Origin: Thermanaeromonas sp. C210
GTDB lineage: Bacteria; Bacillota; DSM-521; Neomoorellales; Neomoorellaceae
Reading direction: 5' to 3'
Length of the DNA: 64,000 nucleotides
Assembly (NCBI RefSeq): GCF_013167955.1
Contig: NZ_BLWF01000002.1
Location: 1 to 64,000, forward strand
Under the pieces are notes generated by a model that was not told where the DNA came from, made no database searches, and was given only the letters and a program-made list of their open reading frames with translations. The translations under genes were made by a program, and so were the position numbers. Every line of letters begins with the position of its first letter. Positions within the stretch are counted from its first letter, which is position 1. Shown in pieces: positions 1-64,000 of this stretch.

Positions 1-224
1 CGGGTGCGAAAATGGTCTCCTTCGGGGGCGATAAAGACCTGGGTCTTATGCTTCAGCCGGCGGAAGGCCTTGCAATGAATAATCCGGTCGCGGTCCCGCT
101 GAAATTCAGTCCGCACCTGGCAGGGTTCCTCCGGCCGCTCCCTACCCCGGCTCCAGCTGCTCAAAGTAGCGAAAGGTGAGAGCAAGGTTTCTTCCAGGCG
201 TTCGGCTTCCTCCCTTAAGAGCAA
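1..224 (-). CDS. dgt: dGTP triphosphohydrolase-like protein, N-terminal part
   Basis: This is the first 74 or so codons of a gene that runs off the left edge. The translation contains the family's opening block: a PEE stretch, then [20 protein letters not shown], then EGDHFRTR, where the first metal-binding His of the HD domain would follow. The family hydrolyses dNTPs to deoxynucleosides and triphosphate and helps control nucleotide pools. I chose the TTG at 224-222 because the upstream gene's stop codon lies in this frame 21 nt before it, no ATG or GTG intervenes, and a GGGGAGGGGG ribosome-binding site precedes it. In related Clostridia dgt sits just before dnaG and sigA, which would lie beyond the window. 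Family identity is seen directly; substrate preference is not. Confidence 0.85.
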
Positions 225-242
225 CGAGCCCCCTCCCCGGCC

Positions 243-842
243 CTAGCGGCGACGCAGAGAATCGGTAGCTGCCGCCACCTCGGCCAAACGCCGTCCCAGG
301 ATCCTCACCCGCTTGACGGCGAATTCATCCTGGGCCGCCGGCGCCTGGCCGCAGCTTCCCTGATGGCCGCAATCGTATTCCCCGTGACCGTCTCCTACTA
401 TCATCATGCCCTGGACGAGCATCATGTCAAAGAGGGCCTTTAAAGTGGTTTCCTGCCCTCCAAAGCGGCTGCCTCCTACCGCCACGGCCGCCCCTACCAC
501 ATTGAGCAGGGCCTTCTCCTTGCGGAGCACCCTGCTCTTATCCCAAAAAGCTTTAAGCTGGGCCGAGACGCTGCCGAAATAAACCGGGCTGCCCAGAAGG
601 ATCCCGTCCGAGCGGCGCAGGATATCGTAGGCTTCGCCCAGGCGATTGTCCCGGGAACACAAACCTTGGCACGGTGAGCTGCACTGGACACAGAAGAAAT
701 TCTTCTGGTCCGCCAGGGCTTCGCCCGCATGGATGAGGACGGTTTCTGCTCCGGCGTCCGCCGCCGCGGCCAAGCCCTCCCGAAGAAGATACGCCGTGTT
801 GCCCTCTTTGCGAGGGCTACCATTGATGCCTACAATTAACAT
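243..842 (-). CDS. Flavodoxin-fold NAD(P)H-dependent FMN reductase with a Cys cluster
   Basis: The protein starts with the FMN-phosphate loop GINGSPRKEGNT and continues with LGSPVYFGSVSAQLKAFWDK, the signature of the NADPH-dependent FMN reductase / iron-sulfur flavoprotein family. Four cysteines lie close together near residues 50-63 (spacing C-x2-C-x3-C-x3-C) in the insert where Isf-type flavoproteins bind a [4Fe-4S] cluster, so a small electron-transfer flavoprotein is likely. Two more cysteines flank a Gly-rich stretch near the C terminus. The start at 842 (MLIVGIN) follows an AAGGGTGG ribosome-binding site; a longer frame to 893 lacks one. It is 18 nt upstream of dgt and probably cotranscribed with it. 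The redox partner is unknown. Confidence 0.8.
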   Translation of the reverse strand: MLIVGINGSPRKEGNTAYLLREGLAAAADAGAETVLIHAGEALADQKNFFCVQCSSPCQGLCSRDNRLGEAYDILRRSDGILLGSPVYFGSVSAQLKAFWDKSRVLRKEKALLNVVGAAVAVGGSRFGGQETTLKALFDMMLVQGMMIVGDGHGEYDCGHQGSCGQAPAAQDEFAVKRVRILGRRLAEVAAATDSLRRR

Positions 843-916
843 TGCCGGCCCACCCTTTGATGACTGGAATTTAATCGGTAAATGGTTCGACACAAGAGTG
901 ATTTTCTCCTGCCGGG

Positions 917-1381
917 CTAACCTCCCGGCTTATCTTTTTCCCGGGCCTGCAGCTTCGCCAGGGCCGCTCGCGCCAAGGCATCGGCGCGGTTATTCCCTTC
1001 ATTGTCCCTGTGGCCGGCCACTTTGAGCCACTCCACCTGGTGCCGGGCCGCTTGTTTGAGGAGTTCCTGCCATAGATCCTTATTCTCCACCGGCTCCTTT
1101 TTTACCGTCTGCCAGCCGTTCTCCTCCCAGCGCTTGAGCCAGCCCTGGTTGAAGGCGTTTACCAGATAGGCACTATCGCTGTAAAGCTTCACCCGGCATG
1201 CTTCCTTTAGGGCCTTCAAGGCCTCAATGGCCGCCGTCAATTCCATTCGCTGGTTGGTGGTGGAGGGTACGGCGCCGGAAAGCTCCTTGCGGTGCTTACC
1301 GTAGAGGAGAACCGCCCCCCACCCCCCGGGACCGGGATTGCCGCTGCAAGCTCCATCGGTGTAGATTATGACCTCCTTCAT
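917..1381 (-). CDS. rnhA: Ribonuclease HI
   Basis: A 154-residue protein, the usual length for bacterial RNase HI. It hydrolyses the RNA strand of RNA:DNA hybrids, removing primers and R-loops. The catalytic carboxylates are all present: D9 in IYTDGACSGNPGPGG, E47 in NQRMELTAAIEA, D69 in LYSDSAYLVNA and D134 in NRADALAR, with the assisting H124 in VAGHRDNEGN. The C-terminal tail is Lys-rich and short. The gene reads toward the flavoprotein gene, about 75 nt away, and follows a small Cys-rich gene by 12 nt, so the three may be one transcript. Confidence 0.95.
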   Translation of the reverse strand: MKEVIIYTDGACSGNPGPGGWGAVLLYGKHRKELSGAVPSTTNQRMELTAAIEALKALKEACRVKLYSDSAYLVNAFNQGWLKRWEENGWQTVKKEPVENKDLWQELLKQAARHQVEWLKVAGHRDNEGNNRADALARAALAKLQAREKDKPGG

Positions 1382-1393
1382 TTCTGCGGTCCC

Positions 1394-1612
1394 TCACCTG
1401 CCCTTTCCGGAACCGCGGCCGTAGCAGGCCACAAAGCGCTCGATACTGCGATCATATGTGCGTTCTACCTCCGGGGGGAACAGGCATCCCGGCAACTCCC
1501 CATGGCGCCGGTGGTAAAGTATGCAGGCACAACAATTACCCTTCCTGCTGCACGGTTCATAAGTACAGGTACACATTTTCCGATTTTGCTCTAGATTAAC
1601 GCACTGCCCCAT
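1394..1612 (-). CDS. Small Cys-rich protein (DUF6485-like)
   Basis: A 72-residue protein with seven cysteines concentrated in residues 4-42 ([24 protein letters not shown]), followed by [21 protein letters not shown]. This arrangement matches the DUF6485 family of short anaerobe proteins of unknown function; the Cys pattern suggests a metal or Fe-S site. The ATG at 1612 is preceded by AAGGGGGT, a good ribosome-binding site. It lies 12 nt upstream of rnhA on the same strand. Assignment to the family is from memory of its motif, not from a search. Confidence 0.75.
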
Positions 1613-1884
1613 AAGGCTTTACCCCCTTAACTGACTCCTCTCGCGGAACCGGGCTCGCCAGGTAAGGCCGGGGACCCTGGCATCCCCACTTTCGAGCCTA
1701 GGCCTGCTTGGGTTTCGCTCGCTCCATAAACCCTGTCCGGCGAACAGGCGCCAAAATAGCCCTTACCCGGTCCTCTTTATGAGCTTCTCCTTTACAGGCC
1801 GGATTCCTGCCGAAGCGGGGCCGCACACAATGTCACTGGTTGCATATAATCGTTATAAACACGGATCTGAGGAGGGTGGATGCT
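1613..1884 (+). promoter_or_regulatory. Divergent intergenic region with a -10 box for the ferritin-like gene
   Basis: No gene is visible in these roughly 270 bases between the minus-strand DUF6485 gene and the plus-strand ferritin-like gene. A TATAAT box with an upstream TG (TTGCATATAAT, -10 at 1845-1850) probably drives the plus-strand pair; I see no strong -35. A GGAGGGTGG ribosome-binding site follows at 1871-1879. The rest is GC-rich and I recognise no RNA gene. Confidence 0.5.
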
Positions 1885-2421
1885 ATGCCCTATAAGCCCG
1901 GTACCCCTCCGGCCTATGGCCCGCTAAAGTTACAAATACCTAATCTACCGATATTGGGCCCCCATGATTGGGGAAAACTATTAAAGAATATTTATGACTC
2001 CATTGTTGCCGAAGCAACGGCCGCCGATTTGTATTACCGTTTGTTAAGGGAAACGCCGAACGAGCTACACCGGGAATTCGTCCACCACGCTTACCAAGAT
2101 GAACTGAAACACCTGGAGGCTTTTTCTAGGTTGTACAGCTTCTTCACCGGCCAAAAGCCCCATTACACCATTGACCCGGTTCAATACCGGAGTTATGAGG
2201 AGGGCCTTTTGATATCCCTCCAGAGTGAACTGGAGGCGGCAGAATTTTATCACGAAGTGATTCTATCCAGTACCGATGGACTGGTGCGGGATACCTTTTT
2301 CCTGGCCATGGGCGATGAGTTAGAGCACGCAACTAGGTTCGGCGTTCTATACGCCATGACAAAGGGGTCTCCCTTGTTCTATAATGTTGGTGAACCCCAA
2401 AGCCAAGGAGAGATAAAGTGA
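1885..2421 (+). CDS. Ferritin-like di-iron protein
   Basis: The protein has two ferritin-like halves. Each carries the paired Glu and D/E-x-x-H iron-ligand pattern: EATAADLYYRLL with YQDELKHLEAF in the first, and ELEAAEFYHEVI with MGDELEHATRF in the second. This fits a rubrerythrin-like four-helix bundle binding two irons, perhaps for peroxide or iron handling in an anaerobe. The start at 1885 (MPYKPGTPP) follows GGAGGGTGG at the right distance; an upstream in-frame start at 1840 lies within the promoter. Its stop overlaps the next gene's GTG start by 4 nt, so the two are translationally coupled. The exact subfamily is not resolved. Confidence 0.8.
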   Translation: MPYKPGTPPAYGPLKLQIPNLPILGPHDWGKLLKNIYDSIVAEATAADLYYRLLRETPNELHREFVHHAYQDELKHLEAFSRLYSFFTGQKPHYTIDPVQYRSYEEGLLISLQSELEAAEFYHEVILSSTDGLVRDTFFLAMGDELEHATRFGVLYAMTKGSPLFYNVGEPQSQGEIK

Positions 2422-2900
2422 AATCCGACCTACCTCCCGTTCTCGTAAGCGCCTGCCTGGCCGGCTGCCAATGTAGATATGACGGCGGAGCCAACCCCGT
2501 ACCGGCAATCAGAGACCTGGTGGTCCGGGGGAAGGCCATCCCCGTGTGCCCGGAAAGGCTGGGAGGGCTCCCCGTTCCCCGCCCGCCGGCAGAAATTCAG
2601 GGGGGAGACGGTCGGGATGTGCTGCAAGGCCAGGCACGGGTGGTGAACAACGAAGGCGTGGATGTAACACCCGCCTTCATCGCAGGCGCCCGTGCAACCC
2701 TCGAGGTGGCCCGCCGTCACGGAACCCTAATAGCCATCCTTAAGGAAAGAAGCCCTTCCTGCGGAAGCACCGCCATCTATGACGGCAGCTTTAGGGGTCA
2801 AACCCGGCCCGGCCAAGGCGTCACGGCAGCCCTTCTGCACTCCCAGGGGATAAAGCTGTTCAATGAAGAAACCTGGAAAAAGCAAGCCCCCTGCCTTTAA
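2418..2900 (+). CDS. DUF523 domain protein
   Basis: A 160-residue protein beginning VSACLAGCQCRYDGG and containing PVCPERLGGLP, a Gly/Asp block, and KERSPSCGSTAIYDG. These are the signature blocks of DUF523 (YbbK-like) proteins, several of whose Cys residues are invariant. The molecular function is not known to me. The GTG start overlaps the ferritin-like gene's stop, and AAGGAGAG upstream is a strong ribosome-binding site. It converges on ppdK, with about 50 nt between the two stop codons. Confidence 0.85.
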   Translation: MKSDLPPVLVSACLAGCQCRYDGGANPVPAIRDLVVRGKAIPVCPERLGGLPVPRPPAEIQGGDGRDVLQGQARVVNNEGVDVTPAFIAGARATLEVARRHGTLIAILKERSPSCGSTAIYDGSFRGQTRPGQGVTAALLHSQGIKLFNEETWKKQAPCL

Positions 2901-2951
2901 AGAAAGGAGGGGGCCGCCACCCGAGGCCGGGGACCGGTTTCCCAGCCCTTG

Positions 2952-5627
2952 CTATTCGGTACTATATGAAGCCTCCTTGTCCTTCTTCTCCTTGATTACC
3001 GCCTGGGCCGCGGCCAAGCGCGCCACGGGCACCCGGAAGGGGGAGCAGCTCACGTAGTTCAAGCCGATGAGGTGGCAAAACTCCACGGAGCTGGCCTCTC
3101 CACCGTGCTCACCGCAAATGCCCACCTCCAGTTCAGGCCGTGTCTTGCGCCCCAGCTCTACGGCCATGCGCATAAACTTACCCACTCCCTGCCTGTCCAG
3201 GACCATAAAGGGATTCTCCTTCAAGATCTTCTCTTCCAGGTACTGGGGCAGGAATTTGGCCTCGGCATCATCCCGGCTGAAGCCAAAGGTGGTCTGGGTG
3301 AGATCGTTGGTGCCGAAGGAGAAGAACTCGGCTTCTTCCGCAATCTCATCGGCCGTAGCGCAAGCCCTGGGTAGCTCGATCATGGTGCCCACCTTATAAT
3401 CGAAGTCCACCCCGGTTTCCTTCTTGACCTCGTCGGCTACTTCGTTGACGAGCTGGCGCAGGCGCCGCAGCTCATTGACGTGGATGACCAGGGGGATCTC
3501 CACTTCCGGCAACACGTTAATGCCCTCTTTCTTAAGCTGGGCGACCGCCCGGAAGATGGCCCGGGCCTGCATGGCATACACCTCGGGATAAGTCACGCCC
3601 AGCCGGCAGCCCCGGTGGCCTAGCATGGGGTTGAACTCTTCCCTAGCCCGGACTTCCCTTAAGAGATCCCGTTTAGCTTCCAATTCCTCCGGATTTTGGC
3701 CGGTAGCTTCCAGCCTCGTGATTTCCACCAGCAACTCTTCGGCGCTGGGCAGGAACTCATGGAGAGGCGGATCCAAGAGGCGAATGGTCACCGGGAGCCC
3801 CTCCATCACCTTGAGGATCTCATAAAAGTCGCCCTGCTGCATGGGCAAAAGCTTGGCCAGGGCAGCCTCCCGTTCTTCCTTATTCTTAGCCAGGATCATT
3901 TGCTGCACTACCGGCAACCGGTCCGCACCCATAAACATATGCTCCGTACGGGCGAGGCCTATACCCTCGGCCCCGAATTCCCTGGCCCGCCGAGCATCTT
4001 CAGGAGTGTCGGCGTTGGCGCGGACCTTGAGGCGCCGGACCCCATCGGCCCACTGGAGCAGCGTCTGGAACTCGCCGCTCAATTGGGGTTCTACCAGGGG
4101 AACTTCGCCCAGCATGACGTTGCCCGTGGCACCGTCAATGGAAATAACATCCCCCTCTTTCACTTCCAGGCTGCCCACGAAGAATCTCTTACCGCCCACG
4201 TCGATCTTGAGGTCTCCACAACCTACAACCGCCGGCTTGCCCATGCCCCGGGCCACGACGGCCGCATGGCTGGTCATGCCCCCTCGCGCCGTCAATACGC
4301 CCTGGGCCTGGACTATGCCGTGAATATCATCCGGCGTAGTCTCGTTCCGCACCAGGATAACCTTTTCCCCGTCCAAACCCTTGCGTTCCGCTTCATCGGC
4401 ATCGAAAACCACTTTCCCCGAAGCCGCGCCGGGAGAAGCCGGCAGCCCCTTGGCAATTACCTGGACCTTAGCCTCGGGGTCTACGCGCCGGTGGAGCAGC
4501 TGAACCACCTGATCGGGGTCCACCCTTAAGATGGCTTCTTCCTGGCTGATGAGACCTTCCTCCACCATGTCTACGGCTATCTTGACGGCCGCCGCCGCCG
4601 TACGCTTGCCTACACGGGTCTGGAGGATATAGAGCTTGCCCCTCTCGATGGTGAACTCGATATCCTGCATGTCGCGGTAATGCTTCTCCAGGAGGGCGCA
4701 AATCTCTTCAAACTGCCGGTAGGTATCGGGCATTTCCTTCTTAAGTTCTGCAATCGGCTTGGGGGTGCGGATGCCCGCCACCACATCCTCGCCCTGGGCG
4801 TTGATGAGGTATTCTCCGTAGATGCCCTTTTCTCCCGTGGCGGGGTTACGGGTAAAGGCCACCCCTGTACCGCTGGTGGGGCCCATGTTGCCGAAGACCA
4901 TGGTCTGGATGTTGACGGCCGTCCCCAGATCATCAGGTATTTTATTGATCTTACGATATACGATGGCCCGCGGGTTGTCCCAGGAATCGAAGACGGCCCT
5001 CACCGCCATTCTCAACTGTTCCTGGGGATCCTGGGGGAAGTCCCGGCCTACCTCTTTTCTTACCAGGTCCTTGTACTCGGCGATGACTTCCTGCAAGGCC
5101 GCCGGCGTCAGCTCATTATCGAATTTGACCCCCAGGCGTTCCTTGTGCTTCTCCAAGATGGCCTCGAACTTATCATGGTCGATGCCCAGGACCACGTCTC
5201 CAAACATCTGGATAAACCGCCTGTAGCAGTCCAGGGCAAAACGCTCGTCATTGGTGTTGGCCGCCAGGCCCTTAACCGATTCATCGTTGAGCCCCAGGTT
5301 GAGGATGGTGTCCATCATACCCGGCATGGAAACCGGAGCGCCGGAACGGACGGAAACCAACAGGGGGTCCTTGGGATCTCCCAGCTTCTTAGCGTTGAGG
5401 GCTTCCAGATCTTTGAGCCTGGCCTTTAACTCTTCTTCCAGGCCCTCCGGGAACTGCCTGCCCAGGCGAATATACTCATTGCAAGCCTCGCAAGTGATGG
5501 TAATTCCCGGCGGCACCGGCAGGCCGATGTTGGTCATCTCGGCTAGGTTGGCTCCCTTGCCTCCTAGGAGCTGCTTCATATCAGCTCGGCCTTCGGAGAA
5601 CAAATAGATGTACTTTTTACCTGCCAT
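2952..5627 (-). CDS. ppdK: Pyruvate, phosphate dikinase
   Basis: At 891 residues this is a full-length PPDK. The N-terminal nucleotide-binding domain begins KYIYLFSEG and has [12 protein letters not shown]. The central phosphohistidine domain has [21 protein letters not shown], the His being the phosphoryl carrier and the Thr just before it the usual regulatory site. The C-terminal TIM barrel has [19 protein letters not shown] and [10 protein letters not shown] with the catalytic Cys. It interconverts pyruvate, ATP and Pi with PEP, AMP and PPi; in acetogenic or PPi-using Clostridia it can supply PEP for gluconeogenesis. It overlaps the end of ppsR by 11 nt, in an operon whose first gene is a CcpN-like repressor. 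Confidence 0.97.
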
Positions 5628-6429
5628 CTTTTTCCCCCCGATAATAGATTTCCAGTATTTTAACGGCCGTATCTTCTACAGCCTTATTAGTAACATCGAT
5701 GACGGGGCAGCCCAACTGCTCCATAACCTTCTGAGCGTAGGCCAGCTCGTGCTGAATGCGCTCCATAGTGGCGTAATCGGCGCGGGCCGGAAGCCCCATG
5801 GTTTTCAGGCGCTCCTGCCTGATCTGGTATAGGTGCTCCGGGTGAATGGTCAGACCTATGATTTTCCCCCGGGGAAGGGATAGAAGTTCCTCTGGCAGGG
5901 GTACCTCGGGCACCAGGGCCAGGTTGGCCGCGCGTAACCGCTTTAAGGCCAGATACATACATACGGGCGTTTTGGACGTCCGGGAAACGCCTATGAGGAC
6001 GATGTCCGCGTAGAGGAGGCCCCGAGGATCCTTGCCGTTGTCGTATTTCACGGCAAAATCGATGGCCTCCATTTTCCGGAAGTAATCTTCATCTAGGCGC
6101 CGTATAAGCCCGGGTTCCAGGCGCGGTGATCGGCCGGTAAGGCTTGCCATGGCCTCGAGCATGGGCCCTAAAAGGTCAACCGCACCTATGCCGTGGTCCC
6201 TGGCAAGTTGCAGTAGCCTATCTTTCAGCTCAGGCAGAACGAGGGTAAAAGCTATGATTCCCTTTTCCTGGGCTGCTTCGGCCACGATCTCCTCTAGGTG
6301 CTCGGGTTCGGTAACATAGGGTATACGCCGGATGTCAACATCCCCGCCGTCAAACTGGCTGGCGGCGGCCCGAACAACCTGTTCGGCAGTTTCCCCCAGG
6401 GAATCGGAAATAATATAAACTACTCCGAT
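5617..6429 (-). CDS. ppsR: PPDK regulatory kinase/phosphatase (DUF299), probable ATC start
   Basis: A 270-residue member of the DUF299 family, whose members phosphorylate and dephosphorylate the PPDK active-site threonine using ADP and Pi. The family's opening [14 protein letters not shown] and its P-loop-like block [16 protein letters not shown] are clear. The usual N terminus falls just downstream of a strong AAGGGAGGG ribosome-binding site (6437-6445), and the codon 7 nt after it is ATC (6429-6427). There is no ATG, GTG or TTG between the upstream gene's stop (6446-6448) and the conserved start of the protein. The nearest upstream TTG lies inside the preceding gene without a ribosome-binding site. 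It overlaps ppdK, its presumed target. Confidence 0.9.
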
Positions 6430-6445
6430 GGTCGAACCCTCCCTT

Positions 6446-7084
6446 CTACCTGCCGGCCGTGCCCAATTCCACAAACAACCTGGCAATGGTGGTCTTGGTG
6501 ATGCGGCCGACGACTTCCAGCTTGTTGCCCGAAGGGCCCACCGGCCGTACCACCGGCAGGGCATCCACCTCGTGCTCGATAATCTTCCTGGCGGCGTGCA
6601 GGATGCTCTCGTCCGGCGTCGTACAGACTATATTGGGCATGCGGGTCATTACCACCGAGACGGGCATCTGCTGCAGGTTAGCCGTGCCGCCGATGGCCGC
6701 CTTAAGGAGGTCCTTCCGCGACACCACACCTTCTAGGTGGCCTTCACCGTCGACCACCATTAAAGTGCCGACATCTTCGATAAATAGGGCTACGATGGCA
6801 TCGTAAACCGAGGCGTCTCGTCGGATTACCTTGGGCAGGCCCTTGACATCTCCTACCTTAATTTTTTTTATCTCATCCGCTATCAGGGCTTGTACCGAAC
6901 CACCGTGATAAAAATACCCCACCCGGGGACGAGCTTCCAAGATCCCCGACATGGTTAAGATGGCCAGGTCGGGGCGTAGAGCGGCTCTGGTTAGATTCAA
7001 CATGGCAGCGATCTGTTGGCTCGTGATGGGACCATGGCGCTTCACGATCTCCACTATTTTCTCTTGCCGCGGCGTAAGCTGCAC
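6446..7084 (-). CDS. ccpN: HTH-CBS transcription repressor, CcpN-like
   Basis: A 212-residue protein with an N-terminal winged-helix domain ([29 protein letters not shown]..., residues 1-65) and two CBS domains (about 80-140 and 145-205), the architecture of CcpN/YqzB. In Bacillus CcpN represses gluconeogenic genes, sensing ADP/ATP-type nucleotides through its CBS pair, and is encoded next to yqfL, the ppsR homologue. Here the order is ccpN-ppsR-ppdK with spacings of 16 nt and -11 nt, which argues that PEP synthesis is the regulated function. A perfect inverted repeat upstream (7117-7142) may be its own operator. Confidence 0.85.
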
Positions 7085-7116
7085 GGCTTCACCACCCTTA
7101 ACAGCCGCCAGCGACC

Positions 7117-7142
7117 GTTGTATACATTATTACGTATACAAC
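7117..7142. promoter_or_regulatory. 9-bp inverted repeat, candidate operator of the ccpN operon
   Basis: GTTGTATAC, 8 nt, then GTATACAAC form a perfect dyad 33 nt upstream of the ccpN start, with AT-rich, -10-like TATAC sequence inside both arms. A TTGCAG 18-19 nt further upstream could be the -35. Autoregulation by the CcpN-like repressor is an inference from position. Confidence 0.55.
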
Positions 7143-7180
7143 ATTACCAGCCTTTTTCCTGCTGCTGCAAAAATTTTTTC

Positions 7181-9271
7181 CTAGTCAGGAAGCAGGCGGG
7201 AAAAATCGGCCACCTGCAAGACAAGACGGGTTATTCTCTGGAGCAGGGCCAGCCTATTGCGCCTAAGCCAAGGGTCCGGAGCCATGACCAGAACACGGTC
7301 GAAGAAGTTATCGATGGGCCCCCGGAGGTCGGCCATTCTTTCTAGGGCGCCCAGATAGTTCCCCTGGGCCAGGTAAGGCCGGCACTCCCCTTCGGCAGCC
7401 GCAAGGGAGTGGTAGAGTCGGCGTTCGGCCTCCTCCTCCAGCCGGCCCGGCTCCACCTCGTACTCTTCCTGCGCCTGACGGGCCAGGTTAAAAGCCCTGG
7501 TGAAGGCCGTAAGCAGGGCGGGGAAACCTTCCGTCCGGCGGAATGCCTCCAGATCCCGGGCCCGGTGATAAGCACCGGCCAGATCGTCCCAGCCCACCGC
7601 CAGTACCGCCTCCGCCACATCATAGCGTATGCCCTTTTCTTCAAGGATATGCTCCAGCCTTCCCCGCAAGAAGCCCTGAAGTTCCTCCGCGGTCTGGCCT
7701 AAAGGCTGGGGCAGGCGGATGCTGGCTGCCGTATAGGTGTCGTAAGCCTGGGCTATAGCTTCAGCTAAGGAAAAGTGCAGGCCCAATTCTACCGCCGTGG
7801 CCGCCAGGCCCCAGGCGCACCGGCGCAGTCCAAAGGGGTCTTGGGAGCCGCTAGGGATGAGGCCGACGGCAAAGCATCCCACGAGGGTATCCAGCCGGTC
7901 GGCCAATCCGACCACCATGCCCGCCAGGGAGTCCGGCAGGCGGTCGCCGGCAAAGCGGGGCCAGTAATGCTGGCGGATCCCGCGACAAACTTCCTCGTCT
8001 TCACCGTCGGCTGCCGCATAGTAGGAACCCATAATTCCCTGGAGCTCGGGGAACTCATAGACCATGTTGGTGGCCAGGTCGGCCTTGGCCAGTTCGGCCG
8101 TTCTTTCCACCGTAGGCCACAGGCCTTCCGGCAGATCCAGGGTGCAGGCTAAATATACCGCCAGTTTCTTTAAACGCTCCACCTTGTCCAGCATGGTACC
8201 CAGGTTTTCCTGAAAGAGAACGTGGGCCAGCTTTTCCACCTTGCTCGCCAGTGGTGTCTTGCGATCCTCCTCGTAAAAGAAGGAAGCGTCGGCCAGACGG
8301 GCTTTCAGCACTTTTTCATATCCCGCCCGTATCTTGTCGGTATGCTCCCCGGTGCCGTTATGTACGGCGATGAAAAGGGGCAATAACTTCTCGCCGCGAC
8401 CATCCCAAACGGGAAAATAGCGCTGGTGCTCGCGCATGGGGGTGGTCACCACTTCCGGGGGCAGCTTCAGGTACTCCTCCGCAAGGCGACCGCACACGGC
8501 CGTGGGATATTCGACTAGAAAGGTAATTTCCTCGAGGAGCTCGGGATCGTCCTTAACCCTTCCGCCCTCCCGGTGGGCCAGGTTTTCTACCTGCTCCCAT
8601 ATGAGCCGCCGTCGCAGCCGGTGGTCGACGATGACGTAGTTCTCCTCTAAAACTTTAAAATAGGCCTCCGGCGCAGTCACTAAATGGGGGCCAGGAGCCA
8701 GAAACCGGTGACCGTATGTCAGCCGGTCCGCCTTCAGGCCCTCCAGATTGAGGGGAACTACGTCGGGACCGAATAAAGCCAGGAGCCAACGGATGGGCCG
8801 GATAAACTTGAGCTCCAGGTCTCCCCAGCGCATCGGCCGGGGAAAACTCAAGCCTTGGATCATTTTTATCAATATACCGGGCAGAGCCTCCAAGGCGGGG
8901 CGGCCGGCCTCCTTTTTGAGGGCAAAGACATACTCCCCGCCGGGTAAGGTCCTGGTTACCAGTTCCTCCACCGCCACGCCCTGGTTCTGGGCAAACCCGA
9001 GGGCAGCCCTGGTAGGCTGGCCATCGGCCGTAAAGGCCGCCCTTACGGGAGGGCCCTTAATTTCGCGGATCAGTTCTTCCTGGGTTTCCGCCAGGCCGCT
9101 AACATAGAGGACCAGGCGGCGCGGCGTTCCGTACACCGCCACATCTTGATAGGTCAACCGTTCTTCTTTGAACAGCCGGCCCGCCAGGTCTCCCAGTTGC
9201 GTCAGCACCGAGGGCAGAACCCGGGCCGGCATTTCCTCGGTACCGATCTCCAGCAGCAGGTCTCGCCTCAA
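7181..9271 (-). CDS. glyS: Glycyl-tRNA synthetase beta subunit
   Basis: About 696 residues, full length for the bacterial GlyS beta subunit of the alpha2-beta2 enzyme that charges tRNA-Gly. The N terminus RDLLLEIGTEEMPARVLP is diagnostic; MRWGDLELKFIRPIRWL and the HD-like and anticodon-binding C-terminal regions follow. I chose the TTG at 9271 because a GGGGGGG ribosome-binding site sits 7 nt before it. A longer in-frame TTG start at 9295 would fall inside glyQ without a proper site. The glyQ stop lies 4 nt before this start, so the subunits are coupled. Confidence 0.95.
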   Translation of the reverse strand: MRRDLLLEIGTEEMPARVLPSVLTQLGDLAGRLFKEERLTYQDVAVYGTPRRLVLYVSGLAETQEELIREIKGPPVRAAFTADGQPTRAALGFAQNQGVAVEELVTRTLPGGEYVFALKKEAGRPALEALPGILIKMIQGLSFPRPMRWGDLELKFIRPIRWLLALFGPDVVPLNLEGLKADRLTYGHRFLAPGPHLVTAPEAYFKVLEENYVIVDHRLRRRLIWEQVENLAHREGGRVKDDPELLEEITFLVEYPTAVCGRLAEEYLKLPPEVVTTPMREHQRYFPVWDGRGEKLLPLFIAVHNGTGEHTDKIRAGYEKVLKARLADASFFYEEDRKTPLASKVEKLAHVLFQENLGTMLDKVERLKKLAVYLACTLDLPEGLWPTVERTAELAKADLATNMVYEFPELQGIMGSYYAAADGEDEEVCRGIRQHYWPRFAGDRLPDSLAGMVVGLADRLDTLVGCFAVGLIPSGSQDPFGLRRCAWGLAATAVELGLHFSLAEAIAQAYDTYTAASIRLPQPLGQTAEELQGFLRGRLEHILEEKGIRYDVAEAVLAVGWDDLAGAYHRARDLEAFRRTEGFPALLTAFTRAFNLARQAQEEYEVEPGRLEEEAERRLYHSLAAAEGECRPYLAQGNYLGALERMADLRGPIDNFFDRVLVMAPDPWLRRNRLALLQRITRLVLQVADFSRLLPD

Positions 9272-9275
9272 CCTG

Positions 9276-10229
9276 TTACCCCCCCTTAACGTCAAAACTG
9301 TCCTTTGTATCCTCGGCGGCAGCCCAACCTGGGGCGCCCTCCGGAATCCCCCCTTGGGGGAAGGCCTTGAGGAGGGGATAACCGAGCCTCTCCCGCTGCT
9401 CCAAGTAAGCCGTAGCGCAGAGTCGGGCCAGGTGGCGTACCCTGGCTATGTACGCCGTTCTTTCGGTTACACTGATGGCCCCGCGCGCATCCAGCAGATT
9501 AAAGGTGTGGGAACACTTCAGGACGTAATCATAGGCCGGCTGCACCAACCCCTGTTCGATAATGCGCTTGGCTTCGGCCTCGTAAACGTTAAAGAGGGAG
9601 AAGAGCATGCCGGTGTCCGCAGCAGTAAAATTGTAATGGGAATAATCTACCTCTGCCTGGTGGTGGATGTGGCCGTAGGTCACCCCATCTACCCACTCTA
9701 TATCATAAACGCTGTCCACCTGCTGGATGTACATGGCCAGCCGTTCGAGACCGTAGGTAATCTCCGCGCTCACCGGCCGCAGATCATAGCCGCCGCACTG
9801 CTGGAAGTAAGTGAACTGGGTTATCTCCATTCCGTCCAGCCACACCTCCCAGCCCAAACCCCAGGCTCCCAGGGTGGGGGATTCCCAGTTGTCTTCTACA
9901 AACCGAATATCATGCTCCAGGGGATTAATGCCGAGGTGTTCCAGGCTCCGAAGGTAGATATCCTGCACTTCGGGAGGTGAGGGCTTTAAAATAACTTGGA
10001 ACTGGTAATAATGCTGCAGGCGGTTGGGGTTTTGGCCGTAGCGGCCATCGGTAGGACGACGAGAGGGCTCCACGTAGGCCACTCGCCATGGTTCAGGGCC
10101 CAGGACCCTAAGGAAAGTCGCCGGGTGCATGGTCCCCGCACCCTTTTCCAGGTCGTAAGGCTGTTGGATAACACAACCATAATCCGCCCAGAAATTCTGA
10201 AGGGCAAGGATGAGCTGTTGAAAATTCAC
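9276..10229 (-). CDS. glyQ: Glycyl-tRNA synthetase alpha subunit
   Basis: The catalytic alpha subunit. The protein opens [19 protein letters not shown] and contains [44 protein letters not shown] and the [15 protein letters not shown] block of the class II core. The start is uncertain by four codons: GTG at 10229 follows GGGGGAG by 11 nt, while GTG at 10241 abuts that site. It heads the glyQS operon, which has its own promoter and a short terminator-bearing leader. Confidence 0.95.
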
Positions 10230-10319
10230 GTGAACAGGCACTCCCCCACGTATCTAGGTTATGCAGGACCTCTTTGCGCACAAGTCTTTTGGTGGCCTGC
10301 TATCTTGATCTTGCTACAC

Positions 10320-10346
10320 AAAAAACCCGCCCCACCACGGGACGGG
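10320..10346 (-). terminator. Intrinsic terminator in the glyQS leader
   Basis: On the minus strand CCCGTCCC, a short loop and GGGGCGGG (one G-U pair) are followed by six T residues. It sits about 20-45 nt after the predicted transcription start and about 90 nt before glyQ, the position of an attenuator rather than of an upstream gene's terminator. Confidence 0.7.
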
Positions 10347-10368
10347 AGCTCAGTCCTCCTTGAAAAAT

Positions 10369-10397
10369 AATTTACCAGAGGAGGGGGGGCTTGTCAA
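10369..10397 (-). promoter_or_regulatory. Sigma-A-type promoter of glyQS
   Basis: On the minus strand TTGACA (10397-10392), a 17-nt spacer and TAAATT (10374-10369) make a near-consensus promoter reading toward glyQ. Confidence 0.75.
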
Positions 10398-10648
10398 CTC
10401 GCATCCCCAGAGCTTAGGCCGGGCGTCATTGAGCTCCCGCTCCCTCCATGAGCCCCGCTGACCAGACCAGCGCTCACCTTGCCTACCCGGCCGGGTTTCC
10501 GGTTCATGGGGCTTCCGTGCCTGACAGCCGCAGCCTCTCTAAGGCTCCGGCGCCGCCTCCGTACTCCCCTTCGCCAGGCCCCTGCCCTTCCCCTTGCCTC
10601 CACTCCCTCGTCGGTGAGCTAAGTGACGCTTTTAAAGGCGGCAAAGAC
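10398..10648. other. Gene-free GC-rich stretch
   Basis: Between the glyQS promoter and the DUF4342 gene I see no gene, T-box or tRNA. Pyrimidine-rich plus-strand runs are the only notable feature. Confidence 0.5.
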
Positions 10649-11095
10649 TCAGGCCCCGTTGCCTCCGTCTTTCTCCCGTAAGTCTAAGGAATGTTCTTCC
10701 ACCTGGCCGCCGGGACGTTCGATTTCCAGGGTGTAGCGATTGAAAAGGGCCGCCACACTGCTAATCCCGGCCAGGATGGCCAGCTCGGTGCTGGCCAGCA
10801 CCCCCAGGACGCCCAAAGCTCCGGCCGTAGCCGGTATTTCGGCCACAGTTTTCCCGTCTTTTTTGATCTTGATTTTGGTCACCTTGCCCTTGTGGAGGAT
10901 CTCCTTAATGCGGGTCAGAAGTCTTTCCCCCCACGTCTCTAAGGCGTGGACCGTTTCCTCCTTTTTACCTTCCTCCAGCCGGATAAGGGCTTCAATAACG
11001 TCCCCCCCGGCTTCGTCCAGGGCTTGTTTGGCTTCCCGGGAAGACAGCCCTACCCGCTTGCGCAGGATGTCAATTTTTTCGAGTTCCGTACTCAT
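10649..11095 (-). CDS. DUF4342 protein with UBA-like N terminus
   Basis: A 148-residue protein. Residues 1-45 (ELEKIDILRKRVGLSSREAKQALDEAGGDVIEALIRLEE) look like the UBA-type three-helix domain seen in EF-Ts and NAC. A Lys-rich basic patch (KGKVTKIKIKKDG) is followed by a hydrophobic Gly/Ala-rich segment (PATAGALGVLGVLASTELAILAGISSVAALF, about 90-120), then an acidic tail. This is the DUF4342 layout; function unknown. The ATG at 11095 follows GGGAGG by 6 nt. It overlaps the 3' end of recO by 26 nt. Confidence 0.75.
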   Translation of the reverse strand: MSTELEKIDILRKRVGLSSREAKQALDEAGGDVIEALIRLEEGKKEETVHALETWGERLLTRIKEILHKGKVTKIKIKKDGKTVAEIPATAGALGVLGVLASTELAILAGISSVAALFNRYTLEIERPGGQVEEHSLDLREKDGGNGA

Positions 11096-11846
11096 ATGCA
11101 TCCTCCCTAATTTGCTCCATTAAAATACGGGATTTGAGCCTTCTGTCTAAATAGTATTCCAAATAAGCAGGCAGAATTTCCGCCAGCTCCCTCTGACACC
11201 GGGGAGACAATTTCAGGCGGCTGAGGTGGGAGCCGCCCATGGACGCCAGATTACGCCAAACGGCCAGGGCCTCCCGGGATACGCGATACTGCGCCCCATA
11301 CTGCCGGCTGCAGCGGCTGCAAAGGGCGCCCCCGGCCGCAGGGGCAAAGGGTATAAGCCCCTCTTCCAGGGGGGCCCCGCAAGCGGCGCAGAGATTGACC
11401 CGCGGGGCAAATCCCAGCACGCTTATGGCGCGAGCTTCAAAGGCCCGGGCTACCAAGTGAGGATTTTCCCGGACCAAAAGGCCAAGACTCCGGCGCAACA
11501 AGCCGAACATCTCCGGACTGGCCTGACCGGCCGGCACTGAAACGTCTGCTATCTCGGCTAAGTAGCAGGCGGTCAACAACCTTTCGAGGTCTGCCCTTAA
11601 GGGAGCAAAGAAGTCTTCTACCTGGCATTGGGTTACCGTAGCCATGCTCCGGCCGTCATAAAGCAGGAAACGAGCCAGGCAGAGTCGCTGGGTGCCGCTC
11701 CTCAGGTTGCTGTGGGCCTTGCGCACCCCCTTGGCAATGGCGGTAATTTTTCCCCGGTTGGGGGTTAAAATATGCAAAATGCGATCTGCTTCCCGGAAAT
11801 CCTGGGTGGAAAGCACAATACCCTGTACTTGATAAAGGCCTGCCAC
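11070..11846 (-). CDS. recO: DNA repair protein RecO
   Basis: A 258-residue RecO, which loads RecA at gaps together with RecR. The OB-fold N terminus (YQVQGIVLSTQDFREADRILHILTPNRGKITAIAKGVRK) is typical, and the zinc finger is complete: CAAC in LCAACGAPLEEG and CSRC in ALCSRCSRQYG. It sits in the conserved era-yqzL-recO order. Confidence 0.95.
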   Translation of the reverse strand: MAGLYQVQGIVLSTQDFREADRILHILTPNRGKITAIAKGVRKAHSNLRSGTQRLCLARFLLYDGRSMATVTQCQVEDFFAPLRADLERLLTACYLAEIADVSVPAGQASPEMFGLLRRSLGLLVRENPHLVARAFEARAISVLGFAPRVNLCAACGAPLEEGLIPFAPAAGGALCSRCSRQYGAQYRVSREALAVWRNLASMGGSHLSRLKLSPRCQRELAEILPAYLEYYLDRRLKSRILMEQIREDAYEYGTRKN

Positions 11847-11883
11847 TGCCTTTTAACCTGCCCGTTATATTTTCTTCAGTACT

Positions 11884-12057
11884 TTAGCCCGTTATTTCGC
11901 CTATTACCGAATTTTGCGCTCCCCCATCCCCTGGGTGGGCCTCATTATCCTGTAGCCCTGCCTCCAACTCATATCTTTCCTGTTGTTTATAGAGCAAATA
12001 AATGTGGACGTGTCCCGTAGCCGCAAAAAGCTGCCAAAGAGCTTCGCTGGGTTTCAC
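11884..12057 (-). CDS. yqzL: YqzL-like small protein
   Basis: A 57-residue frame starting at GTG 12057 with GGAGGGG 5 nt or so upstream. Residues 5-24 read EALWQLFAATGHVHIYLLYK, which fits the YqzL pattern W-x-x-F-x-x-T-G-x-I-x-x-Y-L-L-Y-K. YqzL is a short protein of unknown function encoded between era and recO in many Firmicutes, exactly the position here. The C-terminal 30 residues (Gly, Asn, Glu rich) are longer than I expect for the family. Evidence is motif plus synteny. Confidence 0.75.
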   Translation of the reverse strand: MKPSEALWQLFAATGHVHIYLLYKQQERYELEAGLQDNEAHPGDGGAQNSVIGEITG

Positions 12058-12121
12058 ACGTCTTCCCCTCCTGAAAGGGACCTGCCTAACCTATATCCTT
12101 GCCCAAATCGAACAGCCTATA

Positions 12122-13033
12122 CTAGTCCCCTTTTGCCAGCACGTAGCCCAGCTGCTTTAAGGCCGTTTCCTGCTTTCGCCAGTTCTTTTTGACCTTTACC
12201 CGCAGATCCAGGTACATTTTATTGCCCAAAAGACCTTCCAGTTCCCGGCGGGCGAGGGTTCCGATTTCCTTCAGCATGCGACCTCCTTTCCCGATAAGGA
12301 TGCCCTTCTGGGAATCCCTTTCCACATAAACGGTGGCTGCCACGTATAACATATTATTGGGGCGGGGCGCTACCTCCTCTACCACCACGGCTACCGCGTG
12401 GGGTACCTCTTCCTCGGTTAAAAGCAGGATCTTTTCCCGGATGAGCTCCGCTATGAGCAGATTCTCCGGCTGGTCCGTCACCTGATCGGGCGGGTAATAC
12501 TGGGGTCCCGGCGGCAGGTGCCGGATTATCAGGGGGGGCAGCAGGTCCACGTTGAGGCCCTGCAGGGCGGAAACAGCCACCGCCTCAGCCGGTTGAAAGC
12601 GAGAATAAAAAAACCCTTTTGTCTTATCCAGTTGCCGGCCATTAATTAAATCTATTTTGTTAAAGACCAGGACCACCGGGGTGGCTATTTCCTTAAGAAA
12701 ACCCAGGATATATTCTTCCCCTGCGCCGGGTTCCACCGAAACATCTACTACGTAAACAACCACGTCCACTTCTTTGAGAGTCTGGCGGGCTAAGGAAACC
12801 ATATATTCGCCCAGGCGATGGTGGGGTTTATGTATTCCCGGCGTATCCAAAAACACGATCTGGGCGTCTTGAGCGGTATAAACTCCCAGAATCCTATTGC
12901 GGGTGGTCTGGGGTTTATCCGAGATGATGGCCACTTTCTGGCCTACCAGTGCGTTAAGCAAGGTAGATTTGCCCGCGTTGGGCCGCCCGATAAGGCCGGC
13001 GAAACCCGAACGGTGATCCTTGACTTCCGCCAT
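12122..13033 (-). CDS. era: GTPase Era
   Basis: A 303-residue Era. The G domain has the G1 loop GRPNAGKSTLLN, G3 DTPGIHKPH and G4 NKID. The KH domain near the C terminus has GKGGRMLKEIGTLARRELEGLLG. It binds the 3' end of 16S rRNA during 30S maturation. The start GTG/ATG at 13033 lies 13 nt after the cdd stop, so era is cotranscribed with cdd. Confidence 0.97.
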   Translation of the reverse strand: MAEVKDHRSGFAGLIGRPNAGKSTLLNALVGQKVAIISDKPQTTRNRILGVYTAQDAQIVFLDTPGIHKPHHRLGEYMVSLARQTLKEVDVVVYVVDVSVEPGAGEEYILGFLKEIATPVVLVFNKIDLINGRQLDKTKGFFYSRFQPAEAVAVSALQGLNVDLLPPLIIRHLPPGPQYYPPDQVTDQPENLLIAELIREKILLLTEEEVPHAVAVVVEEVAPRPNNMLYVAATVYVERDSQKGILIGKGGRMLKEIGTLARRELEGLLGNKMYLDLRVKVKKNWRKQETALKQLGYVLAKGD

Positions 13034-13046
13034 ACGTTACTACTCC

Positions 13047-13439
13047 TTAAAGGACGAAGGCCTTCGGCAAAAGATCCTTTAGCCGTTCCTTAAGCATCCT
13101 TCCCTCGGGCAGGCCGGTTATAATCTCCAGGTCAGGGGCAAATTCCGCCAGCACCTGGAGGCAGGCACCGCAGGGAAAGGTAAAGGGCCTGTCGCCCCCT
13201 ACTACCGCCAGGGCGACAAATTCGCGTTCCCCCTCGGAAACCGCCTTCCAGAGGGCTACCCTTTCGGCACAAACCGTAAGGCCATAGGAAGCATTCTCGA
13301 TGTTAACGCCTGTATAAACCCTGCCCGAGGACGTCAATAAAGCGGCTCCCACCGGAAAACGAGAGTAAGGTGCGTAGGCCCTTTCCCTGGCTCCTGCGGC
13401 AGCTCTTATCAGTGCCTCTCCGTCATAGGTCTTATCCAT
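13047..13439 (-). CDS. cdd: Cytidine deaminase
   Basis: A 130-residue homotetrameric-type cytidine deaminase for pyrimidine salvage. The catalytic NIENASYGLTVCAERVAL (zinc Cys and catalytic Glu) and PCGACLQVLAEF (two zinc Cys) are intact, as is the substrate-binding PYSRFPVGAAL. A TATAAT box lies just 10-15 nt before the start on the minus strand, so the leader may be very short. Confidence 0.95.
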   Translation of the reverse strand: MDKTYDGEALIRAAAGARERAYAPYSRFPVGAALLTSSGRVYTGVNIENASYGLTVCAERVALWKAVSEGEREFVALAVVGGDRPFTFPCGACLQVLAEFAPDLEIITGLPEGRMLKERLKDLLPKAFVL

Positions 13440-13505
13440 AAATCTATTATACCTCTTTCGGGGGAAATTTTAATAATTATAAGAGCAGGAATCCGGCGAG
13501 AAGCG

Positions 13506-13526
13506 TATAATTTGTATATACAAATT
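13506..13526. promoter_or_regulatory. -10 box overlapped by an 18-bp perfect palindrome
   Basis: TATAAT at 13506-13511 reads toward the Nudix gene, and AATTTGTATATACAAATT (13509-13526) is a perfect palindrome covering its 3' half and the expected start site. It looks like a repressor site in the cdd/Nudix divergent promoter region; no regulator is identified. Confidence 0.5.
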
Positions 13527-13550
13527 GCCGTGGAATCGGGAGTCTGGAAA

Positions 13551-14036
13551 GTGTTACGCACTTATCCCCTTACACCTCTGGTGGGCGTAGGAGCCATCGT
13601 TGTACACGGTGAAGCCCTGCTCCTGGTAAAGCGAGGAAGGCCGCCGGCCAAGGGCGCCTGGAGCATACCCGGAGGCAAGGTGGAAACCGGGGAAACCTTA
13701 ACCCAGGCCCTCCGGAGGGAAGTTGAAGAAGAATGCGGCCTCACCATAAGAATAGGGCCCCCCGTAGCAGTCCTAGACAGCATTTATACCGATGACCAGG
13801 GCCGGGTCAAATACCACTATGTTCTGGTGGATTTCTGGGCCGAATACGTCTCAGGTGAACTCTCCCCCGCGTCAGATGTGATGGAAGCCCGCTGGGTCCC
13901 CCTAAAGGAAGTGGGTAACCATGAACTCACCGTCGGCACCCTGGAACTGCTGAGGGAACTCGGCCTCTTCGCCGACCCGCCCCACCTCAGGCCTTCCGGG
14001 CTGCTTTACCGGACCCTCCGGGGGAGAACTCCCTGA
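13551..14036 (+). CDS. Nudix hydrolase
   Basis: A Nudix-fold protein of about 161 residues. The Nudix box is complete (GGKVETGETLTQALRREVEEECGL, matching G-x5-E-x7-REUxEE). The opening YPLTPLVGVGAIVVHGEALLLVKRGRPPAKGAWSIPGG resembles ADP-ribose pyrophosphatase and MutT-like house-cleaning enzymes. I placed the start at GTG 13551, 8 nt after GGGAG. A longer in-frame TTG start at 13512 would lie inside the palindromic promoter. The substrate cannot be told from sequence. About 170 nt after it (14037-14206) hold no gene. Confidence 0.85.
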   Translation: MLRTYPLTPLVGVGAIVVHGEALLLVKRGRPPAKGAWSIPGGKVETGETLTQALRREVEEECGLTIRIGPPVAVLDSIYTDDQGRVKYHYVLVDFWAEYVSGELSPASDVMEARWVPLKEVGNHELTVGTLELLRELGLFADPPHLRPSGLLYRTLRGRTP

Positions 14037-14206
14037 GAAGCCCCTTGGTCCTTTGTGCCCGCCGGGGCTTGCCGGACCGAGGTAATCCTCCGGCGGAAAA
14101 CGGCGATCCGCAACTAGCTGGCCCCCAACGGGGCGCCTCAGAGAGAGCAACCGCCCAGGAGAAGTGAGGCTTTAAAGCATTTCTCATCCAGTATGTCCTT
14201 TAGACT

Positions 14207-14545
14207 TTAAAGGAGTTTAGGTAAAAAAATCAGCATCCCCACTATGACCGCCCCCAGGGCCGTCACCAGGACGGCTCCGGCGGCCACATCCTTGGCCACC
14301 CGGGCCAGGGGGTGATACTGGGGACTGTACAGATTAACCGCCGCCTCCAGGGCCGTGTTGAACATTTCGGCCGCCAGTACCAGGGTAATGGTTAAAACGA
14401 GGGCCACCCATTCCCAATCCCTTACCTTAAGGTAATACGCCAGCGCCAAAGCCCCGGCAGCCGCGCTCAAATGAATGGCCATATTCGACTGGGTTCGTAG
14501 GGCAAAGAGGAGTCCCGTAAAGGCGGCGCGGAATTTCTTACCCAC
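14207..14545 (-). CDS. dgkA: Diacylglycerol/undecaprenol kinase
   Basis: A 112-residue membrane protein with three helices (about 30-47, 50-68, 88-108). The family motif [36 protein letters not shown] carries the catalytic and metal-binding Glu. Gram-positive DgkA phosphorylates undecaprenol for cell-wall lipid recycling. It overlaps ybeY by 8 nt within the pgpH-ybeY-dgkA run. Confidence 0.95.
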
Positions 14546-15008
14546 GCACCAGCCCCACCTTGCCTAAAATCTCTTCCTGTCGGCGGAACATGATCTCTTC
14601 CCTCTCCGGTGTATCGTGGTCATAGCCCAGCAAGTGCAAAAAGCCGTGGAGGGCCAGAAAGCCCACTTCCCTTTCCAGGGAATGCCCGTAGGCGGCCGCC
14701 TGGCGTGCGGCCGTTTCCAGGGAAATAAGAATATCCCCCAGGAGCAGCTCTCCTTCTTCCCCCTTAATCGGCGGTTCTACTTCCTCTTCGTCCTGGAGAG
14801 GAAAGGAAAGGACGTCCGTAGGGGCATCCACCCCGCGGTACATGCGGTTTAAACGCCTGATTTCCGCATCATCTACCAGGGTAACGCTCACCTCGGCCCC
14901 TTCCGGCACCCCCTCCTGCCTGGCTGCCTCCTGAAGAAGGTTCCTGAGGGCTTTTTCCAGGGCAGGTTCCAGGGCCTTATCCAGCTGATTGTTTATGAAG
15001 CATTCCAT
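14538..15008 (-). CDS. ybeY: Endoribonuclease YbeY
   Basis: A 156-residue zinc endoribonuclease acting in 16S rRNA 3' processing and 70S quality control. The zinc motif [16 protein letters not shown]-like block ([19 protein letters not shown]) and the upstream [17 protein letters not shown] are diagnostic. The start at ATG 15008 (MECFINNQ) has AAAGG 6 nt before it; the frame extends further upstream inside pgpH without a plausible start. Coupled with pgpH by a 32-nt overlap. Confidence 0.95.
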
Positions 15009-17142
15009 TTCGGGCCTTTCTCCTTTCCATTTCCCGCAACACCGCCTCCGGGTATTCCACCCGGGAGTGGAAAATACCGTTAAGAACCCGGACAAAGGCA
15101 TCGCCTATGGTGGCCAGTTCTTTGAAGGTCAGGTTGCTGTTCTCCAGTTGACCATCTTCCAACTTCTCTTTAATTATTTTGCGCACAAAACCTTCCATGC
15201 GGCCCGGGGTGAGCTTGGGCAAGGAGCGTATTCCGGCCTCTACACTGTCGGCGAGCATGACGATGGCCGCTTCCTTGCTCTGGGGCTTGGGCGCGTCATA
15301 GCGATAATCCTCCTCGTCTACGTCGTGGCCGTGGCTTCTTTCACAGGCCTTGTGATAGAAGAAGGACATTAGAGTGGTGCCATGATGCTGGGCGATAATA
15401 TCCTGCACTACCTCCGGCAGACCGAATTCCCGGGCCAGGTCCAGGCCGTCCTTGACATGGCAGGAGATAATCAAAGTGCTCAAGGAAGGAGATAACTTGT
15501 CATGGGGATTCTCCGCGCCCACTTGATTCTCGATAAAAAAGTAGGGCCTCTTGAGTTTACCGATGTCGTGATAGTAAGCCCCCACCCTGGCCAGAAGGGA
15601 ATCCGCTCCTACTGCGTCGGCAGCGGCTTCGGCCAGGTTTCCCACCAGAATACTGTGATGGTAAGTCCCCGGCGCCTCCAGGAGCAGGCGCTTTAAGAGG
15701 GGATGGTTCGGATTGGAGAGCTCCAGGAGTTTTACCGACGTGGTAATGCCAAAGGTGTTCTCCAGGAAGGGCAGGAAGCCAATGGTCAGGACCGTGGCCA
15801 GGATGCCGTTGGCCATGGCCAAACCTACCCCTACACTCAACTGAAATAAGGAATAGTTATAGAGGAAACCCAGGGCCACCACGGCCAGCATATTGGCCAG
15901 GGTCAGATAAAGGCTGGAGCGGGCCAGGCTGGACCGCTGATCCAGGTGGGAAACACAGTAAATACCCGTCAGCCCGCTGATTACGCCGGTCACCGCAAAG
16001 GGGAAGTAATTGCCGCTGATGATACCGGTTTCCAGGGCCAAGAACAAGGTAAAGACCACCGCCACCTGAGCTTCCAGCAGAATAGCCGCCAGCATAGACC
16101 CGGCCGCCACGGGGATAAGATATCCAACCAGGCGGGTAACTTCGGCACTGCTGCCCAGGCTTATGGCCATTACTCCCCGGGCAAAGAGGAGGAAAATCAA
16201 CCATAACAAGCCCAGCAAAAGGAGTAGGCGGTCACTGGAGTAGACCTGCTTTTTAAAGGAGCGCAGGTAAAAAAGCACCAGGAATACCAGAATTCCCTGG
16301 AGCAAGACCAGACCCAGCAGCGCGGTCCAGGGGGCCTCCGGCCGAAGAAGCCCGAGTTTTTGGAGGGCCTCGATGTCCTCCTCGTCGACAATTTCCCCGT
16401 CCCCTACAATCTTCTCTCCCTGCCGAATGGTCACTTGCACCGGGGCTACTTCGGCCCGAGCTCTCTCCTGCCTTTGCAGGGTTGCGGCTACGTCATATAC
16501 TAAGTTGGGTTTTAGTTCCAGGTTTTGGACCAGAGCTACCAAGAAAGGCTTGTACTCCTCCGCCGCTTCCAGGTTCTCCACCTCGGCCATGATTTTCTGC
16601 CGGGTAGATTCCACCGCTTCCTGGGAGATGGCACCCTCCATATTACGCCGTATAATCTGGAGGATACGCTCTTCCAGGTGATTTAGTTCGGCAGCATCCG
16701 CCGTTACCAGCGCCTGCACAGTAGATGGGCTCAACTTGAAAGAAGGCAAGGCTGCCTGAAGCTTAGCAGCCCCCTCGCCCGTATCCGTATTTTGAGAATT
16801 GACTTGCTTCAAAGTCCCGAATATTTCTTTCACCTGCTGGGAGATGGTCTCTACCACGGTGTTGTCAACTTTATAAATGGGTTCTACGTTCCGGGCCGCC
16901 TCCTCCCGGGCCCTGGCCGTCAGGACATCGCTTTCATAAACTATTCCCTGGGGGGCTTTAAAATCCCTGGGGCTGGGCTGGCCTACCTTTAAGTCTATCC
17001 TTCGGGGCCAAAAGTCTACCGCCATAATGGTCAGGGCCAGGAAAAATAAAACCCCTCCCCAGAGGGTTCGCCTGACGACGGTTTTCTGTTCAGCCCGGGC
17101 CCATAGTGAGCGTAGCTGGCTTATTGGCCACTGCCACGCCAA
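14977..17142 (-). CDS. pgpH: 7TM-HD cyclic-di-AMP phosphodiesterase
   Basis: A 721-residue membrane protein with the 7TMR-HD architecture. A signal-anchor helix lies at about 28-45, a large extracellular 7TMR-HDED domain at 50-270, seven helices at about 280-470, then a cytoplasmic HD domain ([73 protein letters not shown]). PgpH hydrolyses c-di-AMP to pApA, controlling potassium and osmolyte balance. It overlaps phoH upstream by 22 nt and ybeY downstream. Confidence 0.95.
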
Positions 17143-18116
17143 ACCCGTTCACTCCTTTCGTATGCCCTGATGATATCCTGCACCAGCGGGTGTCTTACCA
17201 CGTCTGCTTCGGTGAGATACTCAAAGGCAATCCCGTCTATCCCCTGCAGTATGCGCTCGGCTTCCACCAGGCCGGAAGTAACGTCCCGGGGGAGGTCTAT
17301 CTGGGTAACATCTCCCGTAATAACTGCCCGCGAGCCAAAGCCAATACGGGTTAAGAACATCTTCATCTGTTCCGAGGTGGTATTTTGCGCCTCATCCAGG
17401 ATGATAAAAGCATCATCCAGGGTACGGCCCCGCATATAAGCAAGGGGAGCTACCTCTATAATACTTTTTTCCATATATTTTTGTGCCATTTCCATACCCA
17501 AAACGTCGTAAAGACCGTCGTACAAGGGCCGTAGGTAAGGATTGACCTTTTCCTGGAGGTCACCGGGCAGGAAACCAAGCTTCTCACCGGCCTCGACGGC
17601 CGGCCGCGCCAGGACTATCCTTTCCACACTCCTCGAGCGCAAGGCGCTTACCGCCATAACTACTGCCAGATAGGTCTTGCCCGTACCGGCCGGTCCGATG
17701 CCGAAAACGATATCGTATTGGCGCATGGCCTGTACATAACGCAACTGGCCTAAGGTTTTGGGCCGGATCTGTTTGCCCCGCGGCGTTACATAGAGGACTT
17801 CTCCCAGAGCCTCGGATAGATCCGGCACCTGGCCCTTTTTCTTTTTCCGCTGGCGCACCTGGTTCCAGGCGTAGTTAATGGTCGCCGTGTTAATGTTGGT
17901 ACCCAGACGCACTAAGCCCATTAACTGGTGGAAGAGCTCTTCCAGCTCCTCTACTTCGGCCTTGCGGCCGGAAATGTGAACTTCATTGCCCCGGGCTACG
18001 ATGCGGGCTTCCGCATGTTCTTCAATATACCTTAGGTTTTCATCGCGGTAACCAAAAAGGGTAGCCGCCTCACCGTTGTTCCCGAGTACCAGCTTAACTT
18101 CGAGTTGTTCGGTCAA
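17121..18116 (-). CDS. phoH: PhoH family ATPase
   Basis: A 331-residue PhoH-like P-loop protein. An N-terminal KH-like region (EQLEVKLVLGNN...) precedes the ATPase core with Walker A GIGPAGTGKTYLAVV, Walker B FIILDEAQNTTSEQMKMFLTRIG and VITGDVTQIDLPRD. It is thought to work with YbeY in RNA metabolism, and the two genes are one operon here. A TTG start at 18116 with GAGGG 6 nt upstream fits better than the out-of-frame ATG nearby. Confidence 0.95.
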   Translation of the reverse strand: MTEQLEVKLVLGNNGEAATLFGYRDENLRYIEEHAEARIVARGNEVHISGRKAEVEELEELFHQLMGLVRLGTNINTATINYAWNQVRQRKKKKGQVPDLSEALGEVLYVTPRGKQIRPKTLGQLRYVQAMRQYDIVFGIGPAGTGKTYLAVVMAVSALRSRSVERIVLARPAVEAGEKLGFLPGDLQEKVNPYLRPLYDGLYDVLGMEMAQKYMEKSIIEVAPLAYMRGRTLDDAFIILDEAQNTTSEQMKMFLTRIGFGSRAVITGDVTQIDLPRDVTSGLVEAERILQGIDGIAFEYLTEADVVRHPLVQDIIRAYERSERVWRGSGQ

Positions 18117-18159
18117 ACTTGTCCCTCATCCTCCCCGGCATCCTTTTGGATGACAGTTT

Positions 18160-18188
18160 ATTATACCGTATTCAGCCTTCCCAGTAAA
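18160..18188 (-). promoter_or_regulatory. Promoter of phoH-pgpH-ybeY-dgkA
   Basis: On the minus strand TTTACT (18188-18183), 17 nt, TATAAT (18165-18160). A small dyad, CATCC-TTTT-GGATG, lies in the leader at about 18138-18152. The rest of the gap to yqfD (to 18353) holds no gene that I can see. Confidence 0.7.
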
Positions 18189-18353
18189 GGTTTCAATGTA
18201 TCTGAGCCATCCCCGCTTATTAGCCGGGCATGATTTGGCTCCCCGTCGCACCGTGAGCTTCGCGGACCAAGACACCGCCTGCCTTTTCCTATCTATGCCG
18301 ACAGTCAAGGAAGGTGGGCACCCCTCCAGCCGCCCTATCCCATGGCTGTCTCG

Positions 18354-19622
18354 TCAAGGAGCTCCGTCCTGCTCCGGCTTAAGGCCGGTAAGCTTGGCCT
18401 CCCTGCCTATGTCCTCCTCTGCCTCCAGGATTACCCTCACCCGCACCCGGCCCGCTTCCTCCTTTACTTCCACGGTTTTTGTGCCTAAGACCCTGGCCTG
18501 GGGAGGAAGCTGCTGTCTTAGATTAGACAGGGCCTGCTCCCTGGCCTTTTCCTTGGCCTCTTCCGGCGTGAGCCGAAGGTGCTGCACCGAGGTTTCATAA
18601 TAAGTCATAATAATCAGTTCGACGGGGAAAGCAAAATTCCTCCACGAAGGGAGGCGGATAATCCTCTCCTCCCGGCGGTAGTTACGGTAAGGAGGCACAC
18701 CGGGCCCCTTAAGGATGACCCGGGTGTTGGGAGTGCGGAGCATTACCGCCGTTGTTTGCCGCCCGGTAAGGTGTTCCTGTATTTGTTGCCTTGGAACCTC
18801 TCCTTCAGCTTCGTACCATACCCGTCCTCGTACGATGCCCCTGGCCCGCACCAGGCGGGGCGCCGGCAGCGGACGGGCGGCCTGGTTGGCGGTGTCGGCC
18901 TGTTCCTGGGGCGTAGAGGTTAAGACAATACCGGAAATGAGAATGTCGCCCCGGCGCACAGTATCCCCCACCGCCACCCGGCCCTGGCCGCTCAGCACCA
19001 GGATTTCCGATATTATAGCGTCTTTGGTAGCTATAATGTGGGCCGGGAGGCGGGAATCGCCCTCCTGATCGGGTAGCGTTTTTTCCACCACTTCGATAAT
19101 GGCCCGGGTGCCCTGGAAACTGACGCCCACCCAGGCCAATTCGGGGGTTTTTAGGAGGATGTAGTGCTCTAAGGAGCGTACGTCGAGGTTCCCCTTCCAG
19201 GCGCCCGACCGGAGGCCTGCTTCCCTGGCGACGTCCACTATTCTTTCGGGTTTGACCTTTTTTAATTCATTCAAGGGGTTCACGTCCACCGTCCAGATGA
19301 AGGCGGAAAGAAGGTATAGCCCCACTACGAACACCAGAGTTCCTAAAAGGAGCGCAGGACGTCTTCTTAAACGCCGCCACCAGAAATAGAGACCCCGCTT
19401 GTCCAGTATGTGAAGGGGGCAGCCGGTTTCCCTGGCCACCAGGCGCAGGCTGCGGAAATACCTTAGAGGTATCTTGGCGACCACGTTACCTTCCTCATCC
19501 CGGTTGAGATCGCCGAAGGCCATCCCCCTCTCCAGGGCCAGGTTGAGGAAGCTTTCCGCTCCTTTTCCCTCCACCCGGATGATAAGATAACCTTCCAGGA
19601 AAGCCAGCCAGTCCCGCAACAT
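18354..19622 (-). CDS. yqfD: Sporulation protein YqfD
   Basis: A 422-residue YqfD, a SigE-dependent sporulation membrane protein distantly like SpoIVFA/stage IV proteins. A single transmembrane helix is at about residues 90-112 (LLLGTLVFVVGLYLLSAF). The extracytoplasmic part has the conserved LSVDVNPLNELKK-like region, PELAWVGVSFQGTRAIIEVVEKT and a beta-rich domain with GDTVRRGDILISG. It overlaps yqfC by one base (start and stop share 19622). Confidence 0.92.
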   Translation of the reverse strand: MLRDWLAFLEGYLIIRVEGKGAESFLNLALERGMAFGDLNRDEEGNVVAKIPLRYFRSLRLVARETGCPLHILDKRGLYFWWRRLRRRPALLLGTLVFVVGLYLLSAFIWTVDVNPLNELKKVKPERIVDVAREAGLRSGAWKGNLDVRSLEHYILLKTPELAWVGVSFQGTRAIIEVVEKTLPDQEGDSRLPAHIIATKDAIISEILVLSGQGRVAVGDTVRRGDILISGIVLTSTPQEQADTANQAARPLPAPRLVRARGIVRGRVWYEAEGEVPRQQIQEHLTGRQTTAVMLRTPNTRVILKGPGVPPYRNYRREERIIRLPSWRNFAFPVELIIMTYYETSVQHLRLTPEEAKEKAREQALSNLRQQLPPQARVLGTKTVEVKEEAGRVRVRVILEAEEDIGREAKLTGLKPEQDGAP

Positions 19623-19939
19623 TAGCGACCTCCCCCCTGAGCCAAGGTTATCTTTCTTATGTTGCCCTCCACGACCAGGGCTTCCGGCCGGATCGCTCTA
19701 AGCATTAAATCCTCACCGTCTACCTCTATCTCACCGATAGTCACCTTAATTCTGATCAGATCCCGGTTGTAAACGAGGAGGCCGCGGTGGTTCTCCACAA
19801 TGAGTCTACTGTTGCCCAGCAGGGTAAGACGAGGCAGGTTCATCACGGCGTCTGGGGGGAGATCTAAAAACCGGACCAACCCGGTTTCCGCGGTGCGAAG
19901 GCGAGCGGCCAATTTCCTCGAATTAAAGGGTCTGTCCAT
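19622..19939 (-). CDS. yqfC: Sporulation protein YqfC
   Basis: A 105-residue YabP/YqfC-family protein. The core PRLTLLGNSRLIVENHRGLLVYNRDLIRIKVTIGEIEVDGEDLMLRAI is the family signature. Such proteins are made in the mother cell early in sporulation. It heads the yqfC-yqfD pair; I did not identify a SigE promoter with confidence. Confidence 0.92.
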   Translation of the reverse strand: MDRPFNSRKLAARLRTAETGLVRFLDLPPDAVMNLPRLTLLGNSRLIVENHRGLLVYNRDLIRIKVTIGEIEVDGEDLMLRAIRPEALVVEGNIRKITLAQGGGR

Positions 19940-20010
19940 AACGGCCCCTCCCTCCCACTAAATCTATGCTTGTTCACCGGCAAAAAGACCCACCGGGGTT
20001 ATCGAGGCAC

Positions 20011-20040
20011 AAAAAAGCCCGGCTTCATAAGCCGGGCTTT
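20011..20040 (-). terminator. Strong intrinsic terminator after rpsU
   Basis: AAGCCCGGCTT, a 3-nt loop and AAGCCGGGCTT followed by TTTTTT on the minus strand. An 11-bp stem with a U-tract, 90 nt after the rpsU stop. Confidence 0.9.
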
Positions 20041-20129
20041 GCGAGCCAGTAGTCGCCTTGCCTGGGTAGATTGGTCGTTTTCCAGGGACACCTGGAGGAA
20101 GGGTACCCATCTGGGGAAAATCTCCAACC

Positions 20130-20306
20130 TTACCGCCAACGCCGCTTCCTGGCGGCCTGGGCTTTCTTCTTGCGCCTTACGCTGGGCTTCTCGTAATGCT
20201 CGCGTTTACGGATCTCTGCGAGCACACCCGATTTCTGGCAAAGGCGCTTGAACCGCCGCAGGGCGCTATCCAAGGTTTCGTCTTTACCTACTCTTACCTC
20301 GCTCAC
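20130..20306 (-). CDS. rpsU: 30S ribosomal protein S21
   Basis: A 58-residue basic protein: [21 protein letters not shown] then a C-terminal Arg/Lys-rich tail. The start at GTG 20306 follows GGAGGGAGGG; longer frames upstream have no basis. S21 binds the small subunit near the anti-Shine-Dalgarno. Confidence 0.95.
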
Positions 20307-20457
20307 CTGTTTTTCCCTCCCTCCGGCCCGGAACGCGACTACCACCCTAGGCCAATTTTAAGGGCTATATTTATTCTTATTCCACACATTTTTACTTTTT
20401 CCTCTTACCAGGACGGAAACTCGCCCTCATCACTACCCTGGGCGGGAGAAAAAAGGG

Positions 20458-20847
20458 TTACTCCAATGGGGCTCCCTGTTCCCCCGCATCTCCTCCTTTG
20501 GTCACTGTACAGTTGCCGCAGAAGACCGCACCCTTTTCCACGGCCAGCTCGCCCACCTGTATATCGCCCTCGACCACACCCTTGGCCAGGATTTCCATGC
20601 GGTTGGTGATCTCTGCCTTCCCCCTTAACTTCCCTACTACGCAACAGTTGCGGGCCGTTACGGTGGCCTCTACCTCTCCCGTTGCCCCTACGATTATATC
20701 CCCTGCGGTGGTTATTTCTCCTTCAAAGGAACCGTCCACCCGGAGGGATTCCTCGCTCACCAGGGAACCTTTGATTCTGGTACTGCGTCCTATGATAGTA
20801 TTGACCGGCGCGTTCTCATTTAAAGGTACGTCCCGGCGTTTTAACAT
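20458..20847 (-). CDS. Bactofilin family protein
   Basis: A 129-residue protein whose centre (NTIIGRSTRIKGSLVSEESLRVDGSFEGEI ... GEVEATVTARNCCVVGKLRGKAEIT) shows the repeating beta-helix turns of bactofilins (DUF583). These polymerise into nucleotide-free filaments at the membrane. It is encoded 11 nt after an M23 peptidase gene, an association seen often and thought to localise cell-wall hydrolysis. Confidence 0.92.
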   Translation of the reverse strand: MLKRRDVPLNENAPVNTIIGRSTRIKGSLVSEESLRVDGSFEGEITTAGDIIVGATGEVEATVTARNCCVVGKLRGKAEITNRMEILAKGVVEGDIQVGELAVEKGAVFCGNCTVTKGGDAGEQGAPLE

Positions 20848-20858
20848 GACTCCACCTC

Positions 20859-21749
20859 TTACTCCAGAAGTGTAAGGGGATCCACCGGCCGTCCCTGAAC
20901 CTCCAGACGAAAATGCACATGAGGGCCGGTGCTCCTACCCGTATTCCCCACTTCGGCAATGACCTGTCCCTTCTTTACCCGGTCCCCTTCCCTTACCAGC
21001 AGAGATGAGTTATGGCCGTAAAAGGTGCGATAACCGTAGCCGTGATCGATGATGACCGTCCGTCCGTATACACCCATCCAGCCCGCGAAGACCACCGTAC
21101 CCGCCCCCGCAGCCCTCACAGGGGTACCGAAGGAAGCGCCTATATCGAGGCCGTCGTGGAACTCCTCCCGCCACCGGTTGGTCGGAGAAGTTCGGTAGCC
21201 GAAAGGGGAGGTGATTTCCCCTCTTACCGGCCACTGGGTAGGCTTGGCCTCGAGATAAGCCAGGTGCTCCTCTACCTGCCGGTTTAGCTCCCTCAACCGG
21301 GCGGCCGCCTGGGGAACTTCGGCCCTTAAGTTCTGGAGACTACTTTCCACCTCAGCCAAGTTGCGGGCCTGCTCCCGGGGCCTGAAGGGCAGATAAGAGC
21401 CACGGGAGCTCAAACCTGGGCGCGCCCGGTCCAGGCCCAGCCTCTCCCTAACCTGGGCCTCCAGCTGCGTTACCTCATTGACGGCCTCCTCCAGGGCCTG
21501 GGTCTCCTCTTTCAGGCGGGCAATTTCCCGGGCCTGCTGCAGGTTAACCACTTCCAGTTGTTGTAAACTCTTGACCCTGGCGGCCAGGCGGATAGAGAGA
21601 TAGCCCAACGCCCCTGCGAGGGTCAATACAGATACCAGGAGAACCCCTAGAAGTCTTAAACTCCAAAAGGGCAATCGCCAGCTGTGGATCTGCCGGCGGC
21701 CCTCGGGGACCACCAGGAGGGTAAAATGGGTTTCCGACTTGTACTTCAT
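20859..21749 (-). CDS. Membrane-anchored M23 metallopeptidase
   Basis: A 296-residue envelope peptidase. Residues 28-52 form a signal anchor (LLGVLLVSVLTLAGALGYLSIRLA), about 55-150 a coiled coil, and about 175-290 the lysostaphin-like M23 domain. Its zinc ligands are visible: the His of FHDGLDIGASFGTPV with its Asp, and the HVHFRLE motif near the end. It probably cleaves peptidoglycan cross-bridges; the bactofilin next door may position it. Confidence 0.93.
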   Translation of the reverse strand: MKYKSETHFTLLVVPEGRRQIHSWRLPFWSLRLLGVLLVSVLTLAGALGYLSIRLAARVKSLQQLEVVNLQQAREIARLKEETQALEEAVNEVTQLEAQVRERLGLDRARPGLSSRGSYLPFRPREQARNLAEVESSLQNLRAEVPQAAARLRELNRQVEEHLAYLEAKPTQWPVRGEITSPFGYRTSPTNRWREEFHDGLDIGASFGTPVRAAGAGTVVFAGWMGVYGRTVIIDHGYGYRTFYGHNSSLLVREGDRVKKGQVIAEVGNTGRSTGPHVHFRLEVQGRPVDPLTLLE

Positions 21750-21806
21750 GAGTATAATTTATTCCACATTTTTTGCTTTTTTCCTTTTATCTCGTCCGCT
21801 TCAGAC

Positions 21807-21838
21807 AAAAAAGCCACCGGTCTGTGGACCAGTGGCTT
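21807..21838 (-). terminator. Terminator of the dnaK-hit operon
   Basis: On the minus strand AAGCCACTGGTC, a CACA loop, GACCGGTGGCTT then a T-run. The 12-bp stem lies about 50 nt after the HIT gene. Confidence 0.85.
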
Positions 21839-21888
21839 GCTACCCGTTTCAAGGACCTCGTCTGGCGTTGCTAAAGTGCTTCTTCGCC

Positions 21889-22230
21889 TCAGCAGATGTT
21901 CTTGAGCTGTCTCCCACCGAGGAGGTGATAATGTAGGTGATAGATGACCTGACCCCCCTCCTGCTTGCAGTTGTTTACCAGGCGGAAGCCCCGGTCGGCC
22001 AAGCCCAGCTCCCGGGCTATTTTTACCGCTACCAGATGGAGGTGGCCTATAAGACCGGCATCTTCTTCGGTAATGGCCGTCAGGTCAGGGATATGCTTCC
22101 GCGGTATGATGAGGATATGTACCGGGGCCACTGGCCGGATGTCCTTAAAGGCTACTACCCGCTCATCCTGATAAACCATTTCCGACGCCATTTCGCCCGC
22201 CGCTATCTTACAGAAAATGCAGTCCGACAT
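21889..22230 (-). CDS. HIT family nucleotide-binding hydrolase
   Basis: A 113-residue HIT protein. It starts SDCIFCKIAAGEM and ends with the histidine triad YHLHYHLLGGRQL. Members hydrolyse nucleoside phosphoramidates and similar adenylated compounds. The ATG at 22230 follows GGGAGG; the frame extends to 22359 into mtaB without a ribosome-binding site. Last gene of the heat-shock/rRNA-modification operon. Confidence 0.92.
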   Translation of the reverse strand: MSDCIFCKIAAGEMASEMVYQDERVVAFKDIRPVAPVHILIIPRKHIPDLTAITEEDAGLIGHLHLVAVKIARELGLADRGFRLVNNCKQEGGQVIYHLHYHLLGGRQLKNIC

Positions 22231-22310
22231 GGTCGGCAGAACCTCCCTCAGGGATAGACTAAAAGGATTCTTTCGCGCCCCTGGTAAAAAATCCTGCCCC
22301 CCGGTACATC

Positions 22311-23648
22311 TTACCATCCCGAATTTAAGGGGTGGCCGGTAAGGCAGGCTTCGCCCCATATCCTACCTTCCTGCCAATCCCGCAAACGTACCGGAACCAA
22401 GCGGCCGGTCCAGTCACCGGGGGCGGCGAAGAACACCGTCAGGTAATTGCCGGTATGCCCCTCCCATAGATCTTCCCCTCCGGGGAGCTGTTCCTCCACC
22501 AGCACATCCAAAGTCTCCCCCAGAAAGCACCTGGCATATTCTTCTTCCAGCCTCCGGCCCAAGTGGAGCAGGCGCGCCATGCGCTCCTTCTTAACCTCCG
22601 CAGGAACCTGGTCCGGCATTGCTGCAGCAGGAGTACCCGACCGCGGAGAATAGGGAAAAGCATGGAGCCTGGCAAAGGCGGCCCTTTGGACCACTTCCAG
22701 AGTGCGGCGGAAGTGCTCTTCTTGTTCGCCGGGAAATCCTACGATAATATCCGTGGTTATGGCCGCCCGCGGTCGCCCCTCCCGGAGACGATCTAAGAGT
22801 TCCAGGTACTGGTAGGCGGTATACCTCCGACCCATACGCTCGAGGATGAAGTCGTCGCCGCTCTGCAGCGGTATGTGGAAGTGGGGACAGATTTGCTCTG
22901 CTTCGGTCAGGGTGCGGATCAACCGCGGGGTGAAATCCAGGGGGTCGATGGAGCTGAGGCGCAGGCGGCCTAGACCCGGTACCTCAAGAAGTTGCCGGAG
23001 GAGGTAATCCAAATCTACGCCCCCCGGCAGATCGCGACCGTAGGCCCCCGTATGGACGCCAGTAAGGACGACCTCCTGATAACCTGCGTCCACCAGCCTC
23101 TGTACTTCCTCGACAACCCTTTGGGGTGCCCGGCTGCGCAAAGGCCCCCGGGCATAAGGCACTATGCAATAGGTACAGTATTCTTCGCAACCTTCCTGGA
23201 TCTTTAAGAAGGCCCGCGCCCGGCTCACCTGAGTCACGGGCAATTCCTCAAAGGCCTCCCCCTTCTCCGGTTCCCTTACGGCATTGACTACCTTCCCCGT
23301 ACGCCGGGCCTCTTCCACCAATTCCACCAGACGGGCCCGGTCCCGGGTGCCCACTATTACATCGACGCCGGGTATACGCAGAACTTCCTCCGGAGCCACC
23401 TGGGCGTAGCAGCCGGTTACCGCCACCACGGCCTCCGGATTATTGCGGACGGCCCGCCGGATCATTTGCCGGGATTTGCGGTCGCTCAAATGGGTGACGG
23501 TACAGGTGTGCACCACATAAACATCGGCCGGGGCATCAAAGGGCACTATTTGGTAACCCGCGGACCTGAACAGGCCTTTCAAAGCCTCCAATTCGTTTTG
23601 GTTTACCTTACACCCCAGGCTGGCCAGGGCCACCCGCTTTGCGGCCAC
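22311..23648 (-). CDS. mtaB: tRNA (t6A37) methylthiotransferase MtaB
   Basis: A radical-SAM methylthiotransferase of about 445 residues that converts t6A37 to ms2t6A37 in tRNA. The N-terminal MTTase domain carries cluster cysteines in LGCKVNQNELEAL and VHTCTVTHLSDRKSRQ. The radical-SAM motif is CEEYCTYCIVPYARGPLRSR. A TRAM-like domain ends the protein. I start at GTG 23648 (VAAKRVALASLGCKV), preceded by GAAGGAGGG; the frame upstream overlaps rsmE. Confidence 0.93.
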   Translation of the reverse strand: MAAKRVALASLGCKVNQNELEALKGLFRSAGYQIVPFDAPADVYVVHTCTVTHLSDRKSRQMIRRAVRNNPEAVVAVTGCYAQVAPEEVLRIPGVDVIVGTRDRARLVELVEEARRTGKVVNAVREPEKGEAFEELPVTQVSRARAFLKIQEGCEEYCTYCIVPYARGPLRSRAPQRVVEEVQRLVDAGYQEVVLTGVHTGAYGRDLPGGVDLDYLLRQLLEVPGLGRLRLSSIDPLDFTPRLIRTLTEAEQICPHFHIPLQSGDDFILERMGRRYTAYQYLELLDRLREGRPRAAITTDIIVGFPGEQEEHFRRTLEVVQRAAFARLHAFPYSPRSGTPAAAMPDQVPAEVKKERMARLLHLGRRLEEEYARCFLGETLDVLVEEQLPGGEDLWEGHTGNYLTVFFAAPGDWTGRLVPVRLRDWQEGRIWGEACLTGHPLNSGW

Positions 23649-23670
23649 TCTCCTGTTCCCTCCTTCGTTT

Positions 23671-24432
23671 TTAACCCGAACTATACCTCCTACCTCCCAG
23701 GTCTCCCCCCTCATACATTAAGACCGCCAGGCAGGCCAGGCCCGCCGTCTCGGTGCGTAAAATGCGGGGGCCGAGGCCGACAACTATGCCTCCGGCCCGG
23801 CGGGCCCGATCCACTTCCGCCGGGGTCAATCCTCCCTCCGGCCCCACCAGGATGGCCAGGGGCCGCGAAAAATCCACTGCCGACAGGGCTTCCTTCAACC
23901 CCCTCTGCCGTTCTTCTTCCCACGGTACCAGGAGGAGGGTTTCCGGAGCCATTCCATTTAGAGCCTCTTCCAGGGAGCAGGGGCCTTCGACGAGGGGTAT
24001 GGAGGCCCGCCGGCTCTGGCGGGCCGCCGCCCGGGCCACCTTGCACCAGCGGTCCTTTTTCCGGGCCGCGGCCTCCTCATCCAACTTTATTATTACCCTT
24101 TCCGTGAGGAGGCCCACTATTCTGCTTACGCCCAGTTCGGTAGCCTTCTCTATAATAAGTTCCATCTTGTCCCCCTTGGGTAGGCCCTGGAGCAGGGTGA
24201 TGGACAGGGGAGGGTCGTTAGAAGGGAGGGGCTCCAGGAGTTCGGCCACTACCTCTCCCGGCCGTACGGCCACCACGCGCGCCTTAAAGGACGTCCCCCG
24301 GCCGTCGGCCACGCTGATTTCTTCCCCGATGTTCAGACGGAGAACCCGGGAAGCGTGGTGGCCCGTCTCACCAGAGAGGACGATTCTCTTCTGCCGCAGC
24401 TCTTCGGGCGGTATAAAAAAATGGTGGGCCAT
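23671..24432 (-). CDS. rsmE: 16S rRNA m3U1498 methyltransferase
   Basis: A 253-residue SPOUT methyltransferase. The N-terminal PUA-like domain (HHFFIPPEELRQKRIVLSGETGHHASRVLRL) precedes the trefoil-knot core ILVGPEGGLTPAEVDRARRAG and LGPRILRTETAGLACLAVL. It follows prmA by 7 nt in the usual dnaJ-prmA-rsmE order. Confidence 0.96.
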   Translation of the reverse strand: MAHHFFIPPEELRQKRIVLSGETGHHASRVLRLNIGEEISVADGRGTSFKARVVAVRPGEVVAELLEPLPSNDPPLSITLLQGLPKGDKMELIIEKATELGVSRIVGLLTERVIIKLDEEAAARKKDRWCKVARAAARQSRRASIPLVEGPCSLEEALNGMAPETLLLVPWEEERQRGLKEALSAVDFSRPLAILVGPEGGLTPAEVDRARRAGGIVVGLGPRILRTETAGLACLAVLMYEGGDLGGRRYSSG

Positions 24433-24439
24433 CCGCGGC

Positions 24440-25303
24440 TCACCCCTGCGTCGCCGCCAGGGCTATCCAGTCTCCCCGGCGCTCCCTTTTCGTTACGGCA
24501 AATCCGTGGCTCCGGAGGGCGGACACCAGTTCAGGCGCCCGCGGGGCTATAATGCCTCCCAAAATAAGCCGTCCGGCAGGAGGCAGGAGCCTAGCAGCCT
24601 GGGGCAGCAAGGCCAGCAATACATCCGCCACAATATTGGCCGTGACTACATGGGCACCCGGAGGAAGTCCATGGAGGAGATCGCCCTCTTGGACCTTTAT
24701 CTTTCCTTCCAGGCCGTTGCGTTGCACGTTTTCCCGGGCCGTTCTAACCGCCACCGGATCATTGTCCACGGCAACGACCCTCCGGGCCCCCAACAGGGCC
24801 GCAGCGATGGCCAATATTCCCGACCCCGTGCCTACGTCATACACTACATGGCCCGGCTTTATAAATTCTTCCAGCATTTCAAGGGCCATGGCCGTAGTGG
24901 GATGGGTTCCGGTGCCGAAGGCCATGCCCGGGTCCAGCTCCATTACCAGCTCCCCGGGACGCGGATTGTACTCCTCCCAGCTCGGCTTGACGACCAGCCG
25001 CCGGCCGATCTTTACCGGCTTGAAATAAGCCTTCCAGGCGTCGGACCAGTCCTCTTCCTCTATGCTCCGCGAAGACATCTCGGCCCGGCAACCAGGAAAA
25101 AAGCGGCCGATTGCCTTTAGCCGCCCTTTAAAGTCCTGCAACCGCGCCTTTAACCTTTTATCCTGGGGCAGGTAGCCCCGCAGCACCACCTGCCCGCCTT
25201 TATCTTCCAGGACCAAGCCCTGGGCCCCCGTCTCGTAGAAGAGGCCGGCCACGGCTTCACTGGCCTCCGGGGTAGTCGTTATGCTTATCTCCTGCCACTT
25301 CAT
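24440..25303 (-). CDS. prmA: Ribosomal protein L11 methyltransferase
   Basis: A 287-residue PrmA. The N-terminal recognition domain is followed by the SAM-binding core: FGTGTHPTTAMALEML, VYDVGTGSGILAIAAALLGA, VAVDNDPVAVRTARENVQRNG and VVTANIVADVL. It trimethylates ribosomal protein L11. Confidence 0.96.
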   Translation of the reverse strand: MKWQEISITTTPEASEAVAGLFYETGAQGLVLEDKGGQVVLRGYLPQDKRLKARLQDFKGRLKAIGRFFPGCRAEMSSRSIEEEDWSDAWKAYFKPVKIGRRLVVKPSWEEYNPRPGELVMELDPGMAFGTGTHPTTAMALEMLEEFIKPGHVVYDVGTGSGILAIAAALLGARRVVAVDNDPVAVRTARENVQRNGLEGKIKVQEGDLLHGLPPGAHVVTANIVADVLLALLPQAARLLPPAGRLILGGIIAPRAPELVSALRSHGFAVTKRERRGDWIALAATQG

Positions 25304-25312
25304 AATATCTTC

Positions 25313-26455
25313 CTAACCCATGAAGGCATCCTTTACTCTCCTAAAAAAACCTTTTTCCTTTTCCGAGGGTTCCCATCCGCGCAGCCGGGCGAATTCCCTT
25401 AAGACCTCCTTTTCCCGCTCGGTCAGATTCTTGGGGATTACCACGCGCACTACAACATGCTGGTCTCCACGGCCTGCCCCGTTGAGGCGCGGAATCCCCT
25501 TCCCTTTGAGGCGGAAGGAGGTGCCGCTCTGGGTACCTTCGGGTATGGTCAGGCGGGCCTTGCCCTCCAAGGTGGGTACCTCGATTTCGTCCCCCAGGGC
25601 TGCCTGGACCATGGAAATGGGAACCTCGCAGAGGAGGTCAAATCCTTCACGGCGAAAGATCTTGTGGGGCCGAACGTTGATATATACGTACAGGTCGCCC
25701 GGCGGCCCGCCCCTCTCGCCTGCCTCTCCTTCCCCGGCCAAACGCAGGCGGGCACCCGTGTCCACACCGGGCGGTATTTTGATTCTTATCTTGCGGGTGC
25801 GCTGTACCTGCCCCCGGCCGCGGCAGGTCTTACAGGGATTGGGGATAATAGTACCCGTTCCCTGGCACTCATGGCAGGTGCGTATGGTCTGATAGTACCC
25901 CAGAGGAGTCCGCTGGGTGATCCTCACCTGTCCGGTCCCGCCGCAGGCCGGACAGGTTACCGGCCCGGTGCCCGGAGCAGCCCCCGACCCGCCGCAGTCG
26001 GGACACCTCTCCAGCCTCGGCACCCCCACTTCTTTTTCGGCCCCGAAGGCGGCCTCCTCAAAGGAGATATCCAGGTCCAGCCTCACATCAGCCCCCCGCT
26101 CCGGCCCGCGTCGGCGGCGCTTGCCGCCGAAGGACTCGCCGAAAAACATGTCGAAAATGTCGCCAAAGCCTCCGAAGTCGGCGCCCCCAAAGTCAAACCC
26201 GCCGAAGCCGGGACCAGCGCCTGTTCCGCCCTCTACTCCGGCATGGCCGAACTGGTCGTAGCGGGATCGCTTCTCCGGATCGCTGAGGACATCATAGGCT
26301 TCCTGGATTTCCTTGAATTTTTCTTCCGCCTCTTTGTTGCCCGGGTTTAAGTCCGGATGATACTGGCGGGCCAGACGCCGGTAGGCCTTTTTTATTTCCT
26401 CCTGGGAGGCCCCCCGGTCCACTCCGAGGACCTCATAATAATCTCGCTTGGCCAT
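25313..26455 (-). CDS. dnaJ: Chaperone protein DnaJ
   Basis: A 380-residue type I J-protein. J domain with the HPD tripeptide ([20 protein letters not shown]), a Gly/Phe-rich linker (about 75-110), four CxxCxGxG-type zinc repeats ([32 protein letters not shown]) and the C-terminal client-binding domains. It delivers substrates to DnaK and stimulates its ATPase. It follows dnaK by 14 nt. Confidence 0.97.
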
Positions 26456-26469
26456 AGAATCACCGGCTC

Positions 26470-29042
<2,573 letters not shown>

Positions 29043-29107
29043 CTGGGTCTTCACTCCTTCCGGCCCATAGACCCGGGGCCTCGCCTCCGCGGACCCTTCG
29101 CCCCGGG

Positions 29108-30145
29108 CTATCCGCACAGCTTCTCGAGGGCCTGGGATAGTTCTTGGGCCACATATTCGAGTACGGAAATAGTCCTAGAATAATTCATTCGCGTCGGGCC
29201 CAGGACTCCTACATTGCCGATGACCTCACCGTTTATTTCATAGGTTACGGTGAGAATGCTACAGTTATTAATCTCTTCATTCTTATTTTCCCGTCCTATT
29301 TTCACTCTAAGGCCGGCTGGAGGGCCTTCGGCGAAGAGTTCTCGCAGGGCATCTGTTTTTTCCAGAATACAGAGCAACCCCTTAACTTTATCTATATTCC
29401 TGAACTCGGGCTGTTCAAAAAGATTTAAGGTACCGTCGAGAAAAATCCGCGCATCCCTCTTTAGGTTGCTCAGTTCTTCCAGAAGTTCGATCAGCAAGGA
29501 ACAGAGCTGTTTGTGTTCGGTAGCCAGCATTTCCTGGTAAATACTGTCCAGGAACGCCGGTTTAATGTCCTCCAGCACAATACCCTTAAGCCTTTCGTTT
29601 AACAACTGGGAAAGGTAATTTAGCTCGGCCCGGTTTACGCCCCGGGGCACGCTGAACAAATGGTGCTCCACCAAGCCGCTGCTGGTAACTACTACCAGAA
29701 GGGCCTTGCCCGGAGATACATATAGGAGCTGCACCTGCTGGATATGAGCCCGTCCCTGGTAGGGCCCCAGGGCCACAGCCGCATAGCTGGTCAACTCGGC
29801 AATCAGACCCGTGGCATCCGCCAAGACCTGCTCAATTTCTCCTATTTTCTGCTCGAAGCGGTGCCGGATATATTCCTTTTCGGCGGGGGACAGCTCATGG
29901 CGCTCCATTATACAGTCTATATAGTAACGATATCCCAGGTCTGAGGGAATCCTGCCCGCCGAAGTGTGGGGCTGTTCTATAAGGCCCAGCTCTTCCAGAT
30001 CGGCCATTTCGTTGCGGATGGTGGCCGGACTCACCCCCAGGTTGTAGCGCCGGGCAATAGTCCGGGAACCTACCGGCTCTCCCGTGGCAATATAGTCTAA
30101 TATAATAGCTTCTAAGATTTTCCGCTTCCGCCCCTCCACCCGCAT
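29108..30145 (-). CDS. hrcA: Heat-inducible repressor HrcA
   Basis: A 345-residue HrcA: winged-helix N terminus (RKRKILEAIILDYIATGEPVGSRTIARRYNLGVSPATIRNEMADLEELG), a dimerisation domain and an inserted domain. It binds the CIRCE operator, present immediately upstream, and depends on GroEL for folding in better-studied bacteria. First gene of the dnaK operon. Confidence 0.97.
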   Translation of the reverse strand: MRVEGRKRKILEAIILDYIATGEPVGSRTIARRYNLGVSPATIRNEMADLEELGLIEQPHTSAGRIPSDLGYRYYIDCIMERHELSPAEKEYIRHRFEQKIGEIEQVLADATGLIAELTSYAAVALGPYQGRAHIQQVQLLYVSPGKALLVVVTSSGLVEHHLFSVPRGVNRAELNYLSQLLNERLKGIVLEDIKPAFLDSIYQEMLATEHKQLCSLLIELLEELSNLKRDARIFLDGTLNLFEQPEFRNIDKVKGLLCILEKTDALRELFAEGPPAGLRVKIGRENKNEEINNCSILTVTYEINGEVIGNVGVLGPTRMNYSRTISVLEYVAQELSQALEKLCG

Positions 30146-30165
30146 TTTTTACTCACCTTCTTCTA

Positions 30166-30192
30166 TTAGCACTCTAATATGCCGAGTGCTAA
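30166..30192. promoter_or_regulatory. CIRCE operator
   Basis: TTAGCACTC, 9 nt, GAGTGCTAA: a perfect match to the CIRCE consensus, in the hrcA leader 21 nt before the start. HrcA should bind here and repress the heat-shock operon. Confidence 0.97.
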
Positions 30193-30199
30193 AAACTTT

Positions 30200-30228
30200 C
30201 ATTTACAAAATAACACCGGGCCGGTCAA
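30200..30228 (-). promoter_or_regulatory. Promoter of the hrcA operon
   Basis: On the minus strand TTGACC (30228-30223), 17 nt, TAAATG (30205-30200), directly upstream of CIRCE. An alternative TTGACA at 30236-30231 with TTATTT also has 17-nt spacing. Confidence 0.65.
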
Positions 30229-30251
30229 TTTGTCAAGCCGATTAACCCCGG

Positions 30252-31379
30252 CTAGACGAAGGCCACAAACACTTCATTGGCCAGGGGCAGGCCCTTCTCC
30301 GTAAGGCGCAAAAACCCCGCCTCTACTGTCACGAGGCCTAGAGCCGAGAGGCACTCCAGTTCCCGGCCATATGCTTCTAGCAAATCCTCACCGAAGCGTT
30401 CGCGATATTCCTTAAGGCTGACACCCCGGAGGAGCCGCAGGCCAAGAAAAAGGGTATCCCCTCGCTGCCGGTGGGGGGTCAATACTTCCTCCTCGCCCGC
30501 AGGTAACTGGCCCTCCTCTACTGCCCGGCAGTAGGCCTCCAGGGAGGTTAGATTCTGCCACCGCCTGTCGCCCCAATAGGAGGATGCCCCTGCTCCTACT
30601 CCAAGGTAGGGCCGGTTTTCCCAGTAAGTAAGGTTGTGACGACATTGAAAACCCGGGCGGGCGAAGTTGGATATCTCGTAGTGCTCATAGCCGGCCTCCT
30701 GGATTTTTTCCCTTGCCGTCCAGTACATGGCCACGACGTCATGTTCATCAGGTAGGAGGAGGCGGCCCTGGGAGTAGGAGCGACCCCAGGGCGTATCCGG
30801 CGCCAGTTCCAGGCCGTAGACCGAGAGGTGCTCTGGCTCCAGTTCCAGGGCCCGTTCTAAGGTCTCTTCCCAATCGTCCAGGTCCTGTCCCGGCAGGCCG
30901 TAGATTAAATCCAGGCTGATGTTGGCAAAGCCGGCCTGGCGGGCCCAGGTGAAGGACTCGTAGATTTCTCGCACCCCGTGGACCCGCCCCATAGTTTTCA
31001 ACAACTCATCTTTAAAGGCCTGGGCTCCCAGAGACAGGCGATTAACACCGGCCGCCCGCAGGGCTTGCAGTTTTGCCGGGGTCAGGGTGCCGGGATTAGC
31101 CTCCACGGTGATTTCTGCCAGTTCTTCGATACTAAATATAGCGGCTACACGGGCCATCAATCCGACCAAATCGTCCGCCGCCAGGTAGGTCGGTGTGCCG
31201 CCCCCGAAATACACCGTAGCAGCCTTTCCGGGCCGGAAAACCGACGCTACCATCTCCATCTCCCGGCCAAGGGCCGTAAGGTAGCGGACGGTCACCGGAA
31301 GGGGTACGGCGGGGAAAGAGATAAAGTCGCAATAGTTGCATTTTCGCAGGCAAAAAGGAAGGTGGATGTAGAGGTTCAT
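30252..31379 (-). CDS. hemW: HemW heme chaperone, radical-SAM family
   Basis: A 375-residue HemN-like protein. The radical-SAM cysteines are in LPFCLRKCNYCDF (C-x3-C-x2-C), followed by FGGGTPTYL. It lacks the fourth Cys and N-terminal extension of true coproporphyrinogen oxidase HemN, so HemW is the better name. The start follows the lepA stop directly (31380), as in the standard lepA-hemW-hrcA order. Confidence 0.93.
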   Translation of the reverse strand: MNLYIHLPFCLRKCNYCDFISFPAVPLPVTVRYLTALGREMEMVASVFRPGKAATVYFGGGTPTYLAADDLVGLMARVAAIFSIEELAEITVEANPGTLTPAKLQALRAAGVNRLSLGAQAFKDELLKTMGRVHGVREIYESFTWARQAGFANISLDLIYGLPGQDLDDWEETLERALELEPEHLSVYGLELAPDTPWGRSYSQGRLLLPDEHDVVAMYWTAREKIQEAGYEHYEISNFARPGFQCRHNLTYWENRPYLGVGAGASSYWGDRRWQNLTSLEAYCRAVEEGQLPAGEEEVLTPHRQRGDTLFLGLRLLRGVSLKEYRERFGEDLLEAYGRELECLSALGLVTVEAGFLRLTEKGLPLANEVFVAFV

Positions 31380-33179
31380 CTAATCCACCCTCAATACGGC
31401 CATAAAAGCTTCCTGGGGTATCTCCACCTTGCCTACCTGCTTCATCCTCTTCTTGCCTTCCTTTTGCTTTTCCAATAACTTGCGTTTACGGGTCACGTCA
31501 CCGCCGTAGCACTTGGCCAGGACGTTTTTACGCAAGGCCCGTATCGTTTCCCGGGCTATAACCCGGCTACCGATGGCCGCCTGTACGGGCACGTCGAAAA
31601 GCTGCCGGGGGATAAGCTCCTTTAACCGTTCTACCAGGGCCCGGCCCCGCTGGTAGGCCTTATCCCGGTGGACGATCACGGACAGGGCATCCACCACTTC
31701 GTTATTGATGAGAATATCCAGCTTAACCAGGTCCGATACCCGGTAGCCCAGGAATTCGTAATCCAGGGAGGCATAGCCGCGGGTCTTGGATTTCAACTGG
31801 TCGAAGAAATCGTAAATAATTTCCGCCAGGGGCAGTTCGTAGGTGAGCATCACCCTCTTTTCCGAGAGGTACTCCATGCCCACAAAGGTACCCCGCCTCT
31901 CCTGGCAGAGCTCCATAACTGAGCCTATATAGTCGGAGGGAAGCAGGAGGGTAGCCTTAACATAGGGCTCTTCCATGGCCTCAATAGTCCCCACCGGAGG
32001 CAGGTGGGTGGGGTTATCCACCATAAGGGTTTCGCCGTTGGTCTTGATTACCTTGTAGACCACACTGGGCGCGGTCGTTATCAGCTCCAGGTCGTACTCC
32101 CTCTCCAAACGCTCCTGGACGACTTCCATGTGCAAAAGCCCCAGGAAGCCGCACCGGAAGCCGAACCCCAGGGCCGCCGAGGTTTCCGGTTCGAAGACCA
32201 GGGCCGCGTCGTTGAGTTGCAACTTTTCCAGGGCATCCCTCAGGTCATCGTATTGTTCCGAATCCACGGGGTAAAGGCCGCAGTAAACCATGGGTGTCAC
32301 CCGCCGGTACCCCGGTAAGGGTGCCGCGGCAGGCCTTTCCGCTCCGGTCACCGTGTCCCCTACCCGGGTATCCCGCACATTCTTGATCCCCGCGGCCAAA
32401 TAACCTACTTCCCCAGCCTCCAGGACCTGAACCGGCACGGGAGCGGGGGTGAAAACCCCTACCTCGTCCACCTCGAATTCTTTACCTGTGGACATCATGC
32501 GGATGACCATGCCTTTGCTCAATCTGCCATGGACCACCCGCACGTAGGGAATGGCTCCCCGGTAAGCATCAAAATGGGAATCAAATATCAAGGCCTGTAA
32601 CGGCTTTCCCCTATCCCCTTTGGGTGGAGGGATGCGCCGGACAATGGCCTCCAGTATTTCCTCCGTACCCTGGCCCGTCTTGGCCGAAGCCAGAATAGCG
32701 CTACTGCCGTCTAGTCCTGTCACTTCTTCCAGTTCCCGGCGCACGCGGTCCGGTTCGGCATTGGGCAGATCAATCTTATTGATGACGGGAATGATCTCCA
32801 GGTTGTGCTCCAGGGCCAGGTAGAGGTTGGCCAGGGTTTGGGCCTCGACACCTTGGGTGGCGTCTACCACCAGCAGGGCCCCCTCGCAAGCGGCCAGACT
32901 GCGCGACACCTCGTAGGTAAAATCCACATGGCCCGGAGTATCGATGAGGTTTAAGAGATATTCTCCACCGTCCCGCGCCCTATAGATAAGGCGGACGGCC
33001 TGGAGTTTAATAGTGATACCCCTTTCCCGCTCCAGTTCCAGGGTATCCAGTACCTGATCCACCATCTGTCTGGGACTCAAGGCACCGGTATATTCCAGCA
33101 AACGATCGGCCAGGGTGGATTTGCCGTGGTCAACGTGGGCGATGATACAGAAATTGCGGATACGATCTTGCCTGGTCAA
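31380..33179 (-). CDS. lepA: Elongation factor 4 (LepA)
   Basis: About 599 residues. The G domain has [32 protein letters not shown] and [16 protein letters not shown] with [12 protein letters not shown]; the C-terminal EF4-specific domain ends with [29 protein letters not shown]. It acts on stalled ribosomes. I start at TTG 33179, 11 nt after AGGAGG; the frame's GTG at 33191 lies inside that site. Confidence 0.96.
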
Positions 33180-33201
33180 TACTACCGGCACCTCCTATCC
33201 C

Positions 33202-33243
33202 ATTATAACAGAAAGCGGGCCGGGCTTAAAGCCCGGCCCGCTT
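33202..33243 (-). terminator. Long hairpin overlapping the lepA promoter
   Basis: AAGCGGGCCGGGCTT and its exact complement (33213-33243) make a 15-bp stem, without a long U-tract. The lepA -10 box TATAAT (33207-33202) lies just beside it, and the best -35 (TTTAAG, 33230-33225) would fall in its loop. It may end the upstream membrane-protein transcript while overlapping the lepA promoter. Confidence 0.6.
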
Positions 33244-33254
33244 CCCCGGAGTGC

Positions 33255-33593
33255 CTAGCGCAGCTCCGTCGGCACAAAAGCATCGATAACACCTATCACT
33301 AAGGCTGCTAGCAGGGCGCCCAACGCATTAACCCGCAACATGGTAGGTACCAGGAACTGGGCCAAATAAATAACCACTGCGGCCACGATAAAACCGACAA
33401 TACCACGACTGCGGGGGGATATCCTCTTGCCTAACAGGGTTTCCGCCACCCAACCGAGAGCGGCAATCACCAGCGCCGCCACCAGCGCGCCGGTGAACCC
33501 GGCTACCTGGATACCCGGCAACAGGTAACCCACCAGCATCAGCACTAGAGCGGAGACTATAAAACGAATAACCACGCCTAACCAGTTGTTCAT
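33255..33593 (-). CDS. Phage holin family IV-type membrane protein
   Basis: A 112-residue hydrophobic protein with four predicted helices (about 8-26, 33-50, 63-82, 90-107). The layout and the start MNNWLGVVIRFIVSALVLMLVGYLLPGIQV fit the Phage_holin_4_2 superfamily (YvlD-like), which is common in non-phage chromosomal loci. No phage genes are nearby, so a lysis role is unlikely. GAGGAGG is 6 nt upstream, and a weak promoter (TTCACC, 17 nt, TATAGT, 33645-33617) precedes it. Confidence 0.8.
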   Translation of the reverse strand: MNNWLGVVIRFIVSALVLMLVGYLLPGIQVAGFTGALVAALVIAALGWVAETLLGKRISPRSRGIVGFIVAAVVIYLAQFLVPTMLRVNALGALLAALVIGVIDAFVPTELR

Positions 33594-33656
33594 TTCGTCA
33601 CCTCCTCGGGTATTTTACTATAGCATTACCCAGAAGGGAGGTGAATTATACCATTG

Positions 33657-34415
33657 CTACCTTTTTAGCTTTAACCTGGTAATGGCCGTGGCCAGGGCGG
33701 CGGCACCAAAGCCGTTGTCGATATTGACCACGCCCACGCCGGTGGCACAACTGTTTAACATGGCCAGGAGGGCCGCCAGGCCGCGGAAGCTGGCCCCGTA
33801 TCCCACACTGGTGGGCACAGCAATGACGGGCTGGGCTATCATGCCGGCCACTACACTGGCCAGGGCCCCCTCCATTCCGGCCACCACGATCACAACATCG
33901 GCCCGCTCCACCCTACCCATCTGGTCGAGGAGGCGGTGAATACCGGCTACCCCCACATCGTATATGCGGTCCACCTCGTTGCCCATGACCTCCGCTGTAA
34001 CCGCCGCCTCCTCGGCTACCGGTAAATCGGCCGTTCCGGCGCTCAAGACGGCTACGCGCCCGCCCGTGGGAGGTATTTCCCCTGCCGGGACCACGATGGT
34101 ACGGGCCAGGGCATTGAACCGAGCCTCGGGCAGTTTGTCGGCCACCGCCTCATAGGTCTCTTCCTCCGTCCGGGTTACCAGCACCGTAGCACCGGCACCG
34201 GCCAGGCGGCAGGCAATGGCTACAATTTGCTCCCGGGTCTTACCCTGGCCGAAGATAACTTCCGGAAAGCCGTTGCGCAGGGCCCGGTGGTGATCGACCT
34301 TGGCAAAACCGAGGTCCTCGTAAGGCAGGCCTTTGATCTTCTCCACGGCTTCCTCGAGACTCACCCGGCCTTCCTGCAATCCCTCAAGAAGTTCCCTTAA
34401 TTGGCCTTCCGTCAT
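33657..34415 (-). CDS. larB: LarB: P2CMN synthase for the nickel-pincer cofactor
   Basis: A 252-residue AIR-carboxylase-like protein. The C-terminal domain shows the PurE-like blocks AVLSAGTADLPVAEEAA, YDVGVAGIHRLL, VVAGMEGALASVVAGMIAQPVIAVPTSVGYGAS and NIDNGFGAAALA. LarB carboxylates and hydrolyses nicotinate adenine dinucleotide to make pyridinium-3,5-biscarboxylate mononucleotide, the first step to the nickel-pincer nucleotide of lactate racemase. larC and larE are not in the window, so they must lie elsewhere if the cofactor is made. Confidence 0.92.
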   Translation of the reverse strand: MTEGQLRELLEGLQEGRVSLEEAVEKIKGLPYEDLGFAKVDHHRALRNGFPEVIFGQGKTREQIVAIACRLAGAGATVLVTRTEEETYEAVADKLPEARFNALARTIVVPAGEIPPTGGRVAVLSAGTADLPVAEEAAVTAEVMGNEVDRIYDVGVAGIHRLLDQMGRVERADVVIVVAGMEGALASVVAGMIAQPVIAVPTSVGYGASFRGLAALLAMLNSCATGVGVVNIDNGFGAAALATAITRLKLKR

Positions 34416-34474
34416 TGCCGCACCCCCTTAAGGAAGCCTCCCCCCAGGTCTAAAAAGAACTTTAAAGGAATAAA

Positions 34475-35530
34475 ATGGCGGTAGTGAGGGGGAACAGCCC
34501 TTTGAATATTTACTTTATCACCAATTGGAGGGTCAGGAAAAGCCTCAGACTCTTGTGCCGGCTCTTTCTCTTGGTGCTCGCCGGCCTGTTGCTGTTCGGG
34601 GTATCCTCCCCGCTGAAGTCCCTTTTGCGCCGGTTACCGGGGGCCGTGGCCAGTTATTCCTATTCTCTACCCACGTCCTTCTGGCAGGGTATCCTCGAGG
34701 CCGGCCTCCCCACCTTGGTACTGGAGGCCGGCCGGCAACCACTTCCCCCGCAACCTGGGTTGGTGCCCTCTGCCGTCCAGGTCCTAAACCCCGACCTGGT
34801 CCGTTTTTTAACCACGGAGGAGGAGTACTACCCCTTGCCCGAAGGGCAGGAGAGCCCGCCACCTCCTCCGCCCGCGGATTTTGCCCCAGTAGAAGAGGGC
34901 GGCCGTCACCCCCTCGTGGCCATCTACAACACCCATAATGCCGAAGCCTATGCTCCCAGCGATGGAACCGAAAGGACACCGGGGAAAAACGCGAGTATAA
35001 GCCTGGTAGCCGCCGCCCTAGCCCAGGCCCTCACCGAGGAATACGGTGTGCCGGTGGTGCGTTCTGATACCATCCACGATTACCCCGACTTTGCCCAGGC
35101 CTACGCCAACTCGGAAAAGACGGTCCGCCGCCTCCTGGCCGAATATCCCTCCATCCAGATTGTACTGGACATCCACCGGGATGCCGGTTTGAAGGAGCCG
35201 CCGGTCGCCTACATCAACGATCAGCAGGTAGCCCAGATTTTAATCGTCGTGGGCAGCGATGCCCGGCTGGAGCACCCCAATTGGCGCCAAAACGAAGCCT
35301 TTGCCCGCCGCCTGGCCGCCAAAATGGATGAGCTGTATCCCGGCCTGAGCCGGGGCGTCCGGGTCCAGGAAGGCCGCTACAACCAGCACCTGCACCCGCG
35401 GGCCCTCCTCCTGGAGATAGGGAGCAGCAACAACACCCTGGACCAGGCAGAAAAGGCGGCCCGGCTCATGGCCCGGGTCCTCGCCGAGGTTTTACGGGAT
35501 TTGCAAAGGGAAAACCCCTTGACCCAGTAG
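34475..35530 (+). CDS. spoIIP: Stage II sporulation protein P
   Basis: A 351-residue SpoIIP, the amidase/endopeptidase that degrades septal peptidoglycan during engulfment with SpoIID and SpoIIM. One transmembrane segment at about 26-45 anchors the protein. The catalytic domain has the zinc-ligand blocks VAIYNTHNAEAYAPSDG and IVLDIHRDAG, then LLEIGSSNNTLDQA. The ATG at 34475 has AAAGGA upstream; an internal TTG start at 34502 after GAGGGGG is possible. It diverges from larB. Confidence 0.95.
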   Translation: MAVVRGNSPLNIYFITNWRVRKSLRLLCRLFLLVLAGLLLFGVSSPLKSLLRRLPGAVASYSYSLPTSFWQGILEAGLPTLVLEAGRQPLPPQPGLVPSAVQVLNPDLVRFLTTEEEYYPLPEGQESPPPPPPADFAPVEEGGRHPLVAIYNTHNAEAYAPSDGTERTPGKNASISLVAAALAQALTEEYGVPVVRSDTIHDYPDFAQAYANSEKTVRRLLAEYPSIQIVLDIHRDAGLKEPPVAYINDQQVAQILIVVGSDARLEHPNWRQNEAFARRLAAKMDELYPGLSRGVRVQEGRYNQHLHPRALLLEIGSSNNTLDQAEKAARLMARVLAEVLRDLQRENPLTQ

Positions 35531-35560
35531 GGGGCATCGCCCTGGTCCGCCGGCCCACCT

Positions 35561-35998
35561 TTATCGGAGCAGCTCCACCACTAACTGGTTAGCCCTCTTG
35601 CCGTCCGCCCGGCCCCTGATTTTGGGCATGAGGGCGGCCATAACTTTACCTACATCCCTGGTGGATTGGGCCCCTACTTCGCGAATGGTATCCCTTATGA
35701 CGCCAAGGAGTTCTTCCTCGCTCAACTGGTCGGGTAAGTATTTTTCCAGCACCCCGATCTCGGCTTGGGTCTGTCGGACCAGGTCTTCCCTCCCACCTCG
35801 GGCAAACTGCTCCAGGGCCTCCTTGCGCAGTTTTATCTCCCGCTGGATTATACTCACCATCTCGTCATCATTGAGGAGCCGCCGCTTCTCAATTTCCGCA
35901 TTCTTGATGCTGGCCAAGACCATGCGGATGGTCTGCAGCCTCACTTTATCGTGACTCTTAAGGGCCTCCTTCATGTCGCGGGCAAGCTGTTCCTTCAT
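35561..35998 (-). CDS. yqeY: GatB/YqeY domain protein
   Basis: A 145-residue YqeY: MKEQLARDMKEALKSHDKVRLQTIRMVLASIKNAEIEKR and the C-terminal helical domain resembling the tail of GatB (KYLPDQLSEEELLGVIRDTIRE). It may influence tRNA amidation or tRNA binding. Often next to rpsU; here it converges on spoIIP. Confidence 0.95.
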   Translation of the reverse strand: MKEQLARDMKEALKSHDKVRLQTIRMVLASIKNAEIEKRRLLNDDEMVSIIQREIKLRKEALEQFARGGREDLVRQTQAEIGVLEKYLPDQLSEEELLGVIRDTIREVGAQSTRDVGKVMAALMPKIRGRADGKRANQLVVELLR

Positions 35999-36202
35999 TG
36001 CTCCTGCCTCCTTTCCAGGTTAAGTCACCAATGCAGACCCTGGCATAATTTCTTTTCTCCACCGCCCATCTTTATCCCTCCTTAAAGGTATCAACCACAG
36101 TTTGACCCCTTTTCCCCTGGGGAATGCCCGAGGAACTGGACTTCAAAGACTTAAGGGACTATGATGGGTTTAAGCAGCTTTTGCGGCAGGTGACCAGGTC
36201 AA

Positions 36203-36883
36203 GTGCAATATCTAACCCTGGAAAGGATAAAAAAGAAAATCGGTCAATACCAAAGGGGACTGCTGGACGCCGAGCGGTACAGCCCTTCAGCCATACTGAT
36301 CCCTCTGTTAAACCCCAAGGAAGGTACCTGTGCCGTCCTTTTTACCGTCCGCTCCCATCGCCTGTTAACCCAGCCAGGGGAAATCTGTTTTCCGGGGGGA
36401 CATGTGAGCCCGGCCGATGCCCACGAAAAGGAAACGGCGGTGAGGGAAACCTGCGAAGAGCTGGGCCTTGCCCCATCCGATGTAGAGGTGTGGGGGAGTT
36501 TGGATGTTTTAGTTACACCCTTTGGCCAGATTATTTATCCCTTTGCCGGGTTCTTGCGCCAACCTGAAGCCATCCGCCCTAACCCGGCAGAAGTAGGAGA
36601 AATTTTTACCGCCGAACTCCATTACCTTCTGGCCCAGGCCCCCCAATACCATGAAATAACCTTACAAGTCAGCCCGCCGGAAACCTTCCCCTTCCACAAA
36701 ATTCCCCGGGGCCGGAATTATCCCTGGCGCACCGCCGTCTGGCCAGAACTATTTTATGAAATCCACGGCCGTACCGTCTGGGGCATAACGGCCAGAATAC
36801 TCCATCACTTCCTCAATATTATAAGGCAAAGTGACGACCCGCCGGGAAGCTGGCGCGGCAAGGTTTTTCCCGGTGATCCCTAG
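36203..36883 (+). CDS. nudL: CoA pyrophosphatase-type Nudix hydrolase
   Basis: A 226-residue Nudix protein. The box [25 protein letters not shown] and the upstream SAILIPLL ... [17 protein letters not shown] (the NuCoA LLTxRSxxxRxxxGxxxFPGG type motif) point to CoA/acyl-CoA pyrophosphatases. The GTG start comes just after an in-frame stop; its ribosome-binding site is weak. It overlaps the longest comEC frame. Confidence 0.88.
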
Positions 36884-36917
36884 CAGGAAAACATTGATTC
36901 CTGGCGAAATTTACCGT

Positions 36918-39347
36918 ATGCTGGCAAACCTGCCCGTCATAGCCGCTCTGGCTTATGTAGCCGGCTTACTGCTGGTACCGGTGCTCCCCTTGGAGCCGTG
37001 GTGGGCCCTGGCCTTAACCCTTATCTCCTGGACCATGGCTTATCTTTTCCACCCTCCTGCCCCAGGGGTCGGAGGGCGGGCCTTCTGGCTGGCGGGCTTC
37101 TTTTTTCTGGGGCTTCTGGTCGGTACATGGGATGTCCGCCACCACCAAAGCAGCCTAGCAGAGGACCGCAACACTTTTCTGGACCTCACGGGCATGGTGG
37201 TAGAGGACCCCCAGGTTTATCCCGGCCGAACAGTGTATACCGTAGCCGCCCGGGAAATCCGCCAGCACGCCTATCGGAAAAGGGTAAACGAGCGGGTCCA
37301 GGTTGTCGTGTACAGTTCGCCGGAGACCTCGGTTGCGCCCCTTTACCGTTACGGTGACGTCCTCCGGATCCACGGCCAGCTGGTAACCCCCCCTCCGGCC
37401 CGTAACCCTGGCGAGCTGGATTACCGCGCTTATCTGGCGAGAAATTATATTTATAACCAGATGTTAATCACCCAGCCGGACGCTATGACCAGAATAGGAT
37501 CAGAGCACGGGAATCCGCTGATTCACCTCGCCTTGGCCGCTAAAGGGAAGGCCCGGCAGGTAGTCCTTTCCACCCTGCCACCCCGCGAGGCCGGCCTCCT
37601 GCAGGCCCTCCTCTTCGGCGACAAGGAGTACTTGGAAGAAAATGATGCCGATACGTTTCAACACCTGGGGGTGTTTCACCTTTTTGCCGTAAGCGGCCTG
37701 CATGTGGGCTTCGTCCTCTTTTTCCTCATGGGCCTGGGCGGTATCCTAGGTCTTCCCTTGCCCGCGGCAGTGGCCGTCGGTATCGCCGGCCTTATTTTTT
37801 ATGCCGCAGTAGTGGGCTTTACCCCCTCCGTTACCAGAGCCGCCATCATGGGGGGCATCGGGCTTCTGGCCTACTGGAAGCGGGAGCGGGCCTCCTTTTA
37901 TACGTCCCTGGCCCTGGCCGCCCTGATCATCCTCCTGTTCCGGCCCCGTTCCCTCTACGATCCAGGCTTTCAGCTCTCCTTTCTGGCCACCTGGGGCATC
38001 GTTTACTTGTATCCCCTCCTCGACGGCCTTCTCTCCCGCGTACCCGGGCGGCAGTATCTAGTAGTTCCCCTGGCGGCCCAGGTGGCCGTCTCGCCTTTAA
38101 TAGCCTATTATTTTAATATCTTTCCCCTTTTGAGTCTGCCCGCCAACCTCGTGGCTCTGCTGCCGGTTGGGCTCATTGTCATCCTCGGCCTGGCCGCCTT
38201 TCTGCTGGCCCAGGTCTTCCCTCCGGTCGCCGCCGCTCTGGCTGCAGGATTGGAGCCCCTGTTGCAAATACTTTTATGGTCCTTATCCTTGTTGGGCAGT
38301 ATACCCGGTGTTTCCATAACCGTGACCACTCCTTCGTGGAGTTTAATAGGAGCATACTATGCGGGCTTGATACTCCTGCGGGAAATATACTTGAGGTGGA
38401 ACCACCCCCGCCGTATCTGGTGGCGGTCGCGGTACCTGACAGGCTGGGTTCGCGGGCCTCTGTTCTTGCTCGTGGCGGCCTCTGCCCTTGGCTTAATATT
38501 CCTCCTCAGTTCTCCTCCTCCCCGGGACCTCCGGGTAACCTTTCTGGATGTGGGTCAGGGAGATGCCGTGTTTATCTCGACACCTCAGGGTAAACATGTG
38601 CTTATAGACGGCGGAGGAAGGCCGGACGAAAATATGGGGGAGGAAATTGGGCGTAAAGTAGTAGTGCCTTTCCTTCGCCGCCAGGGGATCAAGGCCCTGG
38701 ACGTGGTGATCAGCACCCATCCCGACGCCGACCATCTAGGGGGGCTCCTGGCCGTGGTAGAAGAAATTCCCGTTTCTCTAGTCGTACTTCCTCCCTTAAC
38801 GGGCGCCTTCCAGGAGGAATACGAGCCCCTGCTAGACCGCTTAAGGGTCAAGGAAATACCCTGGGCTGAGGCCAGCCGGGGGGATACCCTGCGGTTAGAT
38901 CCTTCCGTCCGCTTCCGGTTTCTTCACCCCACGTCGGCCGGGTCCTATATCGCCTCCGACGGCAATAACCGTTCCCTGGTAACCTACCTGCAGTACGGTG
39001 ACTCGAGCTTCCTGTTCGCCGGAGATATCGAGGCCAACGCCATGGCCGACCTGGTGGACTCCGGTTTTGTCCCGGCCAGCACAGTTTTCCAGGTCCCCCA
39101 TCACGGCAGCCGGTACGGGTTGCATGGAGAATTCTTGGAGCAAGTAAATCCTAAAGTGGCCGTTATTTCAGTAGGAGCCGGGAACAACTTCGGGCACCCG
39201 GCGCGGGAGGTCCTGGATTACTGGCAGGAAAAGGGAGTGCCTGTACTCCGCACTGACCTGCAGGGAGCCATCACCTGCCTCAGCAACGGTAAACGTATCG
39301 AGGTGGAAAGCATGATGGGCGGGAAGGAGCTGGTGGTGCACCCTTAA
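36918..39347 (+). CDS. comEC: ComEC/Rec2 DNA uptake channel
   Basis: About 809 residues. N-terminal helices and an OB-like soluble domain ([15 protein letters not shown]...) are followed by the competence domain ([26 protein letters not shown]) with multiple helices, and a C-terminal metallo-beta-lactamase domain with [38 protein letters not shown] and VPHHGSRYG. ComEC carries single-stranded DNA across the membrane; the MBL domain may degrade the second strand. The start is uncertain (ATG 36918 or GTG 36873). Its usual partner comEA is 23 kb away here. Confidence 0.93.
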
Positions 39348-39349
39348 TT

Positions 39350-40147
39350 TTAGGGGCTGAGGGGCGTACGGATAAACTGCTCTGCCCGATACCCCAGGCC
39401 GGCGGAAATCTCCGCCGCCGTCCGCGTTACCAGTTCTATGGCTAATTTAAGCCTTTCTCCTTCGAGCCGGGCAACCGGTCCCGAAATACTGATGGCAGCG
39501 CAAGCCTTTCCACTGTGGTCGTGAATGGGGGCGGCCACACAGCGCAGACTATCCATAATTTCCTCATTATCTATCGCATACCCCTGGGCGCGCACCCTGG
39601 CCAGCTCGGCCTCCAAAGCTCTGGGATCGGTAATGGTGTTCTTGGTAAAGCGGGGCAACCCCTTAGTAGCAATAATACGCCTCACTTCGCTTGGCGGTAG
39701 GGCGGCTAGAAGCACTTTGCCCACGCCGGTACAGTGGGCCGGCAACCGCATGCCCACCTGGGATACGATTCGCAAAGACTGGTGGCTTTCCCGCTTATCG
39801 ATATACAGAACCTCGCCTTTGTCCAGGACCACCAGATGGACGGTCTCCCCTAACTCATCTACCAACTTTTGGATATAGGGGGCTGCAACGGTTCGCACAT
39901 CCCAGCCGTGGGCCACAATATTCCCCAGTTCAAAGAGCCTTAAGCCCAGTTTGTATTTCCCAGTAAAGATCGATTGTTCCACGTAACCAAAATCCCGCAA
40001 AGTGGAAAGCAGTCCATGGACAGTACTCTTCGCCAGCCCTAGCTTACCGGCAATTTCGTGCAGAGCCAATTCCCCTCGCGCTTCGGCCAGGACATCAATG
40101 ATTTTCAGCGCCTTAGCTACCGACCTTATTTGGGAAGTATTCTCCAT
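39350..40147 (-). CDS. IclR family transcription regulator
   Basis: A 265-residue IclR protein with the N-terminal winged helix (IRSVAKALKIIDVLAEARGELALHEIAGKLGLAKSTVHGLLSTLRDFGYVEQ) and effector domain (VHLVVLDKGEVLYIDKRE, PAHCTGVGKVLLAALP, YAIDNEEIMDSLRCVAAPIHD). Family members often control aromatic and hydroxy-acid catabolic operons. The nearest candidate target is the 4-hydroxy-2-oxovalerate cluster at 50-58 kb, now separated from it by insertion sequences; that link is an inference. Confidence 0.92.
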   Translation of the reverse strand: MENTSQIRSVAKALKIIDVLAEARGELALHEIAGKLGLAKSTVHGLLSTLRDFGYVEQSIFTGKYKLGLRLFELGNIVAHGWDVRTVAAPYIQKLVDELGETVHLVVLDKGEVLYIDKRESHQSLRIVSQVGMRLPAHCTGVGKVLLAALPPSEVRRIIATKGLPRFTKNTITDPRALEAELARVRAQGYAIDNEEIMDSLRCVAAPIHDHSGKACAAISISGPVARLEGERLKLAIELVTRTAAEISAGLGYRAEQFIRTPLSP

Positions 40148-40258
40148 GGTTAAGAACCCCCTTACACCGCTAACCGGGTGTACGCTATAACCGTATGGTA
40201 TTCGGCTATATAGATATTAATTCGCTTTATCTATTTAATTTCCTCTCTCTAAAAATAA

Positions 40259-40288
40259 AAAGGGGATGGGTCAAAATACCATCCCCCG
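40259..40288 (-). terminator. Intrinsic terminator, minus strand
   Basis: GGGGATGG, a 9-nt loop and CCATCCCC followed by TTTTTATTTTT on the minus strand. It would stop minus-strand transcripts coming from the right before they reach iclR. Confidence 0.8.
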
Positions 40289-40488
40289 CTTCGTTTTACC
40301 ATAAGCTCGACCAGGGCTCAGGAACCTCTTTGGGCTTTACACTTTAATCAATTCCTTGGGATAAGATTTCGACGGTGAGAAGTTCGAAAGGTTCCTAGAA
40401 AAGTACCCCTTACCAAGTCCCAGGATATATGTGAATATCATGGAGATTCGGTTGCCGTCCGCATACATTACGTGAAGGATTCCTTGAG
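40289..40488 (+). other. Gene-free stretch 5' of the intron remnant
   Basis: No convincing gene. Being directly upstream of domain V, it may be degenerate group II intron sequence, but I see no reverse-transcriptase coding. Confidence 0.35.
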
Positions 40489-40507
40489 GAGCCGTGTGCG
40501 TTAATTG
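40489..40507 (+). ncRNA. Group II intron domain V, 5' half
   Basis: GAGCCGTGTGCGTTAATTG matches the 5' strand and loop of domain V, including the catalytic AGC triad. The complementary 3' strand lies at 48719-48732, on the other side of the IS66 element. Removing IS66 and one copy of its 8-bp duplication restores a 33-nt domain V with an 8-bp lower stem, a 2-nt AG bulge and a 4-bp upper stem. Confidence 0.75.
40500..40507. repeat. Left 8-bp target duplication of IS66
   Basis: GTTAATTG, repeated exactly at 48711-48718. IS66 elements make 8-bp duplications. Confidence 0.95.
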
Positions 40508-40596
40508 GTAAGCGTCAAATACAACCCACCTTGGCACAGTGCTCGAGTTTAAGGGATAATCTTCCTCAGAAAACGAACTGAGGAGGATTTCCCCTT

Positions 40597-40917
40597 ATGA
40601 CCAGAGCCGAATTACAAAAACTATGGGAAGCTCGCATAGCCGAATACAGAGAAAGCGGGCAAAGCGTTAAAGAATGGTGCGCCTTCCATGAGGGCATTAG
40701 CCCCACGCAGTTATGGTACTGGCTGCGGAAGTTTAAGAACCAGACCCCGTCTCCTCCGGAGATTTCCAACCGGTGGCTGCCGGTAGAAATAAGCGAGGAA
40801 GGTTCCCCAGAACAGGCCCTACTGGTCAAAATAGGACCGGCCAGCATTGAGATAAGACCCGGCTTTGACCCGGATTTGCTCACCAAGGTAGTTCAGGTGC
40901 TGGTAAGCTTATGCTAA
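40597..40917 (+). CDS. tnpA: IS66 accessory protein TnpA
   Basis: A 106-residue HTH protein beginning TRAELQKLWEARIAEYRESGQSVKEWCAFHEGISPTQLWYWLRKFKN, typical of IS66 TnpA, which is needed for transposition though its role is unclear. It overlaps tnpB by 7 nt. Intact. Confidence 0.93.
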   Translation: MTRAELQKLWEARIAEYRESGQSVKEWCAFHEGISPTQLWYWLRKFKNQTPSPPEISNRWLPVEISEEGSPEQALLVKIGPASIEIRPGFDPDLLTKVVQVLVSLC

Positions 40918-41270
40918 ACGAAGTGGCCATCGACCGGGTTTATCTCGCCTGCGGCGCCACCGACCTGCGCAAGTCCATCGACGGCCTGGCAGTGCTGGTC
41001 AAGGAGGGTTTCGAGCTGGACCCCTTCTCTTCCTGCCTCTTTGTCTTTTGCAACCGTAAAAGGGACAAACTGAAGATCCTCCACTGGGAGCACAACGGGT
41101 TTTGGCTTTATTACCGCCGGCTGGAGAAGGGCAAATTCATATGGCCTCAAGACACTACTTCTTCTTCCACCATCACCATAAGCCGCCGGGAACTGCGCTG
41201 GTTGCTTGACGGCCTCCCCCTAAACCAGCCTAAAGCCCATCCTGAGGTAAAAGCGCGCGCCATCTTGTAA
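40911..41270 (+). CDS. tnpB: IS66 accessory protein TnpB
   Basis: A 119-residue IS66 Orf2 protein: VYLACGATDLRKSIDGLAVLVKEGFELDPFSSCLFVFCNRKRDKLKILHWEHNGFWLYYRRLEKG is the family hallmark. Intact. An IS3 element follows about 100 nt later and separates it from tnpC. Confidence 0.95.
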   Translation: MLNEVAIDRVYLACGATDLRKSIDGLAVLVKEGFELDPFSSCLFVFCNRKRDKLKILHWEHNGFWLYYRRLEKGKFIWPQDTTSSSTITISRRELRWLLDGLPLNQPKAHPEVKARAIL

Positions 41271-41439
41271 TATAAAGCATCAGGAAGAAATATTTTCACC
41301 TTATGGTTTATTTTAGAGGAATTTGGGCTGATTCATCAAATTATTAAAGCATGGACACTGCTAAGTATATATGACCCTCCCCCGATTTGTAGGACACAGA
41401 GTTAAGAGTATATAATTAGAGCAAGGAGGCGCTGTGTCC

Positions 41440-41745
41440 ATGGGAGAGTCCAGACGAAAATATGATGAAGAGTTCAAGCGCAATGCCGTCGAGCTATGCC
41501 GCACCAGCGGCAAAACTACCAGTCAGATTGCCCGCGACCTGGGGATTAACAGCAGCATGCTCAGCAGGTGGCAAAGGGAACAGGTAAAATACGGAGAACG
41601 AGCCTTTCCCGGTATAGGAAAACAGATGCGCGGCACCGATTTGGAAGAGGAAAACCGCCGCCTGAAAAAAGAGCTGGCAATCGCCCAGGAGGAACGGGAC
41701 ATCTTAAAAAAAGCTGTGGCCATCTTCTCCAAAACACCGAGATGA
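41440..41745 (+). CDS. IS3 OrfA (HTH subunit)
   Basis: About 101 residues: an HTH_Tnp_1 domain ([42 protein letters not shown]) and a leucine-zipper tail ending [20 protein letters not shown] lies 10 nt upstream of the ATG. Near the end, TTA AAA AAA GCT holds an A-run followed by G (41705-41712), the classic -1 frameshift site that makes the OrfAB transposase. Confidence 0.93.
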
Positions 41746-42617
41746 AATATCGGTTTATCCGGGAGCACACGGGAACTTTCCGTGTCGAGACGATGTGCCG
41801 AGTTTTAAAGGTGTCCCGGACAGGATATTACCGCTGGCTAAAAAGGCCCGTAAGCCAACGCAGGATACAAGATGAAATTATCAAGGAACAAATCGTGAAT
41901 ATCTACAACAAGAGCCGGAAAACGTATGGTAGTCCCCGCATCCATAAGCAGCTGGGCAGGGAGGGTATCCACTGCGGCAAAAAGAGGGTCGAACGGCTGA
42001 TGCGAGAAGCGGGGATCCAGGCCATCCAAAAACGCAGATTCAAGGTGACCACCGACTCTAAACACAACCTTCCGGTGGCCGAAAATATCTTAAACAGGGA
42101 GTTTACTGCTAATAGCCCCAATAAGAGATGGGTAACGGATATCACGTATATCAACACCGATGAGGGTTGGCTGTACCTGGCGGCGGTTATGGACCTCTAT
42201 TCTAAAAGGATTATAGGTTATTCGATGCAGAAATATCTGACCCGGGAACTGGTCATCGAGGCGCTGCATATGGCCATCACCAACCGCCGTCCCGGTCGGG
42301 GATTGGTCATCCATTCCGACCGCGGCAGCCAGTATGCGAGCTACGATTATCAGCAACTGCTCCGGCAATATGGTTTTATCTGTTCCATGAGCCGCAAGGG
42401 AGATTGTTGGGATAATTCCCCTATGGAAAGCTTCTTCAAAACCTTGAAGACGGAACTCGTATACCATCGCCGTTTTAAAACCCGGGCAGAAGCCAGAGTG
42501 GAAATCTTTGAGTACATCGAGGTTTTTTACAATCGTCTCAGATTACATTCAGCCCTTGGGTATGAGACACCGGAAGAATTCGAGAAAAACTATGAGAACC
42601 TGATAAAGGTGGCTTAA
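41742..42617 (+). CDS. IS3 OrfB (DDE transposase)
   Basis: About 291 residues from ATG 41742; the same frame is open upstream through the frameshift site, so OrfAB can be made. HTH_21 region ([28 protein letters not shown]) and rve integrase core with the D-D-E residues in [36 protein letters not shown] and [15 protein letters not shown]. Intact. Confidence 0.95.
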
Positions 42618-42656
42618 GTTGGTGTCCAATTAACCGGGGGAAGTCCAATAGCTACC

Positions 42657-43212
42657 ATGACCATAGAAGAACTGCGAGAGCACTGTGCTCAATTGGAACA
42701 ACAATGTATGCAGCTGGAACGGGAGAATGCCGAACTTACCGCTAAGTTTAAATTAGTTTATGGAGCAGTTCCGTTTAAGCAAGAAAAGGCAATTCGGTTC
42801 TTCCAGCGAGCGGACCTGCGCCCTACAAGAGCAGCTTTTGCTTTTTAATGAGGCGGAAGTGGAAGCCCGGCCGGAAGCAGCTGAACCGGATTTGGAGACC
42901 ATCACCTACCAGCGCCGCAAAGGTCGCAGCCGCCGGGAGATGAACCTGGAAGATTTACCGGTTGAGGTGGTAGAACACCGCCTACCGGAAGAAGAGAGGC
43001 TCTGTCCCTGCTGCGGTGGCCCTTTACATGAAATGGGCACCGAGGTACGGCAAGAGCTCAAAATTATCCCGGCCAAGGTGAAAGTGGTTAAGCACGTGCG
43101 CTACGTTTATTCCTGCCGCCGCTGCGAGAGGAAAGAGATAACCACCCCGGTTATCACGGCGCCCATGCCTGCTCCTGTACTTCCGGGAAGCCCGGTATCT
43201 CCCTCCCTCCTG
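42657..43212 (+). pseudogene. tnpC: IS66 transposase TnpC, N-terminal part, frameshifted and interrupted
   Basis: The protein starts MTIEELREHCAQLEQQCMQLERENAELTAKFK (coiled coil). Near 42755 the frame shifts: the continuation [18 protein letters not shown] is in another frame, consistent with one extra base in the AAATTAGTTT stretch. The zinc-finger domain follows ([21 protein letters not shown]) and coding stops making sense after PVSPSLL at 43212. The rest of the gene resumes at about 47604. Confidence 0.88.
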
Positions 43213-43781
43213 ATATGGAAGGGCCTTGTCAAGCCCCTCTGAAAATTTTTTGCGAAACCTGTTTTAGGACAGAAATATCCCTCCCCTGCTCAAGGCAGCA
43301 ATTTAAAGTTGGACGTCTACGGGTTTTAACTTCTTCCGCCCGGCTCTGGTAGCCAATTATGGGCGGGGAGCAAGCCTGTCAAGGGCCGCATGGCGGGCCG
43401 CAAGGCTTTACCCTTGACAGGCGCAGCGACCCGCCCTATAATCCCCAAAAGCTGCCGGGCGGATTGTGCTTTATTTTTCTTCTTGTTTTCCCACCCCTCG
43501 GCCAGGGTGTAGGGGACAATAGGTGGGTTGGGCTCAATCGACGGTTGCTCAGCCTGATATACGTGGATTGGTTACCACAAGACGTTTATGCGTCGGGAGC
43601 TGCCCCGGTCTAAAAACGTGCATCAGGTTAAATTTGCCTGGCACATAGGAGGTGCCGGGGATTCTCCTTACCGCTGCCGAACTCCACCTACTGGCTCCTA
43701 CACCCTACTTGTGATTATTGATATTGGCAATAACTTTATAACTGCCTGGGTCTTAGCTAGTGCAGTGAGGGGGTTAATGCT
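43213..43781 (-). other. Non-coding end of the IS110-type element with nested inverted repeats
   Basis: TATGGGCGGG (43358-43367) pairs with CCCGCCCTATA (43430-43440), and inside it GCCTGTCAAGGG (43374-43385) pairs perfectly with CCCTTGACAGGC (43411-43422). A plus-strand stretch at about 43606-43775 translates to TLLVIIDIGNNFITAWVLAS, faintly like an rve transposase core, and may be a fossil of another element. Otherwise no gene. Confidence 0.5.
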
Positions 43782-44869
43782 TTAGGCAATCTTGGCGAGA
43801 CTTTCTTCCCGCTTTACTTCCTGAGCTATCGCCCACATAAACCCTAGCAACTCCCGCGCTACTGCTACTACTGCTACTTGTTTCATCTTTCCCCTTCCTG
43901 TTAAGCGGCGGAACTTTAAATTAAGCCGGTGTTGTGCCTGCCAGGAGATAGCCTTTACCTTCTCCGATTGTCCTTCTTGTCGTTTCTTTAGCCCATAACC
44001 TACGGCCGGTATTCTCTGGTAATGCCAGGCGGCTTCGACTACTGCCCTGCGTATGTGGGCGTTGCCTGATTTGGTGATAGCACCTTGACGCCGCTTGCCG
44101 CTACTGGAGTATTCACTGGGAACCAGGCCAGCATATGACATGAGTTCCTTGGGTGACTCAAAGCGTGTTAGTTCCCCTACTTCGGCTACCACCGTTGCGG
44201 CGGTAATCAGGGCTACGCCTCGTAAGCACTGCAGGGCTTTGATAACTGGCGCCTGGTCACTTTCTTCGGCCAGTACGGCTATCTCTCTTTCCAGACGCTC
44301 TGCCATGGCTTCCGCTTCTTCCAGGGCGTGAATATATTCTTTCAGTACTATTGCCTGCCCGGGTTGGTTAAACCGAATACTATTTAGCCACTGGCGATAT
44401 TTGACAGTCCAGGCTTTTACTCCTGACGGTGGCCTTAAGCCTAACCGTAATAGCAGTTTGCCAATCTGGTTTTTCTTGCGAAGAATATCTTCCTTGGCGT
44501 CTTCATAGGCGCGGGTCAGGTCGCGTAAGGCTTCCTCCTTTTCATCCGGTACCCACACCGGCGTTAATTCGCCGCTCCGTAGTAAACGGGCTAGTTTCTT
44601 GGCATCCCGCCGGTCGGTTTTTATTCGTTCTCCTGGTCTTTGCGGTATTAAGGAGGGGGCTACTACCAGACAGTCAACTCCCATGGCTTTGAGCTGCCGG
44701 TAAATCCTATAACCGCAGGGACCAGCCTCGTAACAGAATAATAGGTTCTCTACCGGTTCTCTTAAGCGCCGCACCAATTTGGCTATCGCTTCGGGTTCAT
44801 TGGCCATACTACCCAGGTTTTCTGCTTCTTCACGTCCCGCTTTGGCAATGGCTACGGAAAGGCTGTATT
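43782..44869 (-). pseudogene. IS110-family transposase, main part lacking its N terminus
   Basis: Open from the IS21 junction (44869). It reads ...LSVAIAKAGREEAENLGSMANEPEAIAKL, then the DEDD RuvC-like domain with CYEAGPCGYRIYRQL and ERIKTDRRDAKKLARLLRSGELTPVW, and the Tnp20 domain with LRGVALITAATVVAEVGELTRF and LMSYAGLVPSEYSSSGKRRQGAITKSGNAHIRRAVVEAAW, which holds the catalytic Ser. Only about the first 20 residues are missing; they are found at 47451-47505. Confidence 0.88.
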
Positions 44870-44974
44870 TGATACTCTAAAAGTTGACCAGATGATCAGC
44901 GAAAAGTTGACCACCCTGGTCACATTCCCTGTTATGCTGAAGGGGACAAACCTTCGGCAACAGGGGGAAAGAGG

Positions 44975-46474
44975 ATGATCGACGTGGTCGATAAGGAGAT
45001 GATCCGCAGGCTCCATTACGTAGAAGGGAAATCCATTCGGTGGATCTCCAGAGAACTGGGTTTTGCCCGGCAAACCATAAGAAAAGCCCTCGAAGATGCA
45101 GAACCACCTATGTATCACCTTAGGTCTCCCAGACCCCGACCTGTGACCGGGCATATCCGGGAGGTCTTGGCCCAGTGGGTGGCTGAAGAACAAAAGAATA
45201 AGCGTCACCTCACGGGAGAACGTATATACCAGCGTTTGGTGGAAGAATACGGTTACACCGGAAGCCCTTCTACTATAAGGCGGCTAGTTGGAGAATTGCG
45301 TAGAAACGCTAAAGAAACTTTTATCCCTTTAGAGTTCCGCCCCGGCAGTAATGCCCAGTGCGATTGGGGTGAGGATGTGGCCATTTTGGACAGAGAAGAA
45401 ACCCTGGTCCAGTTCTTCTGTCTACGTCTAGGATTTAGCCGGATGCCCTTTGTTATGGCCTTTCCCACCCAAAGGCAGGAAGCTTTTTTCGAAGGCCATA
45501 CCCAGGGGTTTATCTTCTTGGGCGGCGTTCCTTTGAGTATCACTTATGACAACTTAAAGACAGCTGTTTTCAAGGTGCTTGCGGGCCGAAACCGCATTGA
45601 ACAAAACAGCTTTATCGCCTTCCGTAGCCATTACCTTTTTGAAAGCCGGTACTGTAATACCGGAAAGGGGAATGAAAAGGGCGGGGTGGAAAACTTGGTA
45701 GGCTTTGTCCACCGCAACTTCTTCACCCCCACTCCGGAAGCTTCGGATTGGGCGGAGCTAAACGAATTGTTTCTTAAGCGCTGTTTAGATTATGCCCGCA
45801 CTCACAAGGTGCCCGGCTCCAAGATGACGGTGTATGAAGCCTGGCAGGAAGAGAAAAAACATCTCCTTCCTCTACCTCCCCACCCCTTCCCCTGCTACCG
45901 TCATATTGAGGCCAAAGCTGCCCAAAACCAACTTGTGCGCTTTGAAAACAATTACTACTCTGTACCTCCCTCCTGTGCAGGTCGCCTGGTGGTGGTCAGG
46001 GCTTACGTTCACCGGGTGGAAATCTACGCTGACCACCGGCTGGTGGCCACTCACCGCCGCTCTTATGGCACAGGAGAGGAGATATATGACCTGGACCATT
46101 ACTTAGAAGCCCTATACCGCAAACCTAGGGCTTTGGAGGATGCTAAGCCCTTTCATCGTGCAGACCTTCCGCCAGTATATCACCGGTACTTGGCGGCCTT
46201 AAAAGAACATCATGCCCAACCGGAAAAGGAATTTGTCCAGATCCTCATGTACCACCGGGAAGTGGGATGGGACGCTCTAACTTTAGCTTTAAATAAAGCT
46301 TTAGACGAAAGAGTTTACCATGCCCCTGGAGTTAGAAGTATCCTTGAGCAGTTAACCGGTAAATGCCTCATTTCCCAAGGAACCCAAGACCTATCAGCTT
46401 ACCGGGTGTCTAGGCCGAACTTAAAACAGTTCGACCTCCTGGGAAGCTGTAATAACGGGAGGATAGTCCATTGA
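44975..46474 (+). CDS. istA: IS21 transposase IstA
   Basis: A 499-residue transposase. N-terminal HTH (MIRRLHYVEGKSIRWISRELGFARQTIRKALEDA), rve DDE core beginning PGSNAQCDWGEDVAIL and including GVPLSITYDNLKTAV and NEKGGVENLVGFVHRNFF, and a C-terminal beta domain. Overlaps istB by 4 nt. Intact. Confidence 0.95.
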   Translation: MIDVVDKEMIRRLHYVEGKSIRWISRELGFARQTIRKALEDAEPPMYHLRSPRPRPVTGHIREVLAQWVAEEQKNKRHLTGERIYQRLVEEYGYTGSPSTIRRLVGELRRNAKETFIPLEFRPGSNAQCDWGEDVAILDREETLVQFFCLRLGFSRMPFVMAFPTQRQEAFFEGHTQGFIFLGGVPLSITYDNLKTAVFKVLAGRNRIEQNSFIAFRSHYLFESRYCNTGKGNEKGGVENLVGFVHRNFFTPTPEASDWAELNELFLKRCLDYARTHKVPGSKMTVYEAWQEEKKHLLPLPPHPFPCYRHIEAKAAQNQLVRFENNYYSVPPSCAGRLVVVRAYVHRVEIYADHRLVATHRRSYGTGEEIYDLDHYLEALYRKPRALEDAKPFHRADLPPVYHRYLAALKEHHAQPEKEFVQILMYHREVGWDALTLALNKALDERVYHAPGVRSILEQLTGKCLISQGTQDLSAYRVSRPNLKQFDLLGSCNNGRIVH

Positions 46475-47247
46475 GCACAGAACTTCTTCTTAAAGAGTAT
46501 TTACACAAACTAAAACTTCCAGCGGTGGCCCGGCACTACAAAAGTCTGGCCCGTACAGCCGCAGAAAACAACCGCACTTATGAAGAATACTTATGCGCTC
46601 TTTTGGAACAAGAGGTATTGAGCAGGGAAGAAAGCGCCCTTAAGAACCGTATCCGCCGGGCCAACTTCCCCTACTTCAAAACCCTGGAAGAATTCGACTT
46701 TACTGCCTTACCAAGCTTGAGTAAACCTAAGGTGTTAACTCTAAGCCGGGGAGAATACATCAAAGCCAAGGAAAATGTCATCTTCCTTGGTAACAGTGGA
46801 ACCGGCAAAACCCATTTGGCCATTGCCCTGGCTTTATGTGCTTGCCGGCAGGGTTGCCGTGTACGCTTTTATACTGCCCCCGGCCTGGTTACAGAACTCT
46901 TAGCAGCTGCCCGGGAACATAAATTACTTTCCTTGGAAAAGCAGTGGCTAAAGCAAGACCTGGTAGTGGTAGACGAGCTGGGCTATGTACCCTATACCAC
47001 TGAAGGAGCCCAGCTCCTCTTCCGCTTTTTGGCTGGCCGGTATGAAAGGGGGAGTGTGCTCATTACTTCCAATCTCGAATTCAGCGAATGGGTACAAGTA
47101 TTTGGAGATGAAAGGATGACTGCTGCCCTCCTGGACAGGCTCACCCATCATGCCCATATCCTGGTCATGAACGGGGAAAGCTATCGCTTCCGTCAGAGTT
47201 TAAGGCGACGCCAAGAGGAAGGATTGGTTAGTTCTGCCTCTGCATAG
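46471..47247 (+). CDS. istB: IS21 helper ATPase IstB
   Basis: A 258-residue DnaA/DnaC-like AAA+ protein. Walker A is FLGNSGTGKTHLAIALA, Walker B VVVDELGYVPYTTEGA, and sensor residues ITSNLEFSEW follow. IstB selects the target and stimulates IstA. The TTG start overlaps the istA stop. Intact. Confidence 0.95.
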   Translation: MSTELLLKEYLHKLKLPAVARHYKSLARTAAENNRTYEEYLCALLEQEVLSREESALKNRIRRANFPYFKTLEEFDFTALPSLSKPKVLTLSRGEYIKAKENVIFLGNSGTGKTHLAIALALCACRQGCRVRFYTAPGLVTELLAAAREHKLLSLEKQWLKQDLVVVDELGYVPYTTEGAQLLFRFLAGRYERGSVLITSNLEFSEWVQVFGDERMTAALLDRLTHHAHILVMNGESYRFRQSLRRRQEEGLVSSASA

Positions 47248-47450
47248 TAGCTGAAAGTATTTCACGTAAGCTAAACGGCGTCCCGAGCCAGCCCGGCCAA
47301 CCTTGGTTAACATTATGCGAGCAACAAATATTAATTAAGCAAAACCAGGAGGTGGTTGCTATTCTAAAATAAGTAAACATAGTCCTAGCGAAACCAAACT
47401 ATACAGGTGGTCAACTTTCAAGAGATCAAGTGGTCAATTTTTCGATTGAC

Positions 47451-47505
47451 AAATACAAATGCTATCCTTGTGAACATCCAGCCCTACATATGTGGTATAA
47501 TTCAT
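47451..47505 (-). pseudogene. IS110-family transposase, N-terminal fragment
   Basis: From ATG 47505 the translation is MNYTTYVGLDVHKDSICI, the exact start of an IS110 DEDD domain (the first Asp in GLDVHK). AAGGAGG lies upstream. It runs into the IS21 end. Joining it to 44869 does not restore the frame cleanly, and the pieces appear to overlap slightly (HKDSI against KYSLS). Confidence 0.8.
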
Positions 47506-47603
47506 CTTGCCAGCCTCCTTAGCTTGTAGCTCTGTATTGGTACCTATTGTACCAATATAACCTACGTATCGCTACTGTGGGGCTGGCCCTTCCATTATGT
47601 CTA

Positions 47604-48617
47604 AGCTACATTATGACCCAGAAATACGGGGAGGGGCTACCCCTCTACCGCCAGGAGCAGCAGTTTAAAAGTTGGGGGATAGACCTTTCCCGGCAGACCA
47701 TGGCCAACTGGGTGCTCCATGGAGCTAACACCTACTTAACCCTTATTTATGACCGTCTCCATGAACACCTTCTTAAAAGAGACCTCCTCCATGCCGACGA
47801 GACTACCCTGCAGGTACTTCATGAACCGGGAAGGGAGCCTACCACCAAATCATTCCTTTGGCTTTACCGTACGGGGCGGGACAGTCCCCCCATAATTCTT
47901 TACGACTACCAGACCACCCGGGCCGGCAAACACCCCCGCCGGTTCCTGGCAGGCTTTAAGGGCTATCTGCATGTTGACGGCTATGCCGGCTACCATGAGC
48001 TTTCGGATGTTACCCTGGTGGGCTGCTGGGCCCATGCCCGGCGCAAGTTCGACGAAGCCTTAAAAGCCCTGCCGGAGGAAAAACGCCATGCAGCAGTGGC
48101 TGCCCGGGAGGGGCTGGAGTTCTGCAACAGGCTTTTTGCCATAGAGCGCGAGCTTAAAGACGTTACACCAGAAGAACGGTATCAAATCCGCCAGGTGCGC
48201 AGCCAGCCCGTGCTGGACGAGTTTTTAGCATGGCTTAAGAAGCAGAAAGCGCAGGTGCTGCCCAAAAGTGCCTTTGGGCAGGCGGTTTACTATTGCCTTA
48301 GCCAATGGGATAAACTTGTCGCCTTTTTACAAGACGGGCGTTTGGAAATTGATAACAACCGCAGCGAGCGTTCTATAAAACCCTTTGTTATTGGCCGTAA
48401 GAACTGGTTATTTGCCAACACCCCGCGGGGTGCTAAAGCGAGTGCTATTGTCTACAGTATCATAGAAACAGCCAAGGAGAATAGATTAAATCCCTTCCAC
48501 TACCTTACTTACCTCTTCGAAAGGCTGCCCAACCTGGACCCGCAGGATAAAGAGGAATTAGATCAACTCCTGCCGTGGTCGGATACTCTGCCCCCCATTT
48601 GCCGGATGAATAATTAA
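47604..48617 (+). pseudogene. tnpC: IS66 transposase TnpC, C-terminal part
   Basis: Resumes at [37 protein letters not shown] and carries the DDE_Tnp_IS66 core: [27 protein letters not shown] with [14 protein letters not shown], and [49 protein letters not shown]. About 337 codons, intact to its stop, but cut from its N terminus by the IS110 and IS21 insertions. Confidence 0.92.
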
Positions 48618-48710
48618 TTAAACTTGTTTTAGCCCCTACCTTAGATGATTCGGTAGGGGTTCTTTGCTTACTACCACAACCCAACAAGGTGGGTAGTATT
48701 TGACGCTTAC

Positions 48711-48718
48711 GTTAATTG
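48711..48718. repeat. Right 8-bp target duplication of IS66
   Basis: GTTAATTG, identical to 40500-40507. Confidence 0.95.
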
Positions 48719-48770
48719 CGCAAGCACGGTTCTGTGAGGGAGGTATGCCGTGAGGCATACCTCTACTCGA
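48719..48770 (+). ncRNA. Group II intron domain V 3' half and domain VI
   Basis: CGCAAGCACGGTTC (48719-48732) completes domain V. It is followed by a perfect 10-bp hairpin GAGGTATGCC-GTGA-GGCATACCTC (48740-48763) and TACTCGA, which fits domain VI and the intron 3' end. No reverse transcriptase remains, so this is a dead 3' remnant. Confidence 0.72.
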
Positions 48771-48933
48771 GCATTATATTTTACCGGACATTATTTCCAT
48801 TGTTTCCATTGACGTTTGACACAAGGTGGATATTTGGATATTATACATTCAAAGTTTTAAGGCCAAGTTGCTACCGAAACTATTATGCTTCCTACCTTAC
48901 TTGATGCCGGAAATTTAAAACTGTTGGCATGAT
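48771..48933. other. AT-rich gene-free stretch
   Basis: No gene or repeat recognised between the intron 3' end and the next IS110-type element. Confidence 0.4.
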
Positions 48934-48977
48934 AAAACCGCAACCCTGACGAATTAATCTACTAGGGTGGGATACAA

Positions 48978-49108
48978 GCAAAGGTGGGTGCAGGCAGGGC
49001 GGCTGTGTATCCCCATGGGCTTAGAGCCCGACAAACTGTTTGGCCGCCCCTCGACCCGCCCAAGTGGGCTAAAAAGCCCGAATAGGTGAGTGTCGCGCTT
49101 ACCTTTGC
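48978..49108 (+). ncRNA. Structured leader of the IS110-type element, candidate bridge RNA
   Basis: Nested inverted repeats: GCAAAGGT (48978) with ACCTTTGC (49101) outside, GGGCGGC (48997) with GCCGCCC (49043) inside, closing GGGC-TTAGA-GCCC (49017-49029), and a separate GGGCT-AAAA-AGCCC (49066-49079). IS110 elements encode a bridge RNA in the non-coding end; position and structure fit, function is inferred. Confidence 0.5.
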
Positions 49109-49140
49109 CTGCCCCAAAAAGAAACGGAGGTGCGTCAGGA

Positions 49141-49894
49141 TTGCGGTATTTTGGCCTTGATGTCCACAAGTCCTACTGCGAGGGAGCAGAGCTTCTGCCG
49201 GATAACTCCATCAGGCGGTTCCGCTTCCCCAACGAGAAGAAGGAGTGGAAGCGGTTCGCCAAAGAACTCGACCGTAACTGCAAGGTGGCGCTTGAAGCCA
49301 CCGACAATGCCTCCATGATTAGAGGCGGAAATCGCGGCCATTGAGAAAGAGTTGAACCTAAGGGCTATTGCCCTGCCCGGGGTGGAGATCCTTCTGGGCA
49401 TACCCGGGATAGACGTCCTGGCCGCCCTGACCATCCTAGCCGAGATTGGCGATATCAAGCGCTTTGCCTCGGCGAAAAAGCTGGCCAGTTTTTCCGGCCT
49501 GGTTCCTTCGGTGCACCAGTCGGGCAAGACCAGGTACACCGGACACATCACCAAGGCGGGCCGGAGCATGCTGCGCTGGGTCCTCATTCAGGTTGCCCAG
49601 ACGGCGGTGAGACAGCCCGGCGCTCTGCGGGACTTCTACTTAACGCTCAAAAAGCGCAAAGGCCATAAGATTGCCATTGTAGCAGCGGCAAGGAAGCTAC
49701 TCACCATCATCTGGGCGATGCTGACGAAGAACACGGAGTATCGCTACCTCAAAGAGGAGTTGCGGCAAAAGAAAATACGCCGCATGCACAAAAGGGCGCT
49801 GCCGTACAAAGTTGACAATGATTTGCCGCAAAAAATTACGTCTCTCGTAGGAGAAGAGCAAACGATGACAGAAATAACCCCTCCTGCAGCCTAA
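49141..49894 (+). pseudogene. IS110-family transposase with central deletion
   Basis: The first 60 codons from TTG 49141 (GGAGG 10 nt upstream) read LRYFGLDVHKSYCEGAELL...CKVALEATDNAS, the start of the DEDD domain. After about 49322 the frame changes and the text becomes EIAAIEKELNLRAIALPGVEILLGIPGIDVLAALTILAEIGDIKRFASAKKLASFSGLVPSVHQSGKTRYTGHITKAGRSMLRWVLIQ, the C-terminal Tnp20 domain with its catalytic Ser. Roughly 150 central codons are gone, so it cannot be active. Confidence 0.88.
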
Positions 49895-50023
49895 ATCATC
49901 TAAAATCAGGGTTGCGGTTTTTCATAGGTGCGGATACGCCAGTTTCACTGTCCCTTGACATTCGCCCGAGGCGGTAAAGTCGGGCTCATTAATTTGGGGG
50001 TTATCACGGATTTAGGGCTAACT

Positions 50024-50518
50024 TTACCACTTGCCGATCATAATAAGGAAGGCCGGGAATAAGAGAGTAACTATCCCTTCTATTGCCAGTAGCCATCCGA
50101 TAAATCTTCCCCAGGCTAGTTTCAAAGCCATAGAAGCAAAAGCCGCTAAGAATAATACCGCCCAGGAGAAAGCGAAAAGACCAAATCGCAAATCACCGGC
50201 ATTGAAATAAAAGTAAGAGGTAAGCGCAACATAAAGTCCGGCCCCCAAGCAATAGTACCCAAGACCAGTCAGATCATAATCGCCAAATAGATCCCAAGCG
50301 AAAATTAAGTAAAACATCGAAAAGGCCATGGTAAGTCCTGCAACTATTAACGTTCCCTCGTCTTTCGCTGTACCAGACGACCATAGACCCAAAACCGCCA
50401 TTAGCGCCCCTACGATGGCATTGGCAGTAGCCGCCCCTTTGGAGTTAACTTTTCCTAGCATAAAGGCAGCATCTACTAGGAAAATAAAAGCGGCAATTAA
50501 CAGGATAATAGCAACCAT
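50024..50518 (-). CDS. AmiS/UreI-type amide or urea channel
   Basis: A 164-residue membrane protein with six predicted helices and no charged loops of note. The order of LGKVNSKGAATANAIVGALMAVLGL, then GTLIVAGLTMAFSMFYLIFAWDLFGDYDLTGLGYYCLGAGLYVALTSYFYF, then GRFIGWLLAIEGIVTLLFPAFLI, fits the AmiS/UreI family, which passes urea or short-chain amides. ATG 50518 follows AAAAGGAGG by 6 nt. Next to an amidohydrolase gene, it probably admits that enzyme's substrate. Family call is by pattern, not by search. Confidence 0.72.
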   Translation of the reverse strand: MVAIILLIAAFIFLVDAAFMLGKVNSKGAATANAIVGALMAVLGLWSSGTAKDEGTLIVAGLTMAFSMFYLIFAWDLFGDYDLTGLGYYCLGAGLYVALTSYFYFNAGDLRFGLFAFSWAVLFLAAFASMALKLAWGRFIGWLLAIEGIVTLLFPAFLIMIGKW

Positions 50519-50536
50519 AAAAATCCTCCTTTTCAT

Positions 50537-50767
50537 TTATTTAGAGGGTACAGACAAAGCTTTTTTGCCTGTACCCCCTTCGAAACTGTACTAAGAACCA
50601 GTGAGTCTCCCCCACGTTGGAGCGTCCAAAGGTAACTCTGGCACCAGCGGCCGTGTTTGGCCAACGTGACCATGTACAGTAAAGCCTAAACTGCGAATTT
50701 AAGCATTAAGAGGCATAATAGCTTCGCTCTTGCCGCGTTCAGGTTTAGAAGCTTTTGTTAAGCCAGA
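50537..50767. other. Gap between the channel and amidohydrolase genes
   Basis: No gene seen. GTACAG (about 50550) and CTGTAC (about 50572) form a small hairpin around AAGCTTTTTT, and CACGTTGG recurs inverted as CCAACGTG about 40 nt on. Either could be a weak terminator or RNA structure. Confidence 0.35.
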
Positions 50768-51547
50768 CTAACTCTGCTTCAATCTACTGACAGCTTGATG
50801 ATAAAGTGAATCTCCTTCGGTTAAGGCTTGAATAATTTGTTCTGCCGTCATCACTCTCGCAAAAGCTCTTCTTAAAGTTCTTAAGGTTGCCTCATGGGCT
50901 AAAGCGTTATCAGTAGCGTTGATATCACTACCAAAGACTACATGGTAACCGCGCGAGTATGCGTCCCTAGCAGTAGTTTCGCAACAAACGTTTGTCAGCG
51001 TACCGCACACGATCACTGTCTTTACGCCTAAGTGTCTAAGAACCATATCTAGTTCAGTACCAGCGAATGAGGAATACGAATGTTTTGAGCGTATTACTCT
51101 TTCACCCTCTTTTGGATATATTTCGTGGTAAATATCGGCGCCAGGGGTCCCTTCTTTAACAGCTCCAGCCTTGATAGGAGGCCAATATTCATACATGTCA
51201 TGAACACAATCAGGGGCAACGTTGATAGCCATGTATATTACCGGAACCCCCAATGTGCGACAAGTTTCAATAACTTTTTTAACGCGCGGTATTTGCCGAT
51301 AGGCTTCAGGAATGCATAAAGGGCTATTAGGATTTACAAAATCCTCCTGTAAATCTACAACAAGAAGAGCGCATTCCTCTTTCTTTATTTCAAACACCCA
51401 GTGCTTGTCTATAAGATATTCTTTTTCCGCGAACATAATAAATTCCTTTTCTCCAGCATATAGTCCTTCAGATTTGAATTCTTCTGGCTTAAGTAGTTCA
51501 TCCTCTTTCCGGCCATAGATTTCTAAATACCTTTTTACCAAGTCCAT
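50768..51547 (-). CDS. Isochorismatase-fold amidohydrolase
   Basis: A 259-residue cysteine hydrolase. An N-terminal extension of about 55 residues precedes the fold. The catalytic triad is visible: D65 in LLVVDLQEDF, K155 in RSKHSYSSF and C188 in TLTNVCCETTARDA. Relatives include nicotinamidase, N-carbamoylsarcosine amidase, maleamate and ureidoacrylate amidohydrolases, all of which hydrolyse an amide to acid plus ammonia. ATG 51547 has GAGGAGG 8 nt upstream. It may end the catabolic cluster or have its own promoter (-10 TATAAT at 51681-51676). Substrate not determinable. Confidence 0.82.
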   Translation of the reverse strand: MDLVKRYLEIYGRKEDELLKPEEFKSEGLYAGEKEFIMFAEKEYLIDKHWVFEIKKEECALLVVDLQEDFVNPNSPLCIPEAYRQIPRVKKVIETCRTLGVPVIYMAINVAPDCVHDMYEYWPPIKAGAVKEGTPGADIYHEIYPKEGERVIRSKHSYSSFAGTELDMVLRHLGVKTVIVCGTLTNVCCETTARDAYSRGYHVVFGSDINATDNALAHEATLRTLRRAFARVMTAEQIIQALTEGDSLYHQAVSRLKQS

Positions 51548-51938
51548 AACGAATACCTCCTCTGGTCTTTGATGTTTAGTGAAGTGCTTGGAAACCAATT
51601 TCTTAGCATTTTTGCATTGGAATGTATGATTTTCTTACATTACATTAAACCTGAACTCAGCAAGTAAATAGAGCCATTATACCTCTGAGAAATCTTGGGG
51701 GAGAATCGCGGTAAGACTGATGACGGGACAGTTCATCACCTCCTCCACTTCCTCAGTGCTAGGTTAGCTTGCTCACTGGACCTAATGGCAACTACTTATG
51801 CACGGCTCGCACCCCCCTTAGAGGTTCTCCCTTCAATAAGGAGCTACCCACCAATTCATATAGTCAGTGATTGTTTCAATAACTGGTTTACTTCCTTTCC
51901 CTTCTATTGCGTACTGTTAGTCTCACCTGGGGAAAGGC
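51548..51938 (-). promoter_or_regulatory. Leader region of the amidohydrolase gene
   Basis: No gene seen in 390 nt between the 481-residue protein and the amidohydrolase. A TATAAT (51681-51676) about 130 nt before the start reads toward the amidohydrolase; the -35 is poor. Confidence 0.4.
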
Positions 51939-53384
51939 TCAGAAAGGAGCTCTGGACCCTGTTTCTCTCTCGACACCCCTCTGCCGCAACCACTTCGGCA
52001 ACAACTCCCTCTCTACGCGTTCGCTAACCTCCGGCGCCTTCTTCAGCAGGAATTCGGCTAAAGGCTCACTTAAGTTTATCCCGCCTATAGCGCCATCAAA
52101 GATCAAAACCTTTCGGGTACCGGTCACTTTGTAAGCAAATTCCATGGCCGCCTCCGTAGTTTCTGCCACCACAGCATGCTTCATATAGTTGAGATTCTGC
52201 GGGTCACGGTTAAAAAGCTCCGCCTGCTCCTGCCCCACTACCACTGTAGGAATGTGCTCGCTAAAGAAGGCGCTGGGATATCCCGTCCAGGCGTAATTGT
52301 GCACGCACATCTTGATGGCCGGATTGAGAGGAGGGATCTCCTTGAGTAGCGGCCTGCCCTGCTTCCCGTAGAAAGCCTCAGTGTACCAGGTATATCCTGG
52401 CAGCGGATTCTCTAAGTCATAGAGGTCGGTATTGGCCCCAGCAAAGTTAGCATAAATTACACCAGCGGAAAATACGTATACCACCGGACAAGGAAAGTCG
52501 AGAGCAGCTATGCATTCGTCTATCTCACCGAATAGGGTCATCATCTTACCGTAATAGCGGCACCCCAAATAGGTTACCCGGTCGTTTAACGCATACAGGT
52601 CATTATCGGCATCCACTCCCATGATGCCATTAGGAGCCACTGTGAGGAAAGAGGCAAAGGCAAATTTGCTCTGGACAAAAGGAGAATCGAAGATAGCTCT
52701 GGCCGTAAAGTTAGCCGCCCGGGGACCCAGGTTCTGGTGGTAAGTGGAGCGGGTCTCGATACGGGCATAAGACATACCGAAAGGCTTTACCGCCCGGTCT
52801 ACCTGGCGGTGAAAATGAACTTCGCGTACATCGGAGTTATGGGCGTGGACAATCCAGTCGGCATCGTATACCTTCTTTATGCCGTATAAAGTGCCGATTT
52901 CCGTCTCTATAGGTATACCTTCATCAATAGGGGCCACTCCGATGGCCTTGCCCTTAAAGTGCTTATCCAGGCCGTAGCGCTTGATATATTCTTCTGTCTC
53001 GCGGAAACGCAAGCCCACGCCGGCCCGCAGGCGTATGTTTGTACAACCCGTGCGGGCCTGGATAACATCCTTCAAGGTCTTAAGCATCTCGGCATAGGGT
53101 TCGCCCCCCAGCAAAGTAAAACCGTGGTGGGAGGCCAGGATGTTTACCGAGTGCTCCGGCTTTATCATGCTCATATCGACCTTTTGGAGGGCTTCCTCGG
53201 TGGCTCTGCGTACTGCCGCGATTCCCTGGTCGCCCGGATAAATAACCTCAGGCAAGTCCGGGAATAGCTCCTTAAGAAGTACCGACGTCATATTCGGAAG
53301 CTCACATACTCTCTTCCGTACTAGCGAAGGATCAATACCGTACTGCGATTTGCGGGGAGGTATTGGGGGTATTGGTGGACGCAT
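51939..53384 (-). CDS. Unrecognised 481-residue His-rich protein
   Basis: I do not recognise this family. It is soluble, with no signal peptide, helices or P-loop. Clustered histidines stand out: H85-H86 in LASHHGFTLLGG, then DADWIVHAHNSDVREVHFHRQV (H180, H182, H190, H192) followed by K200, which looks like a metal or acid-base site. Further blocks are GIPIETEIGTLYGIKKVYDADWI, KMCVHNYAWTGYPSAFFSEHIPTVVVGQEQAELF and VLIFDGAIGGINLSEPLAEFLLKKAPE. The alternation of beta strands and helices recalls the two-domain DUF2088/LarA fold, but the LarA motifs are absent. The start follows GGAGG, and it overlaps the ferredoxin gene by one base, so both products probably work together in the 4-hydroxy-2-oxovalerate route. 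Confidence 0.85.
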   Translation of the reverse strand: MRPPIPPIPPRKSQYGIDPSLVRKRVCELPNMTSVLLKELFPDLPEVIYPGDQGIAAVRRATEEALQKVDMSMIKPEHSVNILASHHGFTLLGGEPYAEMLKTLKDVIQARTGCTNIRLRAGVGLRFRETEEYIKRYGLDKHFKGKAIGVAPIDEGIPIETEIGTLYGIKKVYDADWIVHAHNSDVREVHFHRQVDRAVKPFGMSYARIETRSTYHQNLGPRAANFTARAIFDSPFVQSKFAFASFLTVAPNGIMGVDADNDLYALNDRVTYLGCRYYGKMMTLFGEIDECIAALDFPCPVVYVFSAGVIYANFAGANTDLYDLENPLPGYTWYTEAFYGKQGRPLLKEIPPLNPAIKMCVHNYAWTGYPSAFFSEHIPTVVVGQEQAELFNRDPQNLNYMKHAVVAETTEAAMEFAYKVTGTRKVLIFDGAIGGINLSEPLAEFLLKKAPEVSERVERELLPKWLRQRGVERETGSRAPF

Positions 53385-54004
53385 TACGATTCCCTCCTAC
53401 CTTGTAGGGGTGCCGCAATTACCCGCTCGAAGAGCTTAATGTCCTCGTCAAAGTAGAAACCGCGCCCCGTATATTTCTTTTTCACTTCTTCCGGTATTTC
53501 CCACACGGTGGGAGTACGTCCATACCATTGCCAGCCACCTTTCGGCGGCGAAGGCTCTATGCCCGCGGCCTCCAAGAGGCGCAAGATAGGCTGGATGCAT
53601 TCCACCTTGCACCCGGTGCGGGCCCCGGTCTGGAAAGACACATCCTCGGGGGAACGCGCTCCCTGCAAAATAGCAGCCGCCACTTCCTCGGCCCTGGTAG
53701 CCGTGCAATAGCAAATGATTTGCTCGGGGTGAAGTTTGGCCTTGCGGCATAGTTCTTCTATCTTGGCGTAATCCACGCCGGCTACGTCCACCTGGACCAC
53801 AATAGGCTGTTCGCGCTTTGCCATGGTGATGGCGTACTCCGGGCACCGTTGCTCGCAAGCCGCACAACCCCGGCACCGGTCGGCATCCACCACCGCCTTA
53901 CGGTCCACTACCGAGATGGCCAGCACCGGGCAAACCCTCTCGCAGGTCTTACAGCCCCGGCACTTTTCCTGGTCGACAACCGCCAGTAAGTTAACGACCT
54001 TCAA
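53384..54004 (-). CDS. 2[4Fe-4S] ferredoxin fused to a BFD-like [2Fe-2S] domain
   Basis: A 206-residue iron-sulfur protein. Residues 15-25 and 44-54 hold two C-x2-C-x2-C-x3-C-P clusters. Residues 85-145 look like a bacterioferritin-associated-ferredoxin domain with C98-x-C100 and C132-x3-C136. A 60-residue tail (WEIPEEVKKKYTGRGFYFDEDIKLFERVI) has no match I know. It should carry electrons for a redox step of the pathway, most likely with the overlapping 481-residue protein. It is 2 nt from the aldolase gene. Confidence 0.85.
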   Translation of the reverse strand: MKVVNLLAVVDQEKCRGCKTCERVCPVLAISVVDRKAVVDADRCRGCAACEQRCPEYAITMAKREQPIVVQVDVAGVDYAKIEELCRKAKLHPEQIICYCTATRAEEVAAAILQGARSPEDVSFQTGARTGCKVECIQPILRLLEAAGIEPSPPKGGWQWYGRTPTVWEIPEEVKKKYTGRGFYFDEDIKLFERVIAAPLQGRRES

Positions 54005-54006
54005 TT

Positions 54007-55026
54007 TTAACCCCCTCCCCTCTGTTGTGCCAGCTGATAGGCCACATCAATGATCATATCCTCTTGCCCTCCGACCATCCTCCTCCTTCCTAGTTCCACC
54101 AAAATATCTCTGGGATCCAGGCCGAATTTTTCGGCCGCCCGGTAGGTGTGAAGTAAAAAACTGGAATAAACTCCGGCATAGCCTTGCATAAGGGGTGCAT
54201 TGCGCACTACCTGGGGCCGGTGCATGATGGGCTCTACAATATCTTCGGCCACATCCATTATTTTGTAGAAATCCACGCCGGTCCGGTAACCGGCTCGGTC
54301 CAACACCCCCACCAAAGCCTCTGTTTGAGCATTGCCCGCTCCGGCACCTAAGCCCCGGCAGGCGCCATCCAGGAAAGTGGTGCCGGCCTCCAGAGCCGCC
54401 AGGCAATTGGCCGTCGCCAGGGTCAAATTGTTATGGGCGTGGAAGCCTACCGGCACTTTGACCTTTTCCACTACCGCTTCCACCCGGGCCTTCACATCCT
54501 CGGGTAACATAGCTCCAGCGGAATCCGCTACATAAACGTAATCTGCACCATAGGATTCAAATAGCGCAGCCTGTTCCGCCACCTTCTCCGGAGGTGCCAT
54601 ATGGGACATCATGAGGAACCCAAAAGCTTCCAACCCCATCTTTTTAGCCAGACCAATGTGTTGTTCACCAATATCCGCTTCGGTGACATGGGTAGCCACC
54701 CTGACTGCCTTGGCGCCGCAATCGATGGCCAGTTTCAGGTCTTCCTGCGTGCCTATTCCCGGAAGCAGTAATACAGTCAGTTTCCCCTTACGAATAACTT
54801 CCGCCGCCGCTAGGAGCATTTCCTCGTCACTCAAAGCCGCCCATCCGTAGTTATGGGAGGAACCTGCCAGACCATCTCCGTGGGAAACCTCAATGTATTC
54901 GACTCCCGCCTCATCCAGCCCGCCCGCAATGGCCGTAATCTGTTCCCTGGTGAACTGGTGGGCCACGGCGTGGCTGCCGTCCCGCAAGGTGGTATCTACT
55001 ATATGCACAAATTTACCTTTGTTCAT
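54007..55026 (-). CDS. 4-hydroxy-2-oxovalerate aldolase
   Basis: A 339-residue DmpG/MhpE-type enzyme, cleaving 4-hydroxy-2-oxovalerate to pyruvate and acetaldehyde. The DRE-TIM barrel signature is [37 protein letters not shown] carries the metal-binding His pair, and [19 protein letters not shown] and the C-terminal communication domain ([17 protein letters not shown]) are present. DmpG and DmpF form a complex that channels acetaldehyde; the genes overlap by 4 nt here, as usual. Homocitrate or isopropylmalate synthases are excluded by these motifs. Confidence 0.95.
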
Positions 55027-55898
55027 GCTACCGCTTCCTTTCCCAGCATCCTCGCCGCCAGCCTTTCAGCCACGGCCACAGCCGCTGCGGTTATAATGTC
55101 CAAATTACCGGAATACTTGGGTAGGAAATCCCCCGCCCCTTCCACTTCGATAATAGTAGTCACTTTATTGCCGTCCAGGATAGGCGGCACCCGCAACCGG
55201 TAACCCGGTACGTAGCTCTGGACTTCCTTGACCATTTCAGCTACGGCCTCACGTATGGCCTTCTCGTCCGGATTTTCTACTTCCACATATATTGTGTTGG
55301 TCATGATTATGGGCGGCTCGGCCGGATTCAGGATAATAATGGCCTTACCCTTCTCGGCCCCTCCTACGGCACACAGGGCTTTCGCTGTGGTCTGGGTAAA
55401 TTCGTCGATATTCTGCCGCGTCCCCGGACCGGCGCTTTTGCTGGCAATGGCCGCCACTATCTCCGCATACCGGGCTCCGGCCGCCTGGTTTATGGCGTAA
55501 ACTATGGGCACGGTAGCCTGGCCCCCACAGGTCACCATGTTCAGGTTGGGAGCCTCATACAAATCTTTCAGATTGACCGGTGGTACCACATAGGGCCCTA
55601 TGGCCGCCGGTGTAAGGTCGATGGCGATCTTGCCCGCAGCCTCCAGCTGGGGGGCATGCTGGAGGTGATGTTTGGCCCCGGTGGCGTCAAAAACGATTTT
55701 TATGTTGGGGTCCTCCAGTACGGGTCCTATGCCTTGGGTTGTGGTGCGGATGCCCAGGGAGCGGGCCCTTTTGATGCCCTCGGATTCCACAATTCCCGCC
55801 ATCATTTCCATCTGAAGGTAGCGGCTGCGTAAGATTTTATACATCAAATCGGAACCGATATTACCCGGGCCGATCACGGCGACTTTAATTTTATCCAC
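55023..55898 (-). CDS. Acetaldehyde dehydrogenase (acylating)
   Basis: A 291-residue DmpF/MhpF-type enzyme that turns acetaldehyde, NAD+ and CoA into acetyl-CoA. The Rossmann start [18 protein letters not shown] and the catalytic Cys in [17 protein letters not shown] are intact. Partner of the aldolase. In an acetogen-like cell its acetyl-CoA would join the central pool directly. Confidence 0.95.
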
Positions 55899-55956
55899 TT
55901 ATTAATTAGCCTCCTTTATGACAGCGCTCTAGCTCCAGTTTTACCCCGCTCGCAGG

Positions 55957-56730
55957 TTAAACGAACCGCAGATTAATGGTGCCCAGGCTGTGGAAAGATA
56001 CAGTAAAAACATCCCCTGTCACCGCCTCTACAGCCGCGGTGATAGCCCCGGAAAGTATGATCTCGCCCGCCTCCAGAGCAATGTCAAAAGCAGCCAGCTT
56101 GTTGGCCAGCCAGGCCACGGCTGCCGCCGGGTGGCCCCACACCGCCGCACCGGCTCCCGTATTGACCACCTCGCCGTTTTTCTCCACTACCATACCTAGC
56201 AGGCGAAGGTCCAGGTCTTTAATAGGTACCATCCTGCTGCCCAAGACAAAGCGGGCGCTGGAGGCATTGTCGGCTATGGTATCCGCCAGCTTTATTTTCC
56301 AGTCCCGTATGCGGCTGTCCACTATTTCTATGGCCGGCATAATGCCTTCCGTGGCCCGGAAAACGTCGGCGATGGTCACCCCCGGACCTTTTAAAGTGTC
56401 CCTCAGAATAAAGGCCAGCTCGCCTTCCACGCGCGGCCAGAGTAACTCCTCTCTCCGGCAGGGTTCACCTTCCAGGAGCAACATGTGGTCCAGCAAGTGG
56501 CCATAATCCGGCTCCTTTACTCCCAGAAGGTCTTGCATGGCTTTACTGGTAAGGCCAATCTTTTTGCCTATTATCCGCCGTCGCTGTTTCAGTTTCATCT
56601 CCACTCCGGCCAGCTGGATCCGGTAGGCATCCTCTACGGTTAAGTCAGGATAAGTAGAGGTAAGAGGTTCAATGGCCTTCCGGGTTGCCTCTGCCTCCAA
56701 AAGTTTAGCGGCTATGGCCTGGAAATTCAT
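55957..56730 (-). CDS. 2-oxopent-4-enoate hydratase
   Basis: A 257-residue FAH-fold hydratase that adds water to 2-hydroxypenta-2,4-dienoate to give 4-hydroxy-2-oxovalerate. Metal-binding Glu residues lie in RVEGELAFILRDTLKGPGV and ATEGIMPAIEIVDSRIRDWKIKLADTIADNASSARFVLG, and GHPAAAVAWLANKLAAFD follows. ATG 56730 (MNFQAIAAKL) has AAAAGGAGGT 9 nt before it. 4-oxalocrotonate decarboxylase is a sister family with similar motifs and cannot be fully excluded, but the DSRIRDWKIKLADTIADNAS block fits hydratases well. Confidence 0.88.
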   Translation of the reverse strand: MNFQAIAAKLLEAEATRKAIEPLTSTYPDLTVEDAYRIQLAGVEMKLKQRRRIIGKKIGLTSKAMQDLLGVKEPDYGHLLDHMLLLEGEPCRREELLWPRVEGELAFILRDTLKGPGVTIADVFRATEGIMPAIEIVDSRIRDWKIKLADTIADNASSARFVLGSRMVPIKDLDLRLLGMVVEKNGEVVNTGAGAAVWGHPAAAVAWLANKLAAFDIALEAGEIILSGAITAAVEAVTGDVFTVSFHSLGTINLRFV

Positions 56731-57628
56731 GGTGTTCGCTACCTCCTTTTCCCATACGTTCTTGCCAGTGCTGGCGCAAGACTCCCGCGATTCTCTCGGC
56801 CAAACCGGCATCATCTAGTCCAAAGGCCAGGCCCTCCAGCAAGGCCTGGCAGGCCAGCCGCACTTCCTCATGGGGTCCCGGCAGGGCTACCAGCCGCGCC
56901 ACACCCACCCGGCCCACGGCTATGCGTACCCCTTCTTTGTGGTGGCGGTTATTATCGGGGGTAAATTTTAATATCCAGGGAGTGTGGGCCTGGGGATCCA
57001 GCCGCAAGATAGCCTCTATGTTGCAGTCCTTATCCTCCGCCCCCACACCGCCAGTAGTTACAATAAGGCCATACCCCCGCTCCAGGGCTCCCTCCAGCCG
57101 ATTGGCTACCGCTATTACATCGTCCTCTAAAATCCCTCCAAATTCGGCTTGAAAGCCAGCCCCGGTCAGAGCCTCTATGAGATAGGGCGAATTGGTATCG
57201 CGAATTTTCCCTGCCAGCACTTCACTGCCTGAAGCGAAGATCAGGGCTCTGCGCGCTACAGCTTGGCTAATTTCCGAGGCCAGCCGGGCTGAAGCTGAAA
57301 GTATCTCCCGGGCCTCACCCGGTTCCAGGGCGATCAGCCCCAATACTCCTTCTGAGTGAACTCCGGCCTCGGGTCCCAGGATTACACCCGGAACCTCCTT
57401 AAGCCGCTTCAAAATCTCCTTTTCCTTACCGGCTACAGCCTCCGCCTGTACCCGGCGCCGCAAGATATCAAAGGCTACCAGGCCCGGCCGCACGTCCACT
57501 ACCATAACTTCGTGAACCTTAAGATGTAGGGCCTCAGCGGCGGCAGCCGCCACCTGCCCCAGGTCGGCTCCGCGAAGGTCTACATCTTGAACCCAAAAGG
57601 TAGTTTTCTCTAGCAAATCCCATTCCAT
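56705..57628 (-). CDS. MoCF (molybdopterin-binding) domain protein
   Basis: A 307-residue protein. The N-terminal 160 residues are not familiar to me. The C-terminal part is a MoaB/MogA/CinA-type fold: LIFASGSEVLAGKIRDTNSPYLIEALTGAGF, LIVTTGGVGAEDKDCNIEAIL and LVALPGPHEEVRLACQALLEG. MoCF domains bind molybdopterin or adenylated intermediates, but CinA-like relatives act on pyridine nucleotides. The start at 57628 has GGGGAGAA upstream. It lies between the NadC-like gene and the hydratase, overlapping the latter by 26 nt. Confidence 0.75.
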   Translation of the reverse strand: MEWDLLEKTTFWVQDVDLRGADLGQVAAAAAEALHLKVHEVMVVDVRPGLVAFDILRRRVQAEAVAGKEKEILKRLKEVPGVILGPEAGVHSEGVLGLIALEPGEAREILSASARLASEISQAVARRALIFASGSEVLAGKIRDTNSPYLIEALTGAGFQAEFGGILEDDVIAVANRLEGALERGYGLIVTTGGVGAEDKDCNIEAILRLDPQAHTPWILKFTPDNNRHHKEGVRIAVGRVGVARLVALPGPHEEVRLACQALLEGLAFGLDDAGLAERIAGVLRQHWQERMGKGGSEHHEFPGHSR

Positions 57629-57650
57629 CTTTTTCTCCCCAATGATTTGA

Positions 57651-58445
57651 TCATCTTCGAACATCCAAACTAAAGTCTAACAACGGAGCATCGATAATGG
57701 CCCGGCCGACATCTACAATGTCGGCCCCGGCAGCAATTACTCTGTCAAGATCCCCCTTTTTTACGCCCCCACCAAAAGCTAGCTTAACTTGGTCCCGGAA
57801 ATTCTCCTCCAGGGCCGCTTCCCTTACCAGCACCAGGTCCTCTAACTTACCGGTATCCACCATGAGGATACGTGCTCCCTCTCTCGCAGCTTCTCCGGCT
57901 TCCTCTGCCAAGGGAGCGCTTTCACCCCGCAGTTGAACTACCACTACTCTCCCCTCTAGCGCCCGGGCCCTGCGTACCGCCGGACCTATACCCCCGAACA
58001 TGCGGACATAATTTTTATCGAGGTAGACAAAGGGCTCCTCTGTAATCCGGATTCCTGCTCCGCCGGTAGCTACGGCCCGGCGTAAATCCTGCCTTACCTC
58101 AGGTGGCACTTTCTTCCAGGCACCACAGACAATGCTCACCCTGCCCTGGGCACGACTCACCATCTGCGCCGCTGCTGTAGCTACACCCGACGCTTTGCCA
58201 ATCCAGCCAAGGAGTTGCTCTTCCGCCCGAGCTATCTGCCAGGCATCACCCCAGGCTCGGCAGATGCAGGTCCCTCTCTCAAGCTGCATACCCTCCGAAG
58301 CTATCCATTCGAGTTTCAGTCCCAGCTCCCGAGCTCCTGCCTGCAGCTTATCTGTACCGGCTAAAATGCCCTCCTGTCTAGCTGTAATTTCTAGAAGAAA
58401 CAAATCCCCCCCTAGGGGTGTAAATAGAAAATCCCTCACATCCAA
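57651..58445 (-). CDS. NadC/ModD-like phosphoribosyltransferase homologue
   Basis: A 264-residue relative of quinolinate phosphoribosyltransferase. The split N-terminal half and barrel are recognisable: ASGVATAAAQMVSRAQG, then VCGAWKKVPPEVRQDLRRAVATGGAGIRITEEPFVYLDKNYVRMFGG in place of the family's ARKTTPGxR and KDNH blocks, ILMVDTGKLED, and FGGGVKKGDLDRVIAAGADIVDVGRAI. Several active-site basic residues differ from NadC, so it probably takes another substrate, as ModD proteins do. TTG start at 58445 with GAGGA upstream. First gene of the catabolic operon. Confidence 0.75.
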   Translation of the reverse strand: MDVRDFLFTPLGGDLFLLEITARQEGILAGTDKLQAGARELGLKLEWIASEGMQLERGTCICRAWGDAWQIARAEEQLLGWIGKASGVATAAAQMVSRAQGRVSIVCGAWKKVPPEVRQDLRRAVATGGAGIRITEEPFVYLDKNYVRMFGGIGPAVRRARALEGRVVVVQLRGESAPLAEEAGEAAREGARILMVDTGKLEDLVLVREAALEENFRDQVKLAFGGGVKKGDLDRVIAAGADIVDVGRAIIDAPLLDFSLDVRR

Positions 58446-58666
58446 AAGCGCTCATCCTCGTTCGATATTATCGTATATTATTCGTTATTTTGCTATAAAG
58501 TTAATTCTCTACGCAATTTGGTTTTCCTGCAAGACCAAAAAGAATTTGGTTCGGCATGGTAGAAAGTTATTTGTTGTTATCGTACCACGACAAAGCTTTG
58601 CCTTTTTATTTAGATACTAATTAATCGAAGGGATGTTAATGAGTTCAATAATGAGGTTAATTAGTA

Positions 58667-58960
58667 GTGCCCGGGATAGGGATGAAACTGGGCAACCGGC
58701 CACCGGTACTTAGACCTAATGGAGCACAGGGTATGGAGGCAGGAACAAGAACGGACCTAAAGTAGAAAAACCTAGCAAAAACGAAAAAGAGGTAGCCTCG
58801 TAAGCCTGTAACAAACATCCAAAGCTACCAGAGGGATTTTGCACACAGTATCGGACTTGACCCAACTACGGCGGGACGCGAGGGGGAGGGTCCTAGTAAC
58901 GCCGTCCTCGTCCCCGGGGGTGCAACGGGTGAAAGGGGTTGGATGAAAGGGGTTGGACAA
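58667..58960 (+). ncRNA. Possible 5' fragment of a group II intron
   Basis: Begins GTGCCCGGGATAGGGATG, close to the 5' consensus of ML-type group II introns (GTGCGCCC, then GATAGGGTG), and continues with purine-rich text including GGAACAAGAACGG that recalls domain I. No domain V follows. A low-confidence reading by eye. Confidence 0.3.
58930..58957. repeat. Tandem 14-bp repeat
   Basis: TGAAAGGGGTTGGA twice in perfect tandem, at 58930-58943 and 58944-58957. Confidence 0.9.
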
Positions 58961-59057
58961 CGTGATGAGTAAGGGTATACTTTAGGGTGGAGCCCGGCGA
59001 CATTAGTCCCCATGGTGTTCCAAGGGGAAGCCGGCAGGGAGACAAAGGCAGTGCGGG

Positions 59058-60239
59058 GTGAGGGCCGTGCTGGATGCCAGCGTCTTAGATCACATCCTAA
59101 AGGAAACCGTTGAAGCCCTCGAGCGCAGCCGGTCTCAAATCCATGAGATTGCCGAAAATGCCCAGGCGGAAGTAAGACAGGTGAGCAGGGAACTGGAAGA
59201 GGTCAAGAAGTCCTTACAGGCCGTCATCGAAGAGGTGGACCGGCTCGAAAGGGCCGAAAAGAGGGCCCGGCTCCGCCTAGCGGAAGTGAGTAAGGATTTT
59301 TATCGCTATAAGGAACAGGATATCAAGGAAGCTTACGACGCGGCATATCAGCTGCAGATAGAGCTGATCAAGCTCAGGGATAAAGAAAAGATACTGCAGT
59401 ACCGGCGTAATCACCTGGAAAGGAGCTGGCACCGACTGCAACTAACCGTTCAAAAGGCCGAGCAGCTTGCCTCCCAGGTGAATGTTATCCTTAATTATCT
59501 CACCGGCGAACTGCAAGGTTTAAGCTTAAAGCTGGATGAGCTGCAGCAAACCCAACAACTGGTTTTCAGTATCATCCGGGCCCAGGAGGAAGAGCGCAAG
59601 AGGGTGGCCCGGGAGATCCACGACGGACCGGCCCAATCCCTAGCCCACATTGCTCTGCGGGCCGAATACTGCCTTCAGCTTTTGAACCGGGATCCCGATC
59701 AAATCCGGGAAGAGCTCCATGCCCTGCAAAATGTCGTTAGCCTTTGCCTGCAGGATATGCGCAAGATCATATTCGACCTCAGACCCATGGTGCTGGACGA
59801 TATCGGGCTGGTTCCCGCCCTCGAACGGTACTTTGCTACCTACAAGGAGCAACACGGGCTGGAGGTCGACTTCTTGTTTTTGGGGCAGGAGCGCCGCCTG
59901 GACAATACCCTAGAAGTAGCCCTTTTCAGGATAATTCAAGAGGCCGTAAACAATATTAGAAAGCATGCCGGGGTTAAGAGGGCCGTGGTTAAGGTAGAAA
60001 TGCTGCCCAACAGAATAAGCATTGGCATACGGGACGAGGGTAAAGGCTTTGACCTGGAGGCTGTTCGAAACCGTGAGGAAGGCAGGGGTTACGGACTGAT
60101 GGGCATGCGGGAAAGGGTGCAGCTTTTAAAGGGAGAAATGAAAATCACTACTGCTCCCGGCAAAGGCACCAATATCAGTATAACGATACCTTTAGACAAA
60201 GAGTCCAAGGTCCAGCCAGGGGCTGCACCTGAAACTTAA
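59058..60239 (+). CDS. DegS-like sensor histidine kinase
   Basis: A 393-residue cytoplasmic kinase. Residues 5-170 form a long coiled coil like the DegS sensor domain. The HisKA_3 dimerisation domain has VFSIIRAQEEERKRVAREIHDGPAQSLAHIALRAEY (phospho-His in EIHDGPAQ) and the HATPase domain has IIQEAVNNIRKHAG and GIRDEGKGFDLEAVRNREEGRGYGLMGMRERVQLL. No response regulator gene is in the window, so it is an orphan locally. GTG 59058 or 59067 may be the start. Confidence 0.9.
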   Translation: MRAVLDASVLDHILKETVEALERSRSQIHEIAENAQAEVRQVSRELEEVKKSLQAVIEEVDRLERAEKRARLRLAEVSKDFYRYKEQDIKEAYDAAYQLQIELIKLRDKEKILQYRRNHLERSWHRLQLTVQKAEQLASQVNVILNYLTGELQGLSLKLDELQQTQQLVFSIIRAQEEERKRVAREIHDGPAQSLAHIALRAEYCLQLLNRDPDQIREELHALQNVVSLCLQDMRKIIFDLRPMVLDDIGLVPALERYFATYKEQHGLEVDFLFLGQERRLDNTLEVALFRIIQEAVNNIRKHAGVKRAVVKVEMLPNRISIGIRDEGKGFDLEAVRNREEGRGYGLMGMRERVQLLKGEMKITTAPGKGTNISITIPLDKESKVQPGAAPET

Positions 60240-60327
60240 AATAAATTACGGCTTCTATTCCCGGCAGGTAACCCATCGCGACTGGGGAACGTTTCGGAAG
60301 CACCATTGCAAAGGGGAGAGGGCAAGA

Positions 60328-61317
60328 ATGACCTGGCCGGAACTTCAACAAGAATTAACAAGGGGCCAGGTGGCACCCGTATATCTATTGTACGGCGAGG
60401 AAAAATATTTACTGGCCCAAGCCGTCAAAGCTCTCAAAGAAACCCTTTTATCTCCAGAAGCAGAGCCCTTCGATTACCAGGAGTTCGCCGGCGAAGATCT
60501 TGTTCCTGAAAGCCTCTCAGTCCTGGCCAGCACGCCCCCGGTCCTGGGTCGCAAGCGCTTAATTCTCATTAAGAACGCCCGGCTTGACGGCGAAGCTCTG
60601 GTCACTTACCTGACCCACCCTTCTCCGACAGCCTGCCTGGTCTTAATAGCCCCGGGAAACATAGATAGAAAGGGGAAGGTCTTTCAGCTACTTCAAAAGG
60701 TGGGCCGCTGTGTAGATTTTGCCCCTTTGAAGCCCGGAGCCCTGGCCCGGTGGTTAGCCCAGGAAGCCCGAAGGATGGGCCGTAAGATAGAGGGCCCGGC
60801 GGCCATGGCCCTGGCCCAGGCTGCCGGTAACCTCCAGCAGGGGATTTTGGAGCTTGCCAAGCTGGACCTGTACCTTCCGCCCGGTACCCCCATCACCTTG
60901 CAGGAAGTCCAGGCCCTTGTTCCCGCCGCCCTGGCCTCCGACACTATTTTCCAAATGGTGGATGCCCTGGGCAGCGGCCGGGCAGAAGTAGCCATCGGCC
61001 TCTGCCGCCGACTGCTGGCTGCGGGAGAGGCTCCTTTGGGCATTCTGGGGATGATGGTCCGCCAGTTCCGGTTGATCCTACAGGCCCATTTAGCCGGGCC
61101 TGATTCGCCGGACCTGGCCGTCGCCCTCCACCTTCCCCCCTTCGTGGCTCAGAAGGTGGCCCGGCAGGCGGCTCGGTTCTCCCCGGAAGCGGCTTCTGAA
61201 GTTTTAGAGCTCTTCCTGCAAACCGATGTCGACCTTAAAACCGGTGCCGGAAATCCCGCTTTCCTCCTTGAGCGGGCCATTTGGGCCGCCACAAGAAGGG
61301 GGAAACGGGTGGGGTAA
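60328..61317 (+). CDS. holA: DNA polymerase III delta subunit
   Basis: A 329-residue HolA of the clamp loader. VAPVYLLYGEEKYLLAQAVKALKETLL starts the AAA-like domain, and IFQMVDALGSGRAEVAIGLCRRLLAAGEAPLGILGMMVRQFRLILQA is the typical C-terminal block. AGGGGAGAGGG precedes ATG 60328. In most Firmicutes it follows comEC directly. Confidence 0.95.
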   Translation: MTWPELQQELTRGQVAPVYLLYGEEKYLLAQAVKALKETLLSPEAEPFDYQEFAGEDLVPESLSVLASTPPVLGRKRLILIKNARLDGEALVTYLTHPSPTACLVLIAPGNIDRKGKVFQLLQKVGRCVDFAPLKPGALARWLAQEARRMGRKIEGPAAMALAQAAGNLQQGILELAKLDLYLPPGTPITLQEVQALVPAALASDTIFQMVDALGSGRAEVAIGLCRRLLAAGEAPLGILGMMVRQFRLILQAHLAGPDSPDLAVALHLPPFVAQKVARQAARFSPEAASEVLELFLQTDVDLKTGAGNPAFLLERAIWAATRRGKRVG

Positions 61318-61334
61318 TCCCGTTTCCCCATCTC

Positions 61335-61496
61335 CTACTTGCCGCGTTCCTTTTCTTTGCGTTCCCCGGTTCCCTGGCCGGGAAACACCGGCCCCGGTGT
61401 GACTTCCGGACCCAATTCAAAATCCTCTGCCCCTACCCTTGGGACCGCCGCCGGGTTTAGGGCTCGCCTTTCCTTGCCCTTCTCTTTTTCGGCCAA
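61335..61496 (-). CDS. Small charged hypothetical protein
   Basis: A 53-residue frame from TTG 61496 with GGGGGG 7 nt upstream. It starts AEKEKGKERRALN and ends GERKEKERGK, with a Pro/Gly-rich acidic centre (GAEDFELGPEVTPGPVFPG). I do not recognise it. The ribosome-binding site and the place after rpsT argue for a real gene; codon use alone cannot settle it. Confidence 0.45.
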   Translation of the reverse strand: MAEKEKGKERRALNPAAVPRVGAEDFELGPEVTPGPVFPGQGTGERKEKERGK

Positions 61497-61565
61497 AATA
61501 AATCCCCCCTTTCCGCCTGCTGTTAGTATGGCATGGTAAAGGGGGGAATACTCTCGGAAAATTTT

Positions 61566-61835
61566 TTAGCTGGCCGCCAGGCGGTTAAAGCGCAATTGTA
61601 ACCGCGATTTTTTCCTGGCCGCCGTATTGGGATGTAAAACACCCTTAGTGACCGCCTTATCAAGGGTTCTAATGGCCTCGACCAGCTTTTCCCTGGCCTG
61701 ATCTAGTTCTCCGCCGGCTAAGGCCAACTCGAACTTTTTAATGGCCGTTTTTACCCTGGATTTAATCGCCCGGTTGCGCATTGTGCGTTTACGTGTGATC
61801 TCGATGCGCTTTTTTGCCGACTTGGTGTTAGCCAC
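61566..61835 (-). CDS. rpsT: 30S ribosomal protein S20
   Basis: An 89-residue S20: ANTKSAKKRIEITRKRTMRNRAIKSRVKTAIKKFE and the C-terminal GVLHPNTAARKKSRLQLRFNRL are diagnostic. Convergent with holA, as is common. Confidence 0.97.
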   Translation of the reverse strand: MANTKSAKKRIEITRKRTMRNRAIKSRVKTAIKKFELALAGGELDQAREKLVEAIRTLDKAVTKGVLHPNTAARKKSRLQLRFNRLAAS

Positions 61836-61891
61836 TTACTCGTCACCTCCCCGCTGTATTTTATCACGCCACAACTCCCCCTGCAACAGGA

Positions 61892-62677
61892 CTAGCCGCG
61901 CCACACCTCCACCAGTACCACCAGGGCCGCGAGGGCCAGGCGGTACCAGGCGAAAAGCAAGTAGCTTCCCCGGCGCAGGTATTGTAAGAGGAACTTGATG
62001 GCCAGGAAGCCCACGACCGCCGACGTAACGATACCTACGGCGAAGGCCGCATCAATCTCCGCCACAGACAGATGCCTGAACTCCCAGAGGGCGGCGCCGG
62101 CAATAATAGGCACCGACAATAAGAAGGAAAACCGGGCGGCGGTCTCCCGGCTCATCCCCGTAAGGAGTCCCGCCGTCATGGTGATGCCCGAGCGCGAGAC
62201 TCCGGGAATAATAGCCAGGGCCTGGGAAAGCCCGACCAAAAGGCTGTCTACCAGGGTGATATTCTCTATATTCCGGGTCTTGCGCCCCCCACGGTCTGCC
62301 GCCCACAGGGCAATGCCCATCAGGGCCAGGGCCAGGGCAATTAGAACCGGCGTCCGGAAAACCGTTTGGGCCTGTTCTTCCAGGGCTACGCCGAAGAGGG
62401 CTCCGGGGACGCAGGCCAAAAGTATGTAATAAAGCAACCGACCTTCCCGGCTGCGGGGCTGCCTTAAACCTTCCCGGCCAATCTCCAGCAACTCCCGCCA
62501 GAAGTAAGCCAGGACGGCCACCAACGTGCCCGCGTGGAGGGCCACATCAAAGGTTAAGCCGGGATCCGGCCAGCCCAAAAGCCAGCGCACCAGGACCAGG
62601 TGGGCCGAGCTGGAGATGGGTAGGAACTCACCTAAACCTTGGACTAGGCCCAGAACAAAGGCCTGGAGAATAGACAC
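61892..62677 (-). CDS. uppP: Undecaprenyl-diphosphate phosphatase
   Basis: A membrane enzyme of about 261 residues that recycles the peptidoglycan lipid carrier (BacA type, also giving bacitracin tolerance). The catalytic blocks are present: LVQGLGEFLPISSSAHLVLV with the E-x3-E-like region and PGVSRSGITMTAGLLTGMSRETAARFSFLLSVP. GTG 62677 is the likely start; the upstream extension to 62725 is hydrophilic and has no family counterpart. Confidence 0.95.
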   Translation of the reverse strand: MSILQAFVLGLVQGLGEFLPISSSAHLVLVRWLLGWPDPGLTFDVALHAGTLVAVLAYFWRELLEIGREGLRQPRSREGRLLYYILLACVPGALFGVALEEQAQTVFRTPVLIALALALMGIALWAADRGGRKTRNIENITLVDSLLVGLSQALAIIPGVSRSGITMTAGLLTGMSRETAARFSFLLSVPIIAGAALWEFRHLSVAEIDAAFAVGIVTSAVVGFLAIKFLLQYLRRGSYLLFAWYRLALAALVVLVEVWRG

Positions 62678-62794
62678 TATAGCCTGACCTTCCTCTCCTT
62701 TTGTATATTCAGGTCGCCTATACAAGCACCTAGTAAAAGAACAGAGGGATCTACCCGGGTTGTAAAACTAGAGCCGCGGTCCCCCTTAGCAGGG

Positions 62795-63418
62795 TTAATA
62801 AACGGTAATGAGTTCCTTCAACTCTTCAAATCGTTTAACTCCAATGCCGGAAACGTTTTGCAAATCTTCAATGGTGCGGAAAGGCCCGTGCTGCTGACGG
62901 TAATCCAGGATCCGCTGCGCCAGGGCCGGTCCGATGCCTGGAAGACTGTCCAGCTCCTCCAGGCTGGCGGTATTAATATTAATTTTCCCCCGCGACACCC
63001 CGCCCGCCGCGGCGCCCGGTGAAGCGGGCGCGCTCCCTTCTTCCCCTTGGCGCGGCACAACTACCTGCTGACCGTCCTGCAGGGGAGCCGCCAAGTTCAA
63101 AGCATGGGGATTAGCCTCGGGCAGCGGTCCCGCAACCTGAACTGCCTCGTTCACCCGGGCACCCGCCGGCAACTGATAAACCCCCGGCCTCTCAACGGCA
63201 CCTGCTACGTGGACGGTTATGTTACCCCGATCTTCCTTCTCTTCCCCGGGCAGAGCCTCTCCTTGAAGCGGGGCGGCTGAGATGGCTTCCTTCTCTACCG
63301 CCGGCACCACTGCTTCTTTACTCTGACGCCAGCGGCCGTACTGCACTCCTGCCCCGAAGACCAAAGCTACCGCAAGCAACAGACCCACCCATCGCACCCG
63401 GCTGTCCCATTCCCACAT
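62795..63418 (-). CDS. comEA: Competence protein ComEA
   Basis: A 207-residue DNA receptor for uptake. A membrane anchor (VGLLLAVALVFGAGVQYG) is followed by a SLBB domain (ITVHVAGAVERPGVYQLPAGARVNEAVQVAG), a Gly/Ala/Ser linker, and two helix-hairpin-helix motifs (KININTASLEELDSLPGIGPALAQRILDYRQQHGPF and LQNVSGIGVKRFEELKELI). Normally next to comEC; here the two are separated. Confidence 0.95.
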   Translation of the reverse strand: MWEWDSRVRWVGLLLAVALVFGAGVQYGRWRQSKEAVVPAVEKEAISAAPLQGEALPGEEKEDRGNITVHVAGAVERPGVYQLPAGARVNEAVQVAGPLPEANPHALNLAAPLQDGQQVVVPRQGEEGSAPASPGAAAGGVSRGKININTASLEELDSLPGIGPALAQRILDYRQQHGPFRTIEDLQNVSGIGVKRFEELKELITVY

Positions 63419-63538
63419 GGCCTCCACCTCAAGCCATTATGGTCGACTTTGCCAATCAAAGGGGGTAACCCACAGGAGTGCGGAATCCTGCCGGACCAAG
63501 GGCCGGACCGCACGGGCTTTGCCGCCTCCCAATGGGGT

Positions 63539-64000
63539 TCACCGGAAGAATATCAGGGTATCCAGAACGAAGAGAGGTATCAAGATGGCCAGGGACCAGC
63601 CCATGTAGCCGAAGAAGCTGGGCATCTTGATGTTGTTTTCCTCAGCGATGGAGCGCACCATGAAGTTGGGTGCGTTACCTATATAAGTGTTGGCCCCCAT
63701 AAAAACCGCCCCGCAAGAAACAGCCATGAGCATTTGAGGATCCACCAGGCCTAAGGTTGTCTGTACGCCTGCCGATGCCCCCAGGCTGGCAGCCGTAGTC
63801 AAAAAGACCAGATAAGTGGGCGCATTGTCCAGGAAACCTGAGAGAGCGCCCGTGGCCCAGAAGAAATGGGCCGGCTGGGTGAGGCCGAGCTCTGCCCCCC
63901 GGGCATGGAGGATGGCCAAGGCCGGAATCATGGTCATGAAAATCCCGGCAAAGAGAGTAGCTACTTCCTTAATCGGCCCCCACGTGAACCGGTTATCCCT
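63539..64000 (-). CDS. NhaD/ArsB-type sodium:proton antiporter, C-terminal part
   Basis: The 3' 153 codons of a gene that begins beyond the right edge; the frame is open to position 64000 (GDNRFTWGPIKEVATLFAGIFMTMIPAL). SGFLDNAPTYLVFLTTA and GAVFMGANTYIGNAPNFMVRSIAEENNIKMPSFFGYM are typical of the citrate/ion transporter superfamily members annotated as Na+/H+ antiporters. Several helices are visible. Exact ion specificity is unknown. Confidence 0.82.
   Translation of the reverse strand, partial: RDNRFTWGPIKEVATLFAGIFMTMIPALAILHARGAELGLTQPAHFFWATGALSGFLDNAPTYLVFLTTAASLGASAGVQTTLGLVDPQMLMAVSCGAVFMGANTYIGNAPNFMVRSIAEENNIKMPSFFGYMGWSLAILIPLFVLDTLIFFR

Follow-up and report, generated by a model that had tools for sequence, protein, structure and literature searches.

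Several described systems come close to the gene cluster analyzed here, each in one part of it. The aerobic meta-cleavage lower pathway (DmpE-DmpF-DmpG or MhpD-F-E) uses a hydratase, an acetaldehyde dehydrogenase and an aldolase of the same families and in the same order, but the present cluster lacks the extradiol dioxygenase and the hydrolase of that pathway, its hosts are strict anaerobes, and its aldolase/dehydrogenase pair is optional, with an oxidoreductase as substitute in several genomes. The aerobic furoate/HMF pathway of Cupriavidus (HmfABCDE, HmfFG) shares UbiD/UbiX proteins of the HmfF/HmfG type, which lead from furandicarboxylate to 2-furoate; that route leads to 2-oxoglutarate by way of furoyl-CoA, with a Mo hydroxylase taking part, whereas our cluster conserves no CoA ligase and its products would be pyruvate and acetyl-CoA. 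Anaerobic aryl-CoA reductases (benzoyl-CoA, naphthoyl-CoA type) likewise allow anaerobes to reductively dearomatise an aromatic acid, but our proposal involves neither a CoA thioester nor an ATP- or W-dependent reductase; the acid would be free and the hydride carrier of the pincer type. Finally, the LarA superfamily of nickel-pincer nucleotide racemases and epimerases (LarA, Mar2 and the LarAH groups) includes LarA, whose nickel-pincer cofactor is made by the products of larB, larC and larE. The 481-residue protein of the cluster, here LarX, resembles this superfamily in predicted fold, in the spacing of a Lys/His pair and in frequent linkage to larB/larC/larE, and differs in matching no sequence family, in missing the first catalytic His, in having dedicated partners (FeS, QRP and MoCF) and in a context of ring degradation, not hydroxy-acid isomerisation. 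To our knowledge, no pincer enzyme catalyses a net redox reaction.

The cluster lies in a window of 64,000 nucleotides of Thermanaeromonas sp. C210, and all nine of its genes are open reading frames on the minus strand (Table 1), the starts of the hydratase (56730), MoCF protein (57628) and hydrolase (51547) being set by homologues. From QRP to LarX the genes are closely packed, overlapping slightly or lying 0-60 bp apart. The gene content noted in the initial annotation was confirmed: hydratase, aldolase and acetaldehyde dehydrogenase share a tight operon with LarX, the ferredoxin and the QRPTase-like and MoCF proteins. Gaps of about 390 and 230 bp set the isochorismatase-type hydrolase and the channel apart. 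Promoter and terminator scans gave results at chance level. LarE and LarC of the same genome are encoded at C2:604.5-606.7 kb.

Table 1. Genes of the cluster and larB in the window, with family evidence and proposed roles.
Feature	Coordinates	Strand	Evidence and remarks
QRP, QRPTase/NadC-like, 264 aa	57651..58445	-	PF01729/PF02749; proposed pyridine-nucleotide cofactor enzyme
MoCF, unique N-terminal domain + MogA/MoeA/CinA-type domain	56705..57628	-	PF00994; proposed cofactor nucleotide/metal step
Hyd, 2-hydroxypenta-2,4-dienoate (2-oxopent-4-enoate) hydratase, DmpE type, 257 aa	55957..56730	-	TIGR03220, below cut-off
Acetaldehyde dehydrogenase (acetylating)	55023..55898	-	TIGR03215, above cut-off
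4-Hydroxy-2-oxovalerate aldolase with DmpG communication domain	54007..55026	-	TIGR03217; PF07836
FeS, 2 x [4Fe-4S] + BFD-like [2Fe-2S]	53384..54004	-	PF00037, PF04324; proposed LarX electron donor
LarX, 481 aa, LarA-like fold	51939..53384	-	Fold prediction; proposed pincer-dependent ring-opening reductase
Isochorismatase-family hydrolase (possible amidase)	50768..51547	-	PF00857; accessory, not conserved
AmiS/UreI-type channel	50024..50536	-	PF02293; accessory, also at L044 and L146
LarB (pincer cofactor biosynthesis)	33657..34415	-	55% identity to cluster-linked LarB; same window, outside cluster

We looked for the same gene set in other genomes and found the cluster at about 60 loci of anaerobes in several phyla. 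The hosts are strict anaerobes, including acetogens, sulfate reducers and gut Clostridia, and across phyla the gene order is kept at 73-94% LarX identity, far beyond chance. Five core genes (QRP, MoCF, Hyd, FeS and LarX) recur together in 41/58 loci, the exceptions being mostly contig ends; FeS adjoins LarX in nearly every locus, and at one locus (L030) LarX has no QRP or MoCF nearby. The membership first assigned to the cluster thus holds from QRP to LarX and fails for the hydrolase and the channel: no LarX-linked homologue of the hydrolase, which is confined to the window's genome, occurs at other loci, and AmiS was found beyond that genome at two Moorella-family loci only.

The lower pathway was well supported. 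The aldolase scored 534 bits against TIGR03217 (cut-off 286) and the acetylating acetaldehyde dehydrogenase 452 bits against TIGR03215 (cut-off 282), while the hydratase is nearest to DmpE (TIGR03220, 321 bits, E 6e-96, under the family cut-off of 409) and keeps the E-x-E and E-x-x-D motifs. Where the aldolase is absent, as in several genomes, a 2-oxoacid:ferredoxin oxidoreductase usually stands in, aldolase and PFOR being mutually exclusive (34/0 against 4/6, p = 3e-5).

LarX had no match at E 0.01 in Pfam and NCBIfam, including Lar_N (PF09861) and the NCBIfam LarAH models, and its profile retrieved nothing significant from the PDB. Comparison by hhalign with 13 LarA homologues likewise fell short of significance, owing to the shallowness of the LarX family; a search of the phylum for distant paralogues found none outside the tight family, in which L074 (45%) is the only divergent LarX. 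A Foldseek search with the AlphaFold model (pLDDT 83) returned as its top three 8ezh, 7s91 and 6d6z (LarA/Mar2; E 1.8e-8 to 4e-6, probability 1.00), and these lactate/malate racemases were the sole matches under 1e-3. LarX is therefore, as judged from its predicted fold, a distant protein of the LarA superfamily. In LarA, Lys184 and His200 hold the nickel pincer, and His108 and His174 are catalytic. With equivalences drawn from spacing and a weak hhalign register, LarX K200 and H216 are invariant in 69 sequences with the LarA spacing of 16, and H190, the equivalent of H174, is present in 68/69 with the LarA spacing of 10. The position of H108 is Leu or Met, so that the first catalytic His is missing.

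In many loci larB/larC/larE lie within 10 kb of LarX, and LarC is present in 45/48 LarX genomes; in a comparison with relatives, LarC was found in 17/18 LarX genomes vs 50/83 (p = 0.005). Moorella thermoacetica, the source of a biochemically studied LarC, has LarX and LarC and no Lar_N protein. In two LarX genomes, Breznakiella and Oscillibacter 1-3, LarB, LarC and LarE all went undetected. As for the other partners, QRP scored 104 bits against the NadC equivalog model, far under the cut-off of 198; it keeps K84, K111, K112, R133 and K144, and the NadC motifs are altered. The MoCF fold matches gephyrin E, MoeA, MoaB and CinA, and among 399 sampled genomes its N-terminal domain occurred in 28, that is 26/26 with LarX and 2/373 without. 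QRP and MoCF are even fused at two loci (L062 and L063). The NadC-like and MoCF proteins look like cofactor enzymes rather than enzymes of pyridine catabolism. Breakdown of pyridine or nicotinate, suggested by the NadC-like gene, was rejected, since this protein scores so low against NadC and accompanies MoCF as a likely cofactor pair.

These data bear on which cofactor LarX would carry. LarX could keep the LarA fold and use another cofactor, a nucleotide of the pyridine or pterin type that QRP and MoCF would make with no need for LarBCE, as the near-universal presence and occasional fusion of these partners, the genomes with no detected LarBCE and the likeness of MoCF to the metal insertases MoeA/gephyrin would allow. 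We find this somewhat unlikely, as larBCE lie inside the cluster in many phyla and the nickel-pincer residues, Lys and His, never vary.

We also examined how substrate could enter the pathway. A BenE-type permease is present in 32 loci and a UbiD decarboxylase in 11, with both in 0 (p = 5e-6); in the UbiD-type loci the entry module consists of a dicarboxylate transporter and an HmfF-type UbiD, and some loci carry an aldehyde oxidoreductase and Fe-alcohol dehydrogenase module. In the genome of the window itself, no BenE exceeded the cut-off. Among PDB entries, 6h6v comes nearest to the cluster UbiDs (E 1e-173 to 1e-195; next family at E 1e-64), and in 10 of 11 UbiD loci the protein is 56-66% identical to this HmfF. 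According to PMC8988006, PMC6644310 and PMC8252502, 6H6V is PtHmfF, a 2-furoate/furandicarboxylate decarboxylase. Together, the entry modules point to a furan-2-carboxylate as the substrate. The initial annotation had considered an N-containing acid worth testing on account of amide and pyridine hints; such a substrate was not supported, as the amide channel and hydrolase genes are private to the window's genome (apart from AmiS at the Moorella-family loci) and elsewhere the BenE permease or the HmfF-type decarboxylase takes their place. An amide as substrate was rejected on the same lack of conservation.

Considering these results, we favor, with slightly better than even confidence, an oxygen-independent pathway for 2-furoate and compounds funnelling into it. 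The free acid would be delivered by BenE, by the dicarboxylate transporter with HmfF-type UbiD, by the aldehyde oxidoreductase and alcohol dehydrogenase or, in the window's genome, perhaps by the amide channel and hydrolase. LarX, carrying a nickel-pincer-type nucleotide cofactor as its LarA-like fold, conserved Lys/His and neighboring larBCE suggest, would receive two electrons from the FeS protein; a hydride would go to C5 of 2-furoate together with a proton, abolishing aromaticity, and expulsion of the C5-O bond would open the ring to 2-hydroxypenta-2,4-dienoate, the hydratase substrate. From family assignments, the hydratase would then give 4-hydroxy-2-oxovalerate, the aldolase pyruvate and acetaldehyde, and the dehydrogenase acetyl-CoA and NADH, which would repay the two electrons; where the aldolase is missing, the 2-oxoacid:ferredoxin oxidoreductase probably converts 4-hydroxy-2-oxovalerate to 3-hydroxybutyryl-CoA and CO2. 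QRP and MoCF may build, modify or load the cofactor. The balance is exact: 2-furoate + H2O + CoA = pyruvate + acetyl-CoA (C5H4O3 + H2O = pyruvate + acetyl). More tentatively, and with clearly less than even confidence, LarX may be the first pincer-nucleotide enzyme to act as a net reductase, opening the furan ring of a free acid with ferredoxin electrons, with QRP/MoCF making or maturing a variant cofactor and LarBCE dispensable in some genomes.

The same machinery could reductively open the five-membered ring of another heteroaromatic acid, either pyrrole-2-carboxylate or a furoate bearing substituents. In the pyrrole variant, hydrolysis of 2-aminopentadienoate would yield ammonia and 2-oxopent-4-enoate. 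The balance closes for pyrrole-2-carboxylate too, and an amide-type channel adjoins the cluster in the window. Moreover, PtHmfF also tolerates pyrrole-2-carboxylate, so furan is not the sole five-ring option. Nevertheless, this alternative appears unlikely: a furandicarboxylate decarboxylase is the closest match of the cluster UbiDs, the aldehyde oxidoreductase and alcohol dehydrogenase modules better suit furfural and furfuryl alcohol, and no deaminase is conserved.

It is less probable still that LarX acts on an alpha-hydroxy acid as an isomerase or dehydrogenase of the LarA type, while another enzyme opens the ring; one example would be the conversion of 2-hydroxy-4-pentenoate to 2-oxo-4-pentenoate, in which FeS would accept the electrons. 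Characterised LarA homologues all act on alpha-hydroxy acids (PMC7583248), the one remaining catalytic His suits a half-reaction, and such a dehydrogenase would supply the same hydratase substrate. However, the clusters hold no other conserved ring-opening candidate, BenE and the HmfF-type UbiD indicate a heteroaromatic acid, and FeS beside LarX suits redox chemistry and not isomerisation.

No ring-cleaving oxygenase was found in any related cluster, in agreement with the initial reading of a lower pathway standing without one, and the genome-wide look, directed at LigB-type genes, found in the window's genome a single LigB-AMMECR1 fusion, not a catechol dioxygenase. The families of the hydratase, aldolase and dehydrogenase, and the LigB-type genes in 29/32 of these genomes, might suggest that the cluster is left over from a usual aerobic meta-cleavage pathway with its oxygenase elsewhere. 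This is so improbable that we ruled it out, as the hosts are strict anaerobes, no cluster holds an oxygenase, the open frames of the LigB matches are mostly 420-530 aa, with the one in the window's genome being the AMMECR1 fusion, and the five core genes have no meta-pathway role. With oxygenase-free clusters in strict anaerobes, the earlier idea that an upper pathway reaches the same C5 intermediate without oxygen gains support, the chemistry itself being the one we propose for 2-furoate.

When plant biomass and foods are heated, furans (furfural, HMF, furoate, furandicarboxylate) form as major products. The literature searched yielded no enzyme for anaerobic furan ring opening and nothing relevant linking nickel-pincer or lactate racemase to furan. 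The cluster is a concrete and widely conserved candidate for this step, in which oxygen-free ring opening would feed a lower pathway so far known from ring cleavage with oxygen, and LarX is an undescribed relative of the nickel-dependent lactate racemase. In about 15% of genomes larB, larC and larE are present and larA is absent, so pincer-binding proteins are yet to be found (PMC11796402); M. thermoacetica is such a larA-less case here. If our proposal is true, the nickel-pincer cofactor, so far one of isomerases with hidden redox chemistry, would also serve net reductive dearomatisation, and LarX would represent a new route for breaking aromaticity, distinct from oxygenases and aryl-CoA reductases.

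All nine reading frames of the initial annotation were found on the minus strand at the positions it had given, and its gene family assignments proved correct against Pfam and NCBIfam models; three starts were placed further in by homologues (Table), while the frames themselves stood. Most of the genes lie in a tight seven-gene operon, which ends with LarX, a protein of 481 residues, and whose FeS protein carries two 4Fe-4S motifs and a BFD-like [2Fe-2S] domain. After the operon, across larger gaps, come an isochorismatase-family hydrolase and then an AmiS/UreI channel. Both had been taken as cluster members, a view that we abandon since they are not conserved across the compared loci. Outside the window, AmiS was found at two loci (L044 and L146), where a xanthine-dehydrogenase-type set and a second, classical LarA (lactate racemase) homologue lie next to it. 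Such second homologues (Lar_N family) also occur inside some LarX clusters, and the one of L044 adjoins the xanthine-dehydrogenase-type subunits.

Coordinates of features in the window and at compared loci (L) and genomes (G)
Feature	Location	Strand	Remark
Seven-gene operon	window, 58445 down to 51939	minus	order: QRP (NadC-like), MoCF, hydratase, acylating acetaldehyde dehydrogenase, 4-hydroxy-2-oxovalerate aldolase, FeS, LarX
MoCF	window, start 57628	minus	start from homologues
Hydratase	window, start 56730	minus	start from homologues
LarX	window, 51939..53384	minus	
Hydrolase	window, start 51547	minus	start from homologues
Transposase genes	window, 43782-49894		IS110, IS21 IstA/IstB, IS66 types by eye
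Fused QRP-MoCF	L062:1617-3431		
Fused QRP-MoCF	L063:3363-5159		
Second LarA homologue	L040:5315-6703		
Second LarA homologue	L044:15208-16500		
Second LarA homologue	L065:6200-7498		
Divergent LarX with FeS protein	L074:2503-4508		45%, H190 to Tyr
LarX N-terminal fragment	G008:C2:803114-803305		64 residues
M24 protein	L023:12819-13922		27 homologues

LarX is present at 58 loci in public genomes (Moorella, Desulfosporosinus, Sporomusa, Flavonifractor, Oscillibacter, Dethiosulfatibacter, Geosporobacter, Clostridium luticellarii, the spirochaete Breznakiella, Desulfovibrio and Syntrophaceae MAGs); in an even sample of the phylum it was found in 26 of 399 genomes. QRP, MoCF, hydratase, FeS protein and LarX occur all together at 41 of the 58 loci; those lacking the full set are nearly all short contigs, the real exceptions being L030, L036, L040 and the divergent L074. 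When the 135 N-terminal residues of MoCF were used as a profile query against the same 399 genomes, the domain was found in 28, including all 26 with LarX; the other two hold a cluster cut at a contig end (G418, L156) and a decayed copy (G069, L155). QRP and MoCF form a single fused protein in two Desulfovibrio MAGs from termite gut. L074 has the only divergent LarX, together with an FeS protein but without QRP, MoCF or hydratase, and its neighbours appear by eye to be a CoA-transferase and an acyl-CoA ligase; this LarX perhaps acts on a different substrate. In G008, a LarX fragment apart from the main copy, adjoining an FeS gene and LarC, is a remnant of a second cluster.

LarX matched no Pfam or NCBIfam model and had no significant match among PDB sequences. 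Its AlphaFold model (pLDDT 83, pTM 0.87) gave only three Foldseek matches below 1e-3, every one LarA-type: a lactate racemase (8ezh, E 1.8e-8) and two malate racemases (7s91, 6d6z). The nickel-pincer nucleotide of LarA is attached to Lys184, with His200 as a nickel ligand and His108 and His174 as the catalytic pair (PMC9283937, PMC12393405). LarX H190, K200 and H216 are spaced identically, 10 and 16 residues apart; all 69 LarX sequences have K200 and H216, and 68 have H190. Leu or Met stands in place of His108. Direct profile comparison with LarA homologues gave the same residue register but was not significant. LarX is thus LarA-like by its predicted fold and cofactor residues, and we keep it outside LarA because two defining LarA features are missing.

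The cofactor genes are linked to LarX as well, with larB, larC and/or larE no more than 10 kb away in many loci. LarC is present in 45 of 48 LarX genomes and, among relatives, in 17/18 LarX genomes versus 50/83 others (Fisher p 0.005, relatedness uncorrected). In the window's genome, LarB is encoded within the window and LarE-LarC at another site of the same contig. In M. thermoacetica LarX and LarC are present and the genome search found no Lar_N protein; LarX may be its missing pincer client. LarB, LarC and LarE were not found genome-wide in Breznakiella homolactica and Oscillibacter sp. 1-3, which possess the cluster, so QRP and MoCF may themselves supply the cofactor; LarX may also use a non-standard one. 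Considering that the MoCF fold resembles MoeA/gephyrin, MoaB and CinA domains, and that QRP is a divergent NadC homologue keeping basic residues of active-site type, the two could plausibly serve together for a cofactor of the pyridine mononucleotide kind.

Concerning the substrate, LarX has two types of neighbour, which never occur together (p 5e-6, relatedness uncorrected): at 32 loci a BenE-type permease, and at 11 a UbiD decarboxylase accompanied by dicarboxylate (MatC) or TRAP transporters and often by UbiX. The closest solved structure to the cluster UbiDs is 6h6v (E 1e-173 to 1e-195, the next 1e-64; 56-66% identity in 10 of the 11 UbiD loci), the HmfF enzyme from the anaerobe Pelotomaculum thermopropionicum, which converts 2,5-furandicarboxylate and 2-furoate into each other (PMC8988006, PMC6644310, PMC8252502). 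Several loci are flanked by aldehyde ferredoxin oxidoreductases with Fe-alcohol dehydrogenases, and oxidation of furfural to furoate is described for a related tungsten enzyme (PMC9424855). The entry modules converge on a free heteroaromatic monocarboxylate, with 2-furoate the simplest; pyrrole-2-carboxylate, which this HmfF also tolerates, may be the substrate instead. An M24 'peptidase' conserved in about 30 loci adjoins the BenE permease; both canonical metal-binding Asp are lost (to His and Lys) and the His ligand is Tyr, so by its residues it is probably a creatinase-like non-metal enzyme. In the window, the transposase genes directly downstream of the channel gene may be a trace of a rearrangement that took out a BenE or UbiD module.

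Adding two electrons and two protons to 2-furoate (C5H4O3) gives the elemental formula of the hydratase substrate, 2-hydroxypenta-2,4-dienoate (C5H6O3). We propose that the pincer cofactor, a known hydride carrier, would deliver on LarX a hydride onto C5 of 2-furoate, giving a carbanion stabilised by the carboxylate; by vinylogous elimination the ring oxygen would leave C5, yielding the dienoate directly, with the FeS protein as natural electron source. Acetaldehyde dehydrogenase would give back two electrons, so that 2-furoate, H2O and CoA would become pyruvate and acetyl-CoA with no external redox. Ten loci have the hydratase but no aldolase, which was absent genome-wide in those of their genomes searched. 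A pyruvate:ferredoxin-oxidoreductase-type gene lies beside 6 of these 10 clusters and 0 of 34 aldolase-bearing ones (p 3e-5); the other four have a related oxidoreductase (L038), a DapA-family aldolase (L041) or a contig end (two). Acting on 4-hydroxy-2-oxovalerate, the oxidoreductase would give 3-hydroxybutyryl-CoA and reduced ferredoxin, redox-balanced too. That the lower branch is swapped while hydratase and LarX stay speaks for a C5 2-oxo acid as the product.

LarX may alternatively catalyse a hydroxy-acid reaction. Open-access literature searched for nickel-pincer or lactate racemase together with furans yielded nothing relevant. The LarX family matches no described system, nor does the oxygen-free furan ring opening of a free acid that we propose as its chemistry.

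Follow-up and report, generated by a model that had tools for sequence, protein, structure and literature searches.

Within the 64,000-nucleotide stretch of the Thermanaeromonas sp. C210 genome analyzed here (hereafter, the window), positions 51,939 to 53,384 carry an open reading frame (ORF) of 481 codons on the minus strand, and the plus strand of that region is interrupted by stop codons. The 481-residue protein that the original prediction had placed here, which we call X and which we predict to be a LarA-fold enzyme (see below), is therefore confirmed as an ORF and assigned to the minus strand. The ORF is not a chance one, since X is present in 15 of 41 relatives at 82-94% identity and is also encoded by at least 84 contigs in the species-genome collection. 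Its carriers include Moorella, Sporomusa, sulfate reducers, Archaeoglobus, and a Borrarchaeota lineage, as well as the gut bacteria Oscillibacter and Flavonifractor. A search for distant relatives in one archaeal phylum returned only the two known Archaeoglobus copies. Phage or plasmid origin of the gene was considered and rejected, as was a possible selenocysteine at an in-frame TGA in two relatives, which is a normal stop. Our alignment comprises 66 homologs with 64-94% identity to the window protein. Scans of X and of each of these homologs individually against Pfam, NCBIfam, and PDB sequences were empty, and neither Lar_N (PF09861) nor any other curated LarA model matched them; at the sequence level, the earlier statement that X belongs to no family was right.

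Directly upstream of X on the minus strand, positions 53,384 to 54,004 encode a ferredoxin with two [4Fe-4S] sites and a BFD-like [2Fe-2S] domain (Pfam Fer4 and Fer2_BFD), whose stop codon overlaps the start codon of X by one base (TAATG). This ferredoxin is found in all 36 X loci that have long flanks on both sides (hereafter, well-flanked loci) and directly precedes X in 60 of 71 parsed loci, and we infer that it is the electron donor of X. The same strand carries genes for a 4-hydroxy-2-oxovalerate aldolase of the DmpG type (54,007 to 55,026; TIGR03217, 534 bits against a cut-off of 286), an acylating acetaldehyde dehydrogenase of the DmpF type (55,023 to 55,898; TIGR03215, 452 bits against a cut-off of 282), and a 2-oxopent-4-enoate (2-hydroxypentadienoate) hydratase-like protein (55,957 to 56,730). 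For the last of these, the best NCBIfam model was DmpE at 321 bits, below the equivalog cut-off of 409, and the ORF opens at 56,814 with a likely start near 56,730. The strict linkage originally claimed for both the ferredoxin and the aldolase genes holds for the former; the aldolase is common (30 of the 36 well-flanked loci) but not strictly linked, and at a few X loci (L082, L089, and L096) the downstream pathway is not nearby.

The two remaining genes of the operon, also on the minus strand, are dedicated to X and encode a MoCF/COG1058-like protein (56,705 to 57,664, with a likely start near 57,628; Pfam MoCF_biosynth) and a quinolinate phosphoribosyltransferase (QRPTase)-like protein (57,651 to 58,445; Pfam QRPTase). 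In relatives, the operon begins with the gene for an IclR regulator, which in most of them stands directly before the QRPTase-like gene. In the window, the IclR gene (39,350 to 40,147, minus strand) is split off by transposase ORFs between 40.6 and 49.9 kb, which by eye are IS66-, IS21-, and IS110-like. X is followed closely on its own strand (50,024 to 51,598) by genes for an isochorismatase-type hydrolase and an AmiS/UreI transporter, neither of which was recognized among the recurrent neighbors of X at other loci. In addition, an M24 creatinase/prolidase-like hydrolase with no assigned place in the pathway (e.g., L036, positions 12,825 to 13,934) occurs in 18 of the 36 well-flanked loci.

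Fold and active site of X

An AlphaFold2 model of X computed from the 66-member alignment reached a mean pLDDT of 85.8 and a pTM of 0.89 (a model from nine close homologs, with a pLDDT of 42, was discarded). When this model was compared with the PDB by Foldseek, six entries fell below an E value of 0.001, and all of them belong to the LarA family, i.e., 9q3j (two chains), 9q3k, 2yjg, 6d6z, and 7s91, with E values of 4e-8 to 1.3e-6; the next match was an unrelated methyltransferase (E = 0.005). The match is remote, with TM-scores of only 0.40-0.47 and an rmsd of 8-11 Å. The angle between the LarA domains varies among structures (PMC12611868), which may lie behind the low TM-scores. Local alignment of X with LarA by hhalign was not significant (P = 0.044), and no significant score was obtained against a second LarA-like group either, owing to the narrowness of the X profile (Neff of 1.85); the relation to LarA therefore rests on structure and on the MAFFT alignments described below. 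Given the model, we are confident that X adopts a LarA fold. The original prediction had noticed a LarA-type layout and had proposed a comparison of a predicted structure with LarA structures; once made, that comparison bore out the hint, only LarA-family entries lying below the E value of 0.001. The second, divergent LarA-like group, found in this genome and in relatives (L004, positions 706 to 2,019), matches Lar_N weakly, displays an H-x12-K-x15-H pattern, and is related to 4nar, a "putative uronate isomerase."

LarA, a lactate racemase, uses an unusual nickel-pyridinium cofactor, the nickel-pincer nucleotide (NPN). K184 and H200 anchor this cofactor, and H108 and H174 form the acid/base pair (PMC7583248, PMC12611868). 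In the alignment of the 66 homologs, nine residues (H86, H87, R126, H180, H182, H190, H192, K200, and H216) are invariant. X was also aligned with MAFFT, in six runs, together with two LarA-like sets from relatives. K200 (codon at 52,785 to 52,787; this and the following codons are on the minus strand) fell on K184, the NPN thioamide lysine, and H216 (52,737 to 52,739) on H200, a nickel ligand, both in six of six runs and with a lysine-to-histidine spacing of 16 as in LarA. H190 (52,815 to 52,817) fell on the second acid/base histidine, H174, in four of six runs, with a spacing of 10 to K200, again as in LarA; when the protein sequence was shuffled, 1.2% of the copies showed the combined H-x9-K-x15-H spacing. 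In place of the catalytic H108, X has R126 (53,007 to 53,009), as aligned in all six MAFFT runs and in the weak local hhalign alignment. LarA D72 and R75, which are NPN or catalytic residues with ribose, phosphate, and carboxylate contacts, are also replaced, and H86 and H87 (53,124 to 53,129) lie near them, with H86 on a LarA aspartate (D71 in L121 numbering) in five of six runs. The invariant H180 and H182 (52,839 to 52,847) have no LarA counterpart. A cysteine metal site was dropped from consideration, as no cysteine is invariant among the 66 members.

Since K200, H216, and H190 align with their LarA equivalents and R126 stands for H108, X retains the residues for cofactor attachment together with one of the two acid/base residues. 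We infer, in the absence of binding data, that K200 and H216 would be the residues by which X binds NPN or a closely related derivative. The histidines and K200 that the original prediction singled out proved to be invariant, although the pair it numbered H85/H86 is off by one and is really H86/H87 (H180/H182, H190/H192, and K200 are as stated). Its reading of these residues as a metal or catalytic set survives as far as their invariance goes; the metal reading is better recast as an NPN active site, with K200 on the NPN lysine and H190 on H174. Similarly, LarA motifs were said to be missing, which is true of H108 and D72/R75 but not of the cofactor-holding lysine/histidine pair.

An ordinary LarA-type racemase or epimerase feeding the aldolase pathway would account for the fold and the cofactor residues, and there is a LarA subfamily that has only one catalytic histidine, although it is inactive on lactate (PMC12611868). 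We nevertheless consider this reading very improbable, given that the catalytic pair H108 and H174 is incomplete, with arginine for H108 in 66 of 66 homologs, and that ferredoxin, which a racemase does not need, accompanies X at every well-flanked locus. Judged by the invariant arginine, X is not a normal racemase. The members of that subfamily, LarA-Bw and LarA-Sp, are the best structural matches to X and likewise miss one of the two catalytic histidines; however, they lose H174 (to asparagine) and keep H108, whereas X loses H108 and keeps H174 (PMC12611868). LarA-Sp does not racemize lactate, and for both proteins the authors favor carbohydrate metabolism, not furans (PMC12611868). Compared with LarA and its homologs (PDB 2yjg, 6d6z, 9q3j, and 9q3k), X is alike in its Foldseek fold, in the spacing between NPN lysine and nickel histidine, and in one catalytic histidine, and differs in lacking a sequence-family match, in the replacements of H108 and D72/R75, in the extra invariant H180, H182, and H192, and in having a ferredoxin partner and dedicated QRPTase-like and MoCF-like genes.

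Cofactor-related genes around X

A larB gene, whose product acts in NPN synthesis, lies in the window at positions 33,657 to 34,415 of the minus strand (NF033503, 296 bits against a cut-off of 175). Its presence had been noted in the original prediction; it and X are unlinked here, yet larB, larC, and larE are linked to X in many relatives, a feature that X shares with LarA. At least one of the three adjoins X in 16 of the 36 well-flanked loci, and larA in only 2 (the larB, larC, and larE labels were confirmed on representatives with the NCBIfam LarB, LarC, and LarE models). LarC was found in 51 of 55 X-containing genomes, larB and larE not being counted genome by genome; one of the four genomes without detected LarC is a complete chromosome (G322). 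In a 300-genome phylum sample, LarC occurred in 19 of 20 genomes with X and in 147 of 280 without it (Fisher P = 1e-4, uncorrected for relatedness). Five X-containing genomes (G009, G106, G324, G335, and G338) keep LarC without a Lar_N match at E ≤ 0.001, so they have no recognizable LarA, and in two of them larB and larC lie near X (L061 of G324 and L088 of G338), joined by larE in L061. Collectively, the use of NPN or a derivative by X is likely, but the evidence for it is indirect. A Moorella-group relative (G008, contig C2, positions 801,958 to 803,302) retains 64 N-terminal residues of a second X copy (70% identity) as a remnant adjoining larC, which suggests an ancestral X-larC neighborhood.

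The QRPTase-like and MoCF-like genes track X even more closely. In the 300-genome sample, both were present in all 20 genomes with X, as opposed to 2 (QRPTase-like; Fisher P = 3e-29) and 1 (MoCF-like; P = 3e-30) of the 280 without X, and both stay with X at loci without an aldolase pathway in the vicinity, i.e., in Alicyclobacillus (L082) and Borrarchaeota (L089 and L096). The reaction of QRPTase couples phosphoribose with a pyridine acid. NPN, for its part, is a pyridinium mononucleotide whose precursor is nicotinic acid adenine dinucleotide (PMC12611868). In one genome without X (G110; L184, positions 8,596 to 11,418), a QRPTase homolog of the X-operon type adjoins larB and larE, with neither X nor the MoCF-like gene. 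On the basis of this chemistry, the nature of NPN, and the G110 arrangement, we infer that the two proteins probably make, modify, or load a pyridinium cofactor of X. Within the X-operon QRPTase-like proteins, K111, K112, and R133 are invariant and the residues around the quinolinate site are unlike those of true QAPRTase, so their substrate is not fixed by homology.

A LarA-fold X might instead work with a non-NPN cofactor built by these two proteins. The near-perfect tracking of X by both genes is compatible with such a cofactor, as is the lack of detectable LarC in some X-containing genomes, but we consider it unlikely, as larB, larC, or larE lies in or adjoins many X operons, the lysine and histidine spacing matches that of LarA, and the QRPTase homolog of G110 adjoins larB and larE. 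NPN or a derivative thus remains our preferred cofactor. Two further arrangements were observed. In the X-negative genome G069, a short contig carries a QRPTase-like gene and a broken MoCF-like gene next to a UbiX-like gene (L183, positions 2,108 to 4,118); X is either lost from this genome or located on another contig. In Alicyclobacillus suci (L082, positions 6,917 to 14,424), the gene order is larE-larB-larC-ferredoxin-X-QRPTase-MoCF plus a second larC-like gene, with an aldehyde dehydrogenase, an iron-type alcohol dehydrogenase (Fe-ADH), and an AMP ligase upstream and no hydratase or aldolase nearby.

Putative reaction of X

The hydratase, aldolase, and dehydrogenase are predicted to turn 2-hydroxypenta-2,4-dienoate (C5H6O3) into pyruvate and acetyl-CoA, and upstream of this compound the core operon holds no enzyme except X and its ferredoxin. 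The addition of two electrons and two protons to 2-furoate (C5H4O3), with cleavage of the C5-O bond, yields precisely 2-hydroxypenta-2,4-dienoate. We therefore propose that X opens the ring of 2-furoate reductively, using NPN and electrons from ferredoxin; there is no biochemistry behind either the reaction or the substrate, both of which are inferred, and we give the proposal about an even chance. Of its parts, a net reduction with ferredoxin, also an inference, is reasonably probable, and 2-furoate as the substrate is evenly balanced. Ferredoxin fits furan reduction because dearomatizing a furan needs low-potential electrons, which a racemase would not. More specifically, NPN on X would be reduced with two electrons by the co-translated ferredoxin, and arginine and histidine residues near the pincer would hold the carboxylate of 2-furoate. 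Hydride would then pass from reduced NPN to furan C5, and the resulting carbanion would expel the ring oxygen, with H190 as acid/base, to give the dienolate, i.e., 2-hydroxypenta-2,4-dienoate. From there, sequence evidence points to a Dmp-type lower route through hydratase, aldolase, and acylating dehydrogenase to pyruvate and acetyl-CoA.

This proposal can be set against two known pathways. The DmpE/DmpG/DmpF lower meta-cleavage pathway employs the same lower-pathway enzymes as the X operon, but its 2-hydroxypentadienoate comes from O2-dependent catechol cleavage, whereas we infer an O2-free reduction for the X operon. In the HmfABCDE plus HmfF/G pathway of Cupriavidus, an HmfF-type UbiD supplies 2-furoate, as we envisage at some X loci; furoate is there converted to a CoA ester and hydroxylated by a molybdenum enzyme, and the core of the X operon contains neither CoA activation nor a molybdenum enzyme. 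We know of no enzyme for the O2-free reductive opening of the 2-furoate ring. In the literature within our reach, which excluded most subscription journals, we found no anaerobic furoate ring-opening enzyme for comparison and no LarA tied to ferredoxin or furans.

The NPN-enzyme reactions in the LarA literature cited here are racemizations and epimerizations, with no net redox change, and it has been suggested that LarA homologs without the catalytic residues might catalyze another hydride-mediated reaction (PMC7583248). If our proposal is true, X would be the case foreseen there, in the form of a ferredoxin-coupled NPN reductase. The ring-opening step that is missing from anaerobic furan degradation would be filled by X as well. 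Among the main inhibitors in biomass hydrolysates are furans, and FDCA serves as a monomer for plastics. New chemistry for X is well motivated, albeit without activity data; that X represents a new class of NPN enzyme, in which ferredoxin drives net reduction, hydride opens an aromatic furan ring, and a modified pincer nucleotide is made with the aid of the QRPTase-like and MoCF-like proteins, two cofactor genes without an earlier assignment, we put forward only tentatively. The X gene occurs in cultured strains, so its function is testable there.

Furan-related genes beside X

The furan idea predicted furan genes beside X, and we examined the neighbors of X for them. In L020, the UbiD directly downstream of X scored 642 bits against PtHmfF (6h6v/6h6x) and 222 bits against the next enzyme, and three more X-linked UbiDs scored 515-665 bits against PtHmfF and about 190-230 against the next. 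PtHmfF is an FDCA decarboxylase that gives 2-furoate (PMC8988006, PMC6644310). A control UbiD from a genome without X also had PtHmfF as its best match, at 397 bits, so the top match alone is weak evidence, and the arguments for the furan link are instead the bit scores, the identities, and the physical linkage to X. UbiDs with at least 56% identity to the L020 copy were found in 5 of 20 genomes with X and 3 of 280 without it in the 300-genome sample (Fisher P = 4e-5), and all five copies in the former lie on the same contig as X, within 17 kb. Such linkage is confined to a minority of loci: an HmfF-like UbiD with at least 50% identity to the L020 copy occurs at 11 of 80 X loci, and the window contains no HmfF-like gene. 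The family adjoining X at most loci is BenE (PF03594), an aromatic acid transporter encoded downstream of X, and some loci have an aldehyde ferredoxin oxidoreductase, an Fe-ADH, or TRAP transporters nearby.

These neighbors bear on two further readings. X could perform the same reductive opening on another five-membered heteroaromatic acid, e.g., pyrrole-2-carboxylate, which would give 2-aminopentadienoate and then, after loss of ammonia, 2-oxopent-4-enoate. This route ends in the same hydratase and aldolase products, and BenE and UbiD neighbors suit any heteroaromatic acid; however, the UbiD linked to X closely resembles the furan enzyme PtHmfF and is far from PA0254 (only 111 bits), and the nearby alcohol and aldehyde oxidoreductases suit furfuryl alcohol and furfural, which leaves the pyrrole-type substrate improbable in our estimation. 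Slightly more doubtful still is an NPN-dependent oxidoreductase that would use ferredoxin as its redox partner and act on a 2-hydroxy or 2-oxo acid that is not aromatic. It would retain the ordinary LarA half-reaction and explain both the ferredoxin and the lost second histidine, but the operon offers no source of hydroxy acid, and the BenE, UbiD, and aldehyde ferredoxin oxidoreductase neighbors suggest aromatic acids. Among these readings, the opening of 2-furoate remains the one we prefer. In genome G195, a cluster of about 25 kb contains genes for IclR, M24, ferredoxin, X, the QRPTase-like protein, hydratase, acetaldehyde dehydrogenase, and aldolase, and it also holds those for Fe-ADH, aldehyde ferredoxin oxidoreductase, the MoCF-like protein, UbiD, LarB, and LarC.
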